Assembly: GCA_026770025.1 (NCBI GenBank)
Contig: JAMXDE010000004.1
Span: 3,025,501 to 3,089,500, forward strand
Length of the DNA: 64,000 nt
Direction: 5' to 3'
Source of the DNA: Craspedostauros australis
Taxonomy: Eukaryota > Bacillariophyta > Bacillariophyceae > Mastogloiales > Achnanthaceae
In this document: positions 1 through 64,000 of the stretch, piece after piece
Position numbering within the stretch: the stretch's first letter is position 1
How the letters are laid out: each line of letters opens with the position of its first letter
The notes under the pieces: model-generated
The model's database searches: none
What the model saw: the letters and a program-made list of their open reading frames with translations, nothing else
Told to the model about the DNA's origin: nothing
Position numbers and translations under genes: made by a program

Positions 1-1685
1 AGTGCCGCCGCTTCGCCCGCACGCCCACCATGTACCAGTACTGCGAGCCGGAGTCGCCGGAACTCATGCAGATCTGCCTCAAGCACGTCCCGGCGCTGTC
101 CAACGCCTCGAAGCACGGCCTGCACGTGGTGGACGCCATGTGGGTGTGGACGGAGCCTCACTCGCGCCGCCTCAAGATCCGCCTCACCATCCGCACGGAG
201 ATCGAGCGCGTGCGCGTGCAGCAGCGCGTCATGGTAGAGTTCAAGACGGACTGGAAGATGTGCTCGCAATGCAACCGGGAGTACACCAACCGCACATGGC
301 AGGCGTTGGTGCAGCTGCGGCAGCATCGCACCATCGGCTCGCCGCGCAAGGGATTGCTGGCCTTGGAGATGGCCATCGCCCGCAGTCCCGAGGTGCGTCG
401 GCACGTGCTGCGCATCAACTCCTGTCGCAACGGCCTGGACTTCTACTTCCTCACCCTGGCGCAGGCACAGGCATTCGCGCACTTCCTCGGCCGTCTGGCG
501 CCCATGAAGATCAAGACGAGCCAGAAGCTGGTGTCGACGGATTCCAAGAACAACACGGCCAACATCAAGCACACGATATCTTGCGACATGGTGCCCATCT
601 GCCGCGATGACCTCCTCGTGGTGCACAAGTCGGCGCGCAATTCAAAATTCGCCGGCCGGTTGTGTCTCACCAGCAAGGTCTCATCCTCCATCCACATGCT
701 CGACGCTTCGCCCATGAGGGACAGGGGCGTGGAACAGGTGGACATGGGCTCGGAGTCCTACTACAAGGGCGGTGGCGACAAGGCATACGCCATCCTCTTC
801 TCCGCGGAGCGGCTCGTTCGCTTCGTCGTATTGGATGTCGAGCTTTGCGACGACGGCGCTCACCAGCAAGGCGCCAAGGGAGACAACGACAAGGCCCAGC
901 AGTACAACGGTCCATCGTCAGGCGTGTCCAAGTACGCCTTGGCGGATGTCGAGGTCGCCCGCGAATCGGATTTCGGAATCAACGACGAGAGCTTTTCCTG
1001 CGTCAGTCACCTCGGCCATTTGCTGCAACCAGGCGACATCGTGCTTGGGTACGACCTCACATCCTGCGGCCAGATAGGAACGTCGTCCTCAGTCGGCGTC
1101 GTGGACGTCGAGGAGGTCGTAAACAACAGCTTCGTCATGCCGGACGTCGTCCTCGTCAAGAAGGTCAACGTCGGGAAGGACAAGGCTGGCGACGTTGTCG
1201 AGGAGGATCCTTCGAACGCGGACGTGAAGGACGAACCGCAGGAGGGCGACACGCGCATGACGGCTAACAAGAAGAAGCGCATGTCCAAGAAGAAGATACG
1301 CAGAGAGAAGAAGCAGGACCGCAAGCACAAGGAGCTGGAGGAGTCCGCCGCGAGGATGGGATTCATGGAGGACATGAACGATCTCGAAGATCCCGGCTTT
1401 GAGGACGGCGAAGAGCTGGCAGATGACGTCGACTTTTCGACGCAGCTGGAAAATGATCCAGAGCTGGCGGCGGAATTGGAGTCGGTGGAACGTCAGCTGG
1501 CCACCATGAAAGTGCAGGATATCGCGCCACCTGTTGCAGGAGATGGCGACGAGGACGACGCAAACGACGGCGGAGCTGCTGTCACAGTAAAAGCAACTGA
1601 CGCGCACGAGGAGCAGAAACAAACACCTGAGGGCGAAGCCGCACAAACTGACGCGCCAAAAGTTGAGAGCGCACAGGGACAATGA
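1..1685 (+). CDS. NMD3: 60S ribosomal export protein NMD3, 3' part (5' end outside window)
   Basis: NMD3 is the adaptor that carries pre-60S ribosomal subunits from nucleus to cytoplasm through CRM1. The reading frame is open from the left edge (codons start at base 3), so the ATG at 30 is internal: upstream residues CRRFARTPT continue the family's zinc-finger/'ERYLQPP' region, and the first N-terminal Cys pairs lie outside the window. Family blocks seen are the 'DAMWVWTEPHSRRLKIRLTI' stretch, 'VEFKTDWKMCSQCNREY', 'GLDFYFLTLAQA' and 'MVPICRDDLLVVHK'. The C-terminal third is acidic with a lysine-rich stretch (TANKKKRMSKKKIRREKK), where NMD3 carries its NLS and NES. The stop is TGA at 1683-1685. 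The 3' end faces the helicase-associated-domain gene. The family call is secure; only the 5' end is missing. Confidence 0.93.
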   Translation, partial: CRRFARTPTMYQYCEPESPELMQICLKHVPALSNASKHGLHVVDAMWVWTEPHSRRLKIRLTIRTEIERVRVQQRVMVEFKTDWKMCSQCNREYTNRTWQALVQLRQHRTIGSPRKGLLALEMAIARSPEVRRHVLRINSCRNGLDFYFLTLAQAQAFAHFLGRLAPMKIKTSQKLVSTDSKNNTANIKHTISCDMVPICRDDLLVVHKSARNSKFAGRLCLTSKVSSSIHMLDASPMRDRGVEQVDMGSESYYKGGGDKAYAILFSAERLVRFVVLDVELCDDGAHQQGAKGDNDKAQQYNGPSSGVSKYALADVEVARESDFGINDESFSCVSHLGHLLQPGDIVLGYDLTSCGQIGTSSSVGVVDVEEVVNNSFVMPDVVLVKKVNVGKDKAGDVVEEDPSNADVKDEPQEGDTRMTANKKKRMSKKKIRREKKQDRKHKELEESAARMGFMEDMNDLEDPGFEDGEELADDVDFSTQLENDPELAAELESVERQLATMKVQDIAPPVAGDGDEDDANDGGAAVTVKATDAHEEQKQTPEGEAAQTDAPKVESAQGQ

Positions 1686-2006
1686 AGACGACAGTGGAGA
1701 AGCTTGAAAGTGCAGGAAGGCTACCCCTCGGTTACCAACCATCCGAAAGTGAGTGCCCACACGGGTAGCTAACTCGAGATAGACCAAATCACGTAATTTT
1801 CAATTAGTCGCTCTATCATTGTCTCCGTCCGACAACATCGTGATGCGTTTCCATCTTCCGACACTGCTATCGCATAGCACAGTGTCTTGGTCGAGCGAAC
1901 ATGATGCAACCGATAAGGACGTACCGCTGTATTTGTGCCATGCGTTCGTCTCTTAGTCGCCATCAGCGAACATGACGGCTTTGTTATCGTCTCTTGCGTC
2001 ATCTGG
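1686..2006. other. Convergent intergenic spacer
   Basis: Lies between the converging 3' ends of NMD3 (+) and the helicase-associated-domain gene (-). It should hold both 3' UTRs. No gene or clear repeat is visible. Confidence 0.6.
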
Positions 2007-4622
2007 TTAAGCACTGTCAACTTCTGCATTCGGTTGCTCGTTTGCTGGCTCTGCTGCATCTGGCTGAGCGATTTGATCCTCTTCTGTTTCCGAAATTGAT
2101 TCGGCTTTCTTCGCTTTCGATGTTGATTTGCGAGGGGAGCCAGCAGGCGAGCCTTTCTTCGCAAACGAGGCCGCAACGTTTCCAGATACTTTACGTTTGG
2201 CGACGGTCTGCGATTCCGCCTTCGTATTGGTCGCTTTCTCTGCACTCGTATTGCTTGGAGTCTCACCATCACTGCTATTGTCTGATGAATCATCAGCAGA
2301 GGGCCCATCGGCATTTGCGCCGGGAACAGCATCAGTGGCATCGGCACTACCAATCGTGTCACTACTGCCACCACCACTGACGTCTGCCTTTTGCTCGTCG
2401 ATGTCTTCATCCACTTTGGCCACGCTCTCTTTGGTCTTGGCTGCGGACTTCTTCCCCCCTCTCTTCTTTTTGGGGGTCTTTTTTGCTGTCTTGCTCTTGC
2501 TCTTGCCCTTGTCGTTGTCCTTGCTGTTGCTCTTGCCCTTGTCGTTGTCCTTGTCTTCGTCCGTGTCGTTGTCTTTGTCGCCGTTGTCCTCGTCGCTTTC
2601 ATCACACGCGCCGGTTTCTGTCGGATACTTAAAATCAAAGTTGAGTTGCTTCAACCGCGCCATGCGATCCTTCGTCAGGCAATGAATGTGCGCCATCCAA
2701 CCTTTCTGCACGAGCCTCCAGTTGCGCCGCTGTTCCCGAATCCAACGTCCCAAGGATGGCGATGTTTGTTCGGCTTTGTTTGGATCGTCGATGAAGTCCA
2801 TGTATCCTTGGTATCCGTCTTCCCATTCCTTGGCGGCCTTGTTCTCGATGTACTTGAACGTGAAATTGATGGTGTTGAGGAGATCCAAACGTTCCGGATA
2901 CGTGATGAATTGGTTGGGTATCCGGCCTTCCTTGAACAATTTGTACTGGTACCGCTGCTGCCGTGCCCATCGCGACAGCAGGTGGTCCTTCTCGTACCTG
3001 GGCGGCACGTCGGTGTGACCGTGGATCTCGGAGAATTCCTTGAGGAGCTCAAACTTCTTGCTCCATGCCGGGGCGATCTTCTTGTTCTTGTTGGGCGTGG
3101 TATCGGGATCCTCTGGGGGCTTGCGGATCGACGTCGGGTTCGTGTTGCCAATCGCTTCTTCGCGCGACATGACTGCGTCCTTGAGGTTGAGCAGCTCCTC
3201 TGGCTGAAGCTTGGCCATCGGTCTCTTCTTCTTGTAGACCATTGGCTTTTTAGTGGAGGGCGGCGCTGGTCCAAGGATGATAGGGTTGGGCGGGTTGAAG
3301 GTGGGTCTGTAGGGCTTCGATGTCTTGGCTTTGGGGCTACGCTTAGCTTTGGGCACAGGCTTGGCCTTTGGTTTCGCTTTGTGCTTGGCGGCTTGTCCTG
3401 CAATAACCAAGGCTTGTTGGAAGGCGTTAGCATCCGACGGTACCAACGACCCGTAAAATTGAATAATGCGATTACGCTGCAACTGACTCATCTCGGGGTT
3501 GGTGTCGCCGAGTAGCCTCAGCACACCGGGATGCGCTGGGCTCTGTCGTACCATTGCTAAATGCTCCTCTCGTCGTTCATGCATTTCTCTATGAAGCTGT
3601 TGCTGTTGCGTCATGTTCGATATATGCGACTCCTTGACGGACGGGTTGATTTGATCGACAAGCGAGAGCGTCGGATCGTCCTCGTCATCATCAAACTGAC
3701 CCGGAACCAAGGGAGCCTGCGCTGCGTCATCCTCTGGAGGTGAGGTATCGCTTCCACCCACGCTTGCACTTGCAGCCTCAGTTGCACTTGCGCTTGCACT
3801 TGAAGCAACAGTTGCACTTGCAGCTGCAGCCCCGATCGCAGGTTGAACCGACTGCATCCCGACATTGGTCCGCATGGTGCGCAGGAACGCCTCCTTCTGC
3901 GCCAATTGTTGCTGATGCAGAAGGTGGGCCTTCTCCTGGGCCGTCGCTGGCACGGCCGCTTGCACGTTCGATCTCGCGAGCAACGACGCCGTCGCAGCTG
4001 CAACGACGTCCGCCATATTCGTCTGCGGTGCCTCATCATCTGGCGCGACATCGTCCGGCGGCCTGGCTTCCTCCAACCGAGCCGATTGCTCCAGGAAACG
4101 CCGTGCGAGGTGCTCGTCGGCCTTGGCAGCCCATTCCTTGCGTCGTTCGAGGTAGGCCTGCTGCTTCTGCAGCTCGATCATGGTCTGATGGCGGTCGAAT
4201 GCCAACCTTGCCTCGCGTGCGACCTGCGGCGGCACGTACTTGCGCTTGCGTTTGTTGACGCGGATGGGTACGTAGAGCTGATCGAACACCGACTTGCTCC
4301 AGAGGTACGGCATGTTGTCCACCAAATCGTCCGTTCTGTTCATGTCCTCGTTGTTGTGCTCATACGAGCGCGAATGGTGTCCACTGCGCAACGCAGCCGT
4401 CGACGCACCGCCAATCGAACCATGATCTGCGATCGTCCCTCCATCCGCATCCACAAGCTCGGCCACAACTGGCAGCCTTCCCAGCCGCCTCTCGGTCTCG
4501 GAACCACCATGCTCATCTCCACGATCGCCCTCGTCGCTCTCGCTGCCGTGCGCGCAATCCATGGCATCCTCATGATCGCTCAGGATCGGTGGCAGGTACC
4601 ACGAGCACGGGGCGTCGTTCAT
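2007..4622 (-). CDS. Helicase-associated (HA) domain protein without a helicase core
   Basis: A protein of about 871 aa. I start it at the ATG at 4622-4620 (context CTACCATGA); the open frame upstream contains only a GTG. Residues ~1-510 are low-complexity and acidic to Ala/Gln/Ser-rich, with one Lys/Pro-rich stretch (KHKAKPKAKPVPKAK). Residues ~520-590 match the helicase-associated domain: W-x-FELLKEF-x-HGHTDVPP, then LLSRWARQQR and FTFKY. A second, more divergent copy follows at ~600-660 (LGRWIREQRRNW ... LNFDFKY). The C-terminus is a Ser/Lys/Asp-rich tail with KKTPKKKRGGKK, a likely nuclear localisation signal. No DEAD/DEAH helicase motif is present. Stand-alone HA proteins are common in diatoms and other algae and are thought to bind nucleic acid; the actual role here is unknown. 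Confidence 0.8.
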   Translation of the reverse strand: MNDAPCSWYLPPILSDHEDAMDCAHGSESDEGDRGDEHGGSETERRLGRLPVVAELVDADGGTIADHGSIGGASTAALRSGHHSRSYEHNNEDMNRTDDLVDNMPYLWSKSVFDQLYVPIRVNKRKRKYVPPQVAREARLAFDRHQTMIELQKQQAYLERRKEWAAKADEHLARRFLEQSARLEEARPPDDVAPDDEAPQTNMADVVAAATASLLARSNVQAAVPATAQEKAHLLHQQQLAQKEAFLRTMRTNVGMQSVQPAIGAAAASATVASSASASATEAASASVGGSDTSPPEDDAAQAPLVPGQFDDDEDDPTLSLVDQINPSVKESHISNMTQQQQLHREMHERREEHLAMVRQSPAHPGVLRLLGDTNPEMSQLQRNRIIQFYGSLVPSDANAFQQALVIAGQAAKHKAKPKAKPVPKAKRSPKAKTSKPYRPTFNPPNPIILGPAPPSTKKPMVYKKKRPMAKLQPEELLNLKDAVMSREEAIGNTNPTSIRKPPEDPDTTPNKNKKIAPAWSKKFELLKEFSEIHGHTDVPPRYEKDHLLSRWARQQRYQYKLFKEGRIPNQFITYPERLDLLNTINFTFKYIENKAAKEWEDGYQGYMDFIDDPNKAEQTSPSLGRWIREQRRNWRLVQKGWMAHIHCLTKDRMARLKQLNFDFKYPTETGACDESDEDNGDKDNDTDEDKDNDKGKSNSKDNDKGKSKSKTAKKTPKKKRGGKKSAAKTKESVAKVDEDIDEQKADVSGGGSSDTIGSADATDAVPGANADGPSADDSSDNSSDGETPSNTSAEKATNTKAESQTVAKRKVSGNVAASFAKKGSPAGSPRKSTSKAKKAESISETEEDQIAQPDAAEPANEQPNAEVDSA

Positions 4623-5628
4623 GGTAGCAGCGCTTGCTCTCTTCTCTCTGTCTGTCTCGGGCGCTTGCTTGCTTCCTTTGATCTCTTCATCAATCGATGG
4701 TATGCCTGGTGTGCGAAGGATGATGCCCGCTCGCACTCGTATTCACACAATGAGCACAACGATCTCGCCACCACACATTCCATCGCATATCGCCTCTTGT
4801 GCACAACTTGTGGGTGGGAACCTTTCGCCTCGGAGTTTGGGTCCGCACGACCAGATTTGGTGCCAGGGATCGGAATCGTGTCCTTTTGATTGCTCTTCGG
4901 TGGATCGTGTATTGTCGTGAATGAAGCAACATGTGGCTGTTTGGTGTGGCACTTCCCACGACTGGAGATGTCTGTCTGTTTGTTGGTCGGGACAACTTTT
5001 GTTCAACATCCAGCTCTCGCCATCAGCAAGAGACTTCGGTGGGAGACAGCACATGGCAGTACTCTGTGTGATACAAGTGGCGCAATACTCGTCGAGTATG
5101 CTACTCTGCTCTACCCTACCCTATGTATGCCGTGTATTGGACAGGGATGCCATTTAATATCATGTGCTATCGCGATCATGGCATGTCTCTTTGAATTGGA
5201 AACAGGAGGTGGTTGTCGTCCTCTCCTCGTACTCGTAGTAGTAGTTCATACCATCATAGTCTATGAGTATCCCACGACCAAATCGAACACAACTGCTGAG
5301 AATCATCGTTCGTGCTGAACGCTCCTCCACAACTTCATGAACGATGACAGCTGCACTCGATGTACGAAAGCTTGACGAAGAAGCTCATTATGAGACCGAA
5401 GCCAAACACGAAGTGCATGGAGTGCTACGTGAAACAATCGAGACAGTGCTCGGACGGTGCAAACCAGAGGAATGCAATAATCCTCCAATGTTCTTCTCCC
5501 CGAACTGGTTTCCGACAAGCAGATGTTTGGAGTCCTGTCAGTTTGTGTTGCCGCATGTTGAGTGTGAATGATCTTCTCCTCTCTGCCAATCTGCTTCTGC
5601 CTGGAGTACATACAGTGCTCTGTTCCAC
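4623..5628. other. Intergenic region, 5' flank of the HA-domain gene
   Basis: About 1 kb without a supportable gene. It should contain the promoter and 5' UTR of the HA-domain gene (-) and the 3' UTR of the gamma-glutamyl hydrolase gene (-). Two stretches with the recurrent ACTCGT/ACGAGTA word lie near 5094-5104 and 5226-5240. The small open frames here have no family features. Confidence 0.5.
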
Positions 5629-7050
5629 TTATGAAAAGCGAACATTCACAAGGAGCAGAGCATTCACGAACCGATGAACAGCACCCATGATGATTTCCAA
5701 GCACCACGAGCCTGTGGTTTCATTCGCAATCGCTGCATTTTCAGCAGCGGTGTTGCCGTCGTTGCCCGTTGCTGCTTTCTGGTTGAGCTCGTTTGCCAGT
5801 GGCACGATGTAGAGTTGCTCACAGTATTTGATAGATTCAGTTGGATACAAGTACACCGGACGGAACAACCATGGAGACGTCTGCTGTAGACGATCGATCT
5901 TGTCCAACGTTTCTTGCGATCGTTTCTGACGGCGTTGGTGCTTGTGCGCGCGCACGATCCCAGTGAAGTACAGCACCTGTTCCATCGTCACCGCAGCCAG
6001 ACCACGTGCCGAATGATCGATGGCTTGGTAGGGAAAGTTGGGATCCGCCTGACTTCTTCCGTTTTCGAAGGCGTTCTTTTCCGGATGGAATTGAACGCCA
6101 TAGACCGGGAATCTAAGAGGATCGTTGGGTTCGATGGTGGAGACGAATTCGCGTCCCTGCCGGTCCTTGTTGGTGGATGTGATCATCCAGTACTTGGTGA
6201 GATCCGGAGTGTCCAAAAAACGCTTCGGTGAGATACCTTCATGGTGATTATTCATCGTGACGTTATATCTGGTGACGATGCTGTACGTGATGGCATTGCG
6301 GTACAGCAGCTGCTTCTTGACATTCTCCAGTGGCAGGCTAATGTTGTAAGAATCGAAGCCAGATTCGAGGATATCAACGAAGTTGTTGGTTGCCAATTGC
6401 AGGAGGTATTCGAATCCCAGGCACGTCCCCCACACAGGCAGCGACGCATGAGGGGACATGGTTGATGCTTCTGTGTCGACGGACGACCCGTACGATGATG
6501 ATGATACTGCATCCGTGCCTCGCAGGTGCTCGCTGGGCGATGCTGAACTTCCATGGGCAACGCCGTTGCCGTCATTGGCATCAGACACGATCATCTTCCA
6601 CAAGATCTTCGCGGATTCCGGCACCGCGCTGGCACCACCAGGAAAGAGGACGCCGTCCACAATGTCGTAAAGATCCGCAATCATCTCGGGTGTCGCGTCG
6701 TAGGGAATGGCGATGCTGCGCGCACCACCCATCTCCAACCATTTGGGATACGAAGAAGCGATCTGTGTCACATTCCGACCGATGTACGGCTGCGTGAGAA
6801 TGCCGATGATGGGTGTGTCCAATGGCGAGTTCATCTGCAGCATGCCATCGCCTGCTTCCAGATCTGACCAGTGCGCAGGCAATGCAGACAGCACCACCTC
6901 CTCTTGCTTTGCATGATGTGTTGCCTGGCCGAGTGCTGGTCCCCACAAGGATGCCATCAACAGCAGGGAGGCTGCAGCTGTGGCTGTCGCGGGCAACGAG
7001 CATCGGCTCTTCATCATCATGCTGTTGCTGCTGGTCGTCGTCGTCGTCAT
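5629..7050 (-). CDS. GGH: Gamma-glutamyl hydrolase (folate hydrolase, peptidase C26)
   Basis: A 473-aa protein that should trim the polyglutamate tails of folates in vacuole/lysosome or outside the cell. The N-terminus has a hydrophobic signal-peptide-like stretch (about residues 18-42, ending GPALGQA). The class-I glutamine-amidotransferase-like fold is marked by 'IIGILTQPYIG', 'SIAIPYDA', 'VDGVLFPGG', the nucleophile Cys in 'VWGTCLGFEYLL' and the catalytic His in 'VYGVQFHPEKNAFE', all in family order. Several N-x-S/T sites fit a secreted or vacuolar glycoprotein. A Ser/Asp-rich insertion (about residues 155-205) separates the PGG block from the nucleophile loop. The ATG at 7050-7048 begins the run MTTTTTSSNSMMMKSR, so a later Met could be the true start. 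Stop is TAA at 5629. Confidence 0.92.
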   Translation of the reverse strand: MTTTTTSSNSMMMKSRCSLPATATAAASLLLMASLWGPALGQATHHAKQEEVVLSALPAHWSDLEAGDGMLQMNSPLDTPIIGILTQPYIGRNVTQIASSYPKWLEMGGARSIAIPYDATPEMIADLYDIVDGVLFPGGASAVPESAKILWKMIVSDANDGNGVAHGSSASPSEHLRGTDAVSSSSYGSSVDTEASTMSPHASLPVWGTCLGFEYLLQLATNNFVDILESGFDSYNISLPLENVKKQLLYRNAITYSIVTRYNVTMNNHHEGISPKRFLDTPDLTKYWMITSTNKDRQGREFVSTIEPNDPLRFPVYGVQFHPEKNAFENGRSQADPNFPYQAIDHSARGLAAVTMEQVLYFTGIVRAHKHQRRQKRSQETLDKIDRLQQTSPWLFRPVYLYPTESIKYCEQLYIVPLANELNQKAATGNDGNTAAENAAIANETTGSWCLEIIMGAVHRFVNALLLVNVRFS

Positions 7051-7758
7051 CGTCTTGGAGTTCTGTTCATGTCTCTTGTGTTTGACCTTGACGGTTGCTG
7101 ATTATGACAGAGTCATTCATCCAACAGTGCATCAGGATCCTTGCTGCTGTTGTTGCCGCGACTGCCGCTCGAAGTCCATGATGGTTCGTCGCCGCTTCAT
7201 CGATGTCAAAGAAGACGGGAAGAGGGAACAACAACAGAACGCTCCAGAACAAAAGAACGAAGTTTGTTGTCCTCCTTTGTTCGGTCGGAGGCAGTCGGCA
7301 ACCACCAGTCCGATGAGTCGATTTCCGTCATCATTCATGACTCGAAGGCATGAATGGATCATGTCTGACACGGCTGTTACGGACATCCTGATCTTTGCGA
7401 TGATGTGTGACAAGATACCTTTTCGTCTCTCCAACCTCTTCGTGCGAACAAGAGAGAAGGGAGGAACACAGGTGCGCAAGAGAGGACAGCATGTACGGGT
7501 CACATGCCCAGCAACCACAGAGACAGAGAAAGCAAGAGCAAAGACAACATCGGCACCACTCGATTGTAGTGACAGCATTCAACGTCGACGACCATCTCGT
7601 GGAACGAATACGACTAGGAAAAGCGGCATCGCAAGGGGAGAGCTGAAGCTTCAACAGTATTCGGCAGAGGGGAGGGAAGGCGCACGACAAGACCAACACA
7701 GAAGCGCGGTCTGAGCAGAGCAAGCCACTCCAGGAACTAACACAAGGAAACAACCATC
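7051..7758. other. Intergenic 5' flanks (divergent)
   Basis: Lies between GGH (-) and the small putative gene at 7759 (+). A 244-codon open frame on the + strand (from 6980) overlaps GGH antisense and has no family features, so I treat it as chance. Nothing else is supportable. Confidence 0.5.
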
Positions 7759-7944
7759 ATGCCAAGCAACGAGGACGTTGAGAATATTGGCGAAGAGCAG
7801 CCAAGGGAGCAGCGCGAGGGGCAGCTATCGGGACGGGAATTGCGACAGCGACGTGAGAAACGGAATCTGTGCCTTGGAGTCGTCGCGATGGTCGTGGTTG
7901 GGATAGTTGCCGGGACGTTGCTGTACTACTTCCTGGTGGAGTAA
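7759..7944 (+). CDS. Putative small tail-anchored membrane protein
   Basis: A 61-aa frame beginning with an ATG in the context CAACCATCATG, similar to the starts of other genes in this window. Residues 1-36 are strongly charged (RELRQRREKR). Residues ~37-58 are hydrophobic (GVVAMVVVGIVAGTLLYYF) and only two residues follow, the layout of a tail-anchored protein inserted after translation. I recognise no family. The clear charge/hydrophobic partition argues for a real gene, but an ORF this short can occur by chance; transcript evidence would decide. Confidence 0.4.
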   Translation: MPSNEDVENIGEEQPREQREGQLSGRELRQRREKRNLCLGVVAMVVVGIVAGTLLYYFLVE

Positions 7945-8861
7945 TGCGATGCCATGCGATGCTATGTTCTGCCCAACGGTCATCTGCATCGGATACTGGG
8001 CCAAGCAAGTTCACAATCGAGTGGACCCGATCGCCACATTCCTTTGGGGATGGCGTGGTTTGCAGACCACAGGACGGCACAGCACAGCACGACACGACAC
8101 GGCATATCATAGCAGTGCATGAATCAGTTGACGCCGCGCCAATGATGTTCGCAGGAAAGCAACAGTTGAAACTGAGGAGCCAAACAACAATGTCATCGCG
8201 TTCCCATGGATTGGGTTGAAATGCTCTGGGAAAGCGTCCGTTGGTGACCATGCGAAGGAATGACAGCATTGAATTGGTTATCAGCAGACTAGATCGCTTT
8301 GAGCAGTACAACAGGGACCCACCAGGTCTGATTTGCTTTTTTGTTGTCCGATGGGCAAGGCACCAAAAGGGTGATAGAAACGAAACCATCGGGGATGCAA
8401 CGCACATTCCTGCGGTGATGCAAGTGCATGCGGCGAGCAACACACACTGGCATATGACACAAGCAGCCGATGGACTTGGTGGCGATTCAGTTTGGGTCGG
8501 TCTATGTACAAGTGTTCTCAAATCCAAGACTGTCTTGGTCATCACAGTCCCCCTTCTCGTCCATTGCAGCGATGTGACGTAGGAATTCTATGTACACGCC
8601 CATGTTTGCAGAGGAGCCCATCTGACACATACAACGCCGTGTCATGATGCAAATGCTATACGGGAATATTGCCGTCGCATTCGAGTACCATTCTCTCCAG
8701 AGAGTAGATCATTACTACAAATTCTAGTACTCACGTGATTTTATATATATATCGACAGAGGACCATTCTACGCACGAGAAGTCACATCTCTCAGGCTCTT
8801 ATTGCAGATGTGGTGATCATGTTCACATCCGTTCAGGTTCATCAGTCTTGTCCATCCTATT
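7945..8861. other. Convergent intergenic spacer
   Basis: Lies between the small + strand gene and the 3' end of the Cys-repeat gene (-). Contains short ATGCGATGCCATGCG-type words (~7946-7964) and an AT-rich TTTTATATATATATCG stretch (~8738-8753). Antisense open frames here show no family signature. Confidence 0.5.
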
Positions 8862-10097
8862 TCAAGGACAGCAAGATGTACCGAGCTCCTCATTGCACAT
8901 TCCATCCGGAATGAATTCAGCATCTGCCATGGTGAATCCATCACACGTGCACGCCTTTTCGCCAACGCAAGCTTCTGCTCCGACAACTGCGCTGACGCCC
9001 TTGCATGCGAGATCACCGATACAGGAATTGCCGGTAACTATGGAACCGATCGAGTCGCATGCTTCTGCCCCAATGCAGGAGTTTTCTCCGACAAAGACAA
9101 TTTCGCCATCTTTCGCCGGAGATGCGTTGGCGCATGCTCGCGCACCGATGCACGCGGATTCACCTGTGAAGGTGAACTTGGAATCGATGCAGCTTTGGTA
9201 TCCGAGGCACGATGCTTGTCCGATGGTGGAGAGGCTCAACGATGAGCAGGCATCCTCGCCGAAGCAGGAAGATTCGCTGACGGTGGCATTCTCCGACAAG
9301 CCCAGGCATGCACGTTTGCCATGGCATGCGAATTCAGCGACGATGACTCCGGGACCATTGAGGGATTGGCAGGATTGCTCACCGTGGCAAGAGTTGATGC
9401 TCACGAAGACATCGTTGCTTCCTGCACATGCTTGTGTGCCGAAGCAAGAGTGATTCAAGACCAAGGCTTCAGAGACCCCGGAGCAGGATTGATCGCCTGT
9501 GCAGGCATCGTTGAGGATGAAAGATCCCGTCTGCAGGTCGCTGCAGGCTCCTGTTCCCGTGCAGCTGAAGTTGCCGATGAAAGAATCGGACACGCTGAGG
9601 CAGGATTGGGTGTCGGAACAGCTGCCATTGACCACAGTCATGAACATGGATGTCATGCATGCCTGTGTGCCTTGGCAACTCTCCTCACCGACGGAGGACT
9701 GCACCATGTCTTGACAGGCTTGGACGCCGTTGCATCCAGAGCGGGCGGCGGCGCTGCCCTGCACGTTCTGGCATGCTGCAGCCCCGGTGCAGCTCAAGTC
9801 TTCGAAGCTCGCGGAGACGACATCGCTGCATGCGCCTTGTCCGCGGCAGGTGCGGTTGCCGATGGCGACCAATGTGGCATCGTCGCAGGATTGCGGGCCG
9901 ATACATGAACCGTCACCCACAAAGGCTTCGATGCGGTTGCAGCCGGCGTCAATGCAGGAGTTGGATCCGATGATCCCACGCGCATCTTTGCAAGCGCCGC
10001 CGGAAGACCCAGGCCCAGAGATGCAGGACAGTGGCCCAATGAGCGTTTGGTTGATGCCGATACAAGCGTCTGGCCCATTGCAGGATCCAGGACTCAC
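8862..10097 (-). CDS. Secreted-type protein of about 20 Cys repeats (SCxGxxAC), 5' end unresolved
   Basis: The open frame ends with TGA at 8862-8864 and stays open up to 10193 without an ATG; the boundary given is the first codon of the repeat region. The visible ~411 aa are almost wholly tandem units of about 17-23 residues with the core [S/A/T]-C-x-G-x-x-[A/S]-C, for example SCQGTQAC, SCFGTQAC, ACHGKRAC, SCIGDLAC, joined by 'xVxxxxIGxx' linkers. I count about 20 units, so about 40 regularly spaced cysteines, plus Asn glycosylation sites (NCS/NGS type). This predicts a disulfide-stapled extracellular or cell-wall solenoid. It resembles uncharacterised Cys-repeat proteins I associate with diatoms (a DUF7640-like pattern, from memory). 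A separate exon with ATG and signal peptide is expected upstream; see 10246-10317. Confidence 0.72.
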   Translation of the reverse strand: MSPGSCNGPDACIGINQTLIGPLSCISGPGSSGGACKDARGIIGSNSCIDAGCNRIEAFVGDGSCIGPQSCDDATLVAIGNRTCRGQGACSDVVSASFEDLSCTGAAACQNVQGSAAARSGCNGVQACQDMVQSSVGEESCQGTQACMTSMFMTVVNGSCSDTQSCLSVSDSFIGNFSCTGTGACSDLQTGSFILNDACTGDQSCSGVSEALVLNHSCFGTQACAGSNDVFVSINSCHGEQSCQSLNGPGVIVAEFACHGKRACLGLSENATVSESSCFGEDACSSLSLSTIGQASCLGYQSCIDSKFTFTGESACIGARACANASPAKDGEIVFVGENSCIGAEACDSIGSIVTGNSCIGDLACKGVSAVVGAEACVGEKACTCDGFTMADAEFIPDGMCNEELGTSCCP

Positions 10098-11102
10098 GAA
10101 GGATGGGTTCTTCGATGAACATCGCGAGGTCTTCGTCTGGCGTCGGTTCTTCCTGAAGCGACCGTGCGCTTGATTGTGGCCGAGTGTGGGCGATCAGTCT
10201 CTTGATGGATGGATGATCCGCAACTGCCTGTGTCAGCTGATGCGGTTATCCGCTGGCCAGTGGTGCTGTCAGGGACAGGGCAGCGGCAACCTGCAAAAGG
10301 TGAGATGAGAGTTTCATGGTTGCTTGTTGTCTTATCGTCGTGCTCCTACTTGATACAAGATTGTATAGAAATGATTGTGTGGACACGACAGTCCAAGCAG
10401 ATGGATTCAACTTGGTGCACTTTGTTACTGACGACGACGAGCGGCATCGATGGTGGAATAGTGAGGTACATCTCTGCCTGCTCGTATGGTATGGTGCATG
10501 TGCTGCAATCCAGGGAAAGCATCACGTTCCTCCACACCGCATCGCAGGGCATCGCGGCACCTTGGACGCAGTCGCTCAAAATCCCACGAACCAACGACGA
10601 TCAGCTCTGAAATGTGAGCCTGTCACACCCTCATCATGGCCATCATCCGATAGTGACAAAGCGCATGCCCGCCTTGCCAAACTCATCGGTTCTTGTGGAG
10701 CCAAATTCGTGCACTCACGCTTTCCACGTCTTCATGTCTTTGTCGCGAAATTTGTGATGGCGCCAATTTTCTCGACCAACGGAAAAATGTGACAGGAATT
10801 GTTGCTGAATTTTGAGTCATGTATATCGAGTGACACAATGTTGATGATCGACTACATGGATCAAGTTTGGCAAGTCACAACCAACCAGATCTGAACCCAA
10901 CTTGATGTCTCCAACCACACAACCACAGAACACCCATCAAGGAAAGGAGAGACGGCGGCACAAAGACCGTGCCGCTCCACTCCAAGCTGTTCATGCTTGT
11001 AGCCGCACAGATACACGCGCTGGACTCTTGCACAAAAGATCACTGGAGGCTGCGGAATGATCGATGAAGAGATCCGGCACCGATCAATGAGAGCGCGGTT
11101 TG
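10098..11102. other. Intergenic/5' region of the Cys-repeat gene
   Basis: About 1 kb that should contain the missing 5' part of the Cys-repeat gene (-) and the promoter of the pseudouridine synthase gene (+). The only coding-like item is the signal-peptide-like micro-frame at 10246-10317 (-). Confidence 0.45.
10246..10317 (-). other. Signal-peptide-like micro-ORF, candidate first exon of the Cys-repeat gene
   Basis: On the minus strand an ATG at 10317-10315 (context AGCAACCATG) opens a 23-codon frame reading MKLSSHLLQVAAALSLTAP and then LASG before TAA. This is a textbook signal peptide: Lys at position 2, a hydrophobic core and small residues at the end. It lies about 150 nt upstream of the Cys-repeat frame and is off by one in phase, so an intron (or a sequence error) would be needed to join them. 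I see no good GT donor right after the peptide. A GTTGCC follows codon 9, but it would remove most of the hydrophobic core. Confidence 0.35.
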
Positions 11103-12788
11103 ATGATGTTTGCTATCAATGCACATTCCCGGCAATGCATGCCACGATTGGGCGAAGGCTTGAACTCCATGGTGCTGCGGAAGCTGTCATCAATGTCCAC
11201 AGCGAGAGCCGTGGGGCCTCGGTCACGATGCCTTGCCGTTGGTATGAACGGCGGTGAAGGTGTCGGAAGCTGCTTCAGCACAACCGGAGCCCGTCGCACG
11301 TACTCCTGCCATCGAATCGCAGCGTTCCATGCAATGCCGGCGCTGCCGGAAAGAACATCGCCTCTGGCATCGGACAGCACCGCACGACGTCACAGCTCTA
11401 TCAACACAGCAAGTTTCCGACTTGGTCACGGATTTCAAACCAAAGATAGCGAGATCGTGGAAGCGCCGTTCGTGGACAGACGGAGGCAACGATGGTTTTC
11501 ATCCGATCAACATCAAGAAAAGGATGGGAGAGACCTACCGTTGCGGTTGTCGCTGGTCGTATCCAGACTTGCCGGCGATGGCAACCTCAGCCGAAGGCAG
11601 GCGGAGTTGCAGATCCGACGTGGGAATGTGGCGGTCAATGGCAGGACCATCACATCGCCACAGTACGATTTGAATGCCGGTGTGCGATTTGGTGCCCCAG
11701 CCATCACGGAAGACGTCGGAGATGCTCTCCCAGATGTTCGCGGTGTTGAGGAATCAGCTATATCGGGTGCAAGTGCGAACGACCATGCAGGCACGGCGGA
11801 TAAAACGGAACAGGGCATGATTGAATCACAACACAATGATGCATCATCGAGAATCACGCTGGCTCTGAAAGGCAGGACGATAGTATCCGCCGATTCCATT
11901 GGTGAGCTGATTGAACGATACCACGCGAAACAGCAGCAGCTGGCACAGGCGTCATCGTCAGCCTCTGTGCTTCTGGACGGTGCAGGCAGTACCGATGCCC
12001 GTATCCGCGATGACGGTACTACCCCCAAAGTATGGGCGGCACACAAGACGAAGGGAGAGCTGGTGGCCCACCACGATCCGCTCGGACGACCGACCCTCCT
12101 GGAGCGTTTGCAACGCGGAGGCTTGGGTCAGCACGAAGTGGGTGGACGGAACGTCACGCTGAAGCCCATCGGTCGACTCGACATGATGACGGAGGGATTG
12201 ATTTTGCTCACCAACTGCGGCAAGTACGCACGCGAGATGGAGCTGCCGTCATCTCAGCTGCATCGCACCTACCGAGTGCGGGTCCACGGGAGGATCACGC
12301 CGCAGAAGCTGGAACGGCTGCGCAGCGGCGGCATGTTCCGTTGGCAGGTTCCGAATGTCAGCGGCGATGGATACCAAACAGAACAGCAGTACTACGCCCC
12401 AATGAAGGTCCAATTGGAGGCACCGCCCCGCGGAAGAGACGGCATCTTCAAGTTCCGAACGAACAACTGGATGCAGATTACGTGTCGCGAGGGAAAGAAT
12501 CGACAAATCCGCAATGCGTTGGCCAGCCTGGGTTTGACGGTGACGCGGTTGATCCGCATTTCGTTTGGCGACTACCGGCTCCACTCGATACCATCGGGGA
12601 TGGTGATTCCAGTGCCGCACAAGCCCGTCCAGTCGCAAGCCCACCGAGGCAGGAAGAACTTCGACCAGCACGTCCTGCCGCGGCAACAGCAACGGAAACG
12701 CAAGGCAGAGGCTGAGAGGAGGAACGATGCTGGCAACGCAACTGCTGAAGGAGATGAGAACGGAGGTGTGCGGTGGTTGCAAGGTTAA
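11103..12788 (+). CDS. RsuA/RluB-type RNA pseudouridine synthase, probably organellar
   Basis: A 561-aa protein that should convert a uridine in ribosomal RNA to pseudouridine. I use the first in-frame ATG (11103); the codon before it is TTG. The N-terminal ~110 residues are basic and Arg/Ser/Met-rich, like an organelle presequence. An S4-like RNA-binding segment follows at ~140-180 (RLAGDGNLSRRQAELQIRRG ... VAVNGR). The catalytic domain has the motif GRLDMMTEGLILLTN (~residues 357-371) with the catalytic Asp, then 'HRTYRVRVHGRIT' and 'CREGKNRQIRNALASLGLTVTRLIRISFG'. An insertion of about 130 residues separates the S4 segment from the synthase domain. The C-tail is basic. A decayed partial copy of the 3' end lies ~8 kb downstream at about 20352-20670. 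Confidence 0.88.
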   Translation: MMFAINAHSRQCMPRLGEGLNSMVLRKLSSMSTARAVGPRSRCLAVGMNGGEGVGSCFSTTGARRTYSCHRIAAFHAMPALPERTSPLASDSTARRHSSINTASFRLGHGFQTKDSEIVEAPFVDRRRQRWFSSDQHQEKDGRDLPLRLSLVVSRLAGDGNLSRRQAELQIRRGNVAVNGRTITSPQYDLNAGVRFGAPAITEDVGDALPDVRGVEESAISGASANDHAGTADKTEQGMIESQHNDASSRITLALKGRTIVSADSIGELIERYHAKQQQLAQASSSASVLLDGAGSTDARIRDDGTTPKVWAAHKTKGELVAHHDPLGRPTLLERLQRGGLGQHEVGGRNVTLKPIGRLDMMTEGLILLTNCGKYAREMELPSSQLHRTYRVRVHGRITPQKLERLRSGGMFRWQVPNVSGDGYQTEQQYYAPMKVQLEAPPRGRDGIFKFRTNNWMQITCREGKNRQIRNALASLGLTVTRLIRISFGDYRLHSIPSGMVIPVPHKPVQSQAHRGRKNFDQHVLPRQQQRKRKAEAERRNDAGNATAEGDENGGVRWLQG

Positions 12789-13839
12789 CTTCGTCTCAAT
12801 AGCGATGCAAATTACTTGGACCAATGAAGGCTAGAGCCTCGTCTTTGCACACTGTTGAGGCATGGAACAGCAGTGCTTCCAGAAGAGGAATAGCAACCGT
12901 GGAGGAGAGTGGTGACATCAGGTATTGAGACGAAGCGAGATGAGACCGTATGCAGGGTTTCGGTGGACAGAAACAGATCGAGTCACAGGATGGCAAGAGA
13001 AGATTATCCTTCCACCATCCTTCTGCCTGGTCAGGCTGCACAGCCCTCTTCTCCTCGGTCGACCTGCGACAGGGCCGCCAACCTCGTGATTATTGGTACA
13101 TGTCGCACACTCTGGCTCGTAGAGTACCTCCGAGTACTTTTTGCGTCTGCGTGTGGGGTGGCGCAATTCGTCACAACACATGCAAAGGTGATACAAAATA
13201 CATTGTTTCTCGTCCACGTGCACCTTAAGCAAACACCGGTTGCTCTAGAGTGCCAGACACGTGTCAGTCATCCTCTTCATCAATGTGCGATTATGCCCTT
13301 GTGTATCACCGACAACGCTCCGCGCGCACCATTGAGTATATTGATATCAATTAAACACTGTTCCATAAGTATCCAGACTAAAACGTGAATGGACGAATAT
13401 TCTCTTGTGCTTTCACAACATGCGAACTCTTGCCTGGGGATGGCTTGACGCGAGTGAAGTGATCGCCGACATCACCATCAATTCGAAACACATGCGCCAA
13501 GATAACCAGTGACGAATGAAGTCTCCGCAACATCGCACGAGAGCGCTGGAGTACCTTGTGTCTGAGACTACGAACAAGTCCAGGTACAGGCTGGACAACC
13601 ATGTAGTTCCCACAACAGGGCACGCCCGACACTCTTCGAATCGCGAGATCACATGGTGCTGGCAGGTGTGGAAAGACTGAGGAACAAATGATGACTTGTG
13701 CATTGTTTGTGCCCAAACCTGAAAAGAAACAGGTTGTTGAGCGCACAATTTCGATTCAGCTCCGAGCCAAAACCAAAGCCAAACCAGGCCTCTCACTTCA
13801 TCACCATTCCCATAATCATCACCATTATCATATCCCAAC
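12789..13839. other. Intergenic region
   Basis: Lies between two same-strand genes. The word pair CTCGTAGAGTAC and CGAGTAC at ~13116-13137 belongs to the recurrent ACGAGTA family. Just before 13840 the 5' flank is AC-rich (accattcccataatcatcac), as in other 5' leaders here. No gene is seen. Confidence 0.5.
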
Positions 13840-16800
13840 ATGGACGACACCAAAGATATGACGAACAGAGCCATCGACCTTCAAGCCCAAGCATCCCCGC
13901 AAGCAGGCTCGAAGACTGAGGCCACCAAACCCAACAACATTACCGATACCACCATGGGCAACGACCACAAGATCATCCATCAATCCATCAAGGAGAAGTC
14001 TTTCATCGATCATCTCAAGTTCATCGTCGAACTCAAGTCCGACCTCGTCTTCTCCACTTGGTACGATGAGAAGGGAAAGCCAGTCAATAACTACACCTTC
14101 CAACAGATCTGGGATGAAGCGGGACAGTGCGCCCACCTCCTTCGCAACAAGTGGGGCGTCAATAAGGGCGACCGCGTCGTTCTCTGCTACGACTTCGGAC
14201 TCCATTTCTTCGCGGTATTCTTGGGATGTCTCCGCGCAGGCGTGACTGCCGTGCTGGTCTATCCTCCGGGACCTCCGCTCGTCAAGTCACTAGCCAAGAT
14301 GAACAAGGTGGTCGAGGATTGCTCGCCAGCCCTCATTCTCACCCAGACAACCATCTCCATGTTCCGTGCTGCCGATCGAGCCAACCCAGTATCGAAGAGC
14401 CGCGCCATGTGGCCAAGCGGGGTGAAGTTTCAAGTCACCGATCGCATCATTTACCATGATGCGTTTGCCGGACACGAGAACAGTGCGAAACGACCGCGCA
14501 GGAGCTTTCTGTCCCGTGCCATCTCCAGTCGTTCGTGGGCTTCTTCGTCGACAATGACAATGAAATCCTTTGATGAACCTAACATTGAAGGCTCCGACAT
14601 TGCTTTCCTGCAGTACACATCTGGAAGCACGGGAAACCCGAAGGGTGTGATGGTCACCCACGATGCATTGAGAGCAAACGCTGAACTGTTGCACAGTGGC
14701 TGGCTGGAATGCCTTGAACATGATTTGGGTGACATGAGTAAGTTGCCCGAGCGCATCACCACATTTTCATGGTTGCCGCAGTACCACGACCTGGGCCTGA
14801 TCCAGCTGACCATCGTCCCATTGGCGGGCGCTTTCCGTACGCACATGATGTCACCGGTCTCTTTCATCCGCAATCCATTGCTTTGGATGGATCTCATCTC
14901 CAAGCACAAGTGCCATTTCACGGTCGCTCCCGACTTTGGCTACAGACTGGTTACTCGTAAGTTCAACGAGGCCAAGGCACGAGGAGGTGATCGCTCGGAT
15001 CCTATCCCCAACCTCGATCTATCCAGCATGTACTATTTCCAAAACGCTGCGGAACCCATCCGCTTGGATACGACTGAACTGTTCTCCGCAGCATTCAGCC
15101 CACACGGCTTGCGCAAGAAGTGGTTCATGACCGGATACGGTCTGGCGGAGAACGTGGTTGGCGTGAGCTATCAGCAGGGATTCCAGGTATCATCCATCCG
15201 TGAAGACGAAGATCTCCATCCATTCGTGGCCATCGCCCATCGCGACACTCTGCACCACTCCGTTGATATCGTCATCGTGCACCCAGAGACACGTGAGCCA
15301 GTGCCAGACAATTCAACGGGAGAGATGTGGATCGCAGGGCCGTCGGTGGCAGCTGGTTACTACAATCAGCCTGGCCTAACTTCGGAAACATTCCAAGCAG
15401 TGTTGTTGCAGAGCGACACAGCTGATGACACCGCAACGTCGAGCGGCAGCACAGACGGAAACACGAGCAGCAGTAACGGCAGCGACAACAGCAGCGCTCC
15501 AGCCAAAACATACCTCCGTACCGGTGACTACGGTTTCTACCAAGATGACTATCTCTACATCTGTGGACGAAAGAAGGACATCATCATCGTCAACGGCGTC
15601 AACTACTACCCACAGGACATTGAACATGCTGTCGAAGAGGCATCGCCCGCTGTCCGTCCTGGCTGCGTCGCGGCATTCTCATCAGACGAATCAGGCAACG
15701 ATGGGCGGTTGGAAATCGTGTTCGAGATTCGATCGTCTCATGCCGAGGAAGCAGCAGCGGTCTGCAACGAGATCAAGCGTGCTGTGATGGAAGGGATTGG
15801 GTTGACACCGGCAACCGTAACGGCTGTGGAAGAGCGCACCATCTCCAAGACGACTAGCGGGAAGATTCAACGAAGACGCAACCGCGAACGTCTTCATGAT
15901 GGAACGCAGAAGATGGTGCTGGACGTGATCGGAAAGTCTAATTTCTTTAGCGTACGCGATGGCGACCTGGCATCTCAATCGAAGCGTCTTTCGTTGCGGA
16001 AGTCCTGTATCCAAGACCTCGACATCAAAGATATGGACTTCAACGAGATCGTGAAGGATGTCACTGGGTCACAAGTCAAGACCGAAGACAAATGGAAAGA
16101 TGTCGGACTATCCTCCATGATGGAGCTTGAGCTTCGGCAGTCGCTCGCACGGCGATACAACACCGTCATTCCCCCCAACTGCTTCGAGATGTTTCCGTCG
16201 GTTCTTGATCTCAAGACCTACCTCGAAGCATCCATCGGGCAGCCGCTTCCGACCAACCTCCCAACGCTCAAAAGGATCCAGACAGTGCGAAACGAGAAGC
16301 CTCTGGCACAACCGACCGTCGCTTTCATCCAGGCCATCGGCGCGCTCGCCGTCCTATTCATCTTCGCGTTGCCCATCATTCCTGCATTTGAGATCGGCAG
16401 GGTGCTGGTCAACGACAACCGCACTCATGTGCTCTTCTTCATCGATTTCTCCCCGTACCTTTGGGTGTGGTACCCACTCGTCATCCCATTCTGGTCCCTC
16501 ACACTCACCATCGAGGTTGTTCTCGCAAAATGGATTGTCATCGGCAGATATCGAGAGGGACGTATCCACCAAACGAGCATCAATTTCCTTCGATGGTGGT
16601 TCGTAGATCGGCTGATGCACTTGTGGGAACTTTTCGTTGGCCGCTTCGTCTTGGGAACGCCGCTCATGACAGTATTCTGCTATCTCATGGGCGCAAACGT
16701 TCATCGATCGTCGCGTATCGACTCATGCATCCGAGAGTTTGATCTCGTGACGATGGGTGCCCATGCCAAAGTGACCCAAGCCATCCGATGCCGCATGTTC

Positions 16801-18420
16801 GGCGCTTGGGAAGACGACGTGCTGGGCCCCAGCATGAGGTTCCGCAAGATCCAAATCGGAGCCAATGCGACGGTCGACGGCACTCTGTGCCCCGGCGCGA
16901 AGGTTGGATCCTCCTGCCATGTGTGCAACCTCGCAGTGCTGGTCGAAGGTGCCCAAGCACCTCCCAACACTGTGATCAAAGGGAATCCTGGGTTTATCGA
17001 TGTCAACGTTCCTGTGACGGACCCACGGAACAATGCCGACAATCCACAGGGTGAGAACGGTGGGGTCAGGGATGCCGCAGGACCGAGCAACGACTCCCAA
17101 TGGATCACACTGGGCGCCATGAAGATTATCTGGCTGCTCATCGAGCTGTACTTTGCATTCACTTGCTTTCTGACCATCGACATTCTCGTCCGCGATGAGC
17201 TCCCAATCTGGCGATACTCCAAGTTGCAATACTGGATTGTGCTATTTGGGCTCACATCTTCTTTCCTTCTCATGTCAAGTATCCTCTTCAAATGGGTGCT
17301 CATCGGGAAGAAGCGACCCGGAAAAGCAAGCACCAGCGTCATTTCGCAGTTTGCAGACTGGGCATGTGACTTTCATTTCACGCTTGGGTGCTTCATCCTC
17401 TACGGACTGACTTTCAACTCCATCATCTGGAATCTCATCCTTATGGCTCTTGGCATGGACATTGATTTGACATCCAAGGTGTTCGCAGAGAAATTCTTCC
17501 CGTCCAAGGTGGACCTCGTCTCCGTGAGACGGTCCTTCATCTCCGTCTTCAACCCGTGCGTGAAGGATGGCAACGAGTATGCCAAGATCACCGTCGAAGA
17601 CAGCAGCATCGGCATCATGACCGTTGCCGAACCAGGTGTGGAGATCCGAAACTCGGTGGTGCCACCACAAACGCACATCACGGAGAATGTGGTGCGGTCG
17701 GAGCGTCATCCGCGCAACGTGCCTTTGTCACTTTGTGAGCATGTGCTGCTCATGGCGACGAATACGCTGCTGTACGGCATCATGCTAGTGGTGGTAGCAG
17801 GCAGCTTCATCCCAGCCTACGAACTGTGGATGAGGCTGATCAAGCCGCAGACGCCGTCCGATGCAGTTCCAGCCGTCGTGGCATGCATCATCGTTCAGTC
17901 CGCGGTGTGGACCGTGCTGCTGCGCATCCTGGAAGGCATCACGTTCCTAGGAACCGACAAGCGGACGACGCCGTGGTGCCTCGCTTTGTACATGGTGTAC
18001 CAGTCGTTCTGCTGGTCGGTTTCCATCTGGTCGTTCACCTGGGTGCTATCCGGAACGCCCATGATGAACGGCGTCCTGCGCTTTCAGGGTATCAAGGTGG
18101 AGGGACGCCTGCTCTACTTCGCCTGCCGCGCCTACGAGCCGACGCACATCACCATCGCGGATGGATGCGTCATCGACGAGTCCGTCATCTCGGGTCATCA
18201 CGATACGTTTGCGCACTTGACCTTGGTGCGGTCGTATGTGAGCGGCGTGCTGCACCAGAAATGCGGCGTGATGGGAGCGGTGAGGGAGCCCGTCCTGGAT
18301 GATGCTGCGCGGCTCATGGAGCACGGACCCCAGCATCTGTTGGTGGGCGTTGGAGATGGCATCACGGATGTTGCACCAACAGCTCAGTCGGATGAAGTGC
18401 TGCCTTCGCAGCTGGCCTGA
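13840..18420 (+). CDS. FAAL-ACP-membrane hexapeptide-repeat fusion (Pls/PosA-like terminal module)
   Basis: A single-exon 1526-aa protein. Residues ~40-690 are a fatty-acyl-AMP ligase-like adenylation domain: FLQYTSGSTGNPKGVMVTH (~255), FSWLPQYHDLGLIQ, the YPPG loop, RTGDYGFYQDDYLYICGRKKD (~560) and TTSGKIQRRR (~672). Residues ~735-795 are an acyl-carrier domain with GLSSMMELELR, the Ser (~757) being the expected phosphopantetheine site. The rest alternates membrane-helix groups (~826-900, ~1092-1150, ~1297-1400) with three left-handed beta-helix-like segments (~1000-1050, ~1247-1280, ~1407-1474). That order matches the bacterial Pls/PosA type (epsilon-poly-lysine synthetase), but with a FAAL in place of an amino-acid adenylation domain. 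Predicted role: activate a fatty acid, load it on the ACP and transfer it at a membrane; the acceptor is unknown. Bacterial ancestry is plausible but not shown. Confidence 0.85.
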   Translation: MDDTKDMTNRAIDLQAQASPQAGSKTEATKPNNITDTTMGNDHKIIHQSIKEKSFIDHLKFIVELKSDLVFSTWYDEKGKPVNNYTFQQIWDEAGQCAHLLRNKWGVNKGDRVVLCYDFGLHFFAVFLGCLRAGVTAVLVYPPGPPLVKSLAKMNKVVEDCSPALILTQTTISMFRAADRANPVSKSRAMWPSGVKFQVTDRIIYHDAFAGHENSAKRPRRSFLSRAISSRSWASSSTMTMKSFDEPNIEGSDIAFLQYTSGSTGNPKGVMVTHDALRANAELLHSGWLECLEHDLGDMSKLPERITTFSWLPQYHDLGLIQLTIVPLAGAFRTHMMSPVSFIRNPLLWMDLISKHKCHFTVAPDFGYRLVTRKFNEAKARGGDRSDPIPNLDLSSMYYFQNAAEPIRLDTTELFSAAFSPHGLRKKWFMTGYGLAENVVGVSYQQGFQVSSIREDEDLHPFVAIAHRDTLHHSVDIVIVHPETREPVPDNSTGEMWIAGPSVAAGYYNQPGLTSETFQAVLLQSDTADDTATSSGSTDGNTSSSNGSDNSSAPAKTYLRTGDYGFYQDDYLYICGRKKDIIIVNGVNYYPQDIEHAVEEASPAVRPGCVAAFSSDESGNDGRLEIVFEIRSSHAEEAAAVCNEIKRAVMEGIGLTPATVTAVEERTISKTTSGKIQRRRNRERLHDGTQKMVLDVIGKSNFFSVRDGDLASQSKRLSLRKSCIQDLDIKDMDFNEIVKDVTGSQVKTEDKWKDVGLSSMMELELRQSLARRYNTVIPPNCFEMFPSVLDLKTYLEASIGQPLPTNLPTLKRIQTVRNEKPLAQPTVAFIQAIGALAVLFIFALPIIPAFEIGRVLVNDNRTHVLFFIDFSPYLWVWYPLVIPFWSLTLTIEVVLAKWIVIGRYREGRIHQTSINFLRWWFVDRLMHLWELFVGRFVLGTPLMTVFCYLMGANVHRSSRIDSCIREFDLVTMGAHAKVTQAIRCRMFGAWEDDVLGPSMRFRKIQIGANATVDGTLCPGAKVGSSCHVCNLAVLVEGAQAPPNTVIKGNPGFIDVNVPVTDPRNNADNPQGENGGVRDAAGPSNDSQWITLGAMKIIWLLIELYFAFTCFLTIDILVRDELPIWRYSKLQYWIVLFGLTSSFLLMSSILFKWVLIGKKRPGKASTSVISQFADWACDFHFTLGCFILYGLTFNSIIWNLILMALGMDIDLTSKVFAEKFFPSKVDLVSVRRSFISVFNPCVKDGNEYAKITVEDSSIGIMTVAEPGVEIRNSVVPPQTHITENVVRSERHPRNVPLSLCEHVLLMATNTLLYGIMLVVVAGSFIPAYELWMRLIKPQTPSDAVPAVVACIIVQSAVWTVLLRILEGITFLGTDKRTTPWCLALYMVYQSFCWSVSIWSFTWVLSGTPMMNGVLRFQGIKVEGRLLYFACRAYEPTHITIADGCVIDESVISGHHDTFAHLTLVRSYVSGVLHQKCGVMGAVREPVLDDAARLMEHGPQHLLVGVGDGITDVAPTAQSDEVLPSQLA

Positions 18421-19024
18421 AACAAGCGATCGAGCATGCCGTCAGTGTCCGGAGAGTATTTGTCGAGCAAGTGTCTTCATAGTCGAGGTAACACATTGTC
18501 ATGTAGAGTATACATCATATAATATTATATGTTTTTAAAATGGTTGAATCCTCAGGCATCTCTTGCATTCATAGTTGCCGCTTCCTCTGGCCACCCACAG
18601 GAGTTCTACATCTGGAGTACCTAGACGGCGGCGGATCTGCACCACAAATGGAGGAATGCGGGATTGGCATCGTACCAAAATCCAACTCGAGTTCTCTTTG
18701 TTGTTGCCGAGACCACTCGTGACTCGATGGTTCACGTTCCACAACACAGAAAACAACGAAACGAAAATCTTCGTCGATGACGCACCCACTTTTGAAGAGA
18801 AGAAAGCACACAACACCAACTTCAACCTCTCAGAGCAACCGACCATGACGATGATCATTGCACAACCGCAATCAGACGACATCCTCGACGAACTGAACAC
18901 GAAGTGATTGTTGACAGAGACCAAACGACGCCGAGCAGACTTGTACATAGCAGTAGGCGAGAGCACATCATACGAGTATTTGCACGCGAGGATAATAGCA
19001 CACTCAGCGTAATCTGGTATCACC
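18421..19024. other. Intergenic region
   Basis: About 600 bp between two + strand genes. An AT-rich stretch near 18506-18540 (catcatataatattatatg) follows the FAAL gene and may serve 3' end formation. A TACGAGTA word lies at ~18971. No gene is seen. Confidence 0.5.
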
Positions 19025-19975
19025 ATGTCGTCCAACACGATCCCAGTGCGCCAGCCCAAGCCGCTGCAATTGAACTGGACCGTCAAGGCCGCCATCGTGA
19101 TCATGCCCCTGCTGGGCATCTTCACGTACCAGGTCCGCAAGCTGTCCGTCGCAACGCCGCCGACCGACTTTGGCACCGGCAGCATGTTCGATCAGATCGC
19201 GACGCGCTACGATACCATCAACCGCGTGCTGGCCATGAACATGGACATTGGTTGGCGTGAGGAGATGGTGCAGGTCGTGCAGCGCAAGACAACGACGGCA
19301 CGCCGGCTGCTGGATGTGGCGACGGGCACGGCCGACGTGGCGCTGCTGCTGGGCAAGGCCATGCCCGATGCGACGATCGTGGGCGTGGATCCGTCGTCGA
19401 ACATGCTGGATGTAGGACGCGACAAGGTGTCACATCGCGGCATGGCCGATCGCATCTCGTTACGCGTGGCGGATGCGCGCAAGTTGGTGGCGACGTATCG
19501 TGAGCAGCAAGGCGAGGATGCCGAACTGTTTGACGGCGCCACCATGTCATTTGGCATTCGCAACGTTCCAGAACGCGAGGATGCCCTTTGCCAAATCCAT
19601 ACGTTGTTGCGACCGAATGCGGTGTTCTGCGTGCTGGAGTTTTCGGAACCAGATCCAGAGACGTCGGGCATTCTGGGGTACTTCGCTCGCTTCTTCATCC
19701 GCCACGTCGTACCCGTCGTCGGCGGAGTGCTGAGTGGGAAGCCGCGTGAATACCTGCATCTGCAAAACTCCATCAAGGACTTTCCCAATCCCAAGGACTT
19801 CGCCGAGCTGTTGCAAACCTTGGAGTGTGATGCGGAGGGAAACAACGTTGGTGGTGGGAAGTCAAACGAGGATGACAATTCTCGCACTGGTACTGGTTTC
19901 TTTGCGGTGGAGGAGGTTCGTCAACTGAACTTCGGCAGCGTCCAGCTCTACATTTCGGAGTCCAGACATCGGTAG
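19025..19975 (+). CDS. UbiE/COQ5/MenG family quinone C-methyltransferase
   Basis: A 316-aa SAM-dependent methyltransferase of the family that methylates the ring of ubiquinone (COQ5) or phyllo-/menaquinone (MenG) precursors. Family signature 1 is MFDQIATRYDTINRVLAMNM followed by DIGWR (~residues 59-83). SAM motif I is LLDVATGTADVALLLG (~97-112). The post-motif 'FDGATMSFGIRNVPER' and 'LEFSEPD' follow, then a hydrophobic stretch and 'SIKDFPNPKDFAELL'. An apolar segment near residues 20-36 (AAIVIMPLLGIFTYQV) may be a membrane anchor or part of a targeting signal; the N-terminus is not a clean plastid or mitochondrial presequence. A low-complexity Gly/Asn insert (GNNVGGGKSNEDDNS) lies near the C-terminus. 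I cannot decide between COQ5 and MenG. Start ATG has context ATCACCATG. Confidence 0.85.
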   Translation: MSSNTIPVRQPKPLQLNWTVKAAIVIMPLLGIFTYQVRKLSVATPPTDFGTGSMFDQIATRYDTINRVLAMNMDIGWREEMVQVVQRKTTTARRLLDVATGTADVALLLGKAMPDATIVGVDPSSNMLDVGRDKVSHRGMADRISLRVADARKLVATYREQQGEDAELFDGATMSFGIRNVPEREDALCQIHTLLRPNAVFCVLEFSEPDPETSGILGYFARFFIRHVVPVVGGVLSGKPREYLHLQNSIKDFPNPKDFAELLQTLECDAEGNNVGGGKSNEDDNSRTGTGFFAVEEVRQLNFGSVQLYISESRHR

Positions 19976-20965
19976 GCAGTGGCGAGCACGATACGAGTGA
20001 GCAATGACATGTGATGGGACCAATTGGCACATGGCATCGTGTTGCTGGACATAGCATGGCATGGCATTGGGCTCCAAGCAGAATCACATAGAGTGCTGTG
20101 GTGCCATGCATTTGCATTGAAATCTACAAGAACGACAGCAATCACAGCACATGGTGGCGGCTGGGTGATTGAATCCCACCACACAATTGATTTCGATCCT
20201 GCAGGTATCTTTGGCGCTCACATTTTCTGAGGTCATCGCCAAGTTCCATCCAGGGTCGCAACACCAATGTGCTTCAGATTCATCCATCGTTCTTTCGCGA
20301 AGAGCAAGGATGGTACTATGAGTACCCGATCATCCTCTGCTGCACGCTGCGAATGGTCCCTCTTTCATCTGATTGCACCGCTCCGCGTATGAGACGGTAT
20401 CTTCAACTTCCCAATCAACAATTGGATGGAAATCTTGTGTCGTCAGGGAAAGAATCGACAATGCCATCGGGGATGGTGATTCCAGTGCCGCACACGCCCA
20501 TCCAGTCGCAGGCCCACCGAGGCAGGAAGAACTTCGACCAGCATGTTCTGCCGCGGCAACAGCGATAGCGACGCAAGGCGGAGGCTGAGAAGAAGTAGAA
20601 TGTCTGCAACGGTGCAGGCTTGCCTCGTCTTTGTGCATTGTTGCAGTGGAGCACAAGCACTCTGGAGCGCAATGGTGCTGTGTAGACAAGCCAATATCAT
20701 ACAGTATAGCTCGTACATAATCTTTTGTGTTATGGAATATTGTCCCTGAGGTATTGGCACATCCGATGACAAGAGGAGATGCGCCCTTGCGATGATGGAT
20801 GGAATCGAAGGCAACGAGCGGATAGCTGGCGCGGATGATGAATCGGCGAGGTCTGCAATGATGCCTTGACGTCTTTGTTGTTGCTGCCACTTCCATATTG
20901 CCACTATACCAAACGCACTCGCAGCGACCAGTCTGCTCCTGACTGCAAGATTTTGAGGTACTGCT
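19976..20965. other. Convergent spacer containing a gene fragment
   Basis: Lies between the methyltransferase gene (+) and the ceramide synthase 3' end (-). Contains dense ATGGCAT/CATGGCATGGCATTGG words at ~20030-20068 and the decayed pseudouridine synthase fragment at ~20352-20670. Nothing else is supportable. Confidence 0.5.
20352..20670 (+). pseudogene. Decayed partial copy of the pseudouridine synthase gene 3' end
   Basis: This stretch aligns by eye with the 3' end of the gene at 11103-12788. From GGTCC at 20352 to GAATCGACAA at ~20462 it follows 12412 to ~12511 with many substitutions. It then skips about 80 bp of the source and resumes at CCATCGGGGATGG (20464, source 12591). From there it is nearly identical through the segment translating to IPSGMVIPVPH, QSQAHRGRKNFDQHVLPRQQ, where the copy hits a TAG. 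Similarity resumes in the source 3' flank at GCCTCGTCTTTG (~20622, source ~12836). It has no start codon, catalytic Asp motif or intact frame, so it is a pseudogene fragment. Because the copy includes sequence past the source stop codon, it may be a genomic duplication or a copy of the 3' UTR-bearing transcript. Confidence 0.85.
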
Positions 20966-22544
20966 CTACGTCTCTTTCTTCTCCTTGTTCTGAATGTCTT
21001 CCAGCTTGCCTGTCGTCTTCTTAATCAAGGCCGCCTTGATGATCAGTCCGATCCAGTAAGTTTGCATGAACGCCAAGATGATGAGCAAGGCCTTGCCGCC
21101 AATTCCAAGAGGTGTCTGTGGACCATCCCTGCAGGCGACATAAACGATGAAGTTGTAGATCACGCCGCGGGTGAAGATGAAAACGACCGCAAAAAGCTCG
21201 AATAGTCGATCTGATATCGTATTGAGAAGGCCATCAGATTCCAACGACATGTACCGACATGCCTTGGCGCTCAGCAGGAGCGGATCGGCCCAATCGAAGT
21301 AGAACATGACCACGCCTGCGAACTCGGTGAAGTTGGCAGTTGCCGTCAACAGAACGAGGGATATCGTCACCACGTGGTGGGCGAACGACAACAGGAAGGT
21401 ACCCTGCTCATCGCGGATGAAATCGTGAGCGCATTTCCAATGGCATTATCGAAGTTCAAGGCCGATTTGATCAAAATGAGTGTGAGAAGACAGACCTGTG
21501 AGTTTCGATTTTGTGGTGGTCGATCCAGAATGAGCATCATGATAGAAGAGTGTCCTTTTCTTGCGCAGGCTGCTGTTGATTGGTCTTTGCCGCTGCATGG
21601 CATCGCGCTGTGCTGTGCCATCATTCGTGGCCTCACTTCAACACACTTTGCCAATGCGACCAATGGCGCTGCTGCTTCGAGAACTTACCCTTGGTCTGTT
21701 TTCGAAGAATATGGAGATCAAATCGGACGTGAATCTTGCTCCGTACAGGATGTAGAAGAATTTGTAATCGCCTGGCAGACTCCAATCATCGATATTGTCT
21801 GTCCATGCGACCGAAGAGGTCGACCAATGCTTCGGCCAGATGACTCTGCATCCGAGGCTGGCGCTGATGATGAAGAAGACGTTGCACGTCATGGTCTCGC
21901 TGAACTTTTGGCATGCCTTGTGGTCCCATGTTGGAGATTTGCCCTTCATTCTCGCATCAGCGAGCGGTTCGTAGATGAACCATCTTCCCGACCAGCTAAG
22001 GACATGGATGATACATGCCAGAATCACCCAAACTGTTTGTTGATTCGTTCGTTTCGAATGGCGGCCGATCCCGTTTGTCGTCGTGCATTGAAGGAGGAAT
22101 ACGAAACGTGGGGAGAAGGTTGGACGCATTGATGAGAATTGAATCGGTTCGATTTAGGATGTTATCATGGTTGGAGTGCTGCATCCTCGTACATATAATA
22201 TCTGGAAATATCTGGGAGGACACAGTATGAAGAAGGTATTGGTTGGAGCGATGGTCAGAGTGATTGTCGCTGTCATCATGGCCGCCATCACCACAGTCAC
22301 TACCAACAGTGGCTCGTAAATGGTTGGACTCACCGACCCAATCTGAGCCAGCGCACACATGATCTTCGTACGGATTCAGAAAGAACCTGGACTTGCGATC
22401 CTCCGGAAACATCCAGCAGTCGATGTTCCGCAGCTTGGAGACGTCGTAGTTATCGATGCCTCTGCCCATCACCTGATCGCTGAATGCGCCAAAGAGATCC
22501 TGTAAGGTGTCAATGCCGATGGCGATCGTCTCTGGAAGCCCCAT
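20966..22544 (-). CDS. LAG1/ceramide synthase-type TLC-domain protein (three exons)
   Basis: Predicted to N-acylate a sphingoid base in the ER to make (dihydro)ceramide. My exon model on the minus strand is 22544-22334, 22032-21689 and 21403-20966, giving 330 aa with GT-AG introns of 301 and 285 nt. Exon 1 ends in phase 1 (...AGSDWV) and joins VWVILACIIHVLSWSGRW; exon 2 ends FFENRPR before GTAAGT; exon 3 opens GTFLLSFAHHVVTISLV. The TLC/LAG1 block includes KFSETMTCNVFF, the di-His 'FAHHVVT' that is essential in ceramide synthases, and the acidic 'FDWADPLLLSAK' after it. Five or six hydrophobic helices are present, and the lysine-rich tail (KKTTGKLEDIQNKEKK) fits an ER membrane protein. Family recognition is good; substrate length is unknown. 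The promoter is shared head-to-head with importin alpha. Confidence 0.82.
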
Positions 22545-23332
22545 GGTTGCTGCTTTCTTTCTTCGATCGTTGCTTTGCTTTGCTGGTTGATGTCTCTCTC
22601 AATCTGCTCGCACCTCATGAACGTCTCGGTTCCACGTTCACTGCTGCTGCTGCTGATGCTGCTGCTGATAATGATGTTGTTGCTGGTGAGGGAATGATCT
22701 CCGCATCTATGGAAACGACCTTCGATGCATCGCCGATTGGGAGACGACGAGTGGTATCATGTCCAACACTTCCCAAATAACGGAAAATGACGATCACCAA
22801 AGGTCGGTGTCATTGCTCTTCGGACTCGGGACTCGATTGGGTTTTCGGAGAAAAACAGCGTCAATTAAATTTGGAGACTGATGGGGAGGATTTACAGTAC
22901 TCCCCCTTTTTATTTTGAGAAATTTAACGCTCCACCCCCAGAAATGTCACGTTTTGAACCATTCCCAGAAGATATTTTTAGACATGATTGACGAGGTCTT
23001 CCGCGAGCTCCAGTTATCAGCCGTCCACTCCGATCTGTGGGTTTCGATTTCAAACGACAAAACAACACACCAAGAGAAAAGCAACGAGACAACAAACCAC
23101 TCGGAGCTCCCAAGACCCACAACGGCCAAAACAACAGCGCAAGAGACGCAGCCGAAAAGGGAACGCTGCACAGCAACACACAGCGAGCATCGCGAAGAGC
23201 GCAATCACACACACAAATCGAGGCTGGACTGCGGAGCCGTTCAGCACCAACGATCACAAACATCAAACCCCAAAGGGTAAATCACAAATCGCAAACCACC
23301 AAGGAAGCAATCAAGAAACAAGCGCTGCCAAC
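22545..23332. other. Divergent promoter region of ceramide synthase and importin alpha
   Basis: Includes a CTG/GTT trinucleotide-rich stretch (~22639-22684) in the likely 5' UTR of the minus-strand gene. An A/C-rich leader (~23050-23332) runs up to the importin alpha ATG. Open frames within the leader have no family features. Confidence 0.5.
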
Positions 23333-25673
23333 ATGAACACCACGGGCAAAGTCGAAGAGGTATGTGAACCACCATGGGATCGACAGCGTCGGGCGCACTC
23401 CACACGGTGGCACGAAAGGAGCGAATGCTGTCTGCCACGAGTGACCAAGATGGCATCCGTAGGACGTGGTACTGATTGAACGACGGCAGCAGAGACGTTG
23501 ACTCGGCGGATTCAAAATTCAAAACGGAAAGCGACGCCGAAAACAGCGCAGTCGACAAGGCAACAGACAAAACGGCGAAACGGTGTTGCTCCATGGTGCT
23601 GCTGTTACTGCTGCTGCGATCCTGTCTTCTTCTGTCACGGGCCTGATGCTCTGCTGCTACGAATACGGATGTCTGGACGGTTCGCATGGGGGAGCCTTGG
23701 TGGTCTCCACCAGCCGTCGTGTTTCAGCCCACTGCCCACCAACTTTACCAATGGTTCAGTCGCATTAGCTCTTCCAAGCCCGTATCTCGAATGGAATGAT
23801 CGCATGCTGCTGGTTCGAGTGCTGCGTGCATGCCTTCTTGCTGCCTGTCGTCAACTCTGCTTTGCTCACACTTGCAAACTGCAATAAATCGTCATTCATG
23901 CCAATCTCGATATCTCTCGGTCTTGGACAATGTTGTCCGCCAACGTGCTCGTTCTCGTACCATCGTCCATCATCAATGGTCTACCATCGTGGTCTACCAT
24001 CGTGGTCTACCATCCTGGCCGAACAGCGCAAGAATGCGTTCAAGAAGACTCTGGACACAGAGGAGGGGCGCCGACGACGTGAAGAGACAACTCTCCAGCT
24101 GAGAAAGAACAAGAAGGATGCTCGCATGGCGAAGCGCCGGCAGATGCCCGCTGGCACCGCACCAGCGCCTACTCCAGCAGGAATGGCCGCAGCGAGCATG
24201 CTGATGAACTCGGGAGATTCGACCTACGCCAGCATGATGGTGTCATCATCGCAACAGCAGGCCAACATGCAGGCAGCAGCAACCGCATCCAAGTTGGAGG
24301 CCTTGCCCGCCATGGTTCAGGGGGTGATGGGAAACGATCCTGCCATCCAGACCGAATGCACAACTCAGTTCCGCCGCTTGCTCAGCATTGAGAAGAACCC
24401 GCCGATACAGCAGGTCATCGATGCCAACGTTGTGCCACGCTTCGTTGAATTCCTCCAGCGCGACGACAACCCAGCGTTGCAATTCGAAGCTGCGTGGGCG
24501 CTCACGAACATTGCCTCCGGCACGTCGGAGCACACCAAAGTTGTCATGGAGGTGGGAGCCGTTCCAATCTTTGTTCGCATCCTTTCCAGCCCCAATGACG
24601 ACGTGCGCGAGCAAGCTGTGTGGGCTCTGGGTAACATTGCCGGAGACTCTCCGCCATGCCGTGACTTGGTCCTGCAGGCGGGCGCCATGCAACCCTTGCT
24701 GCAGCAGCTGCACCAGAATTCCAAACTCAGCATGCTGCGCAATGCGACCTGGACTTTGTCCAACTTTTGCCGCGGAAAGCCGCAGCCAGCCTTCGACATG
24801 GTCCGCCCTGCGCTGCCAACGCTGTCCCAGCTCATCTTCTCGCCGGACGAGGAGGTCCTCACGGACGCTTGCTGGGCGCTGTCATACCTCAGCGACGGTC
24901 CAAACGAGAAGATCCAGGCAGTGATCGAGGCCGGAGTTTGCAGACGTTTGGTGGAGCTGCTGCTGAATCCTTCCCCAGCCGTGCAAACACCAGCGCTCCG
25001 AACCGTCGGAAACATCGTGACTGGAAACGACCTGCAAACGCAGTTCATCATCAACAACAGTGCGCTGCCCTGTCTGCTTTCCCTCCTGTCATCACCGAAG
25101 AAGGGCATCAGAAAAGAAGCATGCTGGACCATCTCCAACATCACGGCAGGAAACAAGGAACAGATCCAGGCCGTCATCGAGAGCAACATCATCCCCCCTC
25201 TCATCCAGCTCCTCACCAACGCCGAGTTCGACATCAGAAAAGAGGCTGCTTGGGCCATCTCCAACGCCACCAGCGGAGGCAACCCCCAGCAGATCAAGTT
25301 CCTCGTCCAGCAGGGATGCATCCGTCCTCTTTGCGACTTGCTGTCAGTGAATGACCCCAAGATCGTCATCATCGCCCTCGAAGGCCTTGAGAACATCCTC
25401 AAGGTCGGGGAGGAGGACAGCAAGGTCACCAGTCAACCCAATGAGATGGCGGTCTTCGTTTCGGAAGCCGAAGGCCTCAACAAGATCGAGGAACTGCAGC
25501 AGCACTCCAACAACGACATCTACGAGAAGTGCATCAAGATCCTCGAAACCTACTTCGGAGTTGAGGAAGAGGGGGAAATGGCCGACCTTGCACCAACGGC
25601 TGAGGATGGGCAGTTCGGATTCGGCATGGACGGCAGTGCGCCGCCATCCGGAGGCTTCGACTTCTCATCGTAA
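23333..25673 (+). CDS. Importin subunit alpha (karyopherin alpha), two exons
   Basis: Nuclear import adaptor that binds classical NLS cargo through armadillo repeats and importin beta through its IBB domain. My model is exon 1 at 23333-23359 (MNTTGKVEE, followed by GTATGTG) and exon 2 at 24027-25673 (after GAACAG), joined in phase 0 as [16 protein letters not shown], 557 aa in total. The IBB is '[24 protein letters not shown]'-like, at residues ~10-45. About ten armadillo repeats follow, with the typical [42 protein letters not shown] and [10 protein letters not shown] helices carrying the NLS-binding Trp/Asn ladder. The C-terminus is acidic and ends SGGFDFSS. The intron (667 nt) contains a 13-bp tandem repeat. 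The upstream frame without splicing would give a long non-homologous N-terminus, so the split start is preferred. Confidence 0.92.
23977..24016 (+). repeat. 13-bp tandem repeat inside importin alpha intron
   Basis: The unit GGTCTACCATCGT occurs twice exactly and a third time in part, from 23978, directly upstream of the inferred splice acceptor. Confidence 0.8.
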
Positions 25674-27553
25674 GGCAACATCGATAGGCCAGCTCCATCC
25701 AACCTCGGGCGCTCTTGCAGGAATTCAGTGGTACATGTGAGACGTGCGTGCCAATACATGACCATTCTTCCAGCGTGCCCACTCGTAGAACGGACCGAGA
25801 CGTCGTCCATCACGTCGAACATGAGATCACCGGGCAATCAAAGGCAACCCAAATGGATAATCCAGGAGGAGTCCCGCTCATGCGCAGGTGCACGCACAAA
25901 TTGAAAGCATGGTGTGCCACTGTGGCCTGAAACAGACAAGCGAGAAAACCCAGTTCAGCTCACTTGCCTATTTCAGCCCATACTAGCACACGCTTGCCCC
26001 CCTTGAATATCGTCGCCAGCTCCGATGAGTGTGCATTATTGCGAGATGATGACATGGCGTGGTGGAATGCAGCACCCCGCACACGTGCATCACAAAAAAC
26101 ACTCCATCGAATAATTCAAAACACCCAGCGGTCCAACCCCATCAAGGTTGTACCCACAGAAGTGAAACGAACGCGCGGAACGCCGACCAAGCATCAAATT
26201 GCCCGGCAGCGCTCGGTGCGATCCCTTCCTTCCTTTCATCATCAGCTTCATCATTCATGCATGCTTCTTTCCTCCCCTCCATCAGCAGTAGTCCATTTCT
26301 GTGTTTGGCAGCGCCAACTTGATCCTGAGTACCGTCCTCATTGCGCACCAGCATGTGCCACGGGCACTCTCAAGAGATCATCACGAGAACATGCAATGAA
26401 CAGAGAAGCCATGATCAACCCCTAAAACAATAGAGACAATAAAAAACGGACGCCTTTGCGAAACCGGAGCATGGGTCGAGCATACGCGTACTGGGTGGTG
26501 CAGAGGTGCCTGAGAGAATTGGCACAGAAGCAACAAGCGCACATGCAAGCTTGCTTCTTCACAGAGAATCCAGCACACAGAACGAGCAAGCAGCATGATC
26601 CGCGGCGCAGTCACACTCCCGACACTGCCCAATGACACCGTCTTCGTTCCTGTTGTCTGTACATACTCCTATTGGTATGGTATGGTATGGTATGGTATGG
26701 TATGATCTATGGCACCATGCCAGACATGTTCGCAGATGCCAGCACCTTGTTTGATGCGGAGGATGGTGTCATTTTGATTCGTGAGATTTGTGAGACGCAC
26801 GAAGGCAACGGTGTTGCAGAGCAGTTGACCAGAACAGTGTTGAGCTGCGTGCGTCTGTCTGTCTGGCTGTCTGTCCCGTTGCCGTTGCCGTTCGTGGTGA
26901 AAGGTGCAAGATTCGCACAGACAATGCGTGCCTGTCGGTTGAGAGGATCGTGCAGGAACATCCAGAACACAGACAAGCCAACAGAATGCTACAAGGATGA
27001 ACATATCCCCAGTTCTATGGTGACTTTCCACGCCGCAACATTCGCCATTTCTCTCTGGGCCAATCAGAGAGACTGTACCCGGACAAAATCGCCCTAAATG
27101 CGCCATTTGACACATCACTTTTGATCGGTTCGCACAGACGCAACGGCAAAAAGGACACCTTTTTGCCACCACGGTTCACACTTGAGTCGCGTGGGGCGGT
27201 TGGGTCGAGAACAACGTAGACAAACAACCACGAAGGAGGAGGAAGAAAAGGAACTAACTCGTGGAGTTGGGATGACGAAGCGCAAGTGGCCTGCCCATCT
27301 GCCCACGATACAGGCCCCCTTTGTTGTTGTGCCGTTTTTCTTTTTCCCAAAACGATCTCTGAAACATCATCGTCATCATCGCGATCATCATCGCCACCAC
27401 GATCACACACAAAACGCAAACAACTCACAAACTTGTCTCACACAAGAGACACACAGCCCAACACAAAAGCAAAACGAACACACATCACAAGCATCACACA
27501 AGAACCACAAAATCGAAGGTTCCAGGAAAGAGGGAGAGAGAGAGATCGTGGCA
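25674..27553. other. Intergenic region and 5' leader of the RING/GAF gene
   Basis: About 1.9 kb without a supportable gene. Contains the (GGTAT)6 microsatellite, CTGT-rich words at ~26858-26877, and an AC/CATC-rich leader (~27366-27500) just before the RING/GAF ATG. Open frames on either strand lack family features. Confidence 0.5.
26674..26703 (+). repeat. (GGTAT)6 microsatellite
   Basis: Six perfect GGTAT units followed by GATC. An intergenic simple repeat with no evident function. Confidence 0.9.
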
Positions 27554-30500
27554 ATGGCGCAGCAACATTCGCATGCAAAGTCGTCGATGATGATCTGTGC
27601 GGCATGCCACCACAATGGCAGCGACATCCGTCTCAGGGCGTGCGGTTGCACGTTACATGCGGTGAGTCCTCGTTCACGCAAGAGAGAGGGAGAGAGGCAA
27701 CGACGACGATGAACACATCCACAGTCGAACTTGTTTCGTGTGTACCAATACACACGCACAGCCAGGCCACATGGCCTGGTGCTTGTGTCGGTCTGTGTTG
27801 GCGGTGGCGGTAGAACACAAGAACGATCGATATCACTCGAAGTTTTACGCCACAAGAGTTCTTCATTTCTTCTGTGTCTGTACCAACTTCGTCACAACCA
27901 TCGGCATTTCGAGGTTGCATGAAGTCGATGCGACATGGCGGAACAACAAGAACGTTAAGTGTCGTCGCAGTCATGGGTAATCAGAATATCCGTCAGGCTC
28001 CAAAAAGCAGATTGTTTTCCGCTTTTGACAGACATGTTCCCAAAACCTATCTGCACCAAAATGTGACGCAGTAAAAAAGACAGCGATCGCCCACGATGCG
28101 CATGTGGCATCCGCAGCCACGGACGCTCGTTTGTGTTCAACGCCATGGCCGCCGTCATGATTGCAGGGGCGGCAAGGACGACAACGACCGATCAATCGTT
28201 CGTTCGTTGGTTCTCTTGCTCTCCTTTGACGACCATGGTGACCATGGCGTTGACCTCACGTCGCCTCGTTGCAACGCGGTGCGGTATCGTGTTCATCGAT
28301 ACGCAGCGTGGTGTACATGCCTGCCGTCGGTGGGGTCTTCGGTCTTGTCACTGCACTACGATGAGAATGATCATCCCGCTCGCACTCACATGAATTCTCT
28401 TGCATCTTTGCCTTCTTGCGTCCCTCATGTTCTGTGCCTGTTGCTATTGTTGTTGCTGTTGTTGTTGCGTTCTCATTGTTTCCTTCCTGCCGTCCTTCCT
28501 CTCTGCATGTTCGATGATGAACGTGCGAACTCATGTACGTGCGTACCCACGCGCCCATGCATGTGTTCGGGTGCTTCTTGATTGATACATCGCGATGTTG
28601 GGATGGATCGCATTGAACTCATGTTGAATCACTAACCAACGAACTCCAATGTATGTGCGGATACTGTGATGCACGCCACTTCGTATCATCGACGATGCAA
28701 TACGGCACAATGCAATACGATCACGCGCCAACTTCCGATCTGCACAATGCACCGACGAGTACAGAGATGCGTACCACTCTCGTTAGTCCTTGAGCCACGA
28801 AAGTCGGAAACCTACAGTTCCTTGCCTGTGCCTGTGATGGGACCGACCTCAAGATGTCCCGCCTGCCAGGCAAACGTCACGGGGATCGAGATGATGCCGC
28901 TGGACTTCTCGGATCTCGAGAAGGCGATTGAGATCCAGAGGACGTCCCTGCAATCCAAGGGCTCTGCCTCTTCCGCCGGCTCCATGCCCGGACAGGCTCC
29001 ATCACCGCGGCTGCCGTCCTCGTCATCATTGTCATCCTCCACCTCCACATCATACCGAACTGGACAAAAGCATCCTCGTGACGAAGCCGCGAACGGAAGC
29101 TCGTACGCGGAATCGTTGTACCTCATCATGTCCAACTCGTGCAGCTCGCTGTCGTCGTCATCGGCCAGCGGACTTTCCGCCATGGATCTCCAGCGCACCG
29201 GTCGGTGGACGGAGGATGAGATCAGATTCGTAGATTTCCTCGTCAAAGCGTTCGATCATGGCGGGCTGCCCCTCCCTCATGGGATCAAGCTGAACGAATT
29301 CCTCGGCGAGATACTGCTGTGCAAGAGCAGCCGGCTGACGAAGAAGATGAAGAATGCGAAGCTCAGCACGAGATCCTTCGAGCTGGGTCTCGACAAGGTC
29401 GACATCTTGAAGAACTGCAAGGAATTGTCCAACCTTCAGGAGAAGTTCCTTGCGTCCATCTCCTCCAAGACCATGCAGCTGCAGCTCCGATTCAACCTCA
29501 CCAAGCAGTGGCGCACCCACTTCTCCAACATGTGCGTTCAGGTCGGCTACACGTTGCTGGATGGCAATGCGTGGATCAGCAGCCTCGAAGAGATCGAACG
29601 CCGTGCCTCGCAGGCAGAGGAGGATATCCGTCGGACCCGCCGCAGGCGCATGGGACTGGCGCTCCGCACAGACACGGGGGCCTCAACAAGTCGCGGCGTC
29701 TTCATTGACGGAGTCAAGGCCGATGCTGCGAGCGACATCTTCAGCTCCAACGGCGGCTTCCGAGATGGCACGAACATGCACATGAGCAAGCGCGTTCAGG
29801 TGCACACAACCGCAGGTCCGGACACGTTGGCGCAACGCCCACTGCTGGTGACATCCGCCCCAGCAGGAGCTGCATCTGCCAACGTGCCGTTGCAAACAAA
29901 TCACTTCATCCACGAATCTGATCTCAACATGAGCCTCAATCTGGAAACGAGCACGCGGAAAGTATCGGCGTCCGGTCCCAGTTCCAACCACTCCAGCGAG
30001 AAGGACTTCTTCAACTCCATGATGGACTCCATGGCGGATGACAGCATGATGCAGGATGGCTGCGACAGGTTGCAGAACGATGAGGGCGCACGCCGCGGCC
30101 GTCCTCGAACGTTCAGCGAGGACTTCAACGCTGTTCTATCAGATCTGATGGATTCAACAGACCCGCCATCCGACAACCTGCCCCCGTTCGAACCTGAAGC
30201 GGACGGAGGGGCCCAGATCGTCTCCAACCATCCAGCCAAACAAAACCGCGGTCCATTCCTGGATACGGTCGTCTCGTACATCACATCCAAGAATCTCCCG
30301 TTCCAGCATGTCGACATCTTCGTCCCATCCTTCATCCCTGTCCCTCCAAGCTCTGACGATGACCCATCGGCGCCAGCAAAGCAAGAGCTCCGCCTCTTCC
30401 AGGCCGGTTTCGTGACCCGTCCCGATGTCGACCCCTTGGGCGCCCTCCAGTGGAATGAGTTCGGGGTGTACTCCGAGAAGTTCTCCTTTCAGTCTGGCCA

Positions 30501-32061
30501 CGGCCTCGTAGGCCGTGTGTACGCGTCTGGAGCACCGAGCTGGGAGAAGTGCGTTCATGACATGGATCCACAGTACTTCGAACGTGCTGGTGGCGCCAAG
30601 GTGTACGGCGTGAAGACAGCAGTCGGGATACCGCTCAGCACTCCCATGGTGGGAAGAATCTGCATCGTCCTCTACAGCTCGGCCGAGCTCGATGCTGACA
30701 ACGCCATGATGGAAATGATATCGGAGGAGCTTACGGCTTACTCTCCCGAACCAAAGTGGCGCTTGGTCATTGAGACGAATGACGAACAGTCCCCTTCAGA
30801 TGCAGACTCCAACGCCGACGCCGAAGCCAAGGCCGACAGCAGTAGTGGTGGCACCACCCACCCGCCGACACCACAGAAGCAGACCATGGCGGCGGAGACG
30901 GTGGCAACATCCAATCAGAGGAATAGCTTCACCGCGCCAAATGATCCATTCTCCGCTGGGCAGCAGCAGTTGGTCAATCCACCACCACAACAGAACATGT
31001 TCAAGCAAGCGTCAGCACGCGTTAATTCCGCACAAAACCCACGAGTTGTGCAGGATTCAAGGACCAACAAGCGTTCGGTTGCCGTCGCGGATGCGATTGA
31101 CAACGAGGAAGAGCAGTGTCTTGTGTCGCTTCTGGGGGACTGCATGCCTTCATCCGCGTTGCCGTTGTCGGCTGGTGACGATGCCAGTGCTGGGAGCAGC
31201 GGGGCGGAGACCGTCTCCACCTCACTCCTTCCTCATTTCATCCAGATTCGGTTGCTGCTCCTGCGGCCTCCGTCAAGACGATCGACATCCGAGACAGACG
31301 CCTTGAACATCCTAAAGAAGAGCTATCGCTCGTACTCGAAGAACAACCGTCGCAGCGGCCCCGAGCTCGCCAATCTGCTGGTTCGCGATTGGGTTTGTCT
31401 CAAATCGGCGTTCGAAGCTGGCGACAGCGCAGCCAATACAGGTGTTGACGTCCATCAGTCTCAAGCAAACAGCAGCATCTCGAGTCTTCCGCCATCATCG
31501 TCACTGGCAATGCCACTGTCAATGTCAATGCCGCCATCGACACAGCCGAAGGTTTCGCCAGTCCGCAGCGTGTCGTCATCCACCAACACCCCAACAGCGC
31601 TGAAGGATGTGTACAAAAGCCACGTGATGGGCGCCACCTTGGCGCCTGCGCACACCATGAATCGTACGCCGCCGGTCTTCCCCACTCTTTCGAACATGAT
31701 GAAGTCGGATATGCAGTTGCAGCAGCCATCAGATGCAGGGATGAGCTCGCTGTGCTTTCTGCCCCCAGTACAGCACGCTGCATCATCCGATAGCTTGGGG
31801 TCAAATCATTCGCAGCACCAAATCCATCACCAGACATCGCAGCAGCACCAACAGATGAGCTCGGCATCGCCAATGCCATTGATGCCATCTCCGTTGTCCT
31901 CCGCAGGAGTGACGCCCGAAGGACCCTCACCGCTGCTATCCAAGCGCACGCGCAGCAACGGCAGTGGTCGACGGCCCTCTACAGTCGCGAGCATGGGGCC
32001 GACCAAGCCTCTACCCGCTCAACCCCAGATGGGGCACTCCAACATGATCTTGCGTGGCTGA
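27554..32061 (+). CDS. RING-finger plus GAF putative regulator (diatom-type), two exons
   Basis: My model is exon 1 at 27554-27661 (MAQQHSHAKSS..., ending CGCTLHA before GTGAGT) and exon 2 at 28765-32061 (after GAGTACAG), joined in phase 0 to give ~1134 aa. The junction creates a complete cysteine/histidine series, CAAC ... CGCTLHARC ... CPAC, the C-x2-C / C-x-C-x2-H-x2-C / C-x2-C order of a RING-type zinc finger; neither exon has it alone. Residues ~165-280 form a block with GRWTEDEIRFVDFLV and SRLTKKMKNAKLS, which I recall from uncharacterised diatom proteins. Residues ~545-700 look like a GAF domain (FSFQSGHGLVGRVYASGAPS ... VGIPLSTPMVGRICIVLYSS). Long Ser/Gln-rich linkers suggest a nuclear regulator. 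A role in transcription or ubiquitin transfer is inferred, not shown. Confidence 0.8.
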
Positions 32062-32964
32062 TCGAGCTACTCGATGTTGGATGCCACGGCTTTCGCCCAT
32101 CCGTTATGCATCCTTTTGCGTGCCAAAGCCGGCGGTGGGGGGACGCCTTGCTCCGTTCCCAACACCATGTGATTTTTCATCCACATACCTAAACCATCAA
32201 TAGATACACGAACATTTTTGACACATGAGTGCATGCACTTACCGTACAACGACGAATGTACGCGTCAACTTGCACATGCTGGAGGCCAGGGGAAGGTTTG
32301 GGTTTGAAGCTAAGACACAACCAGGAGGTCTTGCAATGAGATATCTCAGTTCCTCCGGAGACCCCAAACCCAGCTCAGCTCGCTGGTTTGTGGAATGGTC
32401 TATCTCCATAATGTGTTCGGACTTCATGGTGATGTCCGCTTGCGTCGCCTTCGAAGGACGATATATCATTATGCTCTATCACTCGACAATGCGCCAAGAA
32501 AGGAAAAGGAAAGAAAGAGGTCTTGCCTTCCCAAACATGTCACCGTTTTGCTGGTTCGTGTGAAGGTGATCACACATTCAGATTTATGATCAGATCAACG
32601 AATTTATGGCACCGACGTCGGTCTTGTTTCGATTTCCCGCCCGGCAAGGTGACCATGAAATGCAGTGTGCCTGCATACTATACACGTACGTACGATCCTG
32701 CAAGTCGTACTGGAGTCAACTGGGCCTACATCTCCCTGGTTGGTTTTCCAGCACGGAAGATCGTAGCAAAGGTGTGAAGCCAAATTTCAAGTTGTCTGCA
32801 CAAGCATGATGTCCTATGCATTGCCGTGATCGCTTTGCCCAAACTAATCATCTTTCCTCTCATAAACTCAAAAGTCTCAATCAGCTCATCCAGCACGTTC
32901 ATCAACACACAAACAAACCAAACAAAACCAACATACCAACACGCCAAACATCTCCACCCACATC
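32062..32964. other. Intergenic region
   Basis: About 900 bp between same-strand genes. The last ~100 bp before 32965 are AC-rich (caacacacaaacaaacc), a typical 5' leader here. No gene is seen. Confidence 0.5.
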
Positions 32965-33585
32965 ATGAAGTTCTCCGTCTCTTCCATCGTCGTTGCCATC
33001 CTCTTCGGGGTGCCATCTACTTCCAACGCTGATATCGTCATGGAGGATTTCGCTAGCCTCAAGCACAACTGGGTACCCGCGACAGATGATGTCATCCCAG
33101 GTGGATCTTCTGTGGTCAAGTATGTGAACACGGGATACGAAACCGATTTCTATGGCACTGTGAAATACCAACCATTCATCGGCGGTCCAGGCTTTGCCAA
33201 GATCACTGCCACTGACTCGTTTCCGGACATCTCCAACTGTGAAGCCATCGAGATCACACTTGAAAATTTCAGCAACTACTACTCATACTACGTTGCCTTT
33301 GGAACTGTGCCTCCGAACGACAAGTATCCCATTCCTTCCGAGTGGCGCGCTACCTTCTTTTCCCTCCCGACTAATAAAGTCTCCGTCACCATCGAGCTCA
33401 ACAAATTCAGCAACGACTGGAATCTCGGTACCGGCAAGATCACTACCCCGTGCTCCGCTGACCCCAGCGTTTGCCCAACTCCAGCCGCGTTGAGCAACAT
33501 CCAATTCATGGAGATCTGGGCCCAGGGCGTGGAGGGATATTTCGAACTCCACTTGTTCTCCATCAAGGGAGTTGGCGGATGCTAA
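32965..33585 (+). CDS. Secreted CIA30-like (NDUFAF1 domain) protein
   Basis: A 206-aa protein with a clean N-terminal signal peptide (MKFSVSSIVVAILFGVPS, cleavage near TSNA-DI). The mature part resembles the CIA30/NDUFAF1 beta-sandwich: 'DDVIPGGSSVVKYVNTG', 'YGTVKYQPFIGGPGFAKI', 'DISNCEAIEITLEN' and 'YSYYVAFGT'. In animals this family helps assemble mitochondrial complex I, but algae have secreted or ER-routed relatives of unknown role. Four cysteines (NCEAIE; CSADPSVC; the terminal GGC) could form disulfides, which fits secretion rather than the mitochondrial matrix. The start ATG has context CACATCATG. Function is unassigned. Confidence 0.75.
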   Translation: MKFSVSSIVVAILFGVPSTSNADIVMEDFASLKHNWVPATDDVIPGGSSVVKYVNTGYETDFYGTVKYQPFIGGPGFAKITATDSFPDISNCEAIEITLENFSNYYSYYVAFGTVPPNDKYPIPSEWRATFFSLPTNKVSVTIELNKFSNDWNLGTGKITTPCSADPSVCPTPAALSNIQFMEIWAQGVEGYFELHLFSIKGVGGC

Positions 33586-34302
33586 CTTCTCAACCACGAC
33601 GGCTTCAGTTGGAATGAGCGCCAGCGCAAACATGAAATCCATGCACTCGTATGGATTGCTTCGAACACACAGCCTGGATCGTCATTCTACAGGTCCTGCC
33701 AATGATCGCATCTGGTTTCCTCTCAAGTTTCGAGCTTTCCAGAGCACGACTGTAGCCATTCCATTTACAATCAGCTTCAGCTCTGGCATTCTGAACGACC
33801 CTCTCGTCCGCTTTTCGTCGGCAACGTCGATGTTGCGACAAAAAGTACATGCAAACAGACAATATCAGTGCAACGGACTGACAGCTGCAAGTTGAGCAAC
33901 AGCCAATAAACTGACAGACAGGCCTTTCACATCAATACTGTGTGAGACTATCCATACGTTGATGTGTATGTCGGACACCCTAAACTTGATTTGACATGAT
34001 TATTTCAGATAGTGTTGGTGAAAACCATTCGTGAATGTGTGCATGAAACGGGACACATACGTGTCCCGTGATTGATTTGATGTGTATCCTTTTCGTTGAT
34101 TGGTGTGGTGTCATTTGGTGTGGGTTGCGTGGTACTGTGAGCAGTCCTCCCAACAGCCGTCTTCTCTGCACACCATCGCGCCATCGCACCATCCATCATA
34201 CTTGCGCAGGCACACCATCATCCACATCCACATCGACAGCTTCCCCCAACTTCCATAGTCTCGATCTCGCTCACCTACCACGAACGACAGAAATCCATCA
34301 AG
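33586..34302. other. Intergenic region upstream of fabG
   Basis: About 700 bp. Its one notable element is the perfect 9-bp inverted repeat at 34048-34069. The final ~100 bp form an AC-rich leader. No gene is seen. Confidence 0.5.
34048..34069. promoter_or_regulatory. Perfect inverted repeat upstream of fabG
   Basis: Arms ACGGGACAC and GTGTCCCGT (9 bp each, perfect) flank ATAC, about 235 bp upstream of the fabG start codon. It could be a dimeric transcription-factor site in the promoter or a hairpin in the transcript. Only the symmetry is seen; the role is inferred. Confidence 0.4.
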
Positions 34303-35597
<1,295 letters not shown>

Positions 35598-36113
35598 ACA
35601 AAGGACAATAAGGTTCGGATGCCTCGGTGCGGAGCCGTCAACTGTGTCCCAGCAGCCACTGCATTGTTTCCCAACACACGAACCCGCGCCCCTGAGTGTG
35701 CGTAAATACTACTCGTGGCATGCCCACCAGTACGCATGGCTGCCAGCACAATAAGCTACTCGCGAGTGAGGAATCTGCAACAAACAGAAACAGCCCGCCA
35801 GCATCTTGGATGGTGCCTGTCATCACGGGTCTGACCACCCCTTTGTGGAGGTGAGCAATGGCATCTTCCTGGCCGACGAAGTGCATTGGGCCATGTACTC
35901 GCACGAGTACTAATATACTACTCTCCTATGAATCACAAGCAGAAAATACTTTTATATGCTCTACTCGGGAGAGAGAGAGAGAGAAACACAGAAGGGACAC
36001 GCAGAGCGTGTTTTGTTTGCTTGTTTCCACGGGTCGTTATAATTACTCGTAGCTGCGCTCCCACGTCGACGTTTCCTTTTTGCGTTGGTGTGTTACAGTG
36101 CCTGTCCATGAAT
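35598..36113. other. Convergent intergenic spacer with inverted repeat
   Basis: Lies between the 3' ends of fabG (+) and the RBR gene (-). Contains the perfect inverted repeat GTACTCG-CA-CGAGTAC at 35895-35910, a (GA)n run at ~35970-35983 and an ATTACTCGTAG word at ~36043-36052. No gene is seen. Confidence 0.5.
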
Positions 36114-39100
36114 TCAGCGTGAGCGCCCTGTGCCACACATCGCACAACGACGGCCACCATCGGAGTTCATGTAGGTGCAGGCATCGCAGGCCCACATGGC
36201 AGATGCGTTGGTGTCGAGCGCATTCGTGGCCATAGGGTCCAGGGTGGCTTCCCTCGGCTGGCTGGGATTCAGCACGTACTGGTCCAGACTTGAACGAAGC
36301 GCGTCCCTAATCTGGTTGCTCGGGTACATGAGGCCTCCATTGCCATCGTTCCTCGGCCAGACATCGTCCATCATACGATTCACAACGCTCGGTGGGAACG
36401 GCGATGAGTCTATCATTCGCTCTCGGGCCCTGACCGCTGCGCGAACGAGGTCGGCTGTGCTGATGGGGGTAGCATCGGCTCTCTGCTCCTTCCTTTCCTC
36501 AAGGAGGATGGAGAGCAAGAAATTGGAAAATTCTTGTCGTTTTTCTGCAGCGCCCTTGGTGAGGAAGGCGATTTGGAACTGGCTGGCCCGGAGGTGCGAC
36601 CGCGCCACGATGTCGCTCATCTGCTCCGTCATCGTTTCCAGTTCGGACTGCAGTTTCTCGAAAGAAGCCTTCTCACGTCGGATCTGGGTAAGCTGCCCAT
36701 ACCTGCGGATCATGATGAAGGAGGGGTACCGAAAGTACGAGAAGGGATAGCTGTGCTGAAGGACGGAGCGGCATTCCAACAATTCGGCAAATGCAGAATG
36801 CACGAATGAAAGACCCTTCCCACCGAAGTTGAAGTGGGAATTCCCATCGAATTCAACAGCTGCCTCCACCACCGGCGCCAATCTGATGGAGACCGTGTCC
36901 GCCATCTTCCGTTCCAGCTCCGCACTTTCCGCGTGAGCGTTGCACCTGGTGAAGTGGTGGAGGAAGCGATCCATCTCCCGCTTTTGCTTGTACGCGGATC
37001 TCGCGGCATGGATGGCGGTGCCGTAACCCTGGTCGTTGTTGTCGCCATTGATGAAGCCTTGGTCGTTTGCTCTCGCGGCGGTAGTGGGAAGCGTGTCATC
37101 ATGCGTGTCGCCCTGCAACGTCGCGTCGTCGCCGTCGTCGGTCCAGATGTTGCAACGGAAGAACCCTCCGGTGGAGGTTCCATGGAGCTTCCAGTCCTTG
37201 CGACAGATCCAGCAGAATTCGTGGTTGCAGCTGGGATTGCTGCACGTCATATGGTTGCACCCGTCATTCTTCTCGATGGGGACGTTGCATTTGGGACACG
37301 GACGCGTGTTGGCCTTGATCCACAACTTCTGTGCGACATCTGACACATCGTCGCTGTTGGCCTTTGCGCCGTCCACGTCGCCAAGCTCCTCCTTGATCTT
37401 GCTGTTCCATTCCTCCAACCGTGCGCAGGACACAGGCCAATGGACGTTCTCGCCACATTCGAAGCAGAATCGGTGTGCTACACGCGGTCGCTCCAGGCTG
37501 CGACAATTCTTGTATTCGGGATCAACGACGCCCTCGTACGTGAGAGTTGTGATGCCTTTGACTGGGGCGGAGGGTGCCGTGCAGACTGCACCCAGGAAGT
37601 TGAGCAGGTCCATGTCGGCTCCAAGCGAGTTGAACGCGCTCTGGTGAAGCCTGCGAACGATACCGTTGCATCCGGGGTGAGGGCAAAAGCGCGTGTCGAC
37701 GCACGTCGATACGAACTGTTCGTTGGCCGCTTCGAATATCCTCGACTGCGTTTCGGGCTGATTCTCGAGGAGGGAGGAGATCTCCTCCGTGGTCAAGAAG
37801 CTCTTGCATTCGTGATGCGGACAGGCGACGCACAATCCCGTTGCCTTCGCGGAGGCACAATCGCCAAGATAGTCCCTCAGACAAGGTTTGCAGAAACCGT
37901 GCACACAGCCTTGCAGCTGCTGCCACTCGCCTTCAGCTATTTCATCGTCGTAACAGATCATACAGACAGTACCCGTATCATCATGTGCAGTGGATGTGGC
38001 GGCTGCCTGGGGAGACGCCGATGATATATCCACTCCAGCTGTTTCGAACGACTTGAACATTTCTCTCTTGAACGCCTCTCGTGCATCTTCGTACTTCCAC
38101 TTGTGATGCGACAAGAACTGCTCGACGTGAGCATTTTGCAGCTTGTCCATCATTTTGATCGGCGCCGAGATGATTTCTTCTTGCGAAGTACATGCGGGCG
38201 CAGCGGAGGCATCAGTTCGATTGGTTGGCGTCGTTGCTGTCGATACTGCCGTTGCCGTGGTTGCTGCTGGTGGCGGTGGTGCCACATCATTGCTGTTGGC
38301 AGTCCTACCATCTGCGCCAGCAACGATGCTCTGCTCGATCGTGTCACTTTTCTCATGCGTCGCATCATCAGTGTCGCGAGACTTACTATCGGGCTGAGCT
38401 TTGTCATCGGAACAATCACTGATCGATTGCGTAACAACGGGCGGCATCTTGGCATCTGTATCTTCAATATCGTCGGGTTGAGGCTGCGTGTCATCTTTGC
38501 TCGTATTCCCAGCGCCTGACTTGGCGTCAACCGCTTTGGATCCAGCACAGCCAGGTTTCAATGTTTTTGGCGGCTTCATGTCGGAGGTAGCAGCGTCGTC
38601 GCTGTTTGCAATCTCGCTATCATTTGCGGAGCCTTTGCTCAAGTTAGGGCATTCGCTCGCATTTTCGTTGCCGCTGACGTCGGCGGAGGTTGCACTTGCT
38701 TCTTTCTGCTCAGCTTTTGCCTCCTCCTCCCCCTGCTGCTCTTGTCCCTTGTCTTCGCCTGGAATGAGTTTCTGGTCGTCGTCGTCCGCAGGTTTGGTCG
38801 CAGGCTCTTTCGTGTCATCATTTGTGGTGTCTTCGACAACCACGTCCACATCGGCGTTTTCGGGCGAAACATCCTCGTCGTCAGATGTCGAGGATTTGAC
38901 TGCGGAGTCGACCTGATCGCTGGATGCATTCTCAGCATCATTTTCAGCTTGTTGCTCAGATGTCTGTCCCGCATCTACAGCTGTCTCGCCTTCCTGTGGT
39001 GCTTCTACATTGGCGTGGGCATCATCGGTCGAGCTGGCACTTCTCGAGGTACGACCTTCAATGTCATCATCTTGTGCTGGAACCTGTGCTGCTGTGGTTG

Positions 39101-42100
39101 TGGCCGCAACAGTGTCGCTTCTTGGAGGGTCCTTCAGTTTCGTAGTTGTGCGGGGCGAAACGTTTGCTCGAGGCTTCGCAGCCGGTTTGCGATCAAGATC
39201 AGACTCGTCATCACTGTCACCACCGGTGGTTGTTTGTTCCTCGCCGGTGCCTTTGGCATTGAATTTTGCACGCGCCGCCTTCTTCTTCGCGGCACGAGGT
39301 TTCACATCATCATCGTCGTCATCGTCACTACCACCATCGCTATTATCTTCGCCAGCAGCGACACCAATTGCCACGTGCATCCCTGGTTGCAACTTCTTCA
39401 CGCCAACGCCGACTGCAACGCCCTTCGTTAGTTTCGCACTTGGCTTCTTATGCGCTGCTGCTGTCAGTGGTGCCGACGATGCGATAGCAGATGGCGGTGG
39501 CTTCTTTTCTTCATTGGTCAACGCCGCGATCGCTGCCATGATTTCCATGTCTTCGGACCTGTCCTGAGCAAGTTTCGCGGCCGCTTTGGCCTCGATCTTT
39601 GACATCTGCTGGGCATGCCATTTGTGAACGTACGAGAAAATGTACCGACGAATCTTATCCAACCGCCTTTGACGTTCCGCATTCACCTGGTCCATGTCCA
39701 AGGTGACGAACCAACCAAACGGAGCTGCGAGCTTCTTCCGCTTTCGCGCCAGCACCTCGTCGAGCGTTTGTCTTATCTGTCCTTCGTACGGATCATACAC
39801 GAGGTAGTTGCCCGCGTCGTCGTAGCCGTACTCCTCTTCGACGTTCCATCCGGAGTACTCATCTTCCATTCCGTACGGGTCGGTGTACAGCAAGGCCCTT
39901 GCCTCGAGATGCGCTGTGAGTTCTTGATGCCCATGCATCGCGGCCAACTCGCAAGGGGTGCGTGCGCCGACGTCATCGACAATGGTCAGGAGGACACCGA
40001 AGGTTGAGGAGAGGATGGATCGGCAGATATCACCACGTCCAGTCTCTGCGGCGTAATGCAACGCCGTTCTGCCCAGTTTGTCCACAGCGTTGACGGAAGG
40101 CGGACCGTTGCTTGCGCCAAAGTCGTTGCCCTGATGGAAGGGATCCGAATCCATCAGGCCTCCCGCTGATGCGGGAAGCGCGGCCGCACCGTTCGACGCT
40201 TGCGCTGCCTGCTGAGTCCACGAAAGGACCGTAAGGACGGCATCCATGCGGTCGGCTTCGATTCGTCGCAGTTTCTCCTTGCGCTTTTGCTTGCGTTTGC
40301 TGGTGCGAGCATCTCTGATAATGCGTGCCGGAGTTGGTCCATAGATTGCATCCAACGGGTCGTCGATCAGATCATCACTTTCGGTGCCGTCCCCCTTCTG
40401 CGCCTGCCTCGATTTCGTGGATGAGCGCATGGATTTGAACATGCGGCTCATGGCCTTCTTCGCTTTGCCGCCCACTGATCTGGACTTTTTGGCTTTCGAA
40501 TCCATATCATTGATGTTGTTGTGATGAGGTGGGATGCTGGGAATGCCAATACCGATGCCAACAACTGGCGTTTGCATCGCCGTGTGCCTGTCACCACCAT
40601 TTTGTGTTGCCTCAGATTGGTCTCCATTCTCAGCGTGCGTCGCCATCTTTTTGACGGAGCCTGATCTGCCCTTGGCGGTCGATTTCTGAAAGACCCTCTC
40701 GTACGTCGTCATGCCTCCGCATACCATGTGCAGAGCGGTTCGGCCTCGTCCGTTCTTGATGTTTGGGTCCGCCTCGTCGACTGTTCGTTCGAGCATCCAT
40801 CGCATGAGCTTTCCGGACCCCAACCGCGCGGCTTCGTGCAAAGGGGTCGTCCAGTACACATCGTGTCCGCCATTGTGGTCCCCGGAGAGGTTGCTACCAT
40901 TCATGCTGAGTTGAACAGAGTCGAATTGTCCTGGTCCATTGAGCGACGGGCCCGTGGTGAACGCTTGGCGTGACGCGGAGTTGATACTACTGGCGAAGTC
41001 GCTTCCTTTGTTGCCCCCACCCCACCAGTGGCGGAAGGCCATGCGGGGTCCGTTCGAAGATGATGACCCATCTGCCCGCTGCCGACGCTCGATCTGTCGC
41101 TTTCGTCGTCGTTCCGCGAGTGAGCCGCTTCGGAAATCACGATCGTTGGAGTCCGCCTCGTCATCGCTGTCCTCCGTCCCTGCCCTCCCGTCGGTGTACG
41201 GGTCGTACGGAGACAGGAAGTCATCAGGAGTGAATGGATCGGATGGGCTCAATGCGAATTCGAGGATGGACTGGCCTTTGCGAAATTGGGGCCAGTCATC
41301 GACCGCGGTTGATTGTTCCGCAGGTTTGAAGTGCGATGAACCAGCTGGTTGCGCTGTTGTTGTTGATGATGACGGTGCCGAGGATGCCTGTATTCTCCGC
41401 TTGCCTCCGATTCCTGGAGCACCTGCGGCAGCGCTCGAATCTGCAGCATCGAGTCCGTTCTCGTTTGGAATGCATGCAATGACTCGGCTGACGAATGGTG
41501 TTCCATGTGCGTTGATGCCATCGCCATCCTTGCTGCGTCTCTTCGAGCGCTGGGATGACAGTCCAAGGCCACGCTGTGATTGGGTAGGGCATTGGTATGT
41601 GCAAGTACGCAGAAGCAGTTGCAAATGAAGAGGTACACCAGTGAGTGGGCGAAGTGGTTGCAATGGATGGACGAATGGATAGGCGCACGGATGGGCGAAT
41701 GGATGGACATTGGGCGACACCAACAAAGTGCGAGTGGAAACAGTGGAACAGTGGAAATAGTGGTAAGATGGGAGGCAGACCACCCCAACGTGCCGACATT
41801 GGTATTGGTACACTCACCTTGCTGCCCTTCCGATGGCCGTTCATCGCCATCGACCGTGACTGGTCCTGCTGCTTCGCTATGGAGTTTTGCAGATTGCCGT
41901 TGTATCGATCCCACTCCGCCTGGATCTCCTCCTGCAGGATGACGGTGAAGTCCTGCTCGTCCGCTTGGTAGAGCCGCAGCATGAGGTCCGCATTCTCATG
42001 CTGGACGGCCTTCCAAAGCCGTCTTCGCAATGCCCGCACGCAGAATCCGTAGGCCAAGCGCCCACGCGGCAACGACGGCGGAGCCTCCAAGAAGCCGGAG

Positions 42101-42132
42101 GCGTCTGATGGTGGTGACTTGGTGGTTGTCAT
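36114..42132 (-). CDS. Ankyrin-repeat RBR (RING-IBR-RING, Ariadne-type) E3 ubiquitin ligase with RanBP2 zinc finger
   Basis: My model is exon 1 at 42132-41818 (105 codons, MTTTKSPP ... GHRKGSK, donor GTGAGT) and exon 2 at 41573-36114 (after AATCACAG, starting RGLGLSSQ), giving ~1924 aa. Ankyrin-like repeats lie at ~345-390 (TTPLHEAARLGSGKLMRWML) and ~597-660 (GRTALHYAAETGRGDICRSI). An acidic low-complexity region (~840-1250) is followed by a UBA-like helix bundle. RING1 is CMICYDD...CVHGFCKPC (~1308), the IBR includes CFECGENVHWPVSC, and RING2 is CPKCNVPIEKNDGCNHMTC with the Cys expected to form the ubiquitin thioester; the RBR ends near 1567. Ariadne-like helices follow. The last ~30 residues form a RanBP2-type zinc finger (WACDACTYMNSDGGRRCAMC). 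Substrate unknown. Confidence 0.9.
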
Positions 42133-43279
42133 GATGTCCGGAAGTGGCAGAGTGCTGTGGCAGAGTGCTGTGAGAATACGAGGAGATGTCCGTCGAGCAG
42201 ATTGATGGAATGACTCGTCTTGTGCTGTTGTGTTTGTCGATGTGCTCGTTGGTGCTGATGTTGATACTGATGCTGATACTGTCCTTGCTCCGAGAGTGCA
42301 GAAGAGGTCTCTGTCGAGGGAAGGAGAGAGAGAGTACGGTGAGGTTTATTTGGTCTATGCGCTTGCACTTCTGCTGCCACTGCTGCCGCTGCAACTACGG
42401 TGCACTATTCGCGCACCACTCGACTTGCAATCTTGATGGTGATGGCAGGATCGTCCACAGTACAATATGTTCCACTGAGCGCGTTCGGCGCTGGTTGACG
42501 AAATGGATGGATATGATGGATGCGGACGTGCCTGCGGTGCATGTGATAGCTCTGCTCGCATGCACTCGTGCGAAGGTCCGCAGTCGCGGCAGGGTGGATC
42601 GCAAGAACACTGCACAGGGATCACACGGAATGCCCTTGGCACGACAGCAGTGTCTGCTTCTTTGCTGGTCGTTCGACGATGAAATCGATCAACTCCACGC
42701 ACAATGATTGCGACCAACGATGGAGCTCTTCGTCTTGTGCCAACTGCGTGCCCGCAAGGAGAGGTGTTGGCTGATGTCTCTTCGATGGTCTTTTCTTGGC
42801 GTGTGTGGTGGTGGTGGTCGTGGTCGTGGCGGCAGTGCTTGGAGCTTCTCTCTGCCTCTTTGCTTTTCGCGCGAGAAGCCACGTCCAGAAATTTGTCATG
42901 TTCCATCGTGTTGCGTCGTGTTGCGTCGTGTTGGCTCTGAGTGGTGTCACAAGGTTTCTGTGCAGCCTTCTTTGATGTTCGCCCAAGACCAGAAATTTCG
43001 CGAAGGGCCGAGTATTTCTCCTTCTCTAGATTTATCTCCATAGGTTGCTATGCCATGACCAACCCACGCGAACGGTAACCAGGAAACGGCGTCGCTTGGT
43101 TCGGCACCGACTTCTGTCCCAGAGAGCGTTCGTGGCCCAACATCGCACGACACGACTACACACACAAGCGCCAGTGCAAACGTGCATACTCTCCAAACCA
43201 GATGTTCGACATGTTACGGCTCTATCATACGATTATTACTCTCCTGTGATGATGACACGTGCGCGTCACTTCACAGTAG
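42133..43279. other. 5' flank of the RBR gene and 3' flank of ATG9
   Basis: Over 1.1 kb without a supportable gene. The sense (minus) strand is rich in CA/CACC, as in the 5' leaders of other genes here. A 228-codon minus-strand open frame (43041-42355) is Arg/His/Ser low-complexity and I treat it as leader sequence. Confidence 0.5.
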
Positions 43280-46200
43280 CTACGCGCTGAATTGTTGCTG
43301 CTGCTGCTGTTCCAACATATCCAAGGTCCGCAGCTGGCGCTTGGCGGCGTCAATGTGCATCTGCCGTTCCTCCGCCAGCGCGGCAGCGTGCTGCTGCTGT
43401 TCCAAACGCAGCAACATCGATTGCCCGCCGGGATTGCGGCACTCCCAACCCGGGTTGGCCGCGCGGAAGTTCAGCAGCGACTTCTCCATCTTGCCGTGCC
43501 GGGCCTTCGGCGTTCCGCTTGGAGGTGCGAGGTTGCGGTTCGTCCACGAGGATCTGTGGTTGGGCTCGTTCAGGATGGTGTCGCCCAGGGTGGACTTCTC
43601 CAGGTCGGTCGGTTTCGATCGGGTGGCATTGCGTCGTGCGTTCCCTTTCTGCGGGGTGGCGCGGTCGCACATGGTGCAGCCGTCCCACGCTTCGTCGCCG
43701 TATAGGTTGAAGTCGAACGTGGAGTATCCGCAGACGTCACCTGCTCCTGGGCCACGCAGCCGGTGCCGGGTGGACTGGCAAAAGTTGCAAATCTTATCCG
43801 CGGCCGGCGCCCACTTGCAGATCAGGATGTAGGGAGCAAGGACGACGCTGGCGAGTTCGTAGAGCAGGAGCTTCACCTTGGAATCCATCAGCTTGGACAG
43901 CGCGCCGTGGACGGAGGATTCCCAGCCCCTGTTCTTCCAGATGTCGGGGTAAAAGTGCGTGTGCTCGGCCACGCCCAGCAGGGCTGTGTCCATGTCCTTG
44001 TACAGGTTGTGCGACACCATCCGTGGCTTGTTGGTTGGGGACAGCGACTTGCCCACGGAGTACACGATGCCTGCGATACCGGCGTACCACACCAAATTCC
44101 TCCCGCCGTACTGGACATGCAGGAGCAAGGCATCGTTCATGGCGGCCAGGATGAGGAGGACGCCACCGGTGGCACCGCCAACGAACACCAGAAGATGACC
44201 AAGCGCCAGAAGCACCTCGCTGGAGCCGAACAGGCCAAAGTACTCGTCCGCGGCCTTGTAGCTGGGCTCCATCCTGGCATCGAAGACGTGCGGTAGCTCG
44301 TTGAACTCGCGGAACGTCCACTTGGCCGCCCTGGACCAGTCCTTTCCACCGAAGTAAGTGTTGCTGCGTTGGAATTCATACACATTCTGCAACGCGAAAT
44401 GCATGATCTGAAACACAAGAACGAAGGGCATGAAGATGATGTGCAGATACCCCACGAGGCGGAACCGCTGCTCCAACGCAACTGGATCCTGTACGAAGGC
44501 TGGGCGCACTTGGTACTTGTGGTTGAACATGAAGTTGGTGATGCAGAAATGCAGCGACCATTCCAGCGTGGCACCAAAGTACATGCGTCCGCCGACTGTG
44601 CAATCCAACAAGCGGTCGCCCTGATTCCACAAGGCCACCAAGAAGTTGTCCTTCCTCATGATGCGCTGCGCTACTTCCAAGATGCTCAGGCCTGACGTGG
44701 ATTGCGAGACCTGCTGCAGCTGTTCTCCTGCCTCCACCTGCATCTGCGTTGGTATCTGCGTTGGCAAGTGAGGAGACGAGCTGCGGGCTGTACTATCCTG
44801 CTTCTGCTCGTGTGCATCTAGTACGGATGTGGCCATCGCAGACGGTGGCGAAGTTTGGCCATTGTCGCCAGCAGTGTTTCCAAGTTCATCGCTCGGAGAC
44901 TGTCGTTGTTCTGGTGTCATCGGAAGTGTCGCATGGTTACCCTGCATCACGGAGACGGTCGATCTAATATTGAGCTGCTCGTTGCTGGAGTTGCTGTCGG
45001 TGCTGCATTCGGTGCCGAAACTGTTGCCTGGACTCTGGGATGCGCTTGGACTGGAAGTGCCTGTCGTTTGGCCCATGTGTGATTGTGCAGTACCGTGAAC
45101 GGGGTTTGAGGACTGATGTTGCGGGTGCTGTGAGGCACGCTGGGGAGTTCTTTCAAATCTGGCCGGCTTTGTGAGGGATGAGGATGGTGATTGCGACAGA
45201 GAAGAAGCGTTGCTGCTGGCGTTGCTGCCACCATTGCCATTGCCGTAGTTGATCATGAAGCGGAATGTTCCAGCCTCTTGGACGTGGACAAGCTGCTTGA
45301 CAATGTCCTCCCAGGCGATGGAGCCACCGAGCAGCTTCCTTGATGCGAAACCCAGCTTATCCTCCAGCACGTTCTTTGCCATGATCGCGTGCTGAACCTG
45401 CTGCCAAAACTGCCATGCGGTGAAGATCGTGTATGTACCAAAGACAACGATGTAGGTCGGGATGACGAAGTTCTTCCACACCTTGTACATGAAGGAATGT
45501 GTCGCAGTAGATGTCGCTGTGTCCGATGAAGACCACACGAGGTAGTCCTGCACATGTGCGTGACACGTTTCCTCATCCTGACACTGCCACACCTGTTGCC
45601 AATCAACATGCCCCAACAAGACGGCGGAAAGACCCAAAGTGATGCACATTGTGATGATCTCCACCATGCCCTTGCACAGGATCGGAACCAGGCCGCGGTT
45701 GTAGTAGTAGGTGTACAAGTGCGAGAGGAAGAGATCCACATTGGGCACCGCGCCCCATCCGTCGTGCTGGGCCCGATTGGGGAACGATGCAACTTTGAGG
45801 AAGACCGATTTTGCAATCGACTGCACACCGTAAATTGATTCGAAACCTTCCGAGTTCCCTTGTTGACCGTGGGGTCTTCCATTCTCTTGTCGTTTCTGTT
45901 GCTGGTATTGCGCATGGTGTGAGTTCTGCGAATGCTGGGGGAACTGTGGATGATGTGAATGATGGGGGCTTGCTGTCGTGCTTTGAAGCAGCGTGGCATC
46001 CAAAGGGATGGAACCATGACTCGTTCCCAAGTTGACATCATTCTCATCCATGACTGGCAGGGGAGCATATCGCTGGACCTTGCCCCCGTTGTTGTTGGTG
46101 GCGGTGTTGAAGTAACTGCGGGCGCCGTTTCGACTGTGGGTGTAGGTACTACTCGTAGCATGCCCTTGACCAGAAGTGTGCGCATGAGCCTGATTGTATC

Positions 46201-46660
46201 CATACCCATGTGGCACTGCGACCTGTTGCTGCTGCTGTGGCTGTTGCTGTCCGCGCTCAATGTCCTGAGCACCATCGGGAGACCACATGGGCGGTTGATA
46301 GATCGCAGGTCGGTTTGCATCATTGAGATGCTGCCGAAGCAGCGCGGCATTCTGGTAGGTTTGGTCGGCTGCGTGCTGCAAGGAGGTGCCCACCATGCTA
46401 CCTAAGACAACCAGCGGATTGGATCGCGATTCGAATGCCTGCGGCTGTGAAAACCTGGATTGGTGCTGCCGAACTTCCATCGCTTCATGGTCATCAAGCT
46501 GGTCCCAGATTTCGTTGCCATCGCTCCCCCTTGCGTCGTTGTTTGCCGGGGCCACGTTCTGGTAAGTATGCAGAGGAAGCTGGGGCATGTGCGAGTTGGA
46601 GCTGGGAGCAGTTTGGGACGTTGGAAGCAACGGGTCCTCGTCGGGAGACGTGAGATTCAT
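43280..46660 (-). CDS. ATG9: Autophagy-related protein 9 (ATG9)
   Basis: ATG9 is the multispanning lipid scramblase of autophagosome-seeding vesicles. Single exon, 1126 aa. Residues 1-285 are a Gln/His/Asn-rich disordered head. The conserved core begins near 285 and runs to ~985: NVDLFLSHLYTYYYNRGLVP, membrane helices (GMVEIITMCITLGLSAVLLG; IPTYIVVFGTYTIFTAWQFW), RIMRKDNFLVALWNQGDRLL, and the ATG9-typical 'LVGYLHIIFMPFVLVFQ', 'EFNELPHVFDARM', 'KYFGLF/SEVLLALGHLLVFVGG' and 'KPRMVSHNLYKDMD' blocks. A Ser/Asn/Gln-rich insertion of ~180 residues (~473-655) interrupts the core after the first helices. A ~140-residue tail ends in Gln repeats. Start ATG and stop TAG are both clear. Confidence 0.93.
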   Translation of the reverse strand: MNLTSPDEDPLLPTSQTAPSSNSHMPQLPLHTYQNVAPANNDARGSDGNEIWDQLDDHEAMEVRQHQSRFSQPQAFESRSNPLVVLGSMVGTSLQHAADQTYQNAALLRQHLNDANRPAIYQPPMWSPDGAQDIERGQQQPQQQQQVAVPHGYGYNQAHAHTSGQGHATSSTYTHSRNGARSYFNTATNNNGGKVQRYAPLPVMDENDVNLGTSHGSIPLDATLLQSTTASPHHSHHPQFPQHSQNSHHAQYQQQKRQENGRPHGQQGNSEGFESIYGVQSIAKSVFLKVASFPNRAQHDGWGAVPNVDLFLSHLYTYYYNRGLVPILCKGMVEIITMCITLGLSAVLLGHVDWQQVWQCQDEETCHAHVQDYLVWSSSDTATSTATHSFMYKVWKNFVIPTYIVVFGTYTIFTAWQFWQQVQHAIMAKNVLEDKLGFASRKLLGGSIAWEDIVKQLVHVQEAGTFRFMINYGNGNGGSNASSNASSLSQSPSSSLTKPARFERTPQRASQHPQHQSSNPVHGTAQSHMGQTTGTSSPSASQSPGNSFGTECSTDSNSSNEQLNIRSTVSVMQGNHATLPMTPEQRQSPSDELGNTAGDNGQTSPPSAMATSVLDAHEQKQDSTARSSSPHLPTQIPTQMQVEAGEQLQQVSQSTSGLSILEVAQRIMRKDNFLVALWNQGDRLLDCTVGGRMYFGATLEWSLHFCITNFMFNHKYQVRPAFVQDPVALEQRFRLVGYLHIIFMPFVLVFQIMHFALQNVYEFQRSNTYFGGKDWSRAAKWTFREFNELPHVFDARMEPSYKAADEYFGLFGSSEVLLALGHLLVFVGGATGGVLLILAAMNDALLLHVQYGGRNLVWYAGIAGIVYSVGKSLSPTNKPRMVSHNLYKDMDTALLGVAEHTHFYPDIWKNRGWESSVHGALSKLMDSKVKLLLYELASVVLAPYILICKWAPAADKICNFCQSTRHRLRGPGAGDVCGYSTFDFNLYGDEAWDGCTMCDRATPQKGNARRNATRSKPTDLEKSTLGDTILNEPNHRSSWTNRNLAPPSGTPKARHGKMEKSLLNFRAANPGWECRNPGGQSMLLRLEQQQHAAALAEERQMHIDAAKRQLRTLDMLEQQQQQQFSA

Positions 46661-48327
46661 TGTGATCGTTTTGGAAATGTGTTGTGGTGTGATGGGATAG
46701 AATCCTCAATACGTGCGTGCAGCAGTAGCACTGCAGTGTGATGCTGGTCTTTGAGTATGACAATGCAAGCACGTACAGAGTACTCTGCGTGGAGAGTGCT
46801 CTACGCTACGATAGTATGGCACAGTCTGCTGTAATGTGTGAAGTGGAATGAAGCGCTCAGCTCTGAGATCAGACGTGGCGCACTTTTTGGGCTCCAACTG
46901 GCTCTGGCCTCGGATGTTTGTTCTGTGAGATGACGATGTTGCTGCTGCTGTTGCTGTTGTGATCGCAGTCAAGTGCTCTCTATTTCGTTTGCTTGTTGTG
47001 ATTGTGTGGTTGAGTAATGCTATGCCTCCCATGCGAGCAATAATACGAGTGTACCCTGATTCCGTCGCAGACAGTGGCGATATCAAACGTGGATGTTGAA
47101 TGAAGCGTTCACTGTTGAACCAGGTATCAATCACCGACTCAGATGAGGATGGAATAGCAAAGAAGGTGATGGAGATGACGAGAGAGGTCGTTGTTGCTGT
47201 TGTTGCTGCTGCCCCTGCTCGTTCTGCTTCTCTTGGATGTGAACAAGACTGCGATTGAAGCGATTTTTGCACTGAGGTTTTGTGCGAGAGAGAGACTGTG
47301 GTACAGCAACACTCGTGGAGAGTAAGGATGGGTGATGGCAACGTGACCTGTATTCGCACGCTACGCTAGTTGTTGTTCTGTTGTTGTTGCTCCTTTGGTC
47401 CGATGGTGTTGTTGATGGAAAGGTGGACTGTGATGATGCGTGTCACCATGTATCAGTACGCAGGTAAGGGAATGGTATGAGATCCTCCCTCTCCTTGCTT
47501 CCGGAGATGGCGAAACGTGTGTGCGGCGGTGACAGCCACAACGAAAACGAACGAATGGTTGCCTTCCTGTTCGTTCGTTGGTTGGTTGGTTGATTACGTC
47601 TGTGCGGTCCTTCTCTCTTTCCTTGACAGCAGGAGTTCTGTTTTTTCTCCTCTCTGTCCTCTTCTTCGTTGTCGTGGTGCTCGTGGTGGAGAGTGAAGTA
47701 TTTCGTCGTGTTGTTGCCGTTCTTTCCGATTCACCGCGATTCGCCCCTCGGCATCATTTCGTCGATGGACGATGACACCTCAAATTTCTCGTTCTTGTTC
47801 TTCCCACGATTGTGCCTTTGGTGACACGATTCAACGAGGTCGTGATTCATTCCAATTGATAGCCGACGACTCGGCCGATACATCTATATTGACATCATAG
47901 ACTTCCACTTTTCGTGGAGAGATTTGCAAAAATAGGATGGGAGGCACCGACTGCGGCTCTCCAGTGATGTATCACATGATGCAGCGTTTCCTATCCTTTC
48001 GGTTGTGATGGTCGTGGTTCATAGAAGACTACGTTATACGATGTAGTCTTACGCTGTGATGTGCTGTTCAGATGCTTGCTTTCAACTCTTCCTCAATCCC
48101 CTCCTCTCTTGCGTCCCGTAGTTCATCCAATCCATCATATAATATCATAGAATGTGGTGGACGCCATGCGGCTGTCAGCAGTTGCACCCACAGGTGCCCT
48201 TCATCAGACATCCAAGAGCCATCCACTCATCCATTACGGAGATCTTTCGTTGTTCATGCCTCTGCCATTTCAATTGCCATGTACTGGTAATGTGTTCTGT
48301 TCTGTTCTGCTGCAGAGAGTACCAAAC
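46661..48327. other. 5' flank of ATG9 and 3' flank of clathrin light chain
   Basis: About 1.7 kb. Contains the palindrome CAGAGTACTCTG (46776-46787) about 120 bp upstream of the ATG9 start and several GTT/CTG-rich stretches. A 217-codon minus-strand open frame (from ~47360, starting GTG) shows no family features. Confidence 0.5.
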
Positions 48328-49089
48328 TTACTCGGCCCCGACAGCTTGTGCTCTTGCTGGCTCGTTCTTCAGCAAGATCAGGATGTCACGCATGCGCTTC
48401 GTGTCCTCGGCGTTTCCGGCAGAGTCGTGCGAAAGCTCGACCATCTTGCAGACTCGCTGCCACGAGTTGTCGTTCTCCAGATCAGCCTCGATCGCCTCAA
48501 GCTTTGCCTGTTCGTCCTCGCGGTTCTTGGCCATTCTCTTTTCGCGCGCCATCTCGCGCTTCTTCTGGAATGCCTCCAGCTCCTCACGAGCCTTCTCGAC
48601 CATGGCGGCCTTGGCGGCATTCTCTTCCTCCTTGCGGGCCTGAAGGGTCTTTGTCCACTCCTCGTTCCATTTCTGCATTGGAGATGGCTCCGTCGAGACT
48701 GGCTCCTCTGAGACGTCCTCCACGGCAACTGGGGCCGGCATGTCCTCGACCATGGCTGGTGGTGCGCCCAGGAGGATTGGGGCTGCCGACTCCTCGACCT
48801 CCGGTGGAGAAGCGAAGTCGGTGGCAGGTGGGGAAGCAAAATCGGTGACTGGTGGCGAGGCGAAGTCAGCAACCGGAGAGGCAAAGTCGGGAGTTTCATC
48901 CATCATCGGAGCAGGCTGCGCGAATGTGTTGTCCATGGTCTCGTTGAGATCTCCGGCAAACTGCGGCGGTGCCTCGGTCGGTGGTGCCGCGTCTCCGATC
49001 ATGGTGAATCCGGCCTCTTCGGCGGCTGGTGGGGCGGCAGCTGGTTCCTCGGCTGGTGGCATTCCGAAAAAGTTGTTCTCGTCTCCCAT
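48328..49089 (-). CDS. Clathrin light chain
   Basis: A 253-aa regulatory subunit of clathrin triskelia for vesicle budding at Golgi and plasma membrane. The family hallmarks are an acidic, Pro/Ala-rich N-terminal half, then a long charged helix (~residues 140-215: WNEEWTKTLQARKEEENAAK, EKAREELEAFQKKREMAREK) that binds the heavy chain, and the C-terminal 'ENDNSWQRVCKMVELSHDSA ... TKRMRDILILLKNEP' block. The N-terminal half has four tandem DFASP[V/P]-type units at ~67-95. Start ATG is preceded by a (GTTT)n run on the other strand. Stop is TAA. Confidence 0.92.
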   Translation of the reverse strand: MGDENNFFGMPPAEEPAAAPPAAEEAGFTMIGDAAPPTEAPPQFAGDLNETMDNTFAQPAPMMDETPDFASPVADFASPPVTDFASPPATDFASPPEVEESAAPILLGAPPAMVEDMPAPVAVEDVSEEPVSTEPSPMQKWNEEWTKTLQARKEEENAAKAAMVEKAREELEAFQKKREMAREKRMAKNREDEQAKLEAIEADLENDNSWQRVCKMVELSHDSAGNAEDTKRMRDILILLKNEPARAQAVGAE

Positions 49090-50317
49090 GTTGAATGTGT
49101 GTATGTGTTTGTTTGTTTGTTTGTTTGTTTATGTGTTGTGTGGCTAGTTGTGCAGAGCACTGTGAATGGTAGTGGTTGGTGATGTCGAGATTGGTTCATT
49201 CGTGCGGGGTGTTTGTCCAGGAGCAGATGCGCGTGTCGAAGTGGAGGAAAACGAGGCGCAGCCGATCACGTTGTATTGCGTGGATCCATCCATTCGACAG
49301 GATTCGGTGGCAAGCCGATCGTTTCGAAATTGATGCGCATGTTCGACAACGTGTTGGAAGAAGTCCAACAGTGGAGATGCAGAGAATGCAGAAGGATGAT
49401 ATCGGTGTGAGAGCCAGGACAGATGCATATGACACATACGCATAGAAGATCCAACAAAGGCCAACAAAGGGCGATCGAAAAACCAAAATCCGCGTTAGTT
49501 TTGCGAAAAGGCGAAGCAGCTGGCTCGAGTCATTGGTCGAACGCAAACGAACATTGGTGTGCTGTGCCCACGATCTCTATCTTTGCTTCATCCTCGTCAT
49601 CGTCATCGCCATCATTGCCGTCGTCATTGCCGTCTCCTTGTCCACATCCATGGACATGTTCATGTTGCTCCTTACAGTGCTGGTTGTTTGATGAATACAG
49701 TCGGTCTGCTTGTATTGGTGCTGATACTGATGCCGAGGTTGCCGTTGCTGTTGTCGTCGTCGCTGTCGTCGTTGTTGTTGGGTGTTGTTTCCACTTTGCC
49801 TCTTGCCTTGTTTCGGCGCTTTTTCGCTGTTCCTGCCACCGTCACCGTGATTCTCGGTCGTGCCCACGCAACGCAACCGTTCTCACTCGTGTTTCGTCAC
49901 GCTCTCACGTGTTGGCGCCATGTGGTTGCTTCGCGACAATGTTCGTAATGCATCCACGCGTGTCGTGGAAATCTGCGTGTTGTTGGTGTTGCCAAAAAAT
50001 TCGCCTCCCAACGCCAAACGGTTCTTTCGTGTGCGACATGGTTATGTCTCAGAGATAGTCGTATCAGACATTTGGGATGTATCGTGATTCAGAGCCACAT
50101 CTGAGATTCCGCATTCCGCATTCCAGTGAAAACCGAACACTTCGACAACAAGAAGACTGAACGAACAAAAAGCGAGGCAGCGACTTCGTGCGAGATTGAC
50201 CATGACGACGGAGTTGCCGACATCAACAGCAACAGGAATCACACCACCAGCAACCCTTCCTGGCATCATCAACAACAGCGCCGGCTGACATCGAACACAA
50301 ACAGAAGTGTCCACCAT
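49090..50317. other. Divergent promoter region of clathrin light chain and COX6A
   Basis: About 1.2 kb. Begins with the GTTT repeat in the clathrin leader and ends with the A/C-rich COX6A 5' leader (~50140-50317). A 211-codon open frame (49423-50058) is low-complexity Ser/Val-rich and not supported. Confidence 0.5.
49107..49130 (+). repeat. (GTTT)6 microsatellite in the clathrin light chain leader
   Basis: Six perfect GTTT units 18 bp upstream of the start codon of the minus-strand clathrin gene. Read on the sense strand this is an (AAAC)n 5' UTR tract. Confidence 0.85.
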
Positions 50318-51282
50318 GGTGAGTAGCACCAGCGAGGCCAGGGAGGGAAGAGACGCTCATGCGTAACATCGGCAACGATCGAAGTTGTTGGCATCGTAGT
50401 CCCCTGATCGCTCGATCACGATGGCAGAGCAAATGATACCACTTCAAGCTCCGTTTCCAATGAGCATCAAGGACCGCCCGAACGGCATCAGCGCGTTCAA
50501 ACTCCGTGTCACTGGACTGGACCAAGCAGCAGCGTTCCTTTGGCACATATCATCGTCCGATTCATCCCACCCACGGCAATGCCATACTATGTGGAATCAA
50601 CTGCAGCAGCATGCCGCTTTGATGTGGTTTCGAATTCAAATGACGATCTCTCAGTTTTGCCGTGTTCGATTCTTTTCTCCTAACTTTTTCCGCTGTTCTG
50701 AACTGGACTAATCTGCTGTCTACGTCTATTTTATTTATTGCCATGACCTTGCCCAACGATTTGATTAATCCACCAACCCATATTATGCCACATTCCAAAC
50801 GCAAATCAATGGAACCATTCCGCTGCTGTGCTCTACTCTATTCGTACTGGCGTGCGCAGTCTTTCGTCGCCAGATCCACCAGCCTCTTGGCGCGCCGCAT
50901 GGCCGTCACCACAACCCGGCGCAACGTCCGCACCGTCCCACGCCTGGGAACTCCAGAGGAGATGCGGGCCGAGGCCGCCGCCCAGATCCGTGCTCGCGTC
51001 GCATACCAGAAGGAGCTGGCAGCCGCCAACCCGCACAAGTCCATTGCGGAGGAATGGAAGGAGCTCTGGACATGGATCAAGATCAGCATCTTGGTCTGTG
51101 GCCCAATCTGCACATTCGCCATGACCAAGGACATGCTCACCATGGAGCACGAGCATCGTCCCCACGGCGCCCTTCCAGAGTACATGGGCATCCGAAACAA
51201 GGAGTTCCCATGGGAGTGCGACCAGTGCGATCTCTTCGATGGTGAATGCTGGAAGAAGTGCCGTGCCGAGAAGGCCGCTTAG
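50318..51282 (+). CDS. COX6A: Cytochrome c oxidase subunit 6A (COX6A), start codon split off by an intron
   Basis: Small inner-membrane subunit of respiratory complex IV. My model is exon 1 ending in the ATG itself (50318-50320, context GTCCACCATG followed by GTGAGT), then a 539-nt intron and exon 2 at 50860-51282 (after GCGTGCGCAG), giving 141 aa that starts MSFVARSTSLLARRMAVTTT, a classic Arg/Ser mitochondrial presequence. The unspliced frame has no sensible start further up (GTG at 50662). The COX6A core follows: EEWKELWTWIKISILVCGP with one membrane helix, then EHEHRPHGALPEYMGIRNKE and FPWECDQCDLF, matching the family's 'YxHLRIRxKxFPWG' region. The last part carries four cysteines (CDQC ... 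CWKKC), which is not standard. An alternative start is the internal Met of MAVTTTRR. Confidence 0.85.
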
Positions 51283-51845
51283 ACGACGAGTATTCATGGC
51301 AGAGTATCATAGAGCCATCTCCTTCTCTTCCATCCATGCCACAAGGTGGCAGGTAAGCTTTGCTCGACTTTTCTTCTAGTAGAGCAGAGTATTTTTACGA
51401 CCAACACATGCTCAGCGCCAACCAGCAACGTAGATCGGTCCAGTTGAATGGATTTCAATTATTTGCGCAATGCATCGTACAGACTCCTCTGTTCATTTGT
51501 GTTTGTTGCACAGCATTGAGTGAAGTTGTGTGGTGCACACACTGTCCCTCCATCGATTACTCTGGTCCTTCCCTAGTTTGCAGTTTGCATTCAGCAAGAT
51601 ACCACGTCCTTTCCAAACGAGGATTCCTCCAGGGCCAGTTCGTACCTCCCACTTGGTGCCACCACGGAACATTTCCATGCCACACGACTACAATACGCCC
51701 CCTGCACCACTGCGTGCATCCGTAGCATACACTCTATTACTCCAAAGCATTCTCATGAAACCATGACGTGCCGATAATCGTCACAGGCAACAAATGATAC
51801 TTGTATGAACACGCATTACCCAATCACTCTAACAGATAGCGCAGT
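51283..51845. other. Convergent intergenic spacer
   Basis: Lies between the 3' ends of COX6A (+) and CDC73 (-). An ACGAGTA word lies directly after the COX6A stop (~51286-51292). Nothing else is seen. Confidence 0.5.
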
Positions 51846-53378
51846 TTATGGACCATCTTGCGGCAGCATCTCCGGTTTATGGATCGACATGAATTCATCG
51901 ACCCCATTCCAGAAGGATGCGTACGAAACGGAATCCAACCCACGCTTGTCACGACTCAGGACGCACCGCGTGACAGCCCACGCCGCCAGATCCTTGGGAA
52001 TCTTGGTACCCTCCATGCCGACGTAAAAACCGAAAGCGCGGCCGAAGAGATGGACGGGGTTGGAGTAGATGCCGGGCCAGTCCTTGAACTGCCACGAGGC
52101 GCCCAAAGCCACGACGGCGACGACGCGGTCCCAGTCCTTGGAGGATTTGAGACGCTGCTTGGGATTGTCGATGAGCTCGTACTCCAGCGTGCCGCCACCC
52201 AACCGCGCGTTGACCTTGCGTTGGAAGCTGGTGACGAGGTTGCCCTTGTTGCGGCCACCCTGCTTCAGCATGACGTCGCGCGGGACGAATCGGCGTTTGC
52301 CGAAGAATTCGTGGGCGTTGATGATGGTGAGCGGTGCGGTCATACCCTTGGGCAGGACGATGATGGGCTTTTTGCCCACGAGGTGCTGGCGGAACCCGGA
52401 TCGGCCCGAGTCGTCGCCACCGCGACCGTGCGATGATCGCGACGATCCGCCCTTGCGCTTGGGTGGCGGGTTGATGGTCTCCAGGTACATTTGCAGGATG
52501 CGCGTGAGATCCTTGCCTGGCGCTGCCTGAAGGATCGAGGCGGAGTTCCCCACGGGAATCTCCCAGGCCATCATCTGCGTCGTCTTCTCTCGATGTTGCT
52601 GCAGCATATCAGGCGTGACACCGAAACCTTCGCAGGACAGACTGGCATGCAGCTTCTCGCGATCCTTCCTCTGCGCCTCGGAGACGCCGTCCTTCGTGGA
52701 TGCCTGTGCGCGCTTGTCCACGACGGTGCTGAGGTTGGTCATGAGCTTGGCATTGTCGATGGTCTTGTGCTTCTTCTTGCCCGAGGAAGGGGCATCGTCA
52801 CCGCGCCCCGACGACGAGGTATGGCGGCGCTTTCCATCACGGTGCTTGTCCTTCTTGTGATGGCGTTTGTCGTGCTTGTGATGCGATCGGCTCCTCTCGC
52901 GGTCACGATCCTGATCACGTCCGCGGTGGTGGTGCTTGTCACTCGAGGAACGCGATTTGGAGTCCGATCGTCTGGCTGGATCCGAAGATGATGATGGCTT
53001 TGAGGAGGGTTTGGGCGGCCGGGCCTCCTGGTTCGGTTCTGCGGCGGGTGGTTGCGATGGCGCCGAAGCGGAGGATCCCAGAAAGTAACCAATGATCGTG
53101 GGCTTCTCCAACGGCTTGACTGGATCCTTGACCTGATGCTGCTTGCAGGCCTTTCTGTACGTCACGAGACTCTGGTTGGGGTTGATGATCTGCAGGAAGA
53201 TGCTGGCCAGCGTGTACTCGCAGGACTTGCCATTGAGATGGATCTGCACCTTGTCCGCGTTCGTCCCGGAGATGGTCTCCCCATTCCAGGACAGCTGCAT
53301 CCCATCCGCGCTGAGCACCACCTGGGCCAAAGCCCCCTTCGATGCCCATCGCCTCAGCGTCTCCGAACTTCCCGACAT
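51846..53378 (-). CDS. CDC73: PAF1-complex subunit CDC73 (parafibromin)
   Basis: A 510-aa subunit of the RNA polymerase II-associated PAF1 complex, which supports elongation and histone modification. The C-terminal ~165 residues are the Ras-like CDC73 domain: KPIIVLPKGMTAPLTIINAH, EFFGKRRFVPRDVML, KDWDRVVAVVALGASWQFKD, PVHLFGRAFGFYVG and the closing FWNGVDEFM. The N-terminal ~110 residues keep 'LRRWASKGALAQV', 'YTLASIFLQIINPNQSLVTY' and 'KPTIIGYFLG', the family's N-domain. The middle (~120-200) is a Ser/Arg/His/Lys-rich stretch (HHRGRDQDRDRERSRSHHK) that probably serves nuclear localisation. Single exon, with clear ATG and TAA. Head-to-head with MPP beta. Confidence 0.95.
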   Translation of the reverse strand: MSGSSETLRRWASKGALAQVVLSADGMQLSWNGETISGTNADKVQIHLNGKSCEYTLASIFLQIINPNQSLVTYRKACKQHQVKDPVKPLEKPTIIGYFLGSSASAPSQPPAAEPNQEARPPKPSSKPSSSSDPARRSDSKSRSSSDKHHHRGRDQDRDRERSRSHHKHDKRHHKKDKHRDGKRRHTSSSGRGDDAPSSGKKKHKTIDNAKLMTNLSTVVDKRAQASTKDGVSEAQRKDREKLHASLSCEGFGVTPDMLQQHREKTTQMMAWEIPVGNSASILQAAPGKDLTRILQMYLETINPPPKRKGGSSRSSHGRGGDDSGRSGFRQHLVGKKPIIVLPKGMTAPLTIINAHEFFGKRRFVPRDVMLKQGGRNKGNLVTSFQRKVNARLGGGTLEYELIDNPKQRLKSSKDWDRVVAVVALGASWQFKDWPGIYSNPVHLFGRAFGFYVGMEGTKIPKDLAAWAVTRCVLSRDKRGLDSVSYASFWNGVDEFMSIHKPEMLPQDGP

Positions 53379-53982
53379 TCTCGCAACCTCAAGCGCTTGC
53401 TTGTTCCTTCACAGTGCAGTGGCAGCGGAGTCCTTTGATAAGCACTGCGGGTCTGGCTTCGGTACGATCTATGAGTATTGGCACTGGGGTGTTGGTGTGA
53501 AGACAGGAACATGCGGACGCAGCCCATCGCGACAGGTGATGATACCGGTGTGTTTGTGTTGTTCCGGTCTTCGTTTGGTTTTTGGGTTTGGTGCTTTGAT
53601 GAGTCTTGTTTGTCGCCATCAAACGTGAACAAATCCGAATCATGATCGTGACTCATCTGTGCGACAATGGACAATGACGTCAAATCGGGTATCGATTGAA
53701 GCGTCTGCTATGCGTCCGGTCATTTGGTTAGTTTTATCGCACGTTGTGCCGCGATCCTTCAGCGCAAACACGAAGGCGACGCGCCGTTTCGCGATGGACA
53801 GCAACAGCAACGCGAGTCGCCGTGGAGGGTATCGGCAACGAGCGCACCCAAACGCAACCGCAGGAGCCACCATCGCTGCGGACAGCCTCACCCAGAGCAA
53901 CATCTCTCCAGTTCGGCCTCTGTGTGAACAACAGTGCCTCCACCAACAGCGAAACAACTGAAGAGTAACTTGAGACGGAACC
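53379..53982. other. Divergent promoter region of CDC73 and MPP beta
   Basis: About 600 bp between two head-to-head housekeeping genes. The right half is an A/C-rich leader of MPP beta. No gene is seen. Confidence 0.5.
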
Positions 53983-56742
53983 ATGGCCTCTCGCAGCGCG
54001 ATCTCCAAGGTAAGAGAAGGAGCGAAGGCAGCAAGGTTTTGATGCGGCCGTTCACCTTCATGTGAGCGTGGAAATGGAGCAGCTGTCGATTGATCGCCTG
54101 CTTTGGCTTGCGGTAGTGTTGGATTCGGATTCGGTGATCTGGGTGGTTTGGTTACGTGGTTGGATGCAATGCAATGCAGCCCAGAGCGGCGCAGGAACGC
54201 ATGAATCACGCGAGATGATCATTCATCAGCGAGCCAGGGACATGATCAGACCATGGAGGCGGTGGCAAGTGGTGGATCTCAGGAGGTCAACAGTCACAAC
54301 CAACCAACCGACCAATGCACAGCCAAAAAGCACACGAGGAACGCTTTCTGGGTCGGGATGATGGTCATATGTTCAATTCATGGTTACAAGCCATCTGCTA
54401 GCCTCCATCCATCAGAGCAGTGCTGTGCCATCACATGCGATGTCGATGGAACCGATGGCAGATAACAAAGCATGAGGATTTCCGAGACTAAATGCTCCGC
54501 CAAGCTGCCATCAAGTTGGAGATAGGCGAGGCGACAGCACAAAAGCTCGCACATAACGAAGTCCACAGTGATTGATGGACATGTCTTCCAAAACGCCAAT
54601 GGTCGTTGGTGGATTCTTCCCTTGAGCAGAAGTGGGGTGGCCTCTCCATCTGCCTCTGCGGACAAAGAGGAGGGTTGAGTTGGATCACACGCATCAGACT
54701 ACGAGTATGCCATGCTAAATTGTGCCACCTGGCGCAACCTGCAACTGTGTGGACACATAGATGGCAATACGTACCTTCTCAGTTGTCCACGATGCTGAAC
54801 CAAGCAACCATACCCTGGACAAGGCCTTGGCAGCCAGAGGCCAATGCCTATGATGTAGATCAACAACAAGCTTCCATTTGGTCTGATCAAACTGCAAAGA
54901 TCCAATCCACTCCCACCCTCGCCACCACATCTTCAGCTGAATCGAATCCAAATCTACAGGCGGATAAACCGCCTGCCCAGACTCTACCTGTTGGAAACGG
55001 ATGAAACAGCCCTGCCGCAGAGTCAAACGTCAAGCGTCGATCGCAAAATGTTAAGTGTTCAAGACCTGTCACATCTCACCCTCTGCAATCTCAATCTCAA
55101 CTTTCGCACGCATACACAAACAATGCCAACAGTTCTTGGCACACTCTGCCAAGAGTCAGCCAAGCCGTGCACTTTCGGCTGTCGCCGCCACCACTTCGGA
55201 GGCCTTCCCAGACTACGTCCTCCGTGCACCAACCACGGACGTCACAACCCTCGGCAATGGCCTGCGCGTCGGAAGTGAGACCGTCGCCGGGGCCGAGACC
55301 GCCACCATCGGCGTCTGGATCTCCGCTGGATCCCGTTACGAGAGCGCCGCCAACAACGGAACCTCCCACTTCCTGGAGCACATGGCCTTCAAGGGAACCT
55401 CCAAGCGCACCCAGCAGCAGCTCGAGCTTGAGATCGAGAACATGGGTGGCCACTTGAACGCCTACACATCCCGCGAGCAGACCGCCTACTTCGCCAAGGT
55501 CTTCAAGCAGGACGTCGGAAAGGCCGTCGAGATCATCTCCGACATCCTCCTCAACTCCACCCTCGACGAGCAAGCCATTGAGCGTGAGCGCGATGTCATC
55601 CTGCGAGAAATGTCCGAGGTCAACAAGAATCAGGAGGAGCTCGTGCTCGATCACCTCCACAGCACCGCCTTCCAGGGAACCTCCCTCGGACGCACCATCC
55701 TGGGTTCGGAGGAGAACATCCTCAGTCTCAGCCGCGATGACCTCGTCAACTACGTCAACACGCAGTACACCGCTCCACGAATGGTCGTCGCTGGAGCCGG
55801 AGCCGTCAACCACGAGGAGCTCTGCACCTTGGCCGATCAGCACTTCGGTGGCCTCCCATCCGCCCCCAAGGACGGCGTTGAAGTCGCCATGGAGCCAGCC
55901 GTCTTCACCGGAGGTGACTACCGGTAAGTGCACGCTCACACATGTTCTTGGTTTGCAATTGCGCAGCAACAGGAATCCTTGACGCATCAACCCCACCACC
56001 CGCTCACTCAAGCATCGCTTCGCCTCTTCCGCTTCTCAATCCCTGTTTGGTCTCCCTCTCGTCCGTTCTATCTGCTCACTCTCACCGCACATCCTCCGCT
56101 CGTCATCTTCGTCTTCAAAACTCCAGCGTGAAGTTCAACTCTGACGACACCGCCCACATGGCAGTTGCCTTCCCAACCGCTTCCTGGACGTCTGAATTCG
56201 CCTTCCCGCTCATGCTCATGCAGAACATCTTGGGATCTTACGACCGCGCCCACGGATTGGGCAAGAACCACGCCTCGCAGCTCTGCCAGGACATCGCTGA
56301 GAACGAGCTCGCCCTCTCCGTCAACACATTCAACACCTGCTACAAGGACACCGGTCTCTTCGGAGTCTACGCCGTCACCCCGGACAACAAGGTCGATGAC
56401 ACCATGTGGTACGTCATGAACAACCTCGTCCGCATGGTCCACGAGGTCTCCGATGCCGAGGTCGACCGCGCCAAGGTCAGCCTCAAGGCCACCATGCTCA
56501 TGAGCCTTGACGGAAACAACAACGTCGCCGAGGACATCGGCCGATCGCTCCTCAACTACGGACGCCGCATGACACCAGCCGAGATCTTCTCCCGCATCGA
56601 CGCGGTCAGCACCGCCGACGTCCGTGCAACGGCATCCAAATTCTTCAACGACCAGGACCTCGCCATCGCTGCCGTGGGAGGAATCCACGAGCTGCCAGAC
56701 TACACCTGGTTCCGCCGCCACACACACTGGCTGCGATACTAA
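53983..56742 (+). CDS. PMPCB: Mitochondrial processing peptidase beta subunit (M16 metalloprotease), three exons
   Basis: Cleaves presequences from imported mitochondrial proteins. My model is exon 1 at 53983-54009 (MASRSAISK, donor GTAAGA), exon 2 at 55133-55923 (after GCCAACAG, opening FLAHSAKSQ; donor GTAAGT) and exon 3 at 56127-56742 (after ACTCCAG), introns 1123 and 203 nt, 477 aa. The joined N-terminus [21 protein letters not shown] is itself a mitochondrial presequence. The zinc-binding site is [11 protein letters not shown], with the distal Glu in the [15 protein letters not shown] segment about 75 residues on. The second half carries the inactive M16 C-domain ([20 protein letters not shown] ... 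[20 protein letters not shown]). The intact HxxEH site argues for the catalytic beta subunit rather than alpha or a complex III core protein. Exon 2/3 phase (CG|C) is consistent. Confidence 0.95.
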
Positions 56743-57387
56743 GCACCAACACCGCGCCATCATCATGGTGTGCGCAGCATGCCTTCCAACTCAACCCCTT
56801 TGCAAAGACGGATGTGAGGTAGCCAGCCCTGGTCATACAGCGGTGCCATGAACAGAATGAACGAATGGAGATATCACGAATTATGAGCATGCGAGATTAG
56901 TCGAATGCTTTACTCTATTCCGTTTCTGTCTCGGCGTTTGTAGATCGCGACCCTGTCCTTTATGCGCGCTGCGCCTTATGGCTGTTTGCGTCGTTTATGA
57001 GCCTTTACCAGGCGAAGATGCAACACGCGAACAGGAGGGCTCGTCCTTTTCTCCCAACACACGGGACATACCATGCAATTACGCCACTGCCGCTTGGGCA
57101 ATACCTACCATAGTAGTACCATCTTGTGATTGCCCGACCGTACGAGTACTCTACTTTAGTGCCGATATGCTCGCAGGCACCACTGTGTATGTGCTTGTGT
57201 GCTAAGTATGCATTGTCTACTTTACATTGAATCCCCTTTCATGATGTCACTTCCATTCATGCCTACTGCTTTTGCATGGTACTTGTCCGAACGTCGCCAC
57301 AGTCGCTGCTGTTGTGCTGCCAGTAGTTCTCGGACAGTACCCAAAGCCCCCCATTCACGCACTATGTAATGTGTACCGCGTCACGAT
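56743..57387. other. Convergent intergenic spacer
   Basis: Lies between the 3' ends of MPP beta (+) and the tandem-motif gene (-). Contains CCGTACGAGTACTCTAC at ~57138-57154, one of the clearest copies of the recurrent ACGAGTA word. No gene is seen. Confidence 0.5.
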
Positions 57388-60300
57388 CTACATCCAAAGT
57401 CCCTCCTCGATCTCCTTCTCCACCAGAGCCTGAAGCTTCTCCATTGGCTTGTCGGCCAACGTTTTCCTCACCTCAGCGACGATTTGCCTTCCCAGCTTCT
57501 TGGGCAGGTTCTTGGACAGACTCCTGGGCAGGCTCCTTGTGATTTTCTTCATGAAGCTCTGTCGGCCGTTTTTAAGGGCCTGGAAGTTAACCACGTGTTG
57601 TGGCTGTGGCTGCAGCTCGCGATCGACAGCGGTTGCATCTGGTTCCTCCTCCTTCTCTTCCTCTGCCTGGTTATCTTCGTCGGCAGAGCCTTCGACAGCC
57701 TTGGGCACAGCATCTGCGTCTGACTTCTCCTCGTCGTCTTGGACAAGGCTAATCTTCTCCAATCCAGGGCCTTGCGACGAAGCAATCGGGTTGTCGGCTC
57801 CATCATCCTGAACTGGCGACGCCTTGTCGGCAATTTCGTGCACGGCGATGGCTGGTTCGCTTGGGGCCACACGAGTACACCCCTGCGCCTCCGTGGCGAC
57901 CGACATCTTCTTCACCATATTCCTGCGCCGTGCGGACGCCGCCATTCGCTGACGGAGTGCGACCTGTCTGGCCACGGCTGGATCATACGCCGCCATTCCA
58001 TCAGAGGGCGCCAACACGACTTCGTCGGTCTTGAATGAGCCGAGGAAACCGGCACCGAAACCGCCGAAGTAGATTGCGGATGCGGCTGCGAGGATGATCA
58101 TCGCGAGCGCGATGAACGTGTTTCTCTGCTTCCTGAGGCTCGTTGCGTTGCCTTCCATCGCACCAAGCTCTCGCGAGACCGTTGCGTGCGATTCCTTTGA
58201 CGTCATCAACTCCTCTTCCTTCTTCTCGACTGACGCCACCAGCTCTTCCTTCATGGTGGAAACATTGCCAATGACATCCTTGACTTCCTTCTTCAGCAAG
58301 TCCACCTCAATCTGCAGCATCTGCTTTTCGGATGCCATTTCTGTCTTCACGCCAAGCGCTTCGGCAAGAGTTTGGGGCTTGCCATCGGCGGTCTTGGGTC
58401 TGGCGTAGATGATGGGCATGTCGGACTCGTCGCTGTATGACGAGGAATCGCTCTCGCTCCTGCCTTCGTCGTCCTCGCCGCTCGTATCACTGACAGCATC
58501 GTCGGCGATGCTTCCAATACCACCTCGGGCCTTGATATTGGCGTCTTCAATCACACTGGAACTGAGATCTGCTGCGTCTGAAGCATCCCTTGTTGGATCT
58601 GGCAGGCCGAGAGCCCGGGCCAGAGTGTGGCCACCTAGGTTGCTGCCTGCAGCTTCTGGATGCTTCTTCTGTGCAGCAACACTTGAAAGGACGACTTCAG
58701 CCAAAGACTTCGGCTCTGGGCGCGGTTCGGTGGCTTCCGCCGGTGCCGCAGTGTCGTCTTCGGGTGGACTCAGAAGCTCTGCTGCCAGCAAAGCAACAGG
58801 GTCCTCGGCGTTCCCGTTGTCGTGCACATCAGTAGAGTCATGAATCTCGGACGGCTCCCGTCGGATCGCTGGGATCCTGAGCTTCTTCTTCGTGAAGACA
58901 GGCGAACTGAATCTTCTCGTGACGGCCCCAGGAGGATCAACCGTCGAAGCCGCGACGGCATCTTCGATTGTGGCACTATCTGAAACGATACCATCGCTTG
59001 GTTTGGATGCCACGTCTTCGGGATCTCGGACTGCGCCAATGCCAGTGCTATCATCCTTGTCAGTAGCGTTGACGTTGGCGTCGGTCGTAGCGTCGGCTAT
59101 ATCAGTGACATCAGGAGCATCCTCTTCCTGGTCAGAAGCGTCGTTGATACCTTCATAACCACTGTCGGTGCTATCATCACTGTCGCTTTCGCTATCGCTG
59201 TCACTCTCGCTATCTTCATCACTCTCCACAACAAGCTGCTCGAGTGGCAGGCCAAGAGCCTCCGCAAGCGTCTTCGTCTGACTGTTGGCTGGCGCGCTGA
59301 CTGGTGATTGTGCAGTCGAAGCCGTGTTGGAGGCCAGTCTGTCCACGACTGCGCTTGAAAGAGATCTTGAAGTAGTCGCAGTAGCATTGGCCTTCTCTGT
59401 CTTCTTCACTGTGCCGACATCACCTTGATCGATGGGCAAGCCGAGCGCCTCCGCCAGGCTCTTCGTTCTTGGTGTGGCCTGTGCCATGCTATCGTGTGCA
59501 CCGCCCTTGCCTCTAGCCAGTCTCTCGACCACGGCCGTCGAAAGTGATTTAGTTGCAGGCGCTGGCATTGCAGGTGCTGTCACACGAACATCTGTTTGTG
59601 CCACGACGAGTGGATTTACCAAGGGCAACCCCAGCGCTTCCGCCAAGGTCTTTGTTTGGCTCGCAGCAGCCGTGGCTGGAGGTAATATTGATGTTGATGT
59701 TGGAGTTTCGGCCAGCCTTTGCACAACAGCATTCGACAGTGACTTCGCTGCACTTGGCTTCTCTGTCTTGCCACTTGCAGTTGTGCCATCTGGTTTCTCC
59801 AGTGGCAAGCCGAGAGCCTCTGCCAGTGTCCTTGTCTGAGTGGATGTCTTTCTGGGACTCAGTTGCCCATCAGCCAACCGCCGCATGACGACGTTGGACA
59901 ACGATGCTGGACCAGCCGTGTCATGGCTTGTAGGTTTCGCAACTGGCATAGACCTTTCACGTCCATCGTTCGCGGCGACAAAAGGCTTCTCGAGTGGCAA
60001 CCCGAGTGCTTCGGCCAACGTCAGCGTCTTGTTGGAGGGCAGTCCTGAGGTTGCAGCAGTTGTAGCTGCCGGTGTGCCGTCTGCCAATCTTTGTGCAACG
60101 GCACTCGACAACGATCTGGAGTTGCCGTCCATGGGTGCGGTTGTCTTCGGGGGAGGACCGGTCTTTTCGAGGGGCAAACCCAGAGCCTCGGCAAGTGTCC
60201 TGGTTTGTGGAGTGGCTCTGCCTGCACTCTCCCCTTCGGCCAGTTTCTGCACCACCGCATTCGACAACGATTTCGAAGACGATGGGGCCAGATTGACTTG

Positions 60301-63300
60301 GTCTTTTTCGCTCCCATGGACCGCAGGCGAACTTGCCATCGGCAGTCCAAGCGCTTCGGCCAACGTCCGTGGTTGGTTAGTTGGTGCCGCCGCCGCTGCG
60401 CCGCCCGCCAGTCTCTGCACAACCGCAGTTGACAATGACTTGGGACTCATCTGCCCCTTGCGAGTGATACTGCGAGGAGGGGTTGCTCTGGTTGCAGCCG
60501 CAGTTGCAGCAGCAACACCGCTTGGTTTCTCGAGTGGCATGCCGAGAGCCTCCGCAAGGGTCCTTGTCTGCGGTGCGGCCTGAATGCTGCGCCCCTGCCC
60601 GCTAGCCATGTTGTCGATCACGATAGCCGAAAGCGGCATGGATGTTGGAGTGTTGGCTGTGCGTTGTGCGGGCATCGTGGTTGGTCCACTACCACTGCCG
60701 ACACTGCTGACTTGTGGCTTTTCTAGCGGCAAACCCAGCGCTTCAGCCAAGGTCAATGTCTTGCCCGCTGGTGCCGCTGGGGTTGCAGCGGTGCCGTTGG
60801 CGAGCCTCTGTGTGACAGCATTTGACAGTGACTTGTCGGGTTTGGGTGCGGGCATAACTTCGCGGTCTTGATCTTGGACTGGCCTTTCGAGGGGTAATCC
60901 AAGAGCTTCGGCCAGTGTTAGCGTCTTGGTGGGCGTTGCGTTTCGTTCGCCTGAATTTGATGGCATGGTGGCCGCCGATACGGTGGGTGTGCGACTGTTG
61001 AGTCTTTTCACGACGGCATCTGACAATGACTTGGGGTTGGTTGTTGCCATTTGTTTCGTTGTGTTTTGCTCGAGAGCATCTGGGTTTTCAAGTGGCAGTC
61101 CAAGAGCCTCGGCCAGTGTTCTCGTCTTGGGCACAGACAGCGCAGTCTGATCGCCTTCCGCTGTGGACATTCGTTGCACAACAGCTGTGGAAAGTGATTT
61201 GGGCCTTCCAGCTGGTGCTGCCATTGTTGCGCTTGCTGGTGCTGCTTCGCTGCCGGCATTGGTGCTGCGCACTTCAGGTTTCTCGAGCGGCAGCCCAAGG
61301 GCTTCCGCTAAAGTCTTGGTTGTCTGCCCACCGGTTGCAGCCGTGGCGGCCACCTTCATGCCGCCGCCATCACTTGTGACAAGATTCTGGACGACGGCAT
61401 TCGAGAGAGATCTAGAGGCGGATCCGCCTTGGCTTGCAGGAGCCTCTGGTGCGTCGTCTGCCTTTTCCAGCGGCAATCCAAGAGCTTCCGCAAGCGTCTT
61501 CGTTTGTGCCGCCGCTCGTGGAATTTCGTTGCGTCCATGGGACAATCGCTGGACTACGGTTGTGGATAGGGATCTCGCTGATTCGGCAGGAGTCGCGGTT
61601 TGGTTGGGCACATCTCTGCTTGCAGTAGCAGGCTCCTGGACTGTCAGACCAAGTGCTTCGGCCAGCGTTTGGGTCTGAGCGGTCGTCTTGGGTGCAGGTG
61701 ACGCGGACATCGCTGCTGGGTTTGTGAGCCGCTGGACGACAGCGTTTGACAGTGACTTCGAGCTGGGCTCAACCTGCTGTTCGCTCTTTTCAGCGACAAT
61801 AGGAGGCTCTTCAAGGGACATTCCAAGCGCTTCTGCCAGTGTCTTGGTTTGTGGCTGCGCTCTTGTAGCGTTGCTTTGCCCCGCGGCGAGACGCTGCACC
61901 ACGACATTGGACAGCGATTTCGCTCCGACCGATGGCTTTGTCGAACTAGCCGTTTTCGTGGGCATTGCCGGGGTTGTTGGCGTATCATTGTTATCGCCCG
62001 CCGTCGGTTTCTCGAGTGGCAATCCAAGTGCCTCTGCCAGAGTTCTCGTCTGGACAGGCGGAGCGGAAGACGCAGCGAATTGGGCATCGCTTGTCGCCAG
62101 TTTCGTGAAAACTGCGCCGCCAAGCGATTTCCCTGGAACGCTGCTGCTGCTGCTGTCCTTCCCTCTGGGTTTCTGCTGCGGCACCGGCGCCCCACGTGAT
62201 CGCTCAAGTGCTGGCAAGTAAACATCGCCGCGGAATTGAGTTGCGGAGGGTGATGTAGGGTGGTGCATTGCGTCGACCATGACGGGAGCGACGACAACTC
62301 CATTGGCTGGGCGAACGAGATCTCTCGCGACGGGGCTGCTGGGAGACGAAGCAGCACTGCCTCCGGCGCCAGACCTTCCCTTCAAACGCGCCGCGATACT
62401 CTTCCTCCGTTCTCCTTCGCGACGAAGGTTGGATTCCATGTTGCGCAGGATATCGGACGTGTGGGATTCCATGGGAACTGGTTTGACGTTGGATTGCATG
62501 CGAGTGTTCAGAGTCTCGCGGTCTTCTAACAGACCCTGCTTCAATTTCTTGACATCCTCGTACTCCTTCTGAAGGAGTTCACGAGATTGCTGAAGTTCGG
62601 AGCAGACGTTCTCCAGCTTGGCTTCGGTCTGGATCCATTTTTCCGAAATGGCCTTCTTGACGCGTTGTTCTGAGTCAATGTCCGATTCCAACCTCTTGAT
62701 CTTGCTGGACTTCTCTGAGATCTGGTGCTCGAACGTCGCCAGCTGTTGGTGCAACGACGTCAGCCTGTCAGAGTAGTTCTTGGAATTGGCGAAGAGTTGT
62801 TCCTCCAGTGTTTGGCTGTATTTGTTCACGCCAGCTGTCTTGGCCTCCGACTCCATCAAGGCAGTCTTCAGCGTCTGTTCCGACTCTCGCATCGCAGCAA
62901 CATCCTCTGCGTTGTCTTCGTCGGACTTGGTCGACACCGTCTCGAGAGTCTTGATGCGGTTTTCAAGCACGTTGATTTCCTTCCTCACGCCGCTCATGTC
63001 GAGCTTCGTTTGCGATATCTCGCTGATGAGATCGGTCATCTCGCTGCGCACTTCGGCGACGTGCTCGTAGAAGCTGTCCATGACAGAAACCTTGCTCTCC
63101 GTCTCATTCGTCAGGTAGGAACCGACGGTTCTTGTTGGCGACCCGCCCGTGCCTGAAGGTGAGCCGTCTTGAGCCCTTGTGACCACGGACAGCTCGGGTG
63201 GAAGAGTTCCGTCTCGTGTGGTGGCAGTTGCGCTTGATGAAAAGGTTCCATTCCTGTCCACGGTGGCCATTGGGTTTTGACCCGCAAGCTTGTCGTCATC

Positions 63301-64000
63301 ATGGGTGGGCTCCTTGAGATCTCGCGTTGATTGCTTAGACGAGCCTCCGGCTTGCTGGCTCGAGGGTTGTTGCTTTGCTCTCGCTGGCTTGGGGCTTGAT
63401 CCGGATTTTCCCGATGCGAAGAAAGATGCGGGAACACCCAAAGCCTGCGCAAGATAATCGATGTCCAAATCTGCTGGGTCTTGCGCTGCCGGCACACCCC
63501 GGTTTGTGGTCTGTGCCGACTCTTTTCCACGCGGTTGTGCCCTGCGCTGCTCTTCGGGCGGCGCCTGCTGCTGCTGATGTTGCTTTCGCTGGCTAAGTTC
63601 GGGAGTCTTCGGTGACGAAGCGTCTCGTTTGGGAGCTGACGATGATGAGGAGGATGGTGCAGTGGGACTCGATCGGCGATTGCCAGCCCGGTCGTGGCTG
63701 GAGCCTGCGTCCATGTCGACACGTTCCCTACCAACCGGGGCCCCGAGCGCAGACACCAATGAGCCAAGCTTGGCGGTGGACGAGGATTTTCGCATGCCTG
63801 GTGGTGCCCCACCAGACGATGGCTGCGCAGCTGATGTGACACGCATCTTCATGACATCGCCGAGAGGGAGCATGCACTCCAGAAGGCTCTGGTCTTCCAT
63901 CTTCTCCTCTTGTTCGCTTTCACTTTCGTTGCTATCGAATCCATCGGGACCAGCGGGTTCTTGACGGACGGCTGGAGCGGTGGATGATGGATCCACTTTC
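57388..64000 (-). CDS. Giant tandem-motif membrane protein (about 18 x TLAEALGLPLEKP), 5' end outside window
   Basis: The minus-strand frame is open to the right edge, and its first Met-like codon at 63996 is GTG, so the start is off-window; at least 2203 aa are visible. Layout, numbering from 63996: acidic, disordered head; a coiled coil (~299-500, e.g. EVRSEMTDLISEISQTKLDM); a repeat region (~619-1589) of about 16 units; an acidic run (SDEDSESDSDSESDSDDS); two divergent outlying units (HTLARALGLP, QTLAEALGVK); a second coiled coil (~1880-1945); one membrane helix (~1962-1982, TFIALAMIILAAASAIYFGG); a basic juxtamembrane patch (RQRMAASARRRNMVKK); and a basic amphipathic C-terminus. Each unit pairs an S-L-S-x-A-V-V-x-R-L helix with T-L-A-E-A-L-G-L-P-L-E-K-P. 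No enzyme motif is seen and I recognise no family. It looks like a membrane-tethered multivalent scaffold; its partner and organelle are unknown. Confidence 0.8.
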   Translation of the reverse strand, partial: KVDPSSTAPAVRQEPAGPDGFDSNESESEQEEKMEDQSLLECMLPLGDVMKMRVTSAAQPSSGGAPPGMRKSSSTAKLGSLVSALGAPVGRERVDMDAGSSHDRAGNRRSSPTAPSSSSSSAPKRDASSPKTPELSQRKQHQQQQAPPEEQRRAQPRGKESAQTTNRGVPAAQDPADLDIDYLAQALGVPASFFASGKSGSSPKPARAKQQPSSQQAGGSSKQSTRDLKEPTHDDDKLAGQNPMATVDRNGTFSSSATATTRDGTLPPELSVVTRAQDGSPSGTGGSPTRTVGSYLTNETESKVSVMDSFYEHVAEVRSEMTDLISEISQTKLDMSGVRKEINVLENRIKTLETVSTKSDEDNAEDVAAMRESEQTLKTALMESEAKTAGVNKYSQTLEEQLFANSKNYSDRLTSLHQQLATFEHQISEKSSKIKRLESDIDSEQRVKKAISEKWIQTEAKLENVCSELQQSRELLQKEYEDVKKLKQGLLEDRETLNTRMQSNVKPVPMESHTSDILRNMESNLRREGERRKSIAARLKGRSGAGGSAASSPSSPVARDLVRPANGVVVAPVMVDAMHHPTSPSATQFRGDVYLPALERSRGAPVPQQKPRGKDSSSSSVPGKSLGGAVFTKLATSDAQFAASSAPPVQTRTLAEALGLPLEKPTAGDNNDTPTTPAMPTKTASSTKPSVGAKSLSNVVVQRLAAGQSNATRAQPQTKTLAEALGMSLEEPPIVAEKSEQQVEPSSKSLSNAVVQRLTNPAAMSASPAPKTTAQTQTLAEALGLTVQEPATASRDVPNQTATPAESARSLSTTVVQRLSHGRNEIPRAAAQTKTLAEALGLPLEKADDAPEAPASQGGSASRSLSNAVVQNLVTSDGGGMKVAATAATGGQTTKTLAEALGLPLEKPEVRSTNAGSEAAPASATMAAPAGRPKSLSTAVVQRMSTAEGDQTALSVPKTRTLAEALGLPLENPDALEQNTTKQMATTNPKSLSDAVVKRLNSRTPTVSAATMPSNSGERNATPTKTLTLAEALGLPLERPVQDQDREVMPAPKPDKSLSNAVTQRLANGTAATPAAPAGKTLTLAEALGLPLEKPQVSSVGSGSGPTTMPAQRTANTPTSMPLSAIVIDNMASGQGRSIQAAPQTRTLAEALGMPLEKPSGVAAATAAATRATPPRSITRKGQMSPKSLSTAVVQRLAGGAAAAAPTNQPRTLAEALGLPMASSPAVHGSEKDQVNLAPSSSKSLSNAVVQKLAEGESAGRATPQTRTLAEALGLPLEKTGPPPKTTAPMDGNSRSLSSAVAQRLADGTPAATTAATSGLPSNKTLTLAEALGLPLEKPFVAANDGRERSMPVAKPTSHDTAGPASLSNVVMRRLADGQLSPRKTSTQTRTLAEALGLPLEKPDGTTASGKTEKPSAAKSLSNAVVQRLAETPTSTSILPPATAAASQTKTLAEALGLPLVNPLVVAQTDVRVTAPAMPAPATKSLSTAVVERLARGKGGAHDSMAQATPRTKSLAEALGLPIDQGDVGTVKKTEKANATATTSRSLSSAVVDRLASNTASTAQSPVSAPANSQTKTLAEALGLPLEQLVVESDEDSESDSDSESDSDDSTDSGYEGINDASDQEEDAPDVTDIADATTDANVNATDKDDSTGIGAVRDPEDVASKPSDGIVSDSATIEDAVAASTVDPPGAVTRRFSSPVFTKKKLRIPAIRREPSEIHDSTDVHDNGNAEDPVALLAAELLSPPEDDTAAPAEATEPRPEPKSLAEVVLSSVAAQKKHPEAAGSNLGGHTLARALGLPDPTRDASDAADLSSSVIEDANIKARGGIGSIADDAVSDTSGEDDEGRSESDSSSYSDESDMPIIYARPKTADGKPQTLAEALGVKTEMASEKQMLQIEVDLLKKEVKDVIGNVSTMKEELVASVEKKEEELMTSKESHATVSRELGAMEGNATSLRKQRNTFIALAMIILAAASAIYFGGFGAGFLGSFKTDEVVLAPSDGMAAYDPAVARQVALRQRMAASARRRNMVKKMSVATEAQGCTRVAPSEPAIAVHEIADKASPVQDDGADNPIASSQGPGLEKISLVQDDEEKSDADAVPKAVEGSADEDNQAEEEKEEEPDATAVDRELQPQPQHVVNFQALKNGRQSFMKKITRSLPRSLSKNLPKKLGRQIVAEVRKTLADKPMEKLQALVEKEIEEGLWM
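59230..62140 (-). repeat. Coding tandem repeat array (paired short helices)
   Basis: About 16 units of roughly 45-70 codons within the giant gene at 57388-64000. The two core motifs are tightly conserved while the linkers vary in length and sequence (Ala/Thr/Pro-rich). Because codons also vary between units, the array does not look like very recent duplication. Confidence 0.85.

Follow-up and report, generated by a model that had tools for sequence, protein, structure and literature searches.

The diatom Craspedostauros australis encodes a giant protein, read from a single unbroken frame of 3754 codons (hereafter the first giant), in which two short, alternating motifs are repeated dozens of times ahead of one predicted membrane helix. 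One of the two motifs is held by selection and recurs in a second giant encoded elsewhere in the genome. We propose that the first giant is a cytosol-facing, membrane-anchored, multivalent scaffold that shares a sticker, and through it a binding partner, with the soluble second giant; we give this reading about an even chance of being correct. Below, the window is the whole stretch of 64,000 nucleotides that was analyzed, and the genome assembly from which it came was 74.8 Mb in 90 contigs.

The first giant and its alternating motifs

The first-giant frame was on the minus strand, ended in a stop at window position 57388, and ran off the right edge of the window, with its start ATG in the flanking sequence (Table 1). 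From stop to stop, the frame was 3778 codons. The original prediction had described a giant repeat protein of at least 2203 codons from the window alone. The protein was real and larger; pattern searches of its full length found 36 copies of motif A ([ST]LA[EA]ALG) and 27 copies of motif B (KSLxxxVVxRLA), the latter count being 25 with a narrower pattern and 27 with one that caught two more. In shuffled sequence, the motif A pattern occurred 0.14 times on average, and a loose motif B pattern occurred 5 times on average and 12 times at most. Specifically, the window part, for which about 18 motif copies had been predicted, contained 18 LAEALG-type copies (full-protein residues 2205 to 3429) plus two divergent ones (residues 1632 and 1734). 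With up to four mismatches allowed, the window part had 15 matches to TLAEALGLPLEKP, compared to 0 in each of 200 composition shuffles, and 14 matches to SLSNAVVQRLA, compared to a shuffle maximum of 1.

Other genes were also seen in the window. The neighboring gene (55055-56742, plus strand) resembled, by eye, a mitochondrial processing peptidase subunit with an intron, and the frame at 43280-46660 (minus strand) resembled, likewise by eye, the autophagy membrane protein ATG9. An adenylation domain appeared, by eye, to be fused with carrier-like, membrane, and hexapeptide-like parts at 13840-18420 (plus strand). Cys-rich repeats of the GxxSC type, presumably of a sort that occurs in diatoms, were located at 8862-10097 (minus strand).

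Table 1. Features of the first giant and its gene (window coordinates unless a contig or flank is named)
Feature	Position	Strand	Remarks
3' part of giant gene (2203 of 3754 codons)	57388..63999	-	gene begins beyond window at contig C2:3094152 (L002:8153)
Divergent motif A, SLVSALGAPVG	63724..63762	-	P0001 has same motif at 1258
Divergent motif A, YLAQALGVPASFF, one of three such in first giant	63418..63456	-	pattern search
Conserved coiled-coil-like region, single copy in genome	62395..63117	-	64% identity to P0001; coiled coil judged by eye
Main array, 16 motif A alternating with 15 motif B	59230..62043	-	mean A-to-A period 61.6 residues
Last B-like motif (KSLAEVVLSSVA) and final two A motifs	58330..58710	-	motif search
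Second long helix, probable coiled coil, ahead of membrane helix	58156..58359	-	one predicted helix
Single transmembrane helix	58066..58119	-	hydropathy peak and predicted helix
C-terminal tail of 225 residues, probably luminal	57391..58065	-	basic helix, acidic stretch, terminal helices, end GLWM (model of low confidence)
Recent internal duplication	L002 (upstream flank, inside giant gene) 3688-4511 and 4990-5810		95% identity

In the main array, motif B was located 25 to 38 residues before motif A (15 B-A pairs), which fell within the 20 to 40 residues that had been predicted. The seven-residue cores of the 16 main-array A motifs (15 TLAEALG and 1 SLAEALG) were encoded by 16 distinct DNA sequences, and their mean pairwise pS and pN were 0.77 and 0.023, respectively. 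Because the A cores were nearly saturated at synonymous sites and almost unchanged in amino acids, they are old copies under purifying selection, not fresh duplicates. For motif B, the pN of 0.32 was an overestimate, with one B copy out of register in the alignment; the folded alignment of units included one unit that was without its first residues. These values bear on the idea that the repeats are functionless duplications that drift within a spacer. As that idea would have it, a recent internal duplication did add A/B units upstream of the window; its two copies, about 824 bases long and 95% identical, are separated by about 480 bases. The idea is contradicted by the pN and pS of the A cores and by a layout that is kept in a second organism, and we assigned it hardly any probability.

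The second organism was represented by P0001, a JGI metagenome protein of 2959 residues and the sole homologue that we found (E = 1.3e-203). It was the one match among the top 7977 candidates scored, in a database whose eukaryote coverage is uncertain, and again the one match among 1247 candidates in a second search. P0001 contained 26 A and 18 B motifs, which alternated, and its parts were in the same order as those of the first giant. From the N-terminus onward, it comprised an acidic region, one B motif, several A motifs in a run, a first A/B array, the coiled-coil-like region, another A/B array, one final A, a match to the second helix, the membrane helix, and a tail. The predicted unit layout was thus conserved in a relative. 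In the first giant, the order of A and B motifs changed 53 times, compared to a mean of 31 and a maximum of 46 in 20,000 shuffles; in P0001 it changed 33 times, compared to a shuffle mean of 21 and a maximum of 33.

Over aligned residues, the identity between the first giant and P0001 was 77% for motif A and 54% for motif B, both of which are upper estimates because the repeats may align out of register, and 32% for the linkers. It was 65% for the coiled-coil-like parts and 37% for the membrane helix and tail, and about 30% of the A, B, and linker residues had no counterpart in the alignment. Both within the gene and between the two proteins, then, the cores were kept while the linkers drifted, as the original prediction had stated.

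That no described family carries these motifs had also been predicted, and our searches agreed. A Pfam scan of the window part, which excludes the first 1551 residues, reported six families at E values up to 1 and none at the cut-off, and a PDB search yielded no chain match (best E = 0.13). YycC, DUF1664, GGDEF_2, E3_binding, Ub-Mut7C, and FapA were rejected as candidates; these matches were below the cut-offs and located in the repeats or the coiled coil. No relative was found in a scan of viral contigs, a weak test in that two of its six short patterns were low-complexity. Text searches of the literature, in which sequence letters rarely appear in the main text, found nothing for TLAEALG and no relevant paper for LAEALGL, LFDALG, or AEALGLP, only one on Vipp1. 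The short motifs TQT (dynein light chain), NPF, and SxIP were rare, with 0 to 2 occurrences each per protein.

A second giant with motif A

A degenerate-DNA search of the genome for LAEALG produced 38 matches, of which 19 were in the first giant, 14 were clustered at C33:168163-172541, and 5 were elsewhere; the reversed control produced 1. Around one of the stray matches (C6:1891867), no frame bearing the motif stayed open for more than 60 codons, and the other four coded for Cys or Arg where S/T was expected. The cluster belonged to the second giant, one frame of 5049 codons (contig C33:165378-180524, minus strand) that comprises 4964 codons from its first ATG (about 4964 residues). The second giant contained 44 A-type motifs (18 TLAEALG-type and 26 TLFDAL-type) spaced 27 to 57 residues apart, mostly about 40, and nine SLVEAAKRAK units 80 residues apart. 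Seventeen of the 18 genome-wide matches to a TLFDALG pattern were in this protein (control, 2), and the single stray, at C8:2111478, likewise had no motif-bearing frame longer than 60 codons around it.

Two further patterns pointed back to the first giant. SLAAALGM had 11 of its 14 genome-wide matches there, with three strays and a control of 0. The exact motif B pattern had seven matches there, five stray matches, and no second cluster (reversed control, 19), and motif B would have a counterpart in the second giant only if TLFDAL counts as one. In unmasked BLAST comparisons, the second giant matched the first giant (E = 8e-4) and P0001 (E = 3.6e-9), and with the motifs masked it matched neither at 1e-3. 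Hence, the two giants appeared to have no detectable similarity outside the motifs. The same motif A in two otherwise dissimilar giants is what a shared partner predicts, and the two probably share one. By hydropathy, no membrane helix was found in the second giant (highest value, 1.08). Two Pfam scans reported two and zero families, none at the cut-off. A homologue search found none among 2607 candidates (again with uncertain eukaryote coverage), so the sharing of the sticker was observed in a single genome.

In the regular part of the second-giant array, TLFDAL and TLAEALG types strictly alternated, as complementary stickers would. This brings in the main rival to a shared partner, namely, that A binds B (or TLFDAL in the second giant) both within and between chains, to form a membrane gel or brush that needs no separate partner. 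The alternation in both giants fits such self-association as well; A/B alternation is far above chance in both homologues, and N-terminal variants of B, KSLFDGML among them, look like TLFDAL. The structural model of the repeat unit, for which 15 units served as the alignment, pointed the other way. Of moderate confidence, it placed a helix at B (unit residues 7 to 16) and a short helix of four residues at A (unit residues 31 to 34; mean pLDDT, 68), and the two helices were separate, with no confident packing (pTM, 0.27). The failure of exact motif B to form a second cluster in the genome also argues against self-association, which we regard as possible and probably not the answer.

The second giant also contained two copies of a domain of about 120 residues for which we know no name. 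The domain matched 11 places on C55 (10 in a 2866-codon frame and 1 in a 3026-codon frame), one frame on C21, and one on C8. The C8 frame encodes a myosin heavy chain (Myosin_head, E = 3e-158) that carries two copies of the domain in an N-terminal extension, which the second-giant domain matched with a BLAST E value of 2.8e-21. A profile of five copies found nothing better than E = 0.19 in the PDB and only weak, single-member matches in Pfam (best E = 0.006). The connection between the second giant and the myosin is this common domain, and a link to actomyosin may perhaps follow the same route.

Several details of the domain-bearing loci were noted. The myosin frame occupied about 1808500-1816700 of C8 (minus strand), with IQ-like repeats and a coiled coil, judged by eye, after the domain copies. 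On C55, eleven domain matches stood in a row (161000-165000, with matches to 170821), and the three copies that were examined were near-identical units between acidic linkers. The C21 match (277534-278130) was in a 1196-codon frame and had an E value of 1.2e-12.

Predicted topology and cellular location

One membrane helix near the C-terminus had been predicted, and hydropathy placed it at residue 3512 of the first giant, where the structural model also predicted a helix. Neither homologue had another 19-residue hydropathy peak above 1.5, and the value at the helix reached 2.1 in the first giant. A targeting signal had been expected in the upstream sequence. When the N-terminus was read from the flank, 19-residue hydropathy revealed no N-terminal hydrophobic stretch in the first giant or in P0001 (highest values, -0.16 and 0.04, respectively; an unseen upstream exon is possible). 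Because there is one membrane helix and no N-terminal hydrophobic stretch, the repeats are most likely cytosolic and the tail of 225 to 275 residues luminal in both homologues. The charges flanking the helix in the first giant (+3/-1 before and +1/-2 after) showed a weak bias that agreed with this topology, and those in P0001 (+3/-2 before and +2/-1 after) showed no bias. Judging from composition, the linkers are probably disordered.

The tails comprised 225 residues in the first giant and 275 in P0001, and both ended in GLWM. KASH/LINC proteins have a short luminal tail with a PPPX-type ending after a C-terminal membrane helix, and the length and ending of the two tails led us to reject that identity. 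The C-terminal model of the first giant had a pLDDT of 53 and contained helices only. No paralogue was found in the genome for the tail at E up to 0.01 or for the conserved coiled-coil-like region at E up to 0.001. The two coiled coils of the original prediction stood in a weaker form: the first was judged by eye, in a stretch 64% identical to P0001 (window-part residues 290 to 540), and the second was one long predicted helix (block pLDDT of 83 to 90 at fragment residues 11 to 50, lower on either side).

Several golgins are built in this way, with a long cytosolic part and a coiled coil followed by a membrane helix near the C-terminus. The first giant might thus be a tether of the golgin or TANGO1 kind, with repeats that catch vesicle coats or small GTPases at a secretory organelle. 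Golgins localize to the Golgi and are coiled coil along most of their length; in the first giant, coiled-coil-like stretches appeared, by eye, to make up a small part of the 3754 residues. TANGO1 has repeated coat-binding motifs, and the first giant is like these proteins in its predicted large cytosolic part, coiled coil, and membrane anchor. However, no Pfam family above the cut-off, PDB match, or other sequence relation was found, and the composition of the first giant was mostly low-complexity. Dozens of A/B motifs and 225 residues past the membrane helix also set it apart, and we consider a tether of this kind quite unlikely.

The original prediction had tentatively drawn a parallel with pyrenoid linkers. 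The organism has a plastid, and its Rubisco is of form ID: contig C90 (133 kb) carried plastid genes, including a form ID rbcL, whose five best PDB matches we take to be diatom Rubiscos. One of these five, 5MZ2, is described as a diatom Rubisco in PMC10288592. The same paper describes PYCO1 and its KWSP and GTGYNP stickers, in which Trp and Tyr are critical, and the first giant resembles PYCO1 in that both are low-complexity repeat proteins of red-lineage algae, each with a pair of recurring sticker types (PMC10288592). In contrast to PYCO1, the first giant carries a membrane helix, its 3754 residues include 3 Trp, and both PYCO1 motifs are absent; KWSP(R/Q) and GTGYNP occurred 0 times in the first giant, the second giant, and P0001. 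Nuclear-encoded proteins of such complex plastids bear N-terminal bipartite targeting peptides, according to PMC4329603, and N-terminal hydropathy of the first giant and P0001 gave no sign of a signal peptide plus transit peptide of the ASAFAP type.

In the Chlamydomonas pyrenoid, EPYC1 and the membrane proteins RBMP1/2 carry a common Rubisco-binding motif (PMC10473226). The likeness to the two giants is one short helical sticker in both a soluble multivalent linker and membrane-bound proteins (PMC10473226). The motif itself differs, EPYC1 has five copies compared to 36 in the first giant and 44 in the second (PMC10473226), and the giants show A/B alternation and no visible plastid targeting; Rubisco binding would follow only by analogy. 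An EPYC1-, RBMP1-, or PYCO1-type linker or tether that gathers Rubisco would fit the 61.6-residue period, the helical stickers, the form ID Rubisco, and a sticker common to a membrane-bound and a soluble protein. The N-termini of both homologues, the absence of the PYCO1 motifs, and the domain that the second giant has in common with a myosin argue against this, and we think it very unlikely. Thus, the multivalent, low-complexity, membrane-tethered protein with a motif under selection that had been predicted was found, and a pyrenoid location was not supported.

A proposed two-part scaffold

We place the system in the cytosol because no N-terminal signal was seen, the PYCO1 motifs are absent, and the soluble giant has a domain in common with a myosin. 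In the proposed scaffold, the roughly 3500 N-terminal residues of the first giant would be mostly low-complexity linker bearing the 36 A and 27 B stickers, each of which may be a short helix. Under the rules of helix capping, motif A can be read as a self-contained mini-helix, with T/S as the N-cap, E/D three residues on (a capping box), a hydrophobic face (L..AL), and then Gly and a hydrophobic residue as a Schellman-type end. The A and B stickers would bind one globular partner many times over, and we infer that this partner is identical for every unit. The second giant, through its A sticker, would bind this partner as well, and partner molecules would then cross-link the membrane brush to a soluble network. 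Through the domain that the second giant has in common with a myosin, the network may tie a membrane or organelle to actin motors. The most extended form of the proposal is a lineage-specific two-part sticker system in which a common partner, a cytosolic condensate on an organelle surface, and actomyosin coupling via the soluble giant are combined; taken as a whole, we regard it as unlikely.

To our knowledge, few multivalent sticker scaffolds that organize organelles have been described. If the proposal is true, the logic of the Chlamydomonas pyrenoid, a linker and a tether with one motif, would have evolved independently in another compartment. With two otherwise dissimilar giants that carry one conserved sticker, the partner can now be looked for.
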